Source of the DNA: Ariolimax columbianus
Lineage: Eukaryota; Mollusca; Gastropoda; Stylommatophora; Arionidae
NCBI GenBank assembly: GCA_036924085.1
Contig: JAVGWX010000013.1
Coordinates: 67,897,859 to 67,961,858 of the forward strand
Length of the DNA stretch: 64,000 nt
Direction: 5' to 3'
Shown: positions 1 through 64,000 of the stretch, one piece after another
How positions within the stretch are numbered: the stretch's first letter is position 1
Layout: the number at the start of each line of letters is the position of its first letter
Notes under the pieces: model-generated
The model's input: only the letters and a program-made list of their open reading frames with translations
Told to the model about the DNA's origin: nothing
Database searches by the model: none
Position numbers and translations under genes: made by a program

Positions 1-107
1 CAGTATTCAATTAGTGTCTCTATCTGTCGGTGATGCTCGTTTAGATAATCTAAGAATAGCATTAGCATAACCTTCCGATCATGTTCTAAGAGGCAAATAA
101 TAAGGGT

Positions 108-525
108 TTCTTAACTTAACGTCTTGAAACTGGTTTAGAAGACCCTGCAGAGTCTGTATACAACCAGTTACATTTACATCACCTTTGCTCTAAAAGCTAT
201 GCGCATCCAGTTTATTCTTAAATGCATTAACTGTCCCTGCCTCCACTACCTCCCCTGGCAATGCATTCCAAGCAGACACCACTCTCTGACTAAAAAAATA
301 TTTTTCTTATATCTAATCTGGACCTCTCTTTAGTCAGCTTGAAGCTATGCCCTCATGTTATTGTAAGTGGCTGTATTTTTAAAAAAACTTGTTATAGTCT
401 AATTTATCCATTCCTCTGATCATCTTATAAACCTGTATTAAGTCACCACGAATTCTTCTCTCATCGAGACACTGTAGGCCAGTTTTTCTGAGTCGTTCCT
501 CATAACTGTAATTCTGGAATAACTA
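108..525 (-). mobile_element. CR1/L2-like non-LTR 3' fragment
   Basis: Read on the - strand this translates to remnants of the same C-terminus as the copy at 43041-43775 ([13 protein letters not shown]..., [25 protein letters not shown]), with frame lesions. It keeps the 3' tip with the resolved pattern TAACGTTAAGTTAAG-like and is 5'-truncated, as usual for target-primed retrotransposition. Confidence 0.85.
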
Positions 526-963
526 ATTTCTTGTAGAAACAAAATGTTAAAGGCAGCCCCATAGTAGGCACGGGGATGAAATTTGGATACTTCATTGTAC
601 TAGGACTTGCCTTTGCATGAGGTGGGGTTGTGAGTTTCCTTTCTCGCTGGATTTCCTTACCAAACTGTAAACCAGGTACCAATTTACAGCGGATAACCTA
701 TATGAAATAACCTAAAGAAATGAAGCTGAGGTTGAAGAGGATCATCTGATGAAGACCCTAGTCCCTAAGTGGTGGCGCTGAAAACAGGCTACACTTGTGT
801 GGAGAATATTGATCGCAGAGGGAAGGCAAACCTGGTGCTCAAAATCTGATGTGTCGGGTCAAATGGCGCAGATTGTCCTTTGCAGGACAAAGGCTGAAGA
901 AGAATATTCTAAGCACATTGTGCATTTCATTGTTTTTTTCTTGTTCGCCATGTTTTTTTTATA
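526..963. other. Unassigned DNA
   Basis: No exon, repeat family or RNA gene recognised. A short - strand frame at 500-682 has no recognisable motif. Confidence 0.5.
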
Positions 964-1270
964 ATGTCTTCATGTGAAGTCCAGTTCTCTGGATAAAGGT
1001 TGTTGCAGTGGAGAGTTCTTTTATTATGTCTTCATGTGAAGTCAGTTCTCTAGATAAAGGTCATTGCAGTGGAGAGTTCTTTTATTATGTCTTCATGTGA
1101 AGTCAGTTCTCTGGATAAAGGTTGTTGCAGTGGAGAGTTCTTTTATTATGTCTTCATGTGAAGTCAGTTCTCTAGATAAAGGTCATTGCAGTGGAGAGTT
1201 CTTTTATTATGTCTTCATGTGAAGTCCAGTTCTCTGGATAAAGGTCATTGCAGTGGAGAGTTCTTCAAGA
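964..1270. repeat. 61 bp minisatellite, 5 copies
   Basis: Units begin atgtcttcatgtgaagt at 964, 1026, 1087, 1148 and 1209. Units alternate between two variants (ggttgttgcag and ggtcattgcag), which suggests duplication of a two-unit block. Confidence 0.93.
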
Positions 1271-1479
1271 CTTCCAAACAGCTTTGTGTGGAGGTTCATC
1301 TCCTTGCGCCAGTGCTCAGTACGCAACTGGCTAGGCATATAAGTCTTGTAGGATACATTTGGCTGTCTGTTTTGCTAGTCCGTACGTACACATTGGTAAA
1401 GGACATAATTTTAGCCTGTGTAAGTGGCCATTTAATGTGTTATGTCTCGTTCTCACACGGATCAATCTCACTTGCAATC

Positions 1480-1860
1480 TCGATCAAGGCAGCAGTGATA
1501 GTTATCTCTCGTTTGGTCAACGTTCCCAATAGCTTGGATAAGGATCTTCTTATCTTGGAAGGGGGTTGTGTTTGTTCTCCTGTTGCTCCCTCCTTTGCTA
1601 ACCTGTCTGATTTCCTGGTATGCCACATATCGAGATCAAATGGTCTTGCAAATACGATCTTCCACGGAAATGGGCAAGGCAGACGACGAAGAGGCCGTCT
1701 GAAAAAGAGGTGAGAGGACAACATAAAAAAATGGACCAACTCCAACCAGAAGAGGCACAGGCAGTGGCCGCTGACGGAGAAGGGTGGCGTGGTTAATTGA
1801 GGATGTCTTCATGTGTGCTCCAACGACTTCACCGGTTACGGAATAACCTGACCTGACTTG
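1480..1860 (+). mobile_element. Non-LTR reverse-transcriptase C-terminal remnant
   Basis: The + strand reads S-S-NGLANTIFHGNGQGRRRRG followed by RLKKR, the same basic C-terminal tail as the copy at 3303-3625, followed by the shared 3' end (gaggatgtcttcatgtgtg ... cctgacctga). Frameshifted and decayed. Confidence 0.75.
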
Positions 1861-2232
1861 ACTTTATCATTCTTGGGGGCTAGCAGAACAGACATTTCTT
1901 GTGAAGGAAAATATCCTGCTGGCACTGACTTGTTATGTTGGTAATCATTTCTGCAACAATAATTAGTGTCTGTGCTTCAGCCGGGTAAATGTGAACAGAA
2001 TTTTCCAGCCGATGAACTAGTGGTTTCGTTTTCTTAATCTGGGTAGGCAACATAGATTCCTGCGCCTCCATTCTTCACTGCACTTTGTTGCTGATTCATC
2101 AGTATATACCTAAGTCCATGCTTCTCTGGAGTACAGTTCATTGATCATTCCTGTGCTTTTCATTATAAATATTGATTAAATTGGAGCATTACTATGTATA
2201 TGAGGAATGTGCACATTTGTTTTTTCCCACAG

Positions 2233-2290
2233 GGAAGGTGCCATTGACAAACTGGTAGAGCTCTACAAGAGATGTGTGTACAAAACAGGG
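2233..2290 (+). CDS. XRN2: XRN2 exon A
   Basis: Acceptor tttttcccacag, donor gtaagt. Encodes [19 protein letters not shown] after one base of a split codon. This matches the segment of XRN2 just after the first catalytic block, where family members read (R)E.AIDRL..IYK..V.KTG. It is the most upstream exon in the window. Confidence 0.92.
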
Positions 2291-5200
2291 GTAAGTACTT
2301 GTCAAAGTTGTCATGTAGTTAGGACCAAACAGTAGAGGACGTCCTTCAACAGACTTAACCACTGGTCATGAATGATATATTAGAGACTTCAGTATACTAA
2401 GCCTCAGCTTGTAGGGTGACCAGTTCCAGACTTAACCGCTGGTCAGGAATGATGTATTAGAGACTTCAGTATACTAAGCCTCAGCTTGTAGGGTGACCAG
2501 TTCCAGTGTACTAAACCTCAGCTTGTAGGGTGACCAGTTTCAGTGTACTAAACCTCAGCGTGTAGGGTGACCAGTTCCAGACTTAACCGCTGGTCATGAA
2601 TGATGTATTAGAGACTTCAGTAAACCAAGACTCATCAGCTTTGTGAGGTGGGGTGGCCAGTTCCCTCCTTCGCTGCCTGTTCCTTCTCTTACTGTAAGTC
2701 AGGACTAGACAACACAATTGCCAGTAGAGGGCACCACAGTGAGAACATACAATGCATGCAACTAGGGATAATTCAAATAAAAGAGATTTACAATAAAAAG
2801 GAACTGGCCTAATTTACTCGATATGTATCTTACAGTCCATAGCAAGAACTGCAATTCCTTGTTTAAGATAATAAAATAAATGAATATTAACAATATACTG
2901 TTCCACCTTATTTTCGATACCACATTGACATCTAAAACTTTGTACTGATATTATTTTTATTATTAAAACTTCATGTCTTTGATAATTAATCATATGTTTT
3001 AAGATCCTTAAATTCTAATGTTAGTTCAATTTGTTTAATATAAACGCATTAACTCCTGAATTATTTTCCTCGTCTTAAATTAATTTGTGGCAAAACATGT
3101 TAACCTTTAGCACGCTGCACAAAGTTTGTGAAAATTTTACGCAACTTTATATTTCGCTATGGTAGTTGGCTTTCAAAGGTTTTTAATTTTCTGTTCGTTG
3201 GTCAATAAATATGATTTTCTTGTGTGTAGAGATATAAATGAATAACAAAGTTGTTAATATTATTGTTTTTGGAGTTTGTTTGTTAGTTTCTGAGATACAA
3301 GAAGATCGAGTTACAAATGAGGAAATACGAGATAGAATTACAACAGCAATAGGGCATTTTGAAGACCTATTGGCAACTGCCAAAAGAAGGAAACTCGCTT
3401 GGTACGGTCACATATCGAGATCAAGGGGTCTTGCAAATACAATCCTCCACGGTAAGGTGCAAGACAGACGACGAAGAGGCCGTCCCAAAAAGAGGTGGGA
3501 GGACAACACAAAAGAATGAACCAATCTCCGACCAGAAGAGGCACAAGCAGCTGACAGGAGGGTGGTGTGGTGTTGTGAGGATGTCTTCATGTGTGCCTCA
3601 CCGGTTATGAGATGACCTGACCTGAAGGTGAAAATTTATTTGAAAAAAAAATATTTGGACTTTCCCCGCTAGGCCTAGTCACTCCGATAGAAATCCATAG
3701 AAACCAAAACAAAGTATGGATACTGTGTTTATAATATCAAAACAACTGTTAGTTTCTAATTCAGATGTAGTTGTTACATCTAAACAAACAAAATTAAGCA
3801 GATCTACCCGATAAAGATCTTCCCACCAACCTACTTCGCCTTTCCCAAAAAGTCGGCTGGCTCCCATTGCTGTAATAAGAAATTTTACAGGCATAAAGCC
3901 TGTGTGGATGGACATGACGTATTCAGCAGTTAAAAAAATGGCTATTGGTAGGGTCTCCTTGCTTACTCATTTATGATTTTTAAAAAAATGATAGTCAAGT
4001 TTGGCTGTATTAGTCGGTGCTCGGCATGCTAAATTCTTCCCTGTAAAACTTTAGAACTCTGACATGTTGTTATTATTATGTTTGTTTTGTTTCAGGGCTA
4101 CTTAACTGACAGCGGAGTTGTGAACTTAAGCAGAGTACAGCTCATCATGTCAGGTATTGTTGCATTTGAGAAATATCTTTTTGTTTGTGAAATCTCAGAC
4201 ATAAGCTTCCTGACATCGGTCATTTACGTGGGTCGAGGACAACAGTGAAGAACTGGACAACGATGTTTAAAGGAGGACGTGAGTTAATGAAAGATCTTCC
4301 GAGACCAGGTCAGGCTCATATTGTTGCATCAGAAGATGCCATCGCCAAAATTGATGCAGGAGTTTTGGTGGACCGTCGCTGGAGCTTATGTTTGTCACAC
4401 TTTTGTCACCATAACTACCTGCATGCTGCGATGAGTGTCAACTGGTCTATATCCTTCAGCTGTTAGAAACCGAATCACTGCTCGCTGATCAACTCTGGAC
4501 GGATTCCATATCACACCCGCCATGTTTTCAATGGTCTGCTGAGGAAACTATGAGCCACAGGAAAATGAAATTTTGCAAACTTGACGGTTGGTATGTGCTG
4601 TTTACATCAGAAGTGACATCATCTTGCACATCATACGTATGTTTACTTAGTGGAGTTAGGTCCAGTTTCATTTGAACATGCCTTGTATTACAGCAACAAA
4701 TAAAATATTTGGGAAATTGAAACGTTCGTGATTACCACACAGAAAGTATACAAACACAAAAAATACATCTATCAACAACTGAATTTCAGATGAAAATATC
4801 TGTATGATGTTGGTAGTCGAATTTACCCCTTAAATAGCGAATTATGAAAGTCTTGTTTGATTTATAATTATTTATTGACAGACACATCTAGAACAACGTT
4901 CACAGAGTTCTGACACAGATGTATTTTCAAATCAACTCTCACAGCATGGGTCCGGAGTGATTGAGTTAAGAAAGTGATCCCTAGGTACTGCCATTGACTT
5001 GACATTGCCATTTCGGAAGTTCAAAAATATTTTGAACAAACCTTGTTTGCGAATGCCCACAATGAGTAGGTTACTCTATTGTGTGCCCTGAAAAGGACAT
5101 TAAGTGGCAGTTTGCAGTAGCTTTCCGCACATCCCGAGCGTGCGGATGAAAGTGAACTGGGGTCTTCCAGGCGGTTGTGCCATGCCTGGCTTCATCTGCG

Positions 5201-8200
5201 TGTCACTCACTACTACAGGGATCACATCGATCCCTCACCTAGTTAGTCAGGCCACCATAAAAACAGCCCGTTTCCAGGGTGGGCTACGAGGAAGCCGAGG
5301 TAAGGGTCTTTGCGGTATGTTTTGCCTTGCCCTGACCATCATGCCTGATCAGTATATTTTCCATGACTCAGACGTTAGTCGTCCTCCCCGAAAACGCCTT
5401 ATAATCATAGAAAAAGGCAAGTGGGACTACAAACATCTAGATCCATACATCAGGGATTGATTTTGCATAAAGCTAGTCTCTCTCTCTTTCTTTCAGATTT
5501 AGGGAAGCTGGAAGATGCCATCTTTAAGAAAAGAAGAGAAACAGACGTAAGTGTTGTTGTGTTGTAGAATAATCAACGATTAAAATAATTGACTGTGTGG
5601 TATCCCCTAGTCTCTCATCTTCAGAACAAATATTCAAACAGATAGCAGGAATACTGTGGCTTGTCATTGGAGGTGTGGCAATGAAGAACCATAGCTATAC
5701 GGATGATGGTATTTTGGAAATCTGGCAAAGATGGCGCCGTAACTGGCTGCGTGTCTACATTTCTCTACTGTTTTGGATCATTATGGATGCCGCCAGACCA
5801 CGGATTTGCCTGGAATTCACACTAGTCGACGACTTACACTTGTGTTCACGGATACGTGGAGTTGTTTTCCGTCTGGACTTGTTATTTCGTTCTTTTTTGT
5901 GTGATTTCTTTCATCCGTTTATCCTGGTCTGGACGCCGGCTGAATGGCACTACGCTTATACCGGTGTCGCATTTCACGGGTTAGTTCTGCTGGTTCACCT
6001 TCACGAATATGGCGTGTGGGAATTTTAGATGCTACTATGATGAGCTGAATACAGCTGGGGAGAGATGCCAGACTCACTCACGCGCTGAGTGTTGTCCATA
6101 CGACCTCTTGTGGTTATCGAAAAGGCACGACAAACTGCGTTAGATGCCTTCCCACCTTTCTACCCTGCGGGTTACATGTTTATGGAAAGGCTTCGGTGGT
6201 AACCCTGAGGCAAAATCTGCATCCTATGCTATCTCCAGTCGTCTCGATGAATGTCTTGCCACTGGCAAAAGGTAGCTTAGGCTCTGTGAGTGAGGTTGAC
6301 AAAAGGCGCAGTTTCTTCCTCACTTTAATCCAAATCTCCGCGCAAGTCACCCATTTCAGCAGACACAGCAAGAGATACGGCTGAACAAAGAGAGTGGTCT
6401 TCATCACTTGTGATGGACAAAAACTATCATTTTGGGGGCAAAATATCGGCAAAACAAAATGCAGAAGCTTGTGGACAACAATATACAGAATAACTCAAGA
6501 GTTTGGATTAAACATGAGAAATTAATTAAATGACTCCAAGAAATAGATATTGATGGAACAGATATAAGACTGCTCAGTAATCAACTTAACTTAATTTTAC
6601 TGGTTTAGAAGGTTCTTCAGAGTCTGTATACAACCAGTTTATTTCACTCCACGGAATTTTGAATTTGACATTAACATAAAGAAAACAAAGACTATGATAC
6701 TTGGGAAAAGTGACAAGAGACCCAGGTATGCAGATAAAAATAAAAGATCAACTGCTTGAACAGGTACGGAGTTTCTTCTATCTAGGTCATATAATAACGG
6801 AAGAAGGCTGCTGTGAAAAAGAAATCAGGATGGTATTCGGCAACATGCGACACATGCTGACATCCAAACAGATAAATCAGAATTCGAACATGATAACTGT
6901 CAGGTGTTATGTATACTCGTCACTACTTTATGCCACAGAAACATGGACAATGAATAACAAGTTGGAAAAGAGTATTGAAGCCTTCGAAATGTGGGTATAT
7001 AGAAGATTGGGTCGCATTTCCTGGAAAGAGAAGAAAACGTGGGGGGGGATTAATGACTAATTCAGAACTTGAGGTCAGCACTTCGGCTCGTTGGAAAATT
7101 TATATTTTCGTACAAAAATTAATTTTCAATTTAATGTTTTTAATAACGATATTGAGGGCTCCAATAAAAAAAAAAAGATGAATCCTACATATGTTCTTTG
7201 TTCAAAGTTGCGGTATTGTAGATTAAAAACATGTCCATGCCTTTAATAAAATGTAAAAAGGCTATGAAGCTACAGACCTGAACATCACATATAGTGAGAC
7301 CAAGACCATAATTAATGCCATCTTCAGGTGAAAATTGGCTGATCAATGCCCCCACTTTCGAAAATAAAACAACTACAATGATTTAACTATAGAGTAGCAA
7401 GTCATCATCTTCAGAGTGAGAACTGGGCATAATAGATAGACTCAAGGGTCATCTTTACAACAAAATGAGGAAACAGATGACAGGTGTCCATGTGGGGAGC
7501 ATACCATGGCTATAGAACACACCCTAAAAGGCTGCACCTCACACAGGAAGAGAGAGAACAATACTGAACTTGTGGGTCAAGCCGAGGGCTTCAGTTCAGT
7601 TCATCCCGTAACCCATCAGGTCGTTGGGGCACTCATAAACACATGAAAATCCCACGCCAACCCTCTCTGTCTGTCGCCGCCTGACCACTCAGTGATGTTG
7701 TCCACCCATCTCTTCCTTGGACGTCCTCGCCCTCTCTGTCCTGGTACGGACCCAAAGAGTATCGAGTTAGTAATTCCGTTGGACCTCGCAACGTGCCCGC
7801 ACGTTACCATCTTTCGTCTTTTGATAGCTGTGAACAGATCATCAAAAGGACCAATAGCGTCTTCAACTCTCTGATGGATTTCTACGTTCGTGACACGATC
7901 TTTATATGTAACATTTAGGAGTTTTCTATAGCACCTCATTTCCATTGCATGTATCCTGCCCTGGATATCTGCTGTAATGGTCCAGGTCTCGCAGGCATAC
8001 AGAAATATTGATAGCACCAAAGAGTGCATTAGTCTGACTTTTATGCCGAGGGCGAGCCGCTTGTCTTGCCAGATAGGTTTCAGGGGGCTTCAACAGTAGG
8101 CTAATGGCCAGGAACTTAAATATCTGGGTTCGGGGCTGTGAGGATGTCTTCACGTGTGCCCCAACGACCTCACTGGTTACAAGATGACCTGGCCTGGGAC

Positions 8201-11200
8201 AAGAGACAAAAGCTGTATGAAGATAAAATCTACCTTACAAACAACTGTGTCCTTTGTAAGAGGTACCGGGACCTTGATCTGAGGTTGAACAAAACAGATG
8301 ATCATATAAACAGTTTATATTTCAAATTTGTATAAATGTTTTGTTATTTTTTGTGTACATTGATTTTTTTAACCATCAGTATGTTGCTTATGTCTTATGA
8401 TCTTTTCATTTCAGCTTGATTTTAAAAGGAGAGATAAACAGAAGAAACAAAGAATGAAAGACGTAAGTATATAGTAAGATAATGTCATTTAACATTTACC
8501 ACCCTGCAAAAAAAAAAATTGACGCAATTTTCCCTGCTGCTGCATTATTTTCCAGCATGCCTCGTGAAAAAAATGGTCGTAGTGGCTTGTATAGATTGAG
8601 AAACTGTAACCTTTTTATTTGACGGTCAATTTATATGATTTATTTGTGAGTTGAGAAATAAATTAATACAGAATTTGCTGATGTTATTGTTTTTGTTGTA
8701 TGTGTGTTACTTTCTGAGATAGAAGAAGATGAAGTGTTGAAAAACAGCACAAACATATAGACTCGCCCGCTTTCAGAGTCCCTTGCTTGGATAAAAAAAT
8801 AGCTGACATCGGATTGCCAATGTTTACCGTAATGGCCGTATCTGTCCCATTCGACTATAAACATAATTATCGCCATTGTTAGTATCTAACTGAACATTTC
8901 CGAAGTCAAAAGAGCAGTATTGTTCCGAATATTTATAGAATGGCCGTCACTATGCAAAGGACGTCACAAATTACATACGGCGACCTTCCCTCTGCGATTT
9001 TTATGATGTCAGTCGCATGGTGGAGACGTTTGAGCCATAAAGGTTAATTGGGCCGCAACAAAATCAAGATTACAAGATCGGTGTTATATTTACTCGAACA
9101 ATTTCCTCGATTGAATATCCCCATTCAGTTTTTAGGGACACGAATAGAATATTTCACTGCGTAATTTTCAAATTCAGACTACTGGCGTTGTGTTTCACAG
9201 CATCTAAAGCATAACACAAATAAGGAATAGCAGAAATGGATCAGGATTACTTTGAAAATAAACTGCGCATTTAGAATTCATATTTTCAAAAAGAATTGTC
9301 CCACATCAATGTATAATTCTATAAGGAGATCTTTATCTACCAATACGCCTGGCTCCTACGTTTGTACGTGGCGGATCTGAACATATCTTTGGTTGTCATC
9401 TTAGCCATGGATGTAGCCCCACTCATACATATGAGTTATGATGTTGTGTCGTAATATACAGCGAGGCTGCGATATCCGCATCTTCCGGTCTGACACATAT
9501 TTCAGCTCTGCATATTTGGGACCAGATTTAGTTTCCCTCTTCAACCCCTAATTGCTTGGCCAGGCTGCATTGTTGCAGCTTTCTGTCCGAGCTAATTTTG
9601 TTGATTTTTTTTCAGCCTTGGCAGAAATTCAGTGTGTCAAAGTTTTATTCAAAATAAAATTATTATTGAACAAATTGAGCTAATATTCATCATCATCAGG
9701 TAGCATGTCCTTTATAGGTCGTCACTCCCATCACAGTCTGTCTGAAAGAAACTCGTTCTCTTTCCAGTACTCCAGCCTCCGCCACAGTCATACCCAGGCA
9801 TTCCTGGATATCTTGGTGCCATCGTCTTCTTGGTCTACCACTGCCTCTTTTGCCTGGCACCATACCTTTCATCACTGTTCTCTCAAAACCGTTGTGTCTC
9901 TTGATGTGACCAAAGTATTTACATTTTCTAGCCAAAATGGAAGCGATAAACCAGTTCTCCTCTATGCTCAACTCTTGCTGAATGTTTATATTATATTTTT
10001 TTTCCCTCAGTCCAGGGTATTCTTACGATCTCTCTCTAACATTTTGACTCAAAAGATTTGATTCTTTGTCTAGAAGTTTTGGTAATCGTCCATGATTCGC
10101 AGCCATGTGCTGCCGCTGGAAAAACACAGGCTCTCTCGACTTTCACTTTAGTCATTTTGTTGGTGCTCTGTTCAGTCTCTGCATTGCCATGGCTAGTCTT
10201 CTTCTGATTTCTTTACAGCAGTCACCATTTTGGTAAATTCTGAGCTAATATTACGATCGAAAAATCGTACGATACATTAAAGTATCTTGACATGAAGTAT
10301 TCATAATAAATATTATATGGCTTGGATTCGTTCGTTCTCAATCTCCCGCTACCAAACCCTGAAAGGGCAAGTAGCAGAATGTAGTCCAGAGAACGGAATG
10401 CGTTATGTCGTAGTTTACAGCTTAACTGATATTTGCACCTTTCGGTCCAACACATCCGACTTCAGCAAGCATTTTTTGAGTACCTGTTTAGCATTCCCTC
10501 TTCGATCCCTTCTCCTTAGCCAGTCTGCCCTGCTGCAGTCTGTTATCCAGGATCACCACGTGGAAGTGTAGAAGGGTCTTGGCAGCTCTGTTTCGTTGGC
10601 CCTGACGCTAGCAGTCAGCTATGAGTTGCTGACCACTGCAGCTCATGCGCTGCTCAGAATCTTGATCCCATAAATATTATATGAGGCATGTTCAAATGAA
10701 ACTGGAACAAACTGCAACTAGTGAACATACGTACAATGCGCATGGTGACGTCATTTCTAGTGTAAACATAAACAGGACAGAAACAAAAAAGAAACCTGTG
10801 TTCCAAGTAATAGGATCGTACAAGGGGGTCTCTGTGGTGAAGCGGTCAAGCTGTTTTCCCCGTGTTCAGACAGTCAGGGATCGAATTCAAGCTGCAACGG
10901 TCGGTTCATGGCGTCAATTTTTCAGGAGATCCCTCTGCAGGTGGGATACCTTTCTGCTGAGAGAGACGGAGCCATTAGGGGGAAACTTGTGGCGATGAAG
11001 TCGAGCCCTCGCCTTTAACCTTTAACTAGAGTGACTGAAATATAAGCAACTGAGCGACGAATGCGACATATCCACAGGGAAGGTCTTGTGCTGACCAGAT
11101 AGTTACGTGGTTTTTATTTCACCTACGTAGCACAGAAGATGCAACACTGTGAATCAGCTGACAGCAGCGTAGCTGGCTACTTGCATCAAGGTCAGTGAAC

Positions 11201-14200
11201 CAGAGCTGACCAAGACCCTATTACGCTTCCAAACGGTGTGTCTGGAAACGGACTGCACTAGTGTAGTTGGCTAAGAGAATAGTAAAACGTGGTACTGAAA
11301 AAAGCCAGCCGAAACCGGATGGTACAAGTCGAAAACCCCATAAGTCGCAGCTTCGCTATAAAATACAATGCGTCACAACATCCTCTCAGGAAGAATGAAG
11401 AAGAAGAAATTGTATCATTATTTTTGTACGAAATGTTCTCATCTAATTGTTAATTGTTTATTTTTCCCCTATCCACAGCAACAACATGCACAGAGGCCAA
11501 AGTGGATGATGGGAGGACAGTTTGCCCCACAGGTAACATGTTTTATTAGTCGTCAAATCATCATCACCGCACTCGGTACAAGTCCATACTCGCTCATATC
11601 TCATCCTCACTTTGTCCGCCAGCATGTGATAACTGACCCATCCGGTCTTGTGCTGTTAATCAGACGTCTATGGATCCCTGTGTGGTGTTCCTTTCTCGTT
11701 TCACACCTAATTCAACCAGTCGTGCCAAAGACGTAAATTCTGTATCAACTTCAGAATCTTTCTTCCAGCCAATTTCACTAGCGGCGTTTAGGATATCGGC
11801 TCGGTCCATTGATCTTCCAGCCAATTTCACTAACGGCGTTTAGGATATCGGCTCGGTCCATTGATCTTCCAGCCAATTTCACTAACGGCGTTTAGGATAT
11901 CGGCTCGGTCCATTGATCTTCCAGCCAATTTCACTAACGGCGTTTAGGATATCGGCTCGGTCCATTGATCTTCCAGCCAATTTCACTAACGGCGTTTAGG
12001 ATATCGGCTCGGTCCATTGATCTTCCAGCCAATTTCACTAACGGCGTTTAGGATATCGGCTCGGTCCATTGATCTCCCACCCTCCACTATTACTGTGCAC
12101 ATCAACCTATCAGCTCTATCGTTCACTTCAACACCTGCATGTCCTGGAACGAGTATGAAGGTGACTGCAACCTTGACCACCCTACCGACTCTAACCACTG
12201 GCGCCGCAAGCAACCTCATTCAACCTTCCTGAGCATCATCATTGAATCATTGAGGATGCACAAATGTTTGCCACTCATTATTTGAAGCCCGACTATCGTC
12301 GTTGTAATAGCAACATGTTTTATTGATTCTCTATATTCATAGTTACTCTATAATCCAGCAAAAGAGCAGATGATAAATAGTATCTTCATCCCAACCCTGT
12401 GCTACCAGTGCCAGACATGGACATTGAATAATGCCCAGGAACGAAAGTTAGCCATCTTTGAAATGCAGTGCCTACAAAAGGTCACTAACAACACCAAAAG
12501 AGACAGAATCACAAATATGAGTATTCGGGAGAAGGTTGGAACAATTCCCTGCCTACAGTACATCGAGCAACAGAGAATGAATTGGTTTGGCCATATTGTT
12601 CATGCAATGAGAATAGAGAGATGGTCCGAGCAAGACCCATGGACCAACATGGTAATCCAGGGCAAACGACCGTAATGAGTTTTAATAAAAGTAAGTAATT
12701 TCTTATTTAGATTTGGTTTGTGGGTTTGGCTTGGCTTCTGTTCATTCTCAATCTCCCGCTACCAAACACTGAAAGGGCTTAAGTAGCAGAATGTAGTCTA
12801 GAGAACGGAATCCGTTGTGTCGTAGTTTACAGATTGACTGCGACATTTGCACCTATTTGTCCAACACATCCGACTTTAGCATTTTTTGAGTACCGGATTA
12901 GCATTCGCTCTTCGATCCCTTCTCCTTAGCCAGTCTGCCCTGCTGCAGTCTGTTATCCAGGATCACCGCGGGGAGCTGTAGAAGGGTCTTGGCAGCTTTG
13001 GTTAGCTGGCCCTGACACTAGCAGTCAGCTACAAGTCGCTGACCACTAAAGCTCATGCGCTGCTCAGCATCTTGATCCCGTTTGTGGGTTTGATGGGATT
13101 CATCGTAAATCATTGTTTTATTTGTTTATAAAAATATATTGTTTTACTTTCTGCAGCAATTAGGGCGGTCTGGCGGCACATCAGCAGTTTCAAACCCCAG
13201 ACAATCAGCATATGAGGCTCGTAGACAGAACATGTCAACTTCGTCCAGATCCGATGCAACCTCTGAACTGAAATCTCTGATGTCCAAGGAGGGTGGCCAG
13301 AGAGGAGAGAAGCGACGAGCTGATGAACAGGGAGGGAGGAATGGGAACGACAGTGACGAGGAACCCGAAGCCCCTGATGATGTTAGGTAAGTTTCATCTG
13401 CTCTGGTTACATTTGTCATAATTATGAAGCAAATGAGGCGTGTTCAAAAAGTATCCGACCTTTGGGCTGGAAAAATACAATTACTCACCTGAAGGTTTTA
13501 AACCCTATTCCTTTTCAAAGTACTCTCATTGAGACACCCTGCAGTCAGTCCCGCCATTGTCGGAAGTATCTTTATAAACATCAACTCTGTCCTAATGTTC
13601 TTTATTTACAAACATCAACTTATGTTCTGTTCTATCTTTACAAATATCAACTGTCTGTCCTAATGTTCTATCTTTACAGACATCAACTTTCCATCATAGT
13701 GTTCCGTCTTTATAAACATCAACTGTTTGTCCTAAAGTTCTATCTTTACAAACATCAACTATTTGTCCTAAAGTTCTATCTTTACAAACATCAACTATTT
13801 GTCCTAAAGTTCTATCTTTACAAACATCAACTATTTGTCCTAAAGTTCTATCTTTACAAACATCAACTATTTGTCCTAAAGTTCTATCTTTACAAACAGC
13901 TGTTTGTCAGTGTTTTATCTTTACAACTATCTGTTCTAGTATTCTATCCGTACAAATATTGCAAGCCAATTGTTAGCCAACTTGATTGTTCTATCTCTAA
14001 AACAGACTGTGGGAAGATGGCTGGAAGGACAGATACTACAAATCCAAGTTTGATGTAGATGCAGATGACCAGGAGTTCCGTTACACAGTGGTAAGTTGGG
14101 AAGTGTTTTTGGTCATCCTAGGGAGACTGGGATGCATGTTGCCTGCTTGCAATAAGAATGGTACAATAGCAAGATCTTGATTCACAAAATTAAGTTATGA

Positions 14201-17200
14201 CATGCAGCCGAAGACGGATGTGTCGGACCGAAAGGTGCAAATATTGCAGTCAAGCTGTAAACTAGCGACAACGCATTCCGTTCTCCAGACTACATCCTGC
14301 TACTTGCAAAACCTTATTCAGGGCTTGGTAGCGGGAGATCGAGAACGAACGTAGAAGAAGAAGAAGAAGTTATAACATGAAATATTCATAAAGAATTATG
14401 TTATTAGTATGAAGTGTTAAACAGCACAAACATTTAGATACTATACGTCTAACCTGGTGAAGTTCACGAAGGAGACTGCATTCCTGTTTCGCTGGTCCCT
14501 ACAGCTTCTTGAGCATGGCTGCTTTTCTGAGCCAGACTGTTTCTCTTTGGTCTACGTAAATGGGGAAGTCATACATGATATCTTCTGGAGTTTGCTTGGG
14601 TGCTCCGCAATCGCATGTGGTGGCGTCTCTAAGACCTTTTCTGTGGAGGTGGGTCTTGAGTCTGCAATGCCCCATTCTGAGTCTGAAGATATTTTTCTGT
14701 CCATCACTACCTAGTTTGTCTATGCTGTCATTTTCTGGTTTGTATTCTTAGAGGGGCACCATAGCTCAGTTCATAGCGAGCAATTCACTATTTCTGTGGT
14801 TACAGCGAGCATTTGTTAATTCTGCTGAATTTCCACTTTACTTTATCCTTTGTGCTGCTATCACATCCAAATTGTAGACCTTCACCAGCAAATGTCGGTG
14901 TTGTACATTTAATTTTGTTGTAAACACCGGGAGTGAAAGTAATCAGGGTCAGGTCAAATGTACTGATCAAAAATGATGCCTACTACCAGTTGAACAGAAG
15001 AGAGCAGGTCGTGGTCTTCAGACTCCGCGCAGGCCACAATAGACTGAGGTACCATCTATTCAATAAACTGAAGATAGGTGGCACTGACGAATGCACCTGT
15101 GGCACAGGGAAAATGACCGCTGAACATCTGCTGCAAAATTGCCTGACATACGAGGACCAGAGAAAGCACATGTGGCCATCACCAGTGCCAACACTAGACA
15201 AGCTCTATGGCAGTGTCGACAGCCTCAGGATGACAGCTGCTTTCTTCGAACAAATTCAAGTTGACGTCTGACAGCGTAAGAAGAAGAAGAAAATTTACTG
15301 ATCTAGACACCGCACACCTCAGGTCCTCCCTTGCGGTTCTGGAAACAGGCGGTGTCAGGACAGTCTGGTCAAACACGGTGGGATCAACACTGATCCCCAT
15401 AAGGGTGAGCTTAGTGAGAACTCTCACATTGCACTACAGCCAGAAGGACCCCTGGAATGAAACAACGGCAACTGTAATCTGCTCAGGGTCAGGTCATCCC
15501 GTAACCGGTGAGGTCGTTGGGGCAGACATGAAGACATCCTCACAACTCCTCGCCATCCCTCTCTGTCAGATGCCGCTGCCCGTGACTCTTCTGGTCGGAG
15601 TCTGGTCCATTCTTTTATGTTGTCCTCCCATCTGCTAGGAATATTAAACGTTAGCTCAACTCGTCACGAGTAGATTTGAACAATAGCAGCTCTCAGTGGA
15701 GCAACAATTACACATCAATTCATCAAATTATTATTCTTCGTCCCGAAATGAACGTTGTGTTGTAGTTAACAGCGAAGCTGCGATACCTCCATCTTTTGGC
15801 ACACCACATACTATTTGATCAAACTTTATTTGGGTACCGGGTTTGCCTTTCCACCATGACCATCATTCTCTTCGCTGTTTCACTAGCGCGGTCTGTTTCC
15901 AGGGCCGTCGCTTGGAGGCGGAATAGTCTTGGTTAACTGTGGTTCGCTAACCCTGTTGCAAGCAGCCATCTATGAGTCGCTGGATGCTGTTAGCTCATTC
16001 ACTGCTGCATCTTAGGCCCAAGTTTATCAAATGTTGACCTGTTAAGTGTTTGTGGCAAATTACCTCCAGAAGCAACCCCCAAACACAACTCTCCTCCTAT
16101 TACATTTTACCACATCTTAACTTAACATCTTCATACTGGTTTAGAAGACTGCAGAGTCTATACAACCAGTTTCTTTTACATTCATTTGATCTAAAAACAA
16201 TGCACATCCAATCTATTCTTGAATGCATTAATTGACCCTTTCTCCATTATTCCCTGTGGCAATGCATTCCAAGCGTTCACCACCCTATGTATTTGTATAC
16301 TCTATGACTAAACAAATATTTCCTGGCATCTGATCTGCACCTTTATTTAATTAATTTATGTCTGTGCCCTCTTGTTCTTGTAGGCGGCTGTATTTTGAAA
16401 AAAACTTGTTATAGTTTAATTTATCCTTGCAGGTTACAGCGTTAGTTCCTTGCAGGTTACAGCGTTAGTTCATTGCTCCTTACGGGTATATGTGACACCC
16501 AGCTGCGTCAAATATTATATTGATTACGTATTTGCTAAATTAAAGTGTATTGAACATATTTTCTTGTTCCTCTCCAGGCACAGCACTACGTTAGAGGTCT
16601 CTGCTGGGTGTTGCGTTACTACTATCAGGTAAGTTGTACTTATTATTTTGGTGTAGATACGGGGTGGTGCCACTTACTACGGAGGAACAAAATGCCCACT
16701 TCTCTACTATAATTGTCCTTCATTTTGTTGGATTCCTACTGGGGAGTGTTTTTTTTTTCTTGCTGCGTTCGCCTTATTTCTCTATTCTCCGAGGCGGTGT
16801 GCTTTGTATTACGGTTTTTTATGGTTTTTATTTTACGCCTGTCGGCCCAGTGCATGTGACTTCGGCATGCATTTTATGTAAGGGTCTGCTCCCTCCTGCA
16901 TTTTCCAAGGTTTTGCTTCCCTGGGGTAACACTGGTGCTGTGATGGGGAGCTAACCCAGGTCCTGCTGGTTGTGAGCCATGTCACTTAACCACTGGCCCA
17001 CGCCGTCCCTCTGGGGAGTGTGAGAAACCTGTACCAACAAAATAAATGCGCCCTTGCAGATGGAGACACTGCTTTTTTGTTGTGGTCATAATCTTTTTCA
17101 GTTTAGCTCCATTTTTGCATACGTTCCTCGTTGAAGAGGTGCATATATAATTTATTTTCTATTGTTATATTAATCTCAACTCCCCTTACTCAGAAATAAA

Positions 17201-20200
17201 CAAGTTTGCTGTATAACAGCAAAAGTTTGTGATTTATGCACGACATATTCGACGATCAGGATGATCCTTAAGGGAAAAGAATAAATTCTTCAAACTGTTC
17301 GACTCTTCTGAAAGTTACTAGACATTCAAAAATACTAGATCAGTGGTCCTTAACTTTTCTGGCTCCTTTTCCCCCCTTTCAGCTTTGCTCAAACTATTAT
17401 TCTCCCCTTCCCAAGATAGTCCTGCTCAAAAGGACATCATACTTTGCTGAATATTGGCCCCAATCTCTCGTCCCCACCCCCGCCGCTGCTACTAAATGAT
17501 GCAAATGTCAAAGTCATGTTGACCATTTTCTTTGACTGCCATGGGGGTTGTGCATTACGAGTACGCACCACCAGGTCAAAACATTACCAAATAGTACTAC
17601 CTGGAGGTCATCCGTCGACTTCATGATGGTGTTTGATGCAAACATGACATGATGGTGTTTGATGCAAACATGACATGATGGTGTTTGATGCAAACATGAC
17701 ATGATGGTGTTTGATGCAAACATGACATGATGGTGTTTGATGCAAACATGACTTGATGTTTGATGCAAACATGACATGATGGTGTTTGATGCAAACATGA
17801 CATGATGGTGTTTGATGCAAACATGACATGATGGTGTTTGATGCAAACATGACATGATGGTGTTTGATGCAAACATGACTTGATGTTTGATGCAAACATG
17901 ACATGATGGTGTTTGATGCAAACATGACATGATGGTGTTTGATGCAAATATGACATGATGGTGTTTGATGCAAATATGACATGATGGTGTTTGATGCAAA
18001 CATGAAATGATGGTGTTTGATGCAAACATGACATGATGGTGTTTGATGCAAACATGACATGATGGTGTTCGATGCAAACATGACCGAAGCTGATTCAGAC
18101 TTTCCTGGCCAATCACAACATTCCTGCTGCCGAAGATGGATGTGTTGGACCGAAAGGTGCAAATATCGCAGTCAATCTGTAAACTAGCGACACAACGCAA
18201 TATATTATCCGGACTACTTCCTGCTACTTGCGAAGCCTGTTCAGGTCTTGGTAGCGAGAGATTGAGAACGAACACAGAAGAGAAGAAAAAGACAACATTT
18301 CTCTGGTTCGCCAACTTGGCAATTTGTAATTTTTGCCTGTTCTTCGAGCTGAAAATGTTGCTGGAAAGGACTCGTTTTGAGTCATCAGAAAACATTACGC
18401 TGAGTGCGACGACCCAGCTGTACTCCATTCCCAAAGAGGCCTTCCTGAAATGCTTCCAACAATGCCGGGACCACTGAGAGAAGTGTGCGGAGTCCCAAGA
18501 AGAATCCTTTGAATAGGATTAGGATTTCAAACCTCCAGGTGAATAATTGTATTTTCCCGGCCAAAATGTCGGATACTTTTTGAACACACCAGAAATATAT
18601 TTAAGAAATATTCTTATGGTATTATTATTTTCAGGGATGTGCTTCATGGAAATGGTATTTCCCTTACCATTATGCCCCGTTTGCTTCCGACTTTGTCAAC
18701 ATTGGAGACTTGCCAAATGACTTTGAGAAAAATACTCAGCCAGTAAGTGTTCTCACTGACTTTTTGTTCGTATGTGTATCTTTGTTCTTATTGGTATCTT
18801 TGTTCTTATTTGTATCTTTGTTCTTATTTGTATCTTTGTTCTTATTGGTATCTTGGTTCTTATTGGTATCTTTGTTCTTATTTGTATCTTTGTTCTTATT
18901 GGTATCTTTGTTCTTATTGGTATCTTTGTTCTTATTTGTATCTTTGTTCTTATTTGTAGCTTTGTCCTTATTTGCATCTTTGTCCTTATTTGTATTTTTG
19001 TTCTTATTTGTATTTTTGTTCTTATTTGTAGCTTTGTCCTTATTTGTATCTTTGTTCTTATTTGTAGCTTTGTCCTTATTTAAATCTTTGTTCGTATTTG
19101 TATCTTTGTTCTTATTTGTATCATTGTCCTTATTTGTATCTTTGTTCTTATTTGTAGCTCTGTCCTTATTTGCATTTTTGTTCTTATTTGTATTTTTGTT
19201 CTTATTTGTAGCTTTGTTCTTATTTGTATCTTTGTTCTTATTTGTATTTTTGTTCTTATTTGTAGCTTTGTCCTTATTTGTATCTTTGTTCTTATTTGTA
19301 GCTTTGTCCTTATTTAAATCTTTGTTCGTATTTGTATCTTTGTTCTTATTTGTATCATTGTCCTTATTTGTATCTTTGTTCTTATTTGTAGCTTTGTCCT
19401 TATTTGCATTTTTGTTCTTATTTGTATTTTTGTTCTTATTTGTAGCTTTGTTCTTATTTGTATCTTTGTTCTTATTTGTATTTTTGTTCTTATTTGTAGC
19501 TTTGTCCTTATTTGTATCTTTGTTCTTATTTGTAGCTTTGTCCTTATTTAAATCTTTGTTCGTATTTGTATCTTTGTTCTTATTTGTATCATTGTCCTTA
19601 TTTGTATCTTTGTTCTTATTTGTAGCTTTGTCCTTATTTGCATTTTTGTTCTTATGTGGATCTTCATTCTTATTTGTATATGGACGCTGCAGGTAAGTGT
19701 AAAACACAGGGCTACAGGAACAACGACTGCAAGAACTTGTCATATAGTGGATGCCATCTCATCGCATTTCCTGTGGCAATATCCTGCTGACGGATTGTTG
19801 AAAGAACAATAGGAGTACTGCCTCGACCTAATATAAGTTCGTATTTTAAAATCAGAAGCACAGTGAAGCTCCGAACCTTTTCCTGAACATTAAGAAAACT
19901 AAGATAATGTTTACTAACAGAACACTGACCCAGTGACTCGTTGGTCTACATAAGTGGGGCAATCATACAGGATATGTTCTGGAGTTTGCTTGGGTGCTCC
20001 ACAATTGCATGTAGGGGCAAATGCAATGTTAGGTATGATAAAAAGAAATATTAAACATAGGAGCAAGGAAGTGATAGTCAAACTGTATAAAGCTTTAGTT
20101 AGACCTAGATTGGAGTACTGTGTACAGGTGTGGAGTCCTTATCATAAAGGGGATATAAACATGCTGGAAAGAATACAAAAAAGAGCGACAAAGATGATAG

Positions 20201-23200
20201 TGGGATTCCAGAATTACAGTTATGAGGAACGGCTAAGAAAAACTGGCCTACAGTGTCTCGAAGAGAGAAGAATTCATGGTGACTTAATACAGGCTTATAA
20301 GATGATCAGAGGAATGGATAAATTAGACTATAACAAGTTTTTTAAAATACAGCCACCCACAATAACACGAGGGCATAGCTACAAGCTGACTAAAGAGAGG
20401 TCTAGATTAGATATTGGGAAATATTTTTTTAGTCAGAGACTGGTGTCTGCTTGGAATGCATTGCCAGGGGAGGTAGTGGAGGCAGGGACAGTTAATGCAT
20501 TTAAGAATAGATTGGATGCGCATAGCTTTTAGAGCAAGGTGATGTAAATGTAACTGGTTGTATACAGACTCCGCAGGGTCTTCTAAACCAGTATAAAAAC
20601 GTTAAGTTAAGTCTCTAAGACCCTTTCTGTGGAGGTGGGCCTTGAGTCTGCAATGCCCCATTCTGAGTCTGAAGATATTTTTCTGTCCATCTCTGTCTAG
20701 TTTGTTTATGCTGTGATTTTCTGGTTTGTATTCTTAGAGGGGAGTGTTAGCTCAGTTCATAGCACGCAATTCGCTATTTCTGTGGTAACAGTTTGAATCC
20801 CGCCCTGAGACTAAAAACAAAACAGTGTCGTGATTTTAATCGGCGACCGCCTCTCCAGACAACCCAGCTGTAAATTAGTACCTGACATATGAGTTAGGGA
20901 AAGTAAAAAACAGTAAGGAAGAGCACTGGCCAGCCCCATCTCTCAGTCTCCGGCTTAGTACAATGGAGTCTTCAAAGACTCCATTTCCAACCAGCGGTTA
21001 ATTCTGCTGAATTTCTACTTTACTTTTACTTAACATTAGAAATAATATAATATCTAATGATATCGTTAGAAATATTGTATTTGATAATGACATAAATATT
21101 ATTTATAATAATGACATTAGAAAAATTAATGATGATATTATAAATATGATATCCAATGAAGACATCAGAAATGTTATAACTTTTCTTCTTTGCGTTCAGG
21201 ATCTTTTGGTCATGCTATATCTGCAGGCCAGTCGCCATGATGAAGTCTGTAGTCTTCACCAGGTCGGAGCGGCTGCCCCACAGCTTTTGTCTCAGCTCCG
21301 CACCCTCTGGCCCGGTCTGGCATCTCATTTCCCTATAGATTGGGCATTCTTGTAGAATATGCTCAGAATTCTGGTATCCTGTTCCACATGAGCACTCATC
21401 GGTGTGTGAGATCTTCAGTCGGTATAGATGTTCTAGTAGTATATTATAACTAATAATGACATAAATTTTATGTCATTAGAAATATGAGAATTACTCTCTG
21501 AATACCTAGCCAGACACAAAATTAGGTCATTTGAATGTAACTTAGTCAACTACCACTGCATACATATAACAGATGTTGTTACAAGGCACAAAGAAGACCA
21601 TAACGCAGACGAATAGATGACAATTGACAAATGGACAGAACAAAGTAAGTAAGAGTGCTTCGGGCAGTGATGTTTTTCTTGTTCGTAATTGCACACTATG
21701 TTGTCTTCTTCCACAGTTCAAGCCCTTGGAACAGCTCATGGGGGTGTTCCCGGCTGCAAGTAGGAAACATCTGCCGATCACTTGGCAGACACTAATGACT
21801 GACACAGTAAGTAGGAACTAGGATTTCACCGATAAGCCAATTTCCGATTAATTGGCGGCAGATTATTTATAATGTAATTAGGTATTGTGATATTTTTAAT
21901 GTACATAATTATAATTAATTTTACAATTATTGTGAACTGCTATTGATAATAAGTAAAAAGTGGTGTAAATTATGCAACGTTAAATGTTATTCTCTGATTG
22001 TTACATACCGTCATGGCTGTGCGTTTTGCTCTATGGAGTTTTCCAAATTTCCCTGTAATCCATGGTTTTCTTTGTGCCTAGCAATAATAAATAAAAAAAC
22101 GAGAAGGGTGATTATCAAAACTGATTCATCTGTCAAAAAAGCCAATACAGATTAATTCGCAAAATAGCCGATATGACCGATTGGCTGCCGATTAATCGGT
22201 GCAACATTAGTTTGAACCATGGGATATTCTTAACCTTTTCAAGACCCCGTTAAAAATTGACGTAATTTCCTTCGCAGCTGCACTAATTGTTAGCACGTCA
22301 CATTTTGCTGTGGTTGTTGACTTTGAGAGCCTGCAACATTTTTGTTTGTCGATCTATAGATATGATTTTGTTGTGTGTAGAGACATAGATTAAAAAAGAA
22401 CTTGTTATTGTTTTTGTTGTGTGTGTGTTAGTTTCTGAGGTACAAGATGAAAGTGAACATTTATAAAAACAAAGCACAAACATTTAGACTCACAGATTAG
22501 GGAACGTCGCTCCTCAATATAATCCTTCCAAAATCACCACAAAACACTATTTATTGTTCTTATTATAATAGACATATCTTTTAATATTCACTTCAAACGT
22601 TATATAAATAAACTAAACAGATCTACCTCACAAAGATCTTCTACTACAACTTACTTCATCAACCCCAGTAATGGGTCGAGTTAACGCTGATTGAAAAAAA
22701 GAATATATTCTTTCAAAATCCACCTACATTTTAGCGGTTAATAATTGGGCAAGACGGAAGTGACGTACATGTAAAATCAAATCTGCCGCATTTTCGTAGT
22801 TTGATAAGTAAATTTGATATATTGACCACTTAGCATCAGGCAGTTCTAAAAGTCACTTTGGCCGTTACGCTGAAATTTTTTATCAGTCGGTTAAAAGCGA
22901 AAAATACGCGGAAAAGGTAAATACAGATTTCGTTCATCCATTTTGAAATGTCTTTGATGAATTTCTTGATAAATTTATTTGTCTTCAGGAGTCACCAATA
23001 ATTGATTTCTACCCTACCGACTTCAAGATTGATCTGAATGGCAAGAAGTTTGCCTGGCAAGGTTAGTTGAGTGTCCATAATTTGTCTGATTTTATCATCT
23101 GGCTTGGCTTGGCTTGGCTTGTCGTTCTCCATCCCCACTACCAAATCCTGAAAGGGCTTAAGTATCAGAATGTAGTCCAGAGAACGGAATGCGTTGTCGT

Positions 23201-26200
23201 AGTTTACAGCTTGACTGCGATATTTGCACCTTTCGGTCCAACACATCCGACTTCCAGCAAGCATTTTTTGAGTACCGGGTTAGCATTCTTTTTTCGATCC
23301 CTTCTCCTTAGCCAGTTTGCCCTGCTGCAGCCTGTTATCCAGGATCACCTGGTGGAGGTGTAGAAGGGTCTTGGCAGCTCTGGTTTGCTGGCCCTGACGC
23401 TAGCAGTCAGCTATGGGTCGCTCCCACTGCAGCTCATGCGCTGCTCAGCATCTTGATCCAATTTTATCATCTAAATATACAAATATATACTAGTCTTAGT
23501 TGACTTGTACTTCTACAGGGGCAGATGCCTCTGTGCAGGTCCCAGCTCTGGTTTGCTGGCCCTGACGCTAGCAGTCAGCTATGGGTCGCTCCCACTGCAG
23601 CTCATGCGCTGCTCAGCATCTTGATCCAATTTTATCATCTGAATATACAAATATATACTAGTCTTAGTTGACTTGTACTTCTACAGGGGCAGATGCCTCT
23701 GTGCAGGTCCCAGCTCTGGTTTGCTGGCCCTGACGCTAGCAGTCAGCTATGGGTCGCTCCCACTGCAGCTCATGCGCTGCTCAGCATCTTGATCCCATTT
23801 TATCATCTAAATATATACTAGTCTTAGTTGACCTGTACTTCTACAGTGGCAGATGCCTCTGTGCAGGCCCCAGCTCTGGCGTGAACTGTATGTAGCCTGA
23901 AGGAGGATATTCTGCTTAGTGGGTTAGTCTCAAGCAGCTTATCACTATTCTACATTTGTACAAGTGCAGCGGAGGTTGGTTAACTGATGTGCGAATCCAT
24001 CTTAATAGACTCAGACAATAGAGCATGCGTACGAAGAAGAAGAAGAAGACAATAGAGCAAAGTAGACAAACCGCCTAACTATGGCCATTGTTATTCCATG
24101 TCATACAGTTAGTCTGCTCTCTGTGGGGCAGTGGTGCTATCCTTTTCCTTGTCATACACAAAGACCCCAGTGGACCACTCGAGACATATTCTATACTTAT
24201 TATCCTATTATTCAATTGAATGTAATGAATTATAACGAAAAGACTTGATGATCTGACTGTGACTGATGATTTGGCGCTTCTGTTTGACAACCACAACCAA
24301 ATAAAATAGTCTGAAATTGAGTCTGAGGGTGGACAGAGATAAAACACAGATTAGCACTGAAATTGAGTCTGAGGGTGGACAGAGATAAAACACAGATTAG
24401 CAAAATAAAAGCAACTAACGACAATCAGATTGTTCTGGTACAGTATGATGTACGAAGAGTCAAAACGGCTTATCAAAGCCAGATACATGACCAAATGGGA
24501 AACCGAACATACTGGTTACACCAAAAACGATGCCTATTACCAGTTGAACCGAAGAGAGCAGGTCGTTGTCTTCAGACTTCGCACTGGCCAAAATAGACTG
24601 AGGTACCACCTATTCAATAAATTGAAGATAGGGTGTACCGACGAATGCCCGTGCGGTACTGGTAAAATGACCGCTGAACATCTGCTGCAGAACTGCCCGA
24701 CATACGAGGATCAGAGAGAGCAGATGTGGCCATTACCAGTGGAACTGCAAGACAAGCTCTATGGCAGTGGCGAGAGCCTCAGGATGTAGCCGCTATTTTC
24801 GAAAAAATAATGGTTACTGTCTGACTGCGTACGCAGAAGAAGATTGTTCTGGTACACAAAAAAACTATGCCTATTACCAGTTGAACAGAAGAGAGCAGGT
24901 CGTGGTCTTCAGACTTCGCTCTGGCCACAATAGACTGAGGTACCACCTATTCAACAAATTGAAGATAGGTGGCACGGACGAATGCCCGTGTGGTACCGGG
25001 AAAATGACCGCTGAACATCTGCTGCAAAACTGCCCGACATACGAGGACCAGAGAAAGCAGATATGGCCATCACCAGTGGCAACACTAGACAAGCTCTATG
25101 GCAGTGTCGACAGCCTCAGGATGACCGCTGCTTTTTTCGAAAAAATAATGGTTGCTGTCTGACTGCATACGATGAAGAAGAAGAAGATTGTTCTGGGAGA
25201 CATGATATTGCAAGAGATAAATTCATTCATATATCTGTGTAGTAATAGAGACGAGGTCGGAGGTGCTGATAGAGATATCAAATTTAGAGTGGAAAAAGTG
25301 AGAGTGGCTTTTATTGCCTTAGGGAATTTGTGAAAATCTAAAGAAATTAAGTCCATCACAAAAATACAGATCTTCAACTCCAATGTCAAGTCCGTCCTAT
25401 TGTATGGCTCTGCGACGTTGGAAACATGGGAAGCACAATTAAAACGGTCCAAGTTTTCATTGACGAATGCTTGGGTCGAAGTGAGGGAATAAAATGCTAT
25501 GATAAAGTTGCTAATATAGAACTGGGGGAAATAACCGGACAGGGGGGTGGGGCATGGAAATAATGGTTCCATGCTTCGCAGGGAGCTAAAGTGTTTTTAT
25601 TGATTGATTAGTCCTATCACAATTTTTCTATATATACTCCATTTTGATCATGATTTATCACATGACCAAATAGGAACAGCCCACATATTAAGCCAACATA
25701 TGTCCTCTCCTAGATTCAAATTATCAATCACATATACACTAGCATAAAGAAAGACCCAGTGGTCTCAAGGTAAGGTGTTCGCCTCAGGTGCTGGAGGTCG
25801 CGGGTTCAAATCCTGGTGCAGACATCGGGATTTTCTCACGTGGATTATCCGGTAAATATTTCCCCTGATCTCTGAGTAGTGAGATCAGACACCCGTGTGC
25901 AGTGGCACGCATGTTAAAAATACCTTAGCAGTTGGAAATCGAAAAGAGTATGCCTAACGGTCGCTGCTCGGGCAAAATTCAAGTTAAAAATCTACTCAAA
26001 TTATTCTAGGGATTTTCACCACGCGGAGAATATGTCGCAAAACAGCGGGACTGTATGGCCAGAATAACAATTCTTGGCTATGTGGTTGGTGGAGTGGATT
26101 AGATGGCGCCTGACAGGCTGTGGGTCTACTTTGCTCTAATTTACGCTTCCACCTCCACCAGTTTCAAAAATAGGCAATCGTATATTCCAGGGGCTAACAA

Positions 26201-29200
26201 ATGCTGGGATTGACTGGTGTGACGAGCCCTTCATGCCTAAGCACGGTACATATCTACCTTTTATATTGAAATGTGATTCTGTGTTTTCTTAATATTATGT
26301 ATCCTTTTTATTTTTAGGAGTTGCACTATTGCCTTTTGTGGATGAAACGAGGCTACGCAAAGCATTGGAGACGATGTACCCAGATTTAACTCCACAAGAA
26401 AGTAGGTCACTCGTCTATTTCAATTTTTTAACCTTCACCAGGCTGCATTAAAAAATGGACATAATTTTCCCTGAAGCTGCATTAGTTTTCAGCACGTTAT
26501 ATTTTACTATGGTTGTAGACTTTATGAGCCTGTAATTTTTTTATGTGTTTGCATATAAATATGATTTCGTTATATGTAGAGACATAATTAACCCTACCAG
26601 ACCTGAGGCCCTGAACCTAACTGTCCCCTATACCTGGGCTCCTGAGCATTAAAGAGAAAAAACCAACATGATATACAAAAATGTTAGTTACATGTAAACA
26701 AGTGGTTAGAATAAGATGTAACTTGGAGACATTGTAGAAAATAGGTCTGCCTTTCATCTAACGCCAATATTCCATCTTTGTGTGCCAATCCACCCAGCAG
26801 GATGAACCTTCATCACCACCTAGATCTCCCCCATCAGCTGTTTGAGGGACACACCCCTCTTCTCTTACTATCGATCTAGCTCTAGATCTACAAGGCTCAA
26901 GATTCTCCTCACCACTCGAGCTCTCACTGTCTGTGTCACTTGAACTGGAAACGTATTCTTGATGAAATTCTGACTCCTCAGAGTCTGAATCAACCAAAGT
27001 ATCGATCACTTGTTGGACTTTCATAAGCCTAGACCTACTTCACTTTCCTATTGAAGTGCTCGTTTCATTGTGAATTTTCAGAATTTTTTCACGTTAAACC
27101 ACACAAAGTCAATTCAAACATGGGGGCAGACATTTGCAATGGCTAACCATGAGGTTTGACCACGATTGGTTGGTTATTTTTAGATTGTCGCGCATTTTTT
27201 TCACGCACTACCCAAAGTACCGAAAATTAGGTCCAGCGGTATAGCGGCAGATTTGGAAATTACCGAAAAATGGGTACAGCGGTCTGGTAGGGTTAATAAA
27301 GAACTTGTTAGTGTTTTTGTTGTGTGTGTTAGTTTCTGAGATACAAGAAGATGAAGATGATAATGAATGTTGAAAAACAGCACAAACATAGAGACCTGTT
27401 TTCGATGTTCCATGCTTGAAAAAAAAATGTCTACAGAAAACAGATTATCAATGTTACAAGATGGCCATATCGGTTAGTTTCCATTATAAACGTTATTATT
27501 ATTTCTACATAAACTAACTAAACAGATCTACCTCAGACATGAAACAGTTCAACACCTACTCATTGAGTGCAAGACGCTAGCAGACATGAGGAAAAGATTC
27601 TTACAAGCACTGCAGACAATTGCCAACACACTGTACGACGGAGCAGTGAAACAACCGAAGAAGACCTGTATAAGAATGGCATTGGGCTGCCAAGAGCAGG
27701 CTTGCTAAGCAGCTATGGGATAGCAACATCTACCTAAGAGAAATATGTTCCAAAAACTTGACTTCTCCATTCTGAATAATCAGTGAATCTTCAAATACAA
27801 GTCAAAAGCAGAAGAAAGCATTTCGAAATGTCTAAAACAAATTTCAAAACTGCCATTGAATTCAACCGGCAGAAGGGAAGTCAAACTCCACTGCAATCAA
27901 AAGAGCAGTATGTTCAACTGATTTCTACGACAGCCCCGTTTTGCCGGTTTTGCTATCTATGATTAAAACGCTATAAAATCTATGATTAAAACGCTATAAA
28001 ATCTATGATTAAAACGCTATAAAATCTATGATTAAAACGCTATAAAATCTATGATTAAAACGCTATAAAATCTATGATTTAAAACGCTATAAAATCTATG
28101 ATTAAAACGCTATAAAATCTATGATTAAAACGCTATAAAATCTATAATTTAAAACGCTATAAAATCTATGATTTAAAACGCTATAAAATCTATGATTTAA
28201 AACGCTATAAAATCTATGATTTAAAACGCTATAAAATCTATGATTTAAAACGCTATAAAATCTATGATTTAAAGCGCTATAAAATCTATGATTAAAACGC
28301 TATAAAATCTATGCTTAAAACGCTATAAAATCTATGATTAAAACGCTATAAAATCTATGATTAAAACACTTTGAAACACTTTAGACGAAATAAAAAGTGA
28401 CCATGGACACAATTTTTCGCTATTGTAAAAGTTTAATATGTCATGTTTATCATTATGGCATGGTAATAACATGGCTGGTAATTAGTTTGTCGAGCCCACG
28501 TTTGTCATGAAATAAATGAAGGGGGACAACTAAATAAAGACTTGCATAGGTTTTATACAGGCATTTTCAGAAATCCACACCAATGACTCTAACAAAGGCA
28601 GTAGTTAGCTCAAGAGTCCTGACATTGTTATACAGCGTCATTTGCAGGAATACACCATGTACCCCTTTTAACTGGTAAATGTTTGTTTAGATCTACAACA
28701 AGTGTTTGGCTGACATGGCATCGGTGCTACAAATGCACTGATCCATTGTACCAATCTAACATCTATATTATAAAAATCAAAATACAGGTGTTTGTCTTGC
28801 TTAAAATTCGCTGACGGTAAGCTCTAGTCTGGAATTTCCAGATCAACGTGACTATTTTTAACTCTGTGACTATTTTTAACTCTGCGACTTTCCGTTCTCA
28901 AGTTATTTAACAATTTGAGCCTTCAAACCATGAACTATTGGAACGTCAAAACTGTACATCTCATTTCTTCTAGTAATCTTCTAGTAAACACTATGTTCTG
29001 ATCGCTATGTTTCTGTGTATTCCCGAGCCTGTTACGCCAGAATAGGGCAAGGTTTGGAACTTGATCGAGTGGAAGAAGTGGATCTGTTCCGCATGAGAAC
29101 GGGACATAATATTTTAAATGATCACTTACACCGGCTAAAACTGCCTCCATCACCCATGTGGACAAGCAGAACAGACAGCCTAACATATCCTACAGGACTT

Positions 29201-32200
29201 CAATTCTTTGCCAATTGGGTACTTAGCACTAGCACACGGAGACAAATCTCCATAGAAAGCTGATTGGAAGCCTTGAAGAATTCTCCACTACTGCATCCGA
29301 TAGGGAAAATAGGGGACTGTGTGGGCTGGTGGTTAGGGGACAAGGTTCACAAACTGAAGGCGCTGGGTTCGCTCTCCAATCACAGCACTGACCGTGGTCG
29401 GGGAAGCAAACGCTTAGAAAATGCAGGAGGAAGCAGACCCTTACATAAAATGCATGCCGAAGCTGGATGCACTGAGCTGACAGGCGCAAAATGAAAACAT
29501 AGTGCAACGCATACCGCCTCGGGGAACAGAGACACAAGCCAAACCCCCTAAAAATAAAAGAAAACAGGACTCGCGGGTGGACATAATTTTAAAAAACGTG
29601 GCGAAGGAGAACACGGTTAAAAACGGTCTAACAACATCTTTATACTGGTTTAGAAGACTCGTCAGAGTCTGTATACAATCAGTTACATTTGCATTACTCT
29701 GCTCTAAAGGCTATGCGTATCCAATTGATTCTTAACCCACTAATGTCCACAAAGGTGGACAAGTAAAAATAAACGGACACGCGATAAGAAAATTTGCCAA
29801 TCGCTGTCAAAAAATAATACTAGAGCATTGCCGTGTGTAAACACCGGTTGAAATATGGATATTTTGAATCTAAATATAGGGATGCCGTCATTGCAGATGT
29901 AAACAACCAAAATGGCAGAATAGTTAGTTTGAAAACGATTTTGAAACGATGTGTTTTCTTTTTCGGGACGACTTGCGGATTATTCCATTATTGAGGATGA
30001 TAAAGGTAAGTTGTTGCGACATTTTTGGGAGCTCGATCTGTTTAATTTGTATATTTAGCAGTATTAACTACATTTGTAAGGGAAAATAGCAGATTTGACG
30101 ATCTTGTAAGAAACACTATCGGCATTCTGTGACGATTTTCACATTCCGACGGTCTCGATTACCCGCGAAATGGGAAAAATTGAAATGTTGCGGTTGCAAA
30201 CAATTTTTCACATTCATCTTCTTGTCTCTCATAAACTAACACACACACATTAAAAACAATAACACCAAGTAGTTCTTTATTCATTTATGTCTCTACACAT
30301 AAACAAATCATATTTATACAACAAACAAAAAAAATACAGATTCTCAAAGTGAACAACCTAGAAAAACCTAAAGGTTAAATGCATTAACTGTCCCTGCCTC
30401 CACTACCTCCTGGTGCAATGCATTCAAGCATTCACCACTCTCTGACTGAACAAATATTTCCTTATATCCAATCTGGACCTTTCTTTAGTAATTTGTAGCT
30501 ATGCTCTCTTGTTTTCATTGGTGGTTGTATTTTGAAAAACTTGTTATAGTCTAATTTAACCTTTCCTTTGATTCTCTCATAAACCTGTATTAAATCACCT
30601 CGAATTCTTCTCTTTTCTAGAAAAGTGTAGGCCGGTTCTTCTGAGTCTTCCCTCACCTACAGTGTTTCATCATTGTGCATTTTGGAGTGTCCACTTTTGC
30701 GCTATTATTATTACTTAATATTGTTGTTTTGATGAAAGTTTAAATTATTTCTCACACCAGTGGTCGACATCTAAATCCTGTAATCAATGAAGCTAGTTTT
30801 GTATAAAGATGGTAATTGAATCTGTGTTCCAATCTTGCCAGGTTAGTAATGGCTAAGTCTATTACATTTTTCCATCTACAGGTAGGAGAAACACAAAGGG
30901 AAATGACAGGCTTTTCATTGGAATCCACCACCCAGCATATGAGTTCATGGAAGGATTGTTCGAAGGACAGAAAGCTATAAAAGTAAGTGGAGAAAGCTAC
31001 ATCAGAAGAAACTGGCATGGCAGACATGTGTGCTTCATTACTTGTTTTGACTTTTGTTGTTTATTCTTGTTTGTTTGGACTGCCCTTTGTCACTGATGAA
31101 GACCTTTTTGGTCATACTTATTTACTTTCTGTGTCCTAGACATTATGTCACACTTCATTCTTCCAGTATTCAGCCACCTGGATTGCACTGGCACTCAGCA
31201 GGTCATCCATGCTACAAGTCTCCGGGAGGTTTGGGCAGACCATCAGATGGCCCTGGTCTTGTGTTACTCCACATTCGCATGTTTCATCATCTCTGTATCC
31301 CCATCTTTTCAGGTTTTTCCTGTATTGTCATACACCATTTCAAAGTCTTATTTAATGACTTCCATGTTGCGTAGGGCAGGATATATCTAGGCGCAGATTC
31401 CTTCGATAACTCAATCAAGGGGACCTATGTCTGCTGTTTCCAACTTTCGTTGCCTCGATTTCCTGAAATAGTCTGTAGGGGCTGGGTTGACTGTAAGAAA
31501 CTTCGTTTTGAATTTAGTCTTTTTATACATACTACAACAGCTGCTACACTGAGTGACAGCAAACTATACTATTGTTTGCGATAAGAGATTGTATACTTTT
31601 ATTAAGACAGTTTATCACATTTGATCATTTCAGCCCATTCCAATGGACACAAAGCTAACACAAGGAATGGCAGGAGACGTTTGGTGTGATGAATACAATA
31701 TACCGAAAGATGGGTGAGTAGTAGCTATTTTTAAAGGGTTTGTCAAGAGAAGAGCTCCCTCTACCAATGTAGTTATTTGTAAAGGGTTTGTCAAGAGAAG
31801 AGCTCCCTCTACCAATGTAGTTATTTGTAAAAGGTTTGTCAAGAGACAAGCTCCCTCTACCAATGTAGTTATTTGTAAAGGGTTTGTCAAGAGAAGAGCT
31901 CCCTCTACCAATGTAGTTATTTGTAAAAGGTTTGCCAAGAGAAGAGCTCCCTCTACCAATGTAGTTATTTGTGAAGGGTTTGTCAAGAGAAGAGCTCCCT
32001 CTACCAATGTAGTTATTTGTAAAGGGTTTGTCAAGAGACGAGCTCCCTCTACCAATGTAGTTATTTGTAAAGGGTTTGTCAAGAGACGAGCTCCCTCTAC
32101 CAATGTAGTTATTTGTAAGGTAGAAGATTAAGGGCAACAACTGCCGTCGGGGATGAAGATAGCTCTTCATGTACTAAGCTGTAGCCTATGTGAGGTAGGG

Positions 32201-35200
32201 TGGCCAGTTCCCATCCATGCTGTTCTTAACCTTCCCCAACTCATACGTCAGGTACTCATTTACAGCTGGGTTGATCGGAAGAGCGATGTACCAGGTGCTG
32301 CACACAGCCCAAATTTTATTTTGTTCGTCCGTCAACTCGAACATTGTAATCCCAGTCTAGTAAGTCAGCTCGCTGTCTGTTAGACTAAAAGCTCCATTTG
32401 TAAAGGGTTTGTGAAAGACAATGTGTCTACCCCTATTAATTACACATTTGTCTTTTTGAGGAGTGACTGTATAATTTATAAAAAGAAATGTTTTTTGGTG
32501 CGTGTGTCACATCAGTTCAATGAAAAGGGGGTTCGAAGATGCAGCAGTCAATGAGCTGACAGCAACCAGAGACTCTGGCTGCTTCCATTAAGGTCAGCGA
32601 AGCACAGCAGACAGAGATATTGCCTCAGCACTGGAAACAAGCTGCATTAGTTAATTAATTAAAACAATAGTGTGGATTTATCATGATTACTGGGAAAGGT
32701 GCTAGGTTCGATCCCCATCACAGCACCGGCCGTTACATCGGGGAAGCAAACCCTTAGAAAATGCAGGAGGAAGCAGACCCTTACATAAAATGCATGCTGA
32801 AGCCGGAGGCACTGGGCCGAAGGTACAAAATTAAACCACAGTGCAACCCACACCGCATAGGGAATTAGAGAAATAAGGTGAACGCCAAAAAAACAAAAAA
32901 ATAGGAAAGAATTGCTGTTAATCACACAGACTGGCACAGCACTATTGCTGGCGGCGTTCAGAGATATGAGGCATACAAAATAAATGAGACTTTACAGAGA
33001 CGATCGCTCCGCAAGTCGGCTCACATCAATTATGTCACATGTATACAGACTGCAGTCTTCTAAACTAGTATAAAGACGTTAAATTAAGTCTTCTTCTTCT
33101 TCGTACGCAGTTAAATTAAGTCAACCCTTCTTCAACCTCGGGGGAAGGGATATCCTATTTTCTTGTACTAAATGTGGAGACAATTCAGGGCTCAGATAGG
33201 CTTATTTAGCTATCTTCGAACTCATGCGAACAGTGAATGTTGACAAAGTGGTCCTCATCGACTATGATGGACGAACAAGAAGTTAAGGGTAGTGGTTAAG
33301 GGATATGGATTGCAGAGGGACATCAAACCTCTCCCTTTCGCCTTCTATCATCCAGGCCATCAAACAACCGTCGCCAAGCAGCTCTGCCCTGCGCAATCTT
33401 TTCCGCTTCCTTCTAGCTTTTCCCTGTTTTGTTTACTTCCGCCTCCAGATCTCGTCTCCATGTATTCCTTGGTCTGCCTATGCCTCTCCTTCCCTGGGGG
33501 TTCCATGACAGGGATTGCCTGGTGATACTGGCCTGGGGCTTTCTTAATGTATGACCCATCCATCTCCACTTTCTTCCTAAGATTTCCTGTTCCAATTTAC
33601 CTTGTCCCGCTCTCTCCCACAGTCTGCCGTTTGTAACTTTGTCAAACGATTTTATACAAAGAATCTTTCCCAGGCATCTGTTGAGAAAACCCTGCAGTCT
33701 CTTGTCATTGCCTTTGGTCATCCTACAGGTTTCCGCTCCATACAGCAGGACTGGCGTCATAATTCAATTGAAAGAGACTGCAGAGCCCAGCTGCAATCAG
33801 AGAAACTCAAAGGACTGACTGACCATCCAATGCACCAGAGACTAAACAATTTCAGAAATGGGAAACTAAAGCGGAGAAACTTTGCAGAAATAGCCAAAGC
33901 AAAGATGCACGAAGAGCCCATGAACGCAGTAACAACACCAAAGCCCATCCCTACTGTACGAAAACCTATCTGGAGGCAGCATATATTTCCAGAGGTGGTA
34001 GAAAATATACCAGGTATTGGAAACACAAAACTGCCAGACTGAAAAAGAAAGAAGAGATACTACCCTGAGCTACATATAGAAAAACTACCCAAGCATGGAC
34101 TGGACCCATGCATACACCGACGGTTCTGTAACAAACACAACACAGAATGGAGGGGCAGAATCATTTCTGAACCTACCAAATGGCAGAAAAATAACACTGT
34201 CATTCGCTACTGGAAAATACACAAGCAATTTCAGAGCGGAGGCAGAGGCACTGAGGGCGGCAGTGGAAGAAATGGGGACAGGTAAAAGGAATGAAAGCCA
34301 TATAGTCCTGCTTACAGATGCCTTGACCGTAGTCACAGTACTGAAAAGCCAGAAAAATACTGAACTTGATGATTTAAGAGCAGTACTCTGTCAACTATGC
34401 CAACAGTCCGCACCGAAAAGGGTAGTGGTACAGTGGGTTCCATCACACTGCAACATCCAAGGCAACGAGGAGGCAGACAGACTGGCAAAAAAAGGTGCAA
34501 GACTACCACAACCAGATACTAGTGTGACATACGAAGAGTCAAAACGGCTTATTAGAGCTAGATACATGACCAAATGGGAAACCGGACATACTGGCTACAC
34601 AAAAAACGATGCCTATTACCAGTTGAACAGAAGAAAGCAGGTCGTGGTCTTCAGACTTCGCACTGGCCACAATAGACTGAGGTACCACCTATTCAACAAA
34701 TTGAAGATAGGTGGTACCGACGAATGCCTGTGTGGGACCGGGAAAAAGACCGCTGAACATTTGCTGCAAAACTGCCCGACATACGAGGAGCAGAGAGAGC
34801 AGATGTGGCCATCACCAGTGGCAACACTAGACAAGCTCTATGGCAGTGTCGACAGCCTCAGGATGACCGCCGCTTTTTTCGAAAAAATTAAGGTTGATGT
34901 CTGACTGCGTACGATGAAGAAGAAGAAGAACTGAAAATCCTTAAAATTGTTGTCTACCTTATTTCTTCTTTGAGAAATCAATCCTAGTACCCCCAACAAT
35001 ACCAACTGAAATTGGATTTGTCTGTCCGATATATTTGTTAATATGCATTAACCTTTAGCGCGCCCTTGTAACACCCTAGCGGACCAACTCGGCCTACAAA
35101 AACAATGTGTGAAAAAAACAAAATTTTTTTTTTTTAACGGAGCCACTCTCGACAGCTATTTTCTTTATGCTGAATACGTCACCATATATACACGGCATTT

Positions 35201-38200
35201 TGTCGGTTACAGTATCGTATGTTAGATTACAAATGGCTTTTGAACAGTTTTAATTTTGTATACGCCGTTTGGAGCAAGCCGACTTTTTCCGAAAGGTGAA
35301 GTAAGTTGTTGGGAACGATCTTTATCGAGTAGATCTGTTTATTTTGTTTGTTTAAATGAAAGAACTACGTTTGAATTGGAAACTAACAGTTGTGTTGATA
35401 TTGTAAACACAGTATCGATACGTTGTTGTGGTATCCATGGTTTTCTATCGGAGCGACTAGGCCTAGTGGTAGAGTCCAAATTTTTTCTAAGATTTTAATA
35501 AATTTTCAACTTTTCTATCTTTTTGTATCTCAGAAACTAACAAACACACAACCAAAATAATAACACCCACATGTTCGTTATTCAATTGTGTCTACACACA
35601 AGAAAATCATATTTATTGACAAACAAACAGAAAAGTTACTAATTTTGAAAGTCGACTACCATAGGGAGAAATTCAGAAATTAATTAGGTCAAATTCTCGC
35701 AATTGAAAAAAGGCGGAGTGTTAAAGGTTAAATTAATTTGTACACCTATTTTGTCCACAGAGTCGTGCCAACACCATTGCCAGGCGTACCAGATATACAT
35801 AACAACAAATGCATTACGTAAGTTTGTTATTTTCTTTTCCTTGTTGAGCATTTTACAGTGCCGCCTCAAAACCTGTATGAACACGATCCAACCAGAACAT
35901 AATCCAGAGTGCTGGCTGTGCACGTATCCCTATGAAACTGTTGAACATCATCTTTTTGAATGTTCGGTGCTTGCCGGTGTTAGAAAAGAGCTTCTTCCTC
36001 CGAGGCCAGACAAGTGGAACACTTTGTACGGAACTAAACAACAGCTTACAAACACTTGCAGATACCACTATATGGCATTGGGCCAAAGGGCAGGAGCTAC
36101 TGGATCAATAATCAACCAACCATATGCTATATTATGTGAACGTCAGTGCTTCTATGTATCTTTTATTGAATCGACAAAATTCAAATTTATTTAAAGAAAA
36201 GAGAAAAAGGTGGCTGCATAACATTCTGGGGAGCAAGAATCGTCAAACAGGGGAAAGTTTTTTGGGGGGATTATGCATAAGTGGGGATTTTTTTCTTTCT
36301 TTCTTTTCGCTTGTTGTCCTGCTTGTGCCTTTCAGTGTCAGGTTATGAAGAGGTTTCTTGACCGGGCCCTGATATATGGTTCGTACATGGGGATCTTTTC
36401 ATCTAATGCTGGTATTCAAACAGGTATTATATTGTCTGTTGCCAGGTAATGTAGTAGGTATTTTAAACTTCCTGTAGTTTACCATGTCTGGGGGGGGGGG
36501 GGGGGGGGGGGGGGTCAGATAGTGTCTGGTTAGGCACAATGTACTGATCAGACATGATAGTGTGGGGACGGCGTGGGCTAGTGGCTAAGTGACACAGCTC
36601 ACATTCTGAAGGTGCTGGGTTTGATCCCCCATCACAGCTCTGGCTGTTACCCCGTGGATACAAACTCTTAGAAAATGCAGGAAGAAGCAGACCCTTACAT
36701 AAAATGCATGCTGAAGTCAGATGCACTGGGCCGACAGGTGCAAAATAAAAACATAGTGCAACATGTTAGTTTAGGTCAGGCAAAATCTACTGGCCAAGAC
36801 CCTCACCGTGGCTTTCTCGTAGCCCTCTCTGGAAATGGGTAGTTTTCAAGGCAGCCTGGCTAATGAAGTGAGAGGTCGACTTAATCCCCGTAGTAGTGAG
36901 TGACGTGTAAATGAAGCCAATCATGGCACAACCGCCTGGAGTACCCCAGTCCACCTTCATCAGCACGCTCAGGATGTGAGGAAAGCTGCTGCAACCCGCC
37001 ACTTAATGTCCTTGACAACAGCTTGTTTCCAGGACGACCAACGACAAGGTCAGGCGAGGGTCTTGACCAGTATATTTCTCCTGACCTTGGTTAACCTTTA
37101 GCACGCTGCAAATTTTGAAATTTTTTTCCTCCAAGTACGGAGACCCTACCGACAGCCATTTTTATACTGCTGGATTCGTCACGCCAATCTACACACGCTT
37201 TTTGTCGGTAAAAGTATCGTATGTTAGATTACAAATGGCTTTTGAACGATTTATTATTTTTTTTCGCGGTTGGAGCAGGCCGACTTTTTGGGGAAAGGTG
37301 AAGTAGGTTGTTGGGAAAGATCTTTATCTTGTAAATTTGTTTATTTTATTTGTTTAGATGAAAGAACTACGCTTGAATTGAAAACTAACAGTTGTGTCGA
37401 TATTGTAAACACAGTATCGATTCTTTGTTATGGTTTCCATGGTTTTCAATCGGAGAGACTAGGCCTAGCCGGGAAAGTTCAAATATTTAAATTTTTTCAA
37501 AACATTTCACATTCATCTTCGTGTATCTCAGAAACTAACAAACACACAACAACAACAATAACATCAACAAGTTCTTTATTCAATTGTGTCTCTAAACACA
37601 AGAAAATCATATTTATTGACCAACAAACAGATCAGTTACAATTTTTGAAAGTTGCAAAATTGAGAAATGTGAAAAATTTTCAAAAATTCAGTGTGGCGTG
37701 CTAAAGGTTAACATTGTCTGATCAGTGTGTTTTGTCTAACCAAACGTTAGCCTCATCGTCCTTGCCTTTGTAATGTAACTTGTTAATATGGTTGCTAAGA
37801 ATGTCAAGAGTGTCCTGCATGTGCCATCACGGTGCAGATGAACAACATGACGTCATAACTGCAGATGGCCGCACCATTATTGTGATTGGCCAAAAAGGAG
37901 CAGCATTCTGTTATCCATTTTTTTGTTGAGTAACGAAGGGGTGAAACCTGTGGAAATTCATCAGCTAATGAAGGTCTAATATGGTGATGCATGCTATTAA
38001 CTCTCGGTCAATCTGCAATTTTTCCTTACAAGACGTTCAACGGCTGCAATCTTCTCTGGGGCACTACTTGGTGTGTCTGACCAGGTCTTGGACAGTCACA
38101 GAACTCTTGCTGTTCTGGCATTTCCTACTCCACTCATACACTGTTTGAAGTGAAAGGCATGCATCATGCTCCAATGGAATCCCTCATACTGTGGAATCAC

Positions 38201-41200
38201 AGAAAACGAGAGAACAGATGCTCTAGCAAAAGTAAAAAGGCATAGTCATCGAGTACCATACAGAGAGATCAAGAACATCATCAGAAATCAGTATATAAAC
38301 CAATGGAGACAAGAACATAAGCAGTAGACCAGACCCAATTCACCAACTCAAAAGAAACCAACAAACTACCTTATTTCACCTGAGAACTGGTCACTGCAGA
38401 TTACTAGAACATCTATACCGACTAAAGATCTCACACATCGATGAGTGCCTATGTGGAACAGGGGGCCAGAATCCTGAACACAATCTACAGGAATGACTGG
38501 AATAGCAAAAACCCTAACCAGCGCTACAGGCCTCAGCTTGGGTTCCAGCCAAACAGTGGTTACCGTGACAACAAGAATGCATCATCAGCCATCCAAATGA
38601 TAAGGTAAGCCTTTGATCACAACATTTGATCGCATTAGCCTTCTGGGATAAACTGCTATTTTTAGTATCAATGTGATCCCGGCAGTAGTGATCAAGCATC
38701 ACACAGATAAAGCCAAGCATAGCACAACTGCCTTGTGGACTGACCCTGGTTCACCTTCATCAGCTCGAGATATGAAGAGAGCTACTGCAACCCTTCACCT
38801 AACACCTTTTTGAGGTTCACTCAAGAGATTAAAGTTATTCATTATGTGCATTCAACAACAACATACATGTAGATATATAATTATATTGTTCGGCAGCGCA
38901 TGAGCTACAGTGGTCAGTGACCCATAGCTGACTGCTAGCGTCAAGGCCAGCGAACCAGAGCTGCCAAGACCCTTTTACACCTCCATGCGGTGATTCCTAG
39001 ATAACCGGCTGCAGCAGGGCAGACTGGCTAAGGAGAAGGGATCGAAGAGGGAATGCTAACCCGGTACTAAAAAAATGCTTGCTGAAGTCGGATGTGTTGG
39101 ACCGAAAGATGCAAATATCGCAGGCAAGAGGGCCAGAATCCTGGACACAATCTACAGGAATGTCCATCCTACAGGGAAATGGGATACCGGACCTGGCCAG
39201 AAGTTGCGGAGCTGAGAAAAAGACTGTGGGACATCTGCTCCAACCTTGTGAAGACTATAGCCTTCATCAGAGTGACTGGCTGCAGATAGAGCATGATAAC
39301 AAAATCCTGAACACAAAGAAGGAGAAGATAGTGACTAGAAAGTATGTACTGTCTGATGACCAAAATCCTAGCATATCTATGAGGTGTGTTCAAATTAAAC
39401 TAGACCTAACTGCACCAAGTGAATATATGTACGATGCGCATGACGACGTTACTTCTTGTGTAAACATACCAGCCATCAAGTTTGGAAAACTTCATTATCC
39501 TCATAGTTTCCTCAGCAGACCATTAAAAACATGGTGGGGGTTATATGGAATCCATCCAGAGTTGATCAGCGAGCGGTGATTCGGCTTCTAACAGCTGAAG
39601 GATATCGACCAGTTGACATGAATGGCAGTGTATGGTGACAAAAGTGTGTCGAAGACAACAGTGAAGAATTGGACAATGAGGTTTAAAGAAGGATGTGAGT
39701 GAACGCAACAATAGGCCCCTGACCTGGTCTCGGAAGATCTTTCGTTAAATCACGTTCTTTAAACATCGTTGTCCAGTTCTTCGTTGTTGTCTTCGACACA
39801 CTATTGTCGTTATACACTGCCTGCTTTCCACAATAAATATCAACTGATTGACATCCTTCAGCTGTTAGAACCGATTCGCCACTCGCTGATCAACTCTGGT
39901 CGGATTCCGTATCATCCCTGCTACGTTTTCAACAGTCTACTGATAAAACTATGAGTCGGAGGACAATTAAATTTTGCAAGATTGACAGTTCCTATGTGCT
40001 GTTTAGACCAGAAGTGATGTCATCATTTCATCGTATGTATGTTCACTTGTTGCAGTTTGGTCCGGTTTCATTTGAACACGCCTCGTACTTTAAAAAAAGG
40101 TAATAAAGTGACACCAATCATTCAGCACAGAAAATGGGCTGTTTACACACACCGAAATATTAATGGCTCGGGTTCAATTTCTTAATACATTATCCCAGAC
40201 GATCTGTTTGTGGCATAACCAAAACTATTTATTTAATGCCTTCCTCAGGGTCTGCTACCAGGATCTGGTATTTGACCAAGATTACCTGTTCAAAGCTGTT
40301 GTTTTACCTGGAGCTGTGTAAGTACTGCAAATGTCATGTCAGTTAGTAGTACCTGCTTTCAAATGTCAATTTGAGGCCGAAGATGCAGTAGTGACTGAGC
40401 TGACATCAGCCAGCGACTTAAAGCTAACCAAGACACCATTTCGCCTCAACGTGGCGGCCGTGGAAACAGAAATAATTATGGATAAATATAAAAGTCTTAT
40501 GGGAACACTTAAGGAAAAAAAGTTTAGAAAGGTCACAATGATGGGCACTTAAGGAAAAAAAGTTTAGAAAGGTCACAATGATGGGCATTTTAGATAGAGC
40601 AGATGGGTCAGACTATCTAGATAGCAAAATAATATGTATCAACCTTAGGTTACAGCGGATGTGTGTGGACATGGGAATGGAATTTATTGATGTTAAAGTA
40701 GACAAAAGTAAAATGTTAGATAGGGGAGCATGTTGTAGCAAAGTATATGTTTAATCATTGTGTTAGAAATTTAAACTAGTAAGGCCTATGAAGTATGAGA
40801 CTAAAGATAGGCCTACAATAGGGTGCTATAGAGGATGTAGTCAAAGGGGTGAGTTGGGGTCAGGAAAGTGTGAAATAAATAGTGGAAAAGCAAACACTAA
40901 AATGATAAAGCACAAGCAAAAAGAGGAAAACCAACAACATTACAAACTAAAATGTTTTTATGCAAATGTGAGAAGCATAGTAAATAAAAGAGGAGAATTG
41001 GAACTGTATGTAGAGGAAGAAAAACTAGATATAATAGGATTAACAGAATCATGGACATATGAGGAGATTGCAGATAGTTAACTTGAAATAGAGGGATATA
41101 CAATGTTAAGGAAAAATAAGATAGTTGGAGACAAGACTAAGGGAGGTGGCGTTTTATTATACTGTATAAATTCTGTTAATATAACGATCAAAGATTTTTT

Positions 41201-44200
41201 ATCATGTTATAACAAAAATGAAAGTGAATGGGGAGAAATAGAAAGTGGGGGTAAAAAAACAGTGATTGGATTATGCTATAGATGTCCATCAAGTCAAAAA
41301 GAGGAAGATGAGGAGCTGATTAGTAGCACAGCAAAGGCAAGTGAAGGGAAATTATTATTAATGGGAGATTTCAACTTTCCAGAAATAAAATGGGATATGG
41401 CAGAAGCACTTGTAGAGTCAAAACCTTTTGTTAAGTGCATAACTGACAATTTTTTAATTCAACATGTAGAAGCAGCCACCAGAGGCAAAAACATACTCGA
41501 CCTAGTTTTTACTACAGAGGAAAATATGATTGAAAATGTAACCGTTGGGGAACTGTTTGGCTCAAGTGACCATCAAATCATCCGTTGGGATCTTATTGCA
41601 GGGAAAGAAGTAAACATAAACACGCGAACATACGACTACTCTAAGACAGATGTTAAGAGGATGAAAGAGGCAGCGAACCACATAATCTGGAAAGATATTG
41701 TCGTAGGAACAGATGTTGAACAGGAGTGGGAAAGTTTTAAAACAGTTCTAGAAACGCTAAAAGAGGAATGTGTTCCATGTAGGGAGGTAAACCCCAAGCG
41801 TAAAAAGTGGATAACTAGATTTGTAGTGAAATTTAGAAGAGCGAAAAATAAAGCATGGAAAAAATATATAGAGGCAGGTAAATCAAAAGAAACATATGTA
41901 AAATATTTGGACAAGCAGAACATATCTCAGAAAGCGAATAAAACAGCAAAAATAGACTTTAAAAAAAAACTTGCTCAGAGGATCAAGACTGATAGTAAAA
42001 GCTCTTCTCTTATGTTAGAAATAAACAAAGAACGAAAGACAATGTAGGCCCTCTCATAGACAGCACAGGAAAAAAAACAAGTGAGAATAGGGAGGCAGTA
42101 CTTTGGCACAGTCTACACAAAAGAGGACTGCTCCAAGATCCCAGAGCCAATAGATATTTTTCAAAGAGACATGGATACAGCGGGATTAAGATCAATCTGT
42201 ATTACAGAGGAAATGGTTTTTAAAAAATTGGAGGGGTTGAAAGTGAATAAATGTCCAGGTCAAGATGGTATTCATCCAAAATTGATGTATGAAATTAGAG
42301 ACCAACTAGCAAAACCATTGGCTATATTATGTTCTCAATCACTTACAAAAGGGATTGTTCCATGGGATTGGAAAGATGCAGGAGTGATCCCCTTATTCAA
42401 AAAAGGCAAAAAATCAGATCCAGCAAATTATAGACCGGTGAGTTTAACGAGCATAGTCTGTAAATTGTTAGAGTCAATAATCAAAGAAAACATTGTAATG
42501 CATTTAGACAAATTTAATCTAATTAGAAATAGTCAGCATGGGTTTACTAGAGGGAGATCATGCTTAACAAATCTATTAGAATTCATGGAGGAGGTTACTA
42601 AAATCATAGATAAAGGGGAGCCAGTGGACGTTATTTATCTAGACTTTACAAAGGCCTTTGATAGAGTACCTCATCAAAGATTATTTCGAAAGTTAAAATC
42701 ACATGGAATAGGTGGGGAAGTTGCCAAATGGATTGAAAATTGGTTAACGGGAAGAAGGTAGAGGGTGGGCATAAATAAGGAGTACTCTGAGTGGTGTGAA
42801 GTGAAAAGTGGTGTGCCACAGGGCTCGGTTTTGGGACCAATTTTGTTCTTGATATATATAAATGATTTGGACATTGATATGGGATCCATGATTGAAAAAT
42901 TGGCTGATGACATAAAACCATGCAGTAGTGTCTCATCTAAAGCGGAAGTGGATATATTGATGTCGGATTTAGATAAAATTCGAGAATGGTCTGTAAGCTG
43001 GCAAATGTAGTTTAATGTAGATAAATGTACAGTCATCCACATGGGTAGATCCAATATGGAACATAATTACAGAATGGGAGAAAACAATATTAGAAAGATA
43101 GATAAGGAAAGGGACCTAGGGGTTATAATAGATCATACAGGAAGGGTGAGTGAGCAAGTTAAGGTAGCAGTGAAAAAGGCAAATGCAATGTTAGCTATGA
43201 TAAAAAGAAATATTAAACATAGGAGCAAGGAAGTGATCGTCAAACTGTATAAAGCTTTAGTTAGACCTAGATTGGACTACTGTGTACAGGTGTGGAGTCC
43301 TTATCATAGAGGGGATATAAACATGCTAGAAAGAATACAAAAAAGAGCGACAAAGATGATAGTGGGATTCCAGAATTACAGTTATGAGGAACGACTCAGA
43401 AAAACCGGCCTACAATGTCTCGAAGAGAGAAGAATTCGTGGTGACTTAATACAGGTTTATAAGATGATCAGAGGAATGGATAAATTAGACTATAACAAGT
43501 TTTTTAAAATACAGCCACCCACAATAACACGAGGGCATAGCTACAAGCTAACTAAAGAAAGGTCCAGATTAGATATTAGGAAATATTTTTTTAGTCAGAG
43601 AGTGGTGTCTGCTTGGAATGCATTGCCAGGGGAGGTAGTGGAGGCAGGGACAGTTAATGCATTTAAGAATAAACTGGATGCGCATAGCTTTTAGAGCAAG
43701 GTGATGTAAATGTAACTGGTTGTATACAGACTCTGCAGGGTCTTCTAAGCCAGTATAAAAACGTTAAGTTAAGTTTTAGTCTGAGTAAGAGAATATGGAT
43801 CAAAGAGAGAAGTCAGACTTGGTACCAAAAATGCTCTGCTGAAATCGGATGTATTGGCCCACAAGGCGCAGATATTGCAGCCTCGCTGTAAACTATGATG
43901 CAACATGCCTTTAGCCCCCACATATCAATTTGAATATATGTAAAAAGAACTCCCCAGCCTAGTTTTAATTTGTGCCTCCATCCACTGACCTTGTCCAAGT
44001 TTTGTGCAGGAGAAGTCCATATGTGCTTACTTTGATCCTCATATGATCCATCAACATCTCCATGGAACAGGACAGTGACCAACATAAGACATGGTGGACC
44101 CCCTCAAGACATGGTGGACCCCTTCAAGACATGGTGGACCCCTTCAAGACATGGTGGACCCCTTCAAGACATGGTGGACCACCTCAAGACATGGTGGACC

Positions 44201-47200
44201 CCCTCAAGACATGGTGGACCCCTTCAAGACATGTTGGGCCTCTTCAAGACATGATGGACCACTTCAAGACATGTTGGACCCTTCAAGACATGGTGGACCC
44301 CTTCAAGACATGGTAGACTCTTCAAGACATATTGGGCCTCTTCAAGACATGTTGGGCCCCTTCAAGACATGGTGGGCCCCTTCAAGACATGGTGGACCCC
44401 TTCAAGACATGGTGGACTCTTCAAGACATGTTGGGCCTCTTCAAGACATGGTGGACTCTTCAAGACATATTGGACCCTTCAAGACATGTTGGGCCTTTTC
44501 TAGACATGTTGAGCCCCTTTAAGACATGATGGACCACTTAAAGACATGTTGGACCCCTTGGAGACATGTTTAACCCCATCAAGACAAGTTGGACCCCTTC
44601 AAGTCATGGATTTGTCATATCCTCATCAATGCACTGCCACGTCAGGCATGAGCAAAACAAATGTTATATATTTCTTGGACCTCTCTATCTATTATGTATT
44701 TGATTTCTTTTTTTATAATTGTAAGTACAAGGAAACCAATTTACAGCACTGTATGAGTGCGTTTATAGCAGGGAGTAAAGTTTCAAGCGACACCAGTCCT
44801 CAAGGGAGGTCGGATCGTCTGCCTAGTTATATCAAAAATTCTAAGCTTTATATCAAAAAACTACCCAAGCATGGACTGGACCCATGCATACACCGACGAT
44901 TCTGTAACAAACACTACACAGAACGGAGGAGCAGGAGCATTCCTGAACCTACCAAATGGCAGAAAAATAACACTGTCATTCGCTACTGGTAAGTACACAA
45001 GCAATTTCAGAGCGGAGGCAGAGGCACTGAGGGCGGCAGTGGAAGAAATGGTGACACATAAAGAATATGAAAGCCATATAGTCCTTCTTACAGATGCTCT
45101 CGCCTTAGTCACAGCGCTAAAAAGCCAGAAAAACACTGAGCTTAATGACTTAAGAGCAGCACTCTGTCAACTGTGCCAGCAGTCCGCACCAAAAAGGGTA
45201 GTGGTACAGTGGGTTCCATCTCACTGCAACATCCAAGGCAACGAGGAAGCAGACAGACTGGCAAAAGAAGGTGCAAGACTACCACAACCAGATACTAGTA
45301 TGACATACGAAGAGTCAAAACGGCTTATTAGAGCTAGATACATGACCGAATGGGAAACCGAACATACTGGCTACACAAAAAACGATGCCTATTACCATTT
45401 GAACAGAAGAGAGCAGGTCGTGGTCTTCAGACTTCGCACTGGCCACAATAGACTGAGGTACCACCTATTCAACAAATTGAAGATAGGTGGCACTGACGAA
45501 TGCCCGTGTGGTACCGGGAAAATGACCGCTGAGCATTTGCTGCAAAACTGTCTGACATACGAGGACCAGAGAGAGCAGATGTGGCCATCACCAGTGGCAA
45601 CACTAGACAAGCTCTATGGCAGTGTCGACAGCCTCAGGATGACCGCTGCTTTTTTCGAAAAAATAAAGGTTGACGTCTGACTGCGTACGATGAAGAAGAC
45701 GAAGTTAGGGGACGGCGTGACATAGTGGTTAAGTGACACGGCTCACAAGCCGAAGGTGCTGCGTTCGCTCCCCATCACAGCACCGGCCATTACCCTGGGG
45801 AAGCAAACCCTTACATAAAATGCATGCAGATGTCAGATGCACTGGGCCGACAGGCGCAACGCACACTGCCTTGGGAAATAGAGAAGAAAGGCGAACGCAA
45901 AAAAATAAAAATAGAAAAAAATAAAGACCTTAGTTAATTAGCAAAAATATCAAATATCTCTATCCTGTTGCTGCAATGAACAACCAATTACAAGGCAGGT
46001 CTTTATTCTGGAACCCCCAGTTAAAAACAAAATCACACCTGGAGAAGAGAGCTTGAAACAGACATTAACCCATTATAGCTTGTGTCAAACTAAACCGGCC
46101 GACGAGAAGACGTCCAGTTCCACTCGATCCAGCCAACATCGACGTTGTCCTTTAATTTGAGGAACTTGACATTTAGACATTATCTACATGTTACATGTTA
46201 ATGACATTTCAAGCTTCATATTATATATTTTTGTAACTATTACTTCAGGGAGCCGCGTGGTTAGCGTGCTAGCTTTGCATCTGAGTGGTCGTAGGTTCAT
46301 TCCCCAGTTGAGGACGTAATGTTTTTTCAGACCGCAATGGCCCCCAGGTCGACCCAGCCTTAAATGGGTACCGGTTTAGTCCGGGAAGTAAGTAAAAGTG
46401 GCGAAGGAGAGGAGATGGCTACCGCCCTCATATAGCTGAGCCTTTGAAATGTGAGATCGCTAACACCTCACACCCCTACGACAGTAATGCTATGGTTACT
46501 TTACTTTACTTAGCTATTACTTCATCATGCCATAGATAGTTTCATTATGTGCCTTAAAACCCGTAGATCACAATTTTAGCTCAATTTGTGTAATGTAAAT
46601 TAATATTATTTGAAGAAGAACAAAAAATTTGTTATACAGGGTTGCGGCACTTGACCCGGAATAAAAGAGAGAAATAAAAAAAAAGGGTCTTGAAAGGGTT
46701 AACCTTTTACTATACCTGTATTCTGCATAATTTACCAGACACAAAAAATTACATCTTATTTCCTGTATCTGCATAATTTACCAGACATAAAAATTACATC
46801 TTATTTCCTGTATCTGCATAATTTACCAGATACAAAAATTACGTCTTATTTCGTGTATCTGCGTAATTTACCAGACACAAAAATTACGTCTTATTTCCTG
46901 TATCTGCATAATTTACCAGACATAAAAATTACATCTTATTTCCTGTATCTGCATAATTTACCAGATACAAAAATTACGTCTTATTTCGTGTATCTGCGTA
47001 ATTTACCAGACACAAAAATTACGTCTTATTTCCTGTATCTACATAATTTACCAGATACAAATATTACGTCTTATTTCCTGTATCTGCATAATTTACCAGA
47101 TAGAAAAATTTCGTCATGGCCCGATGTGGTTGTTGATTTTGAGAACCTTATTTTTTTGTATGTGTGCATTTAGAGACATATTAATGAAGAACTTATTGGT

Positions 47201-50200
47201 GTTATTGTGTGTATGTTAGTTTCTGAGATACAAGAAGATGAAGGTGATAGTGGTGAAAATAGCACAAACATGTAGACTCACCCATTAGCGATATTCTTTG
47301 GTTAGCTGGTTAGAAAAAAAAGAAAATAATTGCAAAAAACGTACTATTTACTACAATCGATGTTTACCATAAGGGCGAAGTCTGTTACTTCAACTATAAA
47401 TGTAATTATTGTATCTACATAGACAAACTAAACAGATCTACCTCATAAAAATCTATTTCAGAAACTTAACTCCCACATTCTCAATAATTCTCTTCAAATC
47501 CAAGCGAAAAACAATAAAATCCATTCCAAAAATTTAAACAAATTTCTAAATCACTATTATTTTCGTCTGGGATCATAGCTAGCATCAGGGCCAGCGAACC
47601 AGAGCTGCCAAGACCCTTCTACACCTCCACGCGGTGATCCTGGATAACAGGCTGCAGCAGGGCAAACTGGCTAAGGAGTAGGGATCGAAGAGGGAATGCT
47701 AACCCGGTACTCAAAAAATGCTTGCTGAAGTCGGATGTGTTGGACTGAAAGGTGCAGCAGGGCAGACTAGCTAAGGAGAAGGGATCGAAGAGGGAATGCT
47801 AACCCGGTACTCAAAAAATGCTTGCTGAAGTCGGATGTGTTGGACTGAAAGGTGCAAATATCACAGTCAAGCTGTAAACTACGACACAACGCATTCCATT
47901 CTCTGGACTACATTCTGCTACTTAAGCCCTTTCAGGGTTTGATAGCGGGAGATTGAGAACGAACGAAGCCAAGCCATTTTCATCTAACTGTATATGACGA
48001 ACGAAGCAGAAGGAAGAAAAAAAGAAGCAGTATGTTCAGCCATTTCTATGGCATTAACCGGGCATTTTAAATACGATAAAGCGATGACCCTAGTGCTGGC
48101 GCAGAATTTCGACTACGGTACGGAACAAATGGGTTGCAATTTCACAACGCTCATTTGGTAAAGGTTAACAGAGATAAGCAAAACATAGAGAGAATGGAAT
48201 AACTCTAAACCAAGAGTTACCTATATTTGTTGAAGATATGGATTCTACAGGGAGCTGGAATGTTTTTATGGTGATGGTATATGAGCATTCAGTTTTGGTA
48301 TTATTATTATTTCAGAATGCCTGCCCCTACTCTCAAACCTGGCGATTGGAATAGCAAAAACCCTAACCAGCGCTACAGACCTCAGCTTGGGTTCCAGCCA
48401 AACAGTGGTTACCGTGACAACAAGAATGCATCATCAGCCATCCAAATGATAAGGTAAGCCTTTGATCACATTTGATCGCATTAGCCTTCTGGGATAAACT
48501 GCTATTTTTAGTATCAATGTGATCCCGGCAGTAGTGATCAAGCATCACACAGATGAAGCCAAGCATAGCACAACTGCCTTGTGGACTGACCCTGGTTCAC
48601 CTTCATCATCTCGAGATATGAGGAAAGCTACTGCAACCCTTCACCTAACACCTTTTTGACGGGCACTCAAGAGATTAAAGTTATTCATCATGTGCATTCA
48701 ACAACAACATACATGTAGATATATATTATATTGTTCGGCAGCGCATGAGCTACAGTGGTCAGCGACCCATAGCTGACTGCTAGCGTTAAGGCCAGCGAAC
48801 CAGAGCTGCCAAGACCCTTCTACACCTCCATGCGGTGATCCTAGATAACTGGCTGCAGCAGGGGAGACTGGCTAAGGAGAGGGGATCGAAGAGGGAATGT
48901 TAACCCGGCACTAAAAAAAAAAATGCTTGCTGAAGTCGGGGATGTGTTGGACCGAAAGGTGCAAATGTCGCATGCAAGCTGTAATCTACGACACAACGCA
49001 TTCCATTCTCTGGACTGTTCTGCTACTTAAGCCCTTTCAGGGTTTGGTAGTGGGAGATTGAGAACGAATGAAGCCAAGCCGTATTATATTTTTCTATCTG
49101 TATTTATCCTCTGTCGTTGCCACCGTTTCGGTTGTTGTTAATGTCGCTCCGCTCGTACTTGAGTTTCTTCTTCTTTGTTCATTCTCAAACTCCTGTTACC
49201 AAACCCTGATAAGTGCTTTGCAAGCAGCAGGATGTAGTCTGGAAAATTTAATACATTGTATCACGAGTGTATTCCTTTTGGATGTTCCAAACGCCACTCG
49301 TATTTGAGTTAAGCATGTAAGGGCTGTTTTCTGCATCTGTGTCCTCGCTGAACTCACCGATACCAATATATATATTTTCTATGTTAGCTTTTTTCAATTT
49401 TTCTAACACAGTGTGTCATTCTAGTGAATTAGTGCATTTTGTCTTAGCCTTTAACGCACCATATTAAAAATTGAACACAACTTTATTGAGCATGTGACGT
49501 TTTACTGTGGTTGTTGACTTTGAGATCCTGTATACGTTTTGTTTGTTGATCTATAGATATGATTTTGTTGTGTGTAGAGACATACAAAAATAAAGAACTT
49601 GTTTTTGATGTGTGTAAGTTTCTGAGACACAAGAAGATGACAGTGAAAATATATATATATAAAAAAAAAAGCACAAACGTTTGGAGTCACCGATTCAGAA
49701 ACATCGCTCGTCAATGAATCCATTGAATTCACAACAAAGTATATATAATACTCTTACCTAATATCAACACAACTGTTAGTTTACACCAAAAACGTATTTT
49801 ATTTAATTTAGATAAAGAAACTAAACAGATCTGCCGTTCCGAGTGGTCCCTCCCCCGGAGTCTTTGTGTATGACAAGGACAAGAATAGCACCACTGCTGG
49901 ATAGAGAGCATGTTGTAAGAGCTGACTAACTTTGTGACACAGCATAACACCGGCGATGGTTAGGTGGTATGTTTAGAGCAGCATAGATGGCACCTAACAG
50001 GCTGTGGGTCTACTTTACTCTAGTGTTTGAGTCTATTAAGATGGATGTGCACATCGGTTAAACACTGCAGGACTTGTCCCAGCTCAGCAAAGTAATAAGC
50101 TGCTCGAGCCTATCCCGCTAATCAGGAAATCCTCCTCTCGGCTACATCCAGATCCTTCCAGAGCAGTGACCTGCACAAGGGCATCTGCCCCTGTAGAAGT

Positions 50201-52211: not shown

Positions 52212-52409
52212 GTAAGAGTCAGCCTCATCACCTCACCTGTCCTCTTATATTGGTAGCTGATGGCAAGTGCTGTCATATTTTCTAAGCCTTCTCACTTTCT
52301 TATTGTTGTTCCATGTTTCTGTATTGTTTTTGTTTTGATTAAATTGTTGATCCATCCTTTTCTTGGTCTTCTTCTTGCTCAGAAGGTTTGTCGTCTGGTG
52401 TTGTGGACT

Positions 52410-52930
52410 CAAATAAGGAATTTCTGTCAACTATGCCAGCAGTCCACACCCAAAAGAGTCGTGGTGCAGTGGGTTCCATCCCATTGTAACATTCAAGGCA
52501 ACAAGGAGGCAGACTGGCGAAAGAAGGTGGAAGGTAACCACAGCCAGATTCAAGTGTGACCTACAAAGAGTCCAAAAGGTTTATTAGGGCCAGATACATG
52601 GACAAATGGGAAACAGAGCATGCTGGCTACACAAAAAATGATGCCTACCACCAGTTGAACAGAAGAGAGCAGGTGTTGTTCTTCAAACTCCGCACAAGCC
52701 ACAACAGACTGAGGTTCCATTTATACTACTGACGAATGCACCTGTGGTACAGGGAAAATGACCGCTGAACATCTGCTACAAAATTGCCCGACATACGAGG
52801 GCCAGAAAAATCACATGTGGCCATCACCAGCGCCAGCTCTATGGCAGTGTTGACAGCCTCAAGATGACCGCTGCTTTCTTTGAACAAATTCAAGTTGACG
52901 TCTGACAGCATGCGAAGAAGAAGAAATAAG
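52410..52930 (+). pseudogene. RNase H-type non-LTR 3' fragment, decayed
   Basis: [20 protein letters not shown] then IQGNKEADW (last RNase H motif), [32 protein letters not shown], and FFEQIQVDV then stop. Several frameshifts and a deletion. Ends gcatgcgaagaagaagaa. Confidence 0.88.
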
Positions 52931-53009
52931 GAGTATGTACGAATATACAATTGGATCGTCACATCCTGGGCCACTTTAAGATTGACCTCAATTGTCATGA
53001 TGTAACTGG

Positions 53010-53375
53010 CTGGCTGGCTTGGCTTCGTTCGTTCTCAATCTCCCGCTACAGAACCCTGAAAGGGCTTTAGTAGCAGAATGTAATCCAGAGAACAGAATGC
53101 GCTGTGTCGTAGTTTACAGCTTGACTGCGATATTTGCACCTTTTGGTCCAACACATCCGACTTCAGCAAGCATTTTTTGAGTACCAGGTTTGCATTCACT
53201 ATTCGATACCTTCTCCTTAGCGAGTCTGCCCTGCTGCAGCCTGTTATCCAGGATCACCGCGTGGAGGTGTAGAAGGGTCTTGGCAGCTCTGGTTCGCTGG
53301 CCCTGACGCTAGCAGTCAGCTATGGGTCGCTGACCGCTGCAGCTCATGCGCTGCTCAGCGTCTTGATCCCAAAAG
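53010..53375 (+). repeat. Repeat C1 copy
   Basis: ggcttcgttcgttctcaatc through all C1 blocks to cagcgtcttgatccc. Full length. Confidence 0.9.
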
Positions 53376-53990
53376 AGCAACACTCTCAGCATAGTTCTAT
53401 AGTAGCCAGGTTGTCTATATATGATTAAAATGGTGTATTTTTCTGCCGTGACTTTGTCCTTTAAATATATGTCACGTGCGATTTCTCGACGATGGCACGC
53501 AAAGGTTCAAATGGTTTTGCTCCTTTTGAGTGGTCACGTTTAGCCTGAGAGTTTGCAGTTCATTATCATGACTACCTCGAGGAGGATGTGGTCTTTCACC
53601 TCGTACAGTGGTCTTTGGGTCAGAGAGGTTATATAGACCTGGAGGCAATGGTTGCTCCGTTCGTGAAGAAAAATATCACTATATCTAGAATATGGCATGG
53701 TGCGACGACCTTCATGTCATACCCATTGTGTGTCTCACTGGCTTTGTCCTGGTAACCTACAAGGAACAGTAATTAACTAACAGGAATTTTGTTACAAATT
53801 GTATGGAGTATGCGCAATGAAGAATCATATAATAATATATAAATATATATATAAAAAACCAAATACAACTCAAGGCACAAACTGTTCCCTTTAGCAGTAT
53901 CCCTATGAAGGGGACTTGACAGTCGAGCAGCATGTGCATGTGCAATGTAGCGTACATAATGGCTGACCCAGAGATGTGTTCTGTGATGGC
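53376..53990. other. Unassigned DNA
   Basis: No recognised repeat or exon before the large minisatellite. Confidence 0.45.
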
Positions 53991-53997
53991 TGTAGAG

Positions 53998-55600
53998 ACC
54001 TATTCTGGCGGGGATATTATTGGGGATATAGTGTGGTGTAAGGAGGGGATGTGATATAGTGTGGTGTAAGGAGTGGGTGATATAGTGTGGTGTAAGGAGT
54101 GGGTGATATAGTGTGGTGTAAGGAGTGGGTGATATAATGTGGTGTAAGGAGGGGATGTGATATAGTGTGGTGTAAGGAGGGGATGTGAAATAGGGTGGTG
54201 TAAGGATTGGGTGATATAGTGTGGTGTAAGGAGTGGGTGATATAGTGTGGTGTAAGGAGTGGGTGATATAGTGTGGTGTAAGGAGGGGATGTGATATAGT
54301 GTGGTGTAAGGAGGGGATGTGATATAGTGTGGTGTAAGAAGGGGATGTGATATAGTGTGGTGTAAGGAGGGGATGTGATATAGTGTGGTGTAAGGAGGGG
54401 ATGTGATATAGTGTGGTGTAAGGAGGGGATGTGATATAGTGTGGTGTAAGGAGTGGGTGATATAGTGTGGTGTAAGGAGGGGATGTGATATAGTGTGGTG
54501 TAAGGAGGGGATGTGATATAGTGTGGTGTAAGGAGTGGGTGATATAGTGTGGTGTAAGGAGTGGGTGATATAGTGTGGTGTAAGGAGGGGATGTGATATA
54601 GTGTGGTGTAAGGAGGGGATGTGATATAGTGTGGTGTAAGGAGTGGGTGATATAGTGTGGTGTAAGGAGGGGATGTGATATAGTGTGGTGTAAGGAGTGG
54701 GTGATATAGTGTGGTGTAAGGAGGGGATGTGATATAGTGTGGTGTAAGGAGTGGGTGATATAGTGTGGTGTAAGGAGGGGATGTGATATAGTGTGGTGTA
54801 AGGAGGGGATGTGATATAGTGTGGTGTAAGGAGGGGATGTGATATAGTGTGGTGTAAGGAGGGGATGTGATATAGTGTGGTGTAAGGAGGTGATGATATA
54901 GTGTGGTGTAAGGAGGGGATGTGATATAGTGTGGTGTAAGGAGGTGATGATATAGTGTGGTGTAAGGAGGGGATGTGATATAGTGTGGTGTAAGGAGGGG
55001 ATGTGATATAGTGTGGTGTAAGGAGGTGATGTAATAGTGTGGTGTAAGGAGGGGATGTGATATAGTGTGGTGTAAGGAGGGGATGTGATATAGTGTGGTG
55101 TAAGGAGTGGGTGATATAGTGTGGTGTAAGGAGGGGATGTGATATAGTGTGGTGTAAGGAGTGGGTGATATAGTGTGGTGTAAGGAGGGGATGTGATATA
55201 GTGTGGTGTAAGGAGGGGATGTGATATAGTGTGGTGTAAGGAGGGGATGTGATATAGTGTGGTGTAAGGAGGGGATGTGATATAGTGTGGTGTAAGGAGG
55301 TGATGATATAGTGTGGTGTAAGGAGGGGATGTGATATAGTGTGGTGTAAGGAGGTGATGATATAGTGTGGTGTAAGGAGGGGATGTGATATAGTGTGGTG
55401 TAAGGAGGGGATGTGATATAGTGTGGTGTAAGGAGGTGATGTAATAGTGTGGTGTAAGGAGGGGATGTGATATAGTGTGGTGTAAGGAGGGGATGTGATA
55501 TAGTGTGGTGTAAGGAGGGGATGATATAGTGTGGTGTAAGGAGGGGATATGATATAGTGTGGTGTAAGGAGTGGAGGTGATATAGTGTGGTGTAAATCTC
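53998..55600. repeat. 26/28 bp minisatellite, about 60 copies
   Basis: Two unit types, gatatagtgtggtgtaagga + ggggatgt (28) and + gtgggt (26). A rare variant gtgatgtaatagtgtgg occurs at about 55026 and 55436, and the pattern between repeats with a 410 bp step: a higher-order duplication. Strongly strand-asymmetric (purine-rich + strand). No stops on the - strand gives a 537-codon artefact frame. Confidence 0.97.
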
Positions 55601-55614
55601 TCCTAGTTCTCAAA

Positions 55615-57910
55615 CTCTCTCTATCTGACTCTTAGTTCTACCACGTTCTTCATCTCTGTCTTAAGTTCTTTCACTCTCTCCAAGTTCTCCCACTCCAAGT
55701 CTCCTAGTTCTCCCACTTCACATCTCTCCTAGTTCTCCCACTCCACCTCTCTCCTACTCCATCTCTCTCCTAGTTGTCCCACTCCATCTCTCTCCTAGTT
55801 CTCCCACTCCACCTCTCTCCTAGTTCTCCCACTCTATATCTCTCCTAGTTCTCCCACTCTATATCTCTCCTAGTTCTCTCACTCCATCTATCTCCTAGTT
55901 CTCCCACTCCATCTCCTAGTCGTCCCACTCCATCTTCTAGTCGTCCCACTCCATCTCCTAGTCGTGCCACTCCATCTCTCTCCTAGTTGTCCCACTCCAT
56001 CTCTCTCCTAGTCGTCCCACTCCATCTCTCTCTCCTAGTCGTCCCACTCCATCTCTCTCCTAGTCGTCCCACTCCATCTCTCTCCTAGTCGTCCCACTCC
56101 ATCTCTCTCCTAGTCGTCCCACTCCATCTCCTAGTCGTCCCACTCCATCTCTCTCCTAGTTGTCCCACTCCATCTCTCTCCTAGTCGTCCCACTCCATCT
56201 CTCTCCTAGTTATCCCACTCCATCTCTCTCCTGGTCGTCCCACTCCATCTCTCTCCTAGTTCTCCCACTCCATCTCCTAGTCGTCCCACTCCATCTCTCT
56301 CCTAGTCGTCCCACTCCATCTCGTAGTCGTCACACTCCATCTCTCTCCTAGTTGTCCCACTCCATCTCTCTCCTAGTTGTCCCACTCCATCTCCTAGTCG
56401 TCCCACTCCATCTCTCTCCTGGTCGTCCCACTCCATCTCTCTCCTAGTCGTCCCACTCCATCTCCTAGTCGTCCCACTCCATCTCTCTCCTAGTCGTCCC
56501 ACTCCATCTCTCTCCTAGTTCTCCCACTCCATCTCCTAGTCGTCCCACTCCATCTCTCTCCTAGTCGTCCCACTCCATCTCTCTCCTGGTCGTCCCACTC
56601 CATCTCTCTCCTAGTCGTCCCACTCCATCTCCTAGTCGTCCCACTCCATCTCTCTCCTAGTCGTCCCACTCCATCTCCCAGTCGTCCCACTCCATCTCCT
56701 AGTCATCCCACTCCATCTCCTAGTCGTCCCACTCCATCTCTCTCCTAGTCGTCCCACTCCATCTCTCTCCTAGTCGTCCCACTCAATCTCTCTCCTAGTT
56801 GTCCCACTCCATCTCCTAGTCGTCCCACTCCATCTCTCTCCTAGTCGTCCCACTCCATCTCTCTCCTAGTCGTCCCACTCCATCTCCCAGTCGTCCCACT
56901 CCATCTCCTAGTCATCCCACTCCATCTCCTAGTCGTCCCACTCCATCTCCTAGTTGTCCCACTCCATCTCCTAGTTGTCCCACTCCATCTCCTAGTTGTC
57001 CCACTCCATCTCTCTCCTAGTCGTCCCACTCCATCTCTCTCCTAGTCGTCCCACTCCATCTCCTAGTCGTCCCACTCCATCTCTCTCCTAGTCGTCCCAC
57101 TCCATCTCCTAGTCGTCCCACTCCATCTCTCTCCTAGTTGTCCCACTCCATCTCCTAGCCGTCCCACTCCATCTCTCTCCTAGTCGTCCCACTCCATCTC
57201 TCTCCTAGTCGTCCCACTCCATCTCCTAGTCGTCCCACTCCATCTCTCTCCTAGTCGTCCCACTCCATCTCCCAGTCGTCCCACTCCATCTCCTAGTCGT
57301 CCCACTCCATCTCTCCTAGTCGTCCCACTCCATCTCTCTCCTAGTCGTCCCACTCCATCTCTCTCCTAGTTGTCCCACTCCATCTCCTAGTCGTCCCACT
57401 CCATCTCTCTCCTAGTCGTCCCACTCCATCTCTCTCCTAGTTGTCCCACTCCATCTCTCTCCTAGTCGTCCCACTCCATCTCCTAGTCGTCCCACTCCAT
57501 CTCTCTCCTAGTCGTCCCACTCCATCTCCCAGTCGTCCCACTCCATCTCCCAGTCGTCCCACTCCATCTCCTAGTCATCCCACTCCATCTCCTAGTCGTC
57601 CCACTCCATCTCTCTCCTAGTCGTCCCACTCCATCTCTCTCCTAGTCGTCCCACTCCATCTCTCTCCTAGTTGTCCCACTCCATTTCCTAGTCGTCCCAC
57701 TCCATCTCTCTCCTAGTCGTCCCACTCCATCTCTCTCCTAGTCGTCCCACTCCATCTCCCAGTCGTCCCACTCCATCTCCTAGTCATCCCACTCCATCTC
57801 CTAGTCGTCCCACTCCAACTCCTAGTTGTCCCACTCCATCTCCTAGTTGTCCCACTCCATCTCCTAGTTGTCCCACTCCATCTCTCTCCTAGTCGTCCCA
57901 CTCCATCTCT
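55615..57910. repeat. 21/25 bp pyrimidine-rich minisatellite, about 100 copies
   Basis: Units gtcgtcccactccatctcct (+a) and gtcgtcccactccatctctc + tccta. Irregular mix of both lengths with blocks (cccagtcgt ... tagtcatcc) recurring. Starts with a more degenerate edge at 55600-55900. C/T-rich on +, the opposite bias to its neighbour. Confidence 0.97.
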
Positions 57911-58235
57911 CCCTAACGTATTCCCCATTGTACACCACCACATCCCCCTCCCCCGCCCTGACCGTCTATCCCAGAGCTATTCAGCCTGGTCGCCGCCGCC
58001 CACTAATGCCAGATTGTAGCTTTCATGTGGGCGGTACAAGAATAATTACAAGCTGTATTAAAAACGCAACCTGAGGAAACTATCGCAGAAAACCAGCAAA
58101 TCATCAGAATTGCAAATTTTGAGAGCTATTTTTGTCCGTGGGGCCATACGGTTGTGAAACGGACAGTTTTCCAAACGTCGAGTCATTCGAGTCGAAATGT
58201 TATACAAAAGTCCTCTGACTACCGTGAACCGAAAA
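57911..58235. other. Unassigned DNA
   Basis: No recognised repeat or exon. Confidence 0.45.
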
Positions 58236-58239
58236 AAAG

Positions 58240-58500
58240 AAGAATGCAGACATTCGACAAGATGAAGACTGATTCATGAATTCCATCATGAACAGAACAT
58301 TGAAATACTTTAGCCACATCCAAAGACACAACGGTCTTGAGAGAACTGTAATACCAAAAAGGTGATGGCACCAAGATGTCAAGGAATGTTTAGGCATGAC
58401 TTTGGAGCAGACTGGGGATTTGTCATGAGACGGAGTTTCTTTCAGACAGGCTGTGAAGCGAGCAACGTTCTGCAAAAGAACTACACGATGATTAAAAACA
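58240..58500 (+). pseudogene. Non-LTR RT C-terminal fragment (second type)
   Basis: MNRTLKYFSHIQRHNGLERT, then WHQDVKECLGMTLEQTG and VSFRQAVKRATF; parallels the - strand copy at 9685-10235. The GRPRRR segment is deleted. Confidence 0.78.
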
Positions 58501-58985
58501 TACAAAATACACACACTCAGAATTTGATTAAATTTAGATAAGGAAAAAAGAACCGCCACGAAGGTGATAAAAGTGGACGCCATGTATACAAATTTTGAAG
58601 AGCCCTTTTCTATCCCATACCTACCTACAACTAAACGACCATGTACCAACCAGGACTCGTACTTTTCACCATCGTTAACGCAAACCCGAATCCCATGTTT
58701 ATTACACAATCGTCTCCTGTAACAGGACACCGCCTTGCCTATTACCTCAAACGGCCACACCTGAGCCACCTCTCCGTTACCAGAAACAATTTCCTATATA
58801 TATGATTTTTCTCCCGGTGTACGCTGTTGATATTAACATATCCGTTTTCCTTTGAGATGTATCATGTTTGTTAACGATACAGTAGTAACCGCAGATGTAC
58901 ACGGGTTGAATGGAAATTGTAAGGGAGACTAAACTAGGCAAACTCGAAAAGAGTTCTCCTTCAGGGGCATGCATTTGAGATCTGC
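58501..58985. other. Unassigned DNA
   Basis: A - strand frame (58200-58769) overlaps the RT fragment at its end and opens with a motif-free stretch; no support as a gene. Confidence 0.4.
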
Positions 58986-58988
58986 TCG

Positions 58989-59006
58989 GGGGGGGGGGGG
59001 GGGGGA
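58989..59006 (+). repeat. Poly-G run
   Basis: About 17 G in a row followed by agatagcc. Confidence 0.93.
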
Positions 59007-59089
59007 GATAGCCAGTGGCGTAACTGCAGGTAATGCCGGCTAAGGGGTTGAATTATGTCTCTTGTTCTTTGTTGCTCGTTTCCATTGTA

Positions 59090-59505
59090 AACGAGTCATT
59101 CAGTTGTGGGACTTGTTTGGGGCCCTGACCCCATCATCATCAGGTCATTCAGTCATGGGACTGGTTTGAGGCCCTGACCCCATCATCATCAAGTCACTCA
59201 GTCCTGGGACTGGTTTGGGGCTCTGACCCCATCATCAAGTCATTCAGTTCTTGGACTGGTTTGGGAGCCTGACCCCATCATCATCACATCATTCAGTCCT
59301 TGGACTATTTTGGGGCCCTGACCCCATCATTATCAGGTTATTCAGTCCTTGGACTGGTTTGGGGGCCCTGACCCCATCATCATCGAGTGATTCAGTCCTG
59401 GGACTGGTTTGGGGGCCCTGACCCCATCATCATCGAGTGATTCAGTCCTGGGACTGGTTTGGGGGCCCTGACCCCATTATCACCAAGTCAACCAGTTCTG
59501 GGACT
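59090..59505. repeat. About 50 bp minisatellite, 8 copies
   Basis: Unit gtcattcagtcctgggactg then gtttgggggccctgacccca and tcatcatca; internal (ATC)n variation. Confidence 0.93.
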
Positions 59506-59569
59506 GGTTTGGTGGTCTGGCCATCAATGCCGCTATACTAACCCCATAACCAAGACCTGTTGTCATTGC

Positions 59570-59880
59570 CACACTGTCGCCTTTTTGCGACATATTCTCT
59601 GTGGGGCGAGAATCCCTAGAATAATTTGAATAGATTTTAAACTTGAATTTTGCCCGGTCAGCAGCCGTTAGGGCTACTTTTTCTATTTCCAACTGCTAAG
59701 GGATTTTTATGGTGCGCGCCACTGAACACGGGTGTCTGATCTCACTAATCAGAGATGAGGCGACATTTTTACCGGATGATCCACGTGAAAAAAAGAACCT
59801 GGTCTCCACTGTGATTTGAATTCGCGACCACCAGCGCACGAGGCGACCACCTTACCTCGAGACCACTGGGGCCCTTTACA
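59570..59880 (-). mobile_element. tRNA-derived SINE (type S2)
   Basis: Inverse of 25750-26000: the - strand begins cccagtggtctcgaggtaag, B-box region gcgaattcaaatcacag, body ccggtaaaaatgtcgcctca, then tgaattttgcccgg-type 3' part. Read on + from tggggcgagaatccctagaa. Confidence 0.85.
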
Positions 59881-59959
59881 TATTACTGTCAACAGAAAGC
59901 ATAGAAAAAGTGTCTGATCGCGTATTGGCAGAGTCCTGGTTAATTCCGACAAAGTGACT

Positions 59960-60218
59960 GGGTTTTTGTGTGTTTTTTTGCGTTCACCTTATTTTTCGAA
60001 TCCCCAAGGCGTTGTGGGTTGCACTGTGTTTTTATTTTGCGATGTCGGCCCAGTGCTACTGACTTCAGCATGCATTTTATGAAAGGGTCTGCTTCATCCT
60101 GCATTTTCTAAGGGTTTGCTTCCCCGGGGTAATGGCCGGTGCTGTGATGGGAATCGAACCCAGCACCTTCGCATTGTGAGCCTTGCCACTTAACCACTAG
60201 GCGACGCCGTCCCCTGTG
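59960..60218 (-). mobile_element. tRNA-derived SINE (type S1)
   Basis: Inverse of the S1 reference: + strand shows gcgttcaccttatttttcga, cggcccagtgctactgactt, aagggtctgcttcatcctgc, B-box inverse gatgggaatcgaaccc, A-box inverse ttaaccactaggcgacgccg. Confidence 0.88.
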
Positions 60219-60329
60219 ACTGGGTTTAACTCCGGGTATTGGCACGCTCCGCTTGATCCAGCTGTACATTTCTCTTAGCAGACACTGCAATCGGGGATCA
60301 AGTGTTATATACTTTATTTTCTAGACCTC

Positions 60330-60495
60330 AATTTTTTTGTTCCTTTTCTCGCTGCCTTTCTCTTCCTACCAGTGAACCAGGTATCGATTTACAGCTGCGT
60401 CGACTAAAGGGTGTCGGGTAAATTGAATCGAACCCGGTAACTTTTCCGTCAAAGTTGAGTGCGCTACCTCTGATCTACGTAGAAACGCCACTGAA
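60330..60495 (-). mobile_element. tRNA-derived SINE (type S5)
   Basis: The - strand has tagatcagaggtagcgcact (A-box) and ccgggttcgattcaattta (B-box), then gtcgacgcagctgtaaatcg and agagaaaggcagcgagaaaa. Degraded relatives may be near 32250 and 63300. Confidence 0.72.
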
Positions 60496-60499
60496 AGAA

Positions 60500-61180
60500 A
60501 TAGCAAGGAATGGCTTGGCCGGTTCGTGCTACAGTTTCTGAAACCCTTCAGAGCGTGTGTACTTTAGCGTGAAATGCATGCCAGGCTGCATTGTCGCAAG
60601 GGAACTAATCCGCGCATTTAAAACAATTTGCATGTTTGTTGCCCTTGTATGCCTGATCTTATACAAACTAGTGTCAAGGATGTTCGCATCTGTAGCCAGC
60701 CCAGCCATCCTGTTGAAGCCCCCATACGCGCTGGGGGTCTTGTTAGGCAGTTTCAAGTTTGCTTTGTTTTATTGACTCAAAATCGTATTGTTTGTTTTAC
60801 CTTAGATTTTTGATACGTTTTTGTATGCTTTTTTTCCCCCCTGTCGCTTCTGTGGTTGGGTTCTTACGGTTATGGAATGTTGTAGCTCGCATAGTTTAGC
60901 CGTACTGGTGAGCCGACACAGACGAGCTGAAGTCTTGTTAGATAATTTAAAGTTTGTTTTATTGTTTTACCTTAGAGATGTATTGATTTTCCTGATGGTG
61001 CACGAAAGGGGAAGCAAGAATAATAAGGCTACAGCCCACACGTTATGCCATATGGAGGTGGCTTCTCTTGCCTGTTAGAGCAACAGGCAAAGGATAAGAC
61101 CTGCCCAGCCCATAATCTCCCTCTCCATAATCTCTCCACTCCATAGTCTCTCCACCTCATCTCTCCACCCCACAGTCTCC
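60500..61180. other. Unassigned DNA with an imperfect duplication
   Basis: 60735-60810 and 60935-60985 share tcttgttag-, agtttg-tttt and ttgttttaccttag; otherwise nothing recognised. Confidence 0.4.
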
Positions 61181-61189
61181 CCACCCTGT

Positions 61190-61485
61190 GTTTTTGTCCC
61201 GTTCCGTGCTGTGTGTTTTTGTCTCGTTCTGTAATGTGTGTTCTTGTTCCGTTCTGTGATGTGTGTTATTGTCCCGTTCTGTGATTTCTTGTCCCGTTCT
61301 GTGATGTGTGTTCTTGTCCCGTTCTGTGATGTGTATTCTTGTCCTGTGATGTATGTTCTCGTCCCGTTCTGTGATGTGTGTTCTTGTCCCGTTCTGTGAT
61401 GTGTATTCTTGTCCTGTGATGTGTGTTCTCGTCCCGTTCTGTGATGTGTGTTCTTGTCCCGTTCTGTGATTTGTATCCTCACGTC
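61190..61485. repeat. About 25 bp minisatellite, about 12 copies
   Basis: Unit gttctgtgatgtgtgttctt then gtccc, with shortened units. Followed by two copies of a 24 bp unit, tcctcacgtcctcatcactt (61487-61520). Confidence 0.94.
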
Positions 61486-61714
61486 CTCATCACTTATCCT
61501 CACGTCCTCATCACTTATCTTTCTTCTTCTCATACAATCAGAACGTCTCCCAACAAGGTGGAATCATGCATTTTACTGAAGGCTACGCCATGTGAATGCC
61601 CTATTGCATTTGCTACAGTCTATCGTTACTCGCCTGTCAGCTCCATTCATCTCCCTTAACCGCCACACGGGTGTTTCTAACAGAATGACCAAGGCGAGTT
61701 TCGTAACAATGGCT

Positions 61715-61775
61715 TCGCACCATAAACAGTCGCACAATAAACAGCCACACCATAAACAACCGCACCATAAACAAG
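61715..61775. repeat. 15 bp tandem repeat
   Basis: Unit caccataaacagccg-like, four to five copies. Confidence 0.88.
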
Positions 61776-62125
61776 AATCATTCCCTTACCTTTTTTCCCC
61801 TGCAAAACATCTATTTGACCAAAAAAAAAAAAAAAAAAGCACTTTCTTTGACCCAGACTAACATGTATGATCAGTATGTTTTGCCTGACCAGATGTTAGT
61901 CCTTCTAGGTAGTTAATGATTGTTTTGTGTTTCTGTTTGAACGAACCCTCTGACACTAGGCGTAACGGTCTCCTGGACTGGACGTTTGCGATTGGATACA
62001 TATTTCCAACGCGTTTGCATGATCGATGTTATTGATTTTCCTAAATACAACAAAAGGTTGCTGTCCCAACAAAATATATATCTGGTCCTACACTGAATTC
62101 CGACCCAATGTGGGATACTTGCAAA
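61776..62125. other. Unassigned DNA
   Basis: Includes an A-run of about 18 at 61821; otherwise nothing recognised. Confidence 0.45.
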
Positions 62126-62129
62126 CATA

Positions 62130-62500
62130 AAGACAGATGGTTTCGCAAAAGCAGGTAGTGGCTGCACGCAGACTCGCCACCCACAAAGCTATAAAGAAGC
62201 AAAGACACTCATCAAACGATCCATGATGGAGAAATTGAGAGACCAGCCAGCACAAAGAATACAAGTCAGAAAATGACAAAATAGACAAACTTGGCAGAGA
62301 TGGGCAGACAAAGATCTTCAGACTTAGAACGGAATATTGCAGAATCAAAACCCACCTTCACGAAATGGGCCTCACCGCCACGTGCGATTGGGGAACACCC
62401 AAGCAAACACCAGAAAATAATCCTGCAGGACTGCCCCCACCTATGCAGACCAAAGAGGACACCCTGGCCCCGGGGAGCGACCGTGCTCTAAAAGCTGTGG
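62130..62500 (+). pseudogene. RNase H-type non-LTR C-terminal fragment
   Basis: Frames give KEAKTLIKRSMMEKLRDQ, RDGQTKIFRLRTEYCRIKTH then LHEMGLTATCDWG and the CRTAPTYADQRG track: same subfamily as 14450-14755 with the first Cys-His cysteines damaged. Confidence 0.8.
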
Positions 62501-63475
62501 GGACCGGCGGAGACCTTCGTTATTTCACCGGACTAGAAGTATTTCCTCAGTTGATCGAAGAAGAGTCCGTTTTCACTATATTGTTAAATCACATTTTAAA
62601 GTGTTTGTTATGATGAATTCAGTTCATTTTAATCAATACAGGATAATCCTTTCAATCAATGTAAATCAACACTGATTGTATGCGCTTTACCAAACACAGA
62701 AAACACCTGCATGAGTAATGAAGCAGAGAACAAAGGAAGATTTAATAAAAAGGAAGCCAGTTGCTTCGAACGGGCTATTCAAATATTTAGCGTAGGAACA
62801 CTATCTCTTTCGACTTGTGCACGCTTTCCAGTGCTCCAGGTTTTATTTGGGGCATTATTACAGCGCCCGCTGTCACCACCTTTCTGAATGGCACTGCGTT
62901 TTTAAAGACAGTAATTGAAGCCATTTTTAGGTATGGGGGCTTCTCCTCAAAGCTCGAGAAGACGCAGATAAAAAGGATTGAAGTTAGAGGCGCGTTAAGG
63001 CGAAAGTACTTGAGAATCTAGGAAATCTTCATACGGTTGTGTTATTGGATGGTACGCTATCCTCACGGACGGGAAACTGCTTAGCGTGAAAGGATACGTA
63101 TTAGGCTAAAGGTGGGCCTGCTGCTTAATGGACGCTCGTATGTGTTTTTTGTTACCTCTTATCTGGAAGAGCGAGTCGTTCAAGGCGCGAAGTACTTGTG
63201 GAGTCCTTGAGTTAAGTAAATGCAACACAAGTTTTCCCGCACTGCCGTTGGCGATGGAGTGCCTGTCGAGATTACCTCAACTTATTCTTTTTGGTAATGA
63301 TGAGTTCCCCTTTCCACGTCGGCATGATTTCTTTTTAATTGTCAGTAAGGTTTCCGTTTACAGTTGGGTAAACTAGGGTGTCAAGGCCAAATATCGAACC
63401 CGTTTCTTTTGTCAGGAAAGACAATCGTAACAGATTTGCGGTTGTATAACAAGGCTAGGTATTTTATGACCCCGA
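62501..63475. other. Unassigned DNA
   Basis: About 1 kb with no recognised gene; a possible degraded - strand tRNA-like head near 63340-63420 (tatcgaacccgtttcttttg). Confidence 0.4.
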
Positions 63476-63484
63476 TTGTACGAC

Positions 63485-63545
63485 GTTTGTGTCAAGTTTG
63501 TCTTTGTGTCAAGTTTGTCTTTGTGTCAAGTTTGTCTTTATTTCT
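63485..63545. repeat. 18 bp tandem repeat
   Basis: gtcaagtttgtctttgtg, three copies. Confidence 0.88.
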
Positions 63546-63599
63546 TGTCACCCTTGTTTTGTTTATCATTCTGTCGGCAGTTTTCTTTGTTATGCGAAT

Positions 63600-64000
63600 C
63601 AGTCGGGCTAGATGGGCTGAGATGGACATCGCGTGTGTGTCAGGTGGGCTCTAGGGGCCGAGATGGACATCGCGTGTGTGTCAGGTGGGCTAGATGGGCT
63701 GAGATGGACATCGCGTGTGTGTCAGGTGGGCTAGATGGGCTGAGATGGACATCGCGTGTGTGTCAGGTGGGCTAGATGGGCTGAGATGGACATCGCGTGT
63801 GTGTCAGGTGGGCTAGAGGGGCTGAGATGGACATCGCGTGTGTGTCAGGTGGGCTAGATGGGCCGAGATGGACATCGCGTGTGTCAGGTGGGCTAGAGGG
63901 GCTGAGATGGACATCGCGTGTGTCAGGTGGGATCTAGGGGCTGAAATGGACATCGCGTGTGTCAGGTGGGCTAGAGGGGCTGAGATGGACATCGTGTGTG
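63600..64000. repeat. 39/41 bp minisatellite, runs off the window
   Basis: Unit gggctagatgggctgagatg then gacatcgcgtgtgtgtcagg and t; about 10 copies with 41 bp units first and 39 bp units later. Cut by the window edge. Confidence 0.95.

What the first reader, a model, noticed from the sequence alone, without database searches (positions are those of the whole stretch)
38463..39162. A piece of XRN2 copied 10 kb upstream into a retrotransposon, between 33 bp direct repeats
38498-39127 matches 48346-48974 (second half of exon Q plus ~510 bp of intron) at roughly 95% by eye. It interrupts the Cys-His coding region of an RNase H-type non-LTR fragment. The bases at the left border (38463-38495) are repeated at the right border (39130-39162) with one difference. 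A 33 bp target duplication is long for a transposon and the insert has no poly-A or transposon ends. This looks like repair of a widely staggered break using an intrachromosomal template, or an unusual transduction.
Basis: seen in the sequence. Interest (0 to 1): 0.85.

Follow-up and report, generated by a model that had tools for sequence, protein, structure and literature searches.

The report
Break-repair copy of XRN2 exon piece
A stretch of the XRN2 gene was copied about 10,000 letters upstream into an old jumping-gene remnant inside the same gene, most likely while a staggered DNA break was being repaired; it is a clear, well-preserved example of a kind of repair scar that is already known.

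Summary
Window 38495-39128 matches 48344-48978 at 608/640 aligned columns (95.0%), between direct repeats of 33 nt (32/33). The repeat is a true target duplication: 28 of 29 genomic paralogs of the interrupted LINE, and one in the window, read through the site with a single copy. In the 2.29-Gb assembly the XRN2 part was found only at these two places among 40 matches scored, so nothing suggests a mobile family.

Of 19 SINE copies examined, 14 carry 9-14 nt duplications; the insert has 33 nt and no tail. That argues against LINE transposition or transduction and for templated repair of a staggered break, or a double template switch. This is the "repair-mediated duplication" of Pace et al. (PMC2671141), with a duplication longer than their 4-21 nt. 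Ordinary kind, well-dissected case.

The parts
38463..38495 (+). left copy of the 33-nt target duplication (36 nt if 38460-38462 are counted)
   Evidence: 32/33 to 39130-39162; single copy in 28 of 29 genomic paralogs and in 21438-21177
38496..39128 (+). inserted copy of XRN2 sequence
   Evidence: 95.0% to 48344-48978 over 640 columns, base 38495 being shared with the repeat
38496..38604 (+). copied distal part of the XRN2 exon, open in frame, ending at an intact splice donor (GTAAGC)
38605..38892 (+). copied XRN2 intron; 38667-38863 belongs to an old dispersed repeat (75-79% to other loci)
38893..39128 (+). copied front part of the SINE that sits in the donor intron; stops inside the SINE
   Evidence: the donor and five other window copies continue past this border
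39130..39162 (+). right copy of the target duplication
   Evidence: shares with the left copy an A that 3 of 29 paralogs have
38163..38495 (+). left part of the interrupted RNase H-type LINE fragment (acceptor)
   Evidence: tblastn with a neighbouring LINE protein; genomic paralogs
39130..39330 (+). right part of the same LINE fragment, to about its 3' end
   Evidence: genomic paralogs mostly match to query base 198-215 of 39120-39380
48344..48978 (+). donor segment
48316..48453 (+). XRN2 exon that supplied the exon part (AG upstream, GTAAGC downstream)
48738..49080 (+). SINE copy in the donor intron, with its own TATTATATT flanking repeat
31634..31713 (+). XRN2 exon upstream of the insert
40249..40317 (+). 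XRN2 exon downstream of the insert (phase 2 at both ends)
21177..21438 (-). uninterrupted paralog of the acceptor LINE fragment (empty-site reference)

Best explanation
A repair-mediated duplication. A break with ends staggered by about 33 nt (two nicks on opposite strands) opened in a LINE fragment within an XRN2 intron. One end copied about 630 bp from the same gene 9.85 kb downstream, starting mid-exon and stopping inside a SINE. The new strand was joined back at 1-2 nt of microhomology, and fill-in of the two overhangs left the 33-nt repeat on each side. Shown: donor, acceptor, single-copy empty sites (in paralogs), target duplication, lack of tail, only two places among the scored genome matches. 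Inferred: the break, its stagger, and DNA (rather than unspliced RNA) as the template.
For: Copy and donor are 95% alike, collinear, in the same orientation and the same gene. Empty-site paralogs carry one copy of the repeat: 28 of 29 loci tested genome-wide (the other, L065, starts inside the repeat and cannot tell) and one in the window. Both repeat copies share a variant found in 3 of 29 paralogs. The insert borders are not element ends: the left is inside an exon, the right inside a SINE, 102 nt before its end. Microhomology is 1 nt (G) at the left; at the right 2 nt (AG) followed by one unmatched A (read by eye). The XRN2 part occurs at 2 of the 40 scored genome matches, the other 38 hitting only query bases 169-393. 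SINE copies have exact flanking repeats of 9-14 nt in 14 of 19 loci, with (AAG)n-type or AAGCC-type 3' ends. Pace 2009 describes the same product class in vertebrates: insertions in TEs, no polyA in any of 39 inspected proximal cases, target duplications in 6 of those 39.
Against: Pace's target duplications are 4-21 nt and the Daphnia staggered-break repeats 4-12 bp (passages); 33 nt is longer than both. The distance (9.85 kb) and length (634 nt) lie just outside Pace's proximal class (under 5 kb, at most 619 nt); among the 29 donors on other chromosomes that they inspected, 17 had polyA/T tracts, and of the 12 without a tract 7 had target duplications, so tail-less copies with duplications also occur outside the proximal class, by an unsettled route. 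Microhomology of 1-2 nt is not beyond chance. No orthologous empty site in a related species could be looked at.
Confidence: 0.68

Rival explanations
1. Double template switch during replication (FoSTeS/MMBIR type): the fork left the template after 38495, copied 48344-48978, and came back 33 nt behind its departure point, so the repeat was copied twice with no staggered double-strand break.
For: Same sequence product; same strand and orientation; 1- and 2-nt microhomologies at the switch points. Model recalled; one literature search for it listed one paper, not read.
Against: Nothing here separates it from the break model; it needs two switches and a return close to the departure point.
Confidence: 0.18
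2. Target-primed reverse transcription: the local LINE machinery inserted a piece of unspliced XRN2 RNA, the repeat being its target-site duplication.
For: A target duplication is present; the donor contains a SINE of a family that shows such duplications; LINE pieces with endonuclease, RT and RNase H domains lie in the next intron.
Against: No tail; both insert ends are internal, the right one 102 nt short of the SINE's 3' end; 33 nt against 9-14 nt in 14 of 19 SINE copies and about 8 nt in the one LINE copy looked at (by eye). Four of the 19 SINE copies showed no clear repeat and one an imperfect one, so the family's range is not fully known.
Confidence: 0.1
3. A cDNA of XRN2 pre-mRNA used as a patch at a break (class 2 templated insertion, RNA-derived).
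For: Donor and acceptor lie in one transcription unit and the insert is in sense; such RNA-derived patches are described in human (PMC5110952, passages).
Against: The insert keeps intron; DNA templating explains it with fewer steps; class 2 insertions are said to lack target duplications.
Confidence: 0.03
4. Assembly artefact or chimeric join.
For: None found; but no reads were available.
Against: Copies differ by 21 substitutions and 5 gap events; of the 11 substitutions in the SINE part 7 are placed on the donor side, 3 on the insert side and 1 is a third state, so both have aged; no N.
Confidence: 0.01

Closest known systems
Repair-mediated duplications (RDs), Pace et al. 2009, PMC2671141 (abstract, Results parts 1 and 2 of 3, and found passages seen)
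   Same: A unique piece of nearby DNA, in a few cases partial exon/intron, inserted into an old transposable element, with microhomology, no polyA, and in some cases a target duplication; ascribed there to synthesis-dependent strand annealing.
   Different: A probable gastropod rather than a vertebrate; duplication 33 nt instead of 4-21; donor 9.85 kb away instead of under 5 kb; 634 nt instead of at most 619.
Patch-mediated break repair in rice (Vaughn and Bennetzen 2014; paper not held; known here only through citations in PMC8355091 and PMC5730883 and one section of PMC7407515)
   Same: Duplications and ectopic-donor insertions ascribed to offset nicks followed by end joining.
   Different: Inserts there are summarised as coming from within 200 bp of the break, or as short duplications from ectopic donors.
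Staggered-break insertions that founded introns in Daphnia, PMC4202315 (passages)
   Same: Insertion flanked by a direct repeat, read as a repaired staggered break.
   Different: Repeats 4-12 bp, sources mostly unknown, and the site is an exon.
Templated sequence insertions, class 1 and class 2, PMC5110952 (passages)
   Same: Copied genomic piece at an unrelated site.
   Different: Class 1 has a tail and an L1 site; class 2 has no target duplication. This one has a duplication and no tail.

Membership tests
Repair-mediated duplication (Pace 2009) | insertion of 50 bp or more interrupting a TE, with continuous TE on both sides | tested here: met
[quoted passage not shown]
   XRN2 part at 2 of 40 scored matches (of 4,335 first-look candidates), insert and donor; the SINE and old-repeat parts are naturally repeated
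Repair-mediated duplication (Pace 2009) | break-repair marks (microhomology, filler, deletion) and no polyA/T tract | tested here: met
   1- and 2-nt microhomology, one unmatched base, no tail; microhomology this short is weak evidence (theirs is 2-9 nt)
Repair-mediated duplication (Pace 2009) | donor within 5 kb (their proximal class) | tested here: not met
   9,849 bp between donor and insert starts; called an ad-hoc cutoff in that paper
Repair-mediated duplication (Pace 2009) | orthologous empty site in relatives | not testable with these tools
   no relatives held for this genome; paralogous empty sites used instead
LINE-mediated retrotransposition or transduction | 3' tail or element 3' end at one border | tested here: not met
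LINE-mediated retrotransposition or transduction | target duplication of the length usual for the genome's elements | tested here: not met
   33 nt against 9-14 nt in 14 of 19 SINE copies; 1 imperfect, 4 without a clear repeat
Helitron or other DNA-transposon capture of a gene piece | element ends shared by other copies; no long target duplication | tested here: not met
   no other place with the XRN2 part among the scored matches; 33-nt duplication; Helitron end rules recalled, not from a call

The most novel reading that the evidence does not exclude
The copy could act as a new alternative exon. The left duplication holds ...CTACAG|G, and from there to the copied splice donor runs a 114-nt open stretch (38491-38604) with phase 2 at both ends, like the neighbouring exons. 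If spliced in, it would repeat 36 residues of XRN2 in frame after one new one. Its upstream side has no clear pyrimidine tract, and one XRN2 exon between 31.7 and 48.3 kb was not located, so the phase of the intron that holds the insert is not certain. No expression data were available.
Probability: 0.04. Interest if true: 0.5.

Novelty: new member of a known kind. Interest (0 to 1): 0.25.

Why it matters
It is a clean case outside vertebrates, in a probable gastropod, where the pre-insertion state can be read from 28 genomic paralogs, and its duplication is longer than the 4-21 nt and 4-12 bp given in the two comparable surveys seen here. It shows how a working exon end with its splice donor can be moved into another intron of the same gene without transposition. 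One case does not change the picture of how genomes change.

Tried and rejected
Considered that the right border might be a transposon end because 236 nt of the insert recur across the genome: rejected, since the donor and five other window copies run on past that border. A wider alignment agrees for the plus-strand rows shown, but its output was cut and its four minus-strand rows (L004, L005, L006, L008) were left unturned and do not count. Considered a mobile family carrying the XRN2 piece: rejected. Considered a pre-existing tandem repeat in the LINE: rejected on paralogs, not on the orthologous site. Rfam (gathering thresholds) and tRNA scans of the window found nothing. A search of the exon against solved structures found nothing at E up to 10. 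A pattern search for one missing XRN2 exon found nothing. ORF lists and joined ORF strings were not used further.

Survey for like scars: scanning 74 of 78 held loci (4 window pieces left out) gave 3 direct-repeat pairs of 20-22 nt and none longer, within limits of 20-70 nt and 3 kb; the one in L004 lies in SINE sequence, the other two were not looked into. These loci were chosen by repeat content, so this is no genome-wide rate.

Full report
What is there. Window 38495-39128 and 48344-48978 align over 640 columns with 608 identities (95.0%), 21 substitutions (15 transitions, 6 transversions) and 11 gap columns in 5 events. The copy is bounded by 38463-38495 and 39130-39162, 32 of 33 identical, or 34 of 36 if the three bases to the left are included. 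In 5 simulated first-order Markov sequences of window length the same scan found no direct repeat of 18 nt or more.

Where it is. Exons with AG and GT at their borders lie at 31634-31713, 40249-40317 and 48316-48453; one exon between the first and third was not found. The insert therefore lies in an intron of the gene it was copied from, in sense, 9,849 bp upstream of its donor. The acceptor is an RNase H-type LINE fragment. A neighbouring LINE protein (44769-45677) matched 144 proteins, 120 listed; the best are from records without an organism name (54% identity), and those that bear one are Littorina, Elysia and Batillaria. So the organism is probably a gastropod; that is inference. The assembly is 2.29 Gb in 401 contigs, the window at C13:67897859-67961858.

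The repeat is a target duplication. A LINE paralog at 21438-21177 reads through the site with one copy. Of 29 other genomic paralogs (the first 30 of 40 listed, minus the window itself), 28 cross the site with one copy; L065 begins inside it and is uninformative. Both flanking copies carry an A where 25 of 29 paralogs have T, 1 has C and 3 have A, which fits one origin. The sequence is well conserved in the family (closest paralogs 35/36 to the left copy, 34/36 to the right, as close as the two copies are to each other), so identity alone would not prove it.

The insert is not a transposon. Its left border is inside an exon. Its right 236 nt belong to a SINE with many genomic copies (40 scored of 1,399 candidates), but the donor and five other window copies run past the border, and the donor's SINE ends 102 nt further on, flanked by its own TATTATATT repeat. 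In the genome the first 168 nt of the searched piece (38496-38892) matched only the insert and the donor among 40 scored places (4,335 candidates); the other 38 match only the old repeat part, at 75-79%. Of 19 SINE loci examined (the plus-strand ones of the 40 listed, window excluded), 14 have exact flanking repeats of 9-14 nt, 1 an imperfect one, and 4 none found; their 3' ends are of (AAG)n or AAGCC type. A 33-nt duplication without tail does not look like that machinery's work.

Age. Using 28 distinct SINE copies as outgroup, of 11 substitutions in the SINE part 7 fall on the donor branch, 3 on the insert branch and 1 is a third state. Both copies have aged, and the event is younger than the donor's SINE insertion. 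No clock was available.

Mechanism. The junctions show 1 nt (G) of microhomology on the left; on the right 2 nt (AG) plus an unmatched A (read by eye). A staggered break repaired by copying from a nearby template, with fill-in of 33-nt overhangs, explains all of it; a double template switch explains it as well, and sequence alone cannot choose. Tandem duplications at Cas9-nickase breaks with overhangs are experimentally supported (PMC8355091 and PMC5730883, passages).

Comparison. Pace et al. (PMC2671141; abstract, Results parts 1 and 2 of 3, and passages) found 824 proximal duplications in TEs in human, up to 619 bp and under 5 kb from the donor; 6 of 39 inspected proximal ones had target duplications and none had polyA/T; of 29 inspected with donors on other chromosomes 17 had polyA/T, and 7 of the 12 others had target duplications. 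Target duplications overall were 4-21 nt; 4 donors were partial exon/intron. The present case is of that kind, slightly outside its ranges. Daphnia new introns show 4-12 bp repeats (PMC4202315, passages). I know of no report of such an event in a mollusc, but only one search named molluscs (8 of 740 papers listed, titles and abstract starts seen); searches were on the mechanism, and most subscription papers are not held.

Verdict. Real and correctly described; ordinary in kind, longer than usual in its duplication.

Noticed in passing
window 41082-45677: LINE pieces with endonuclease (PF14529, 41082-42047), reverse transcriptase (PF00078, 42060-42761) and RNase H (PF00075, 44769-45677) domains lie in the XRN2 intron between the insert's downstream exon and the donor exon.
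   Followed up: partly
window 39378-40087: A stretch that matches its own reverse complement at about 73%, immediately right of the LINE fragment; it looks like a mariner-type fold-back (label recalled).
   Followed up: no
window 24523-25181: A duplication at 337-bp spacing inside another RNase H-type LINE fragment (about 92% over its longest piece).
   Followed up: no
window 23375-23879: A 168-bp unit repeated about three times, made of the front of the SINE plus its flank.
   Followed up: no
window 54025-57915: Two long neighbouring minisatellites with 28-bp and 25-bp units.
   Followed up: no
window 38491-38604: Open 114-nt stretch with phase 2 at both ends and an intact splice donor, a possible pseudo-exon of XRN2.
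   Followed up: partly
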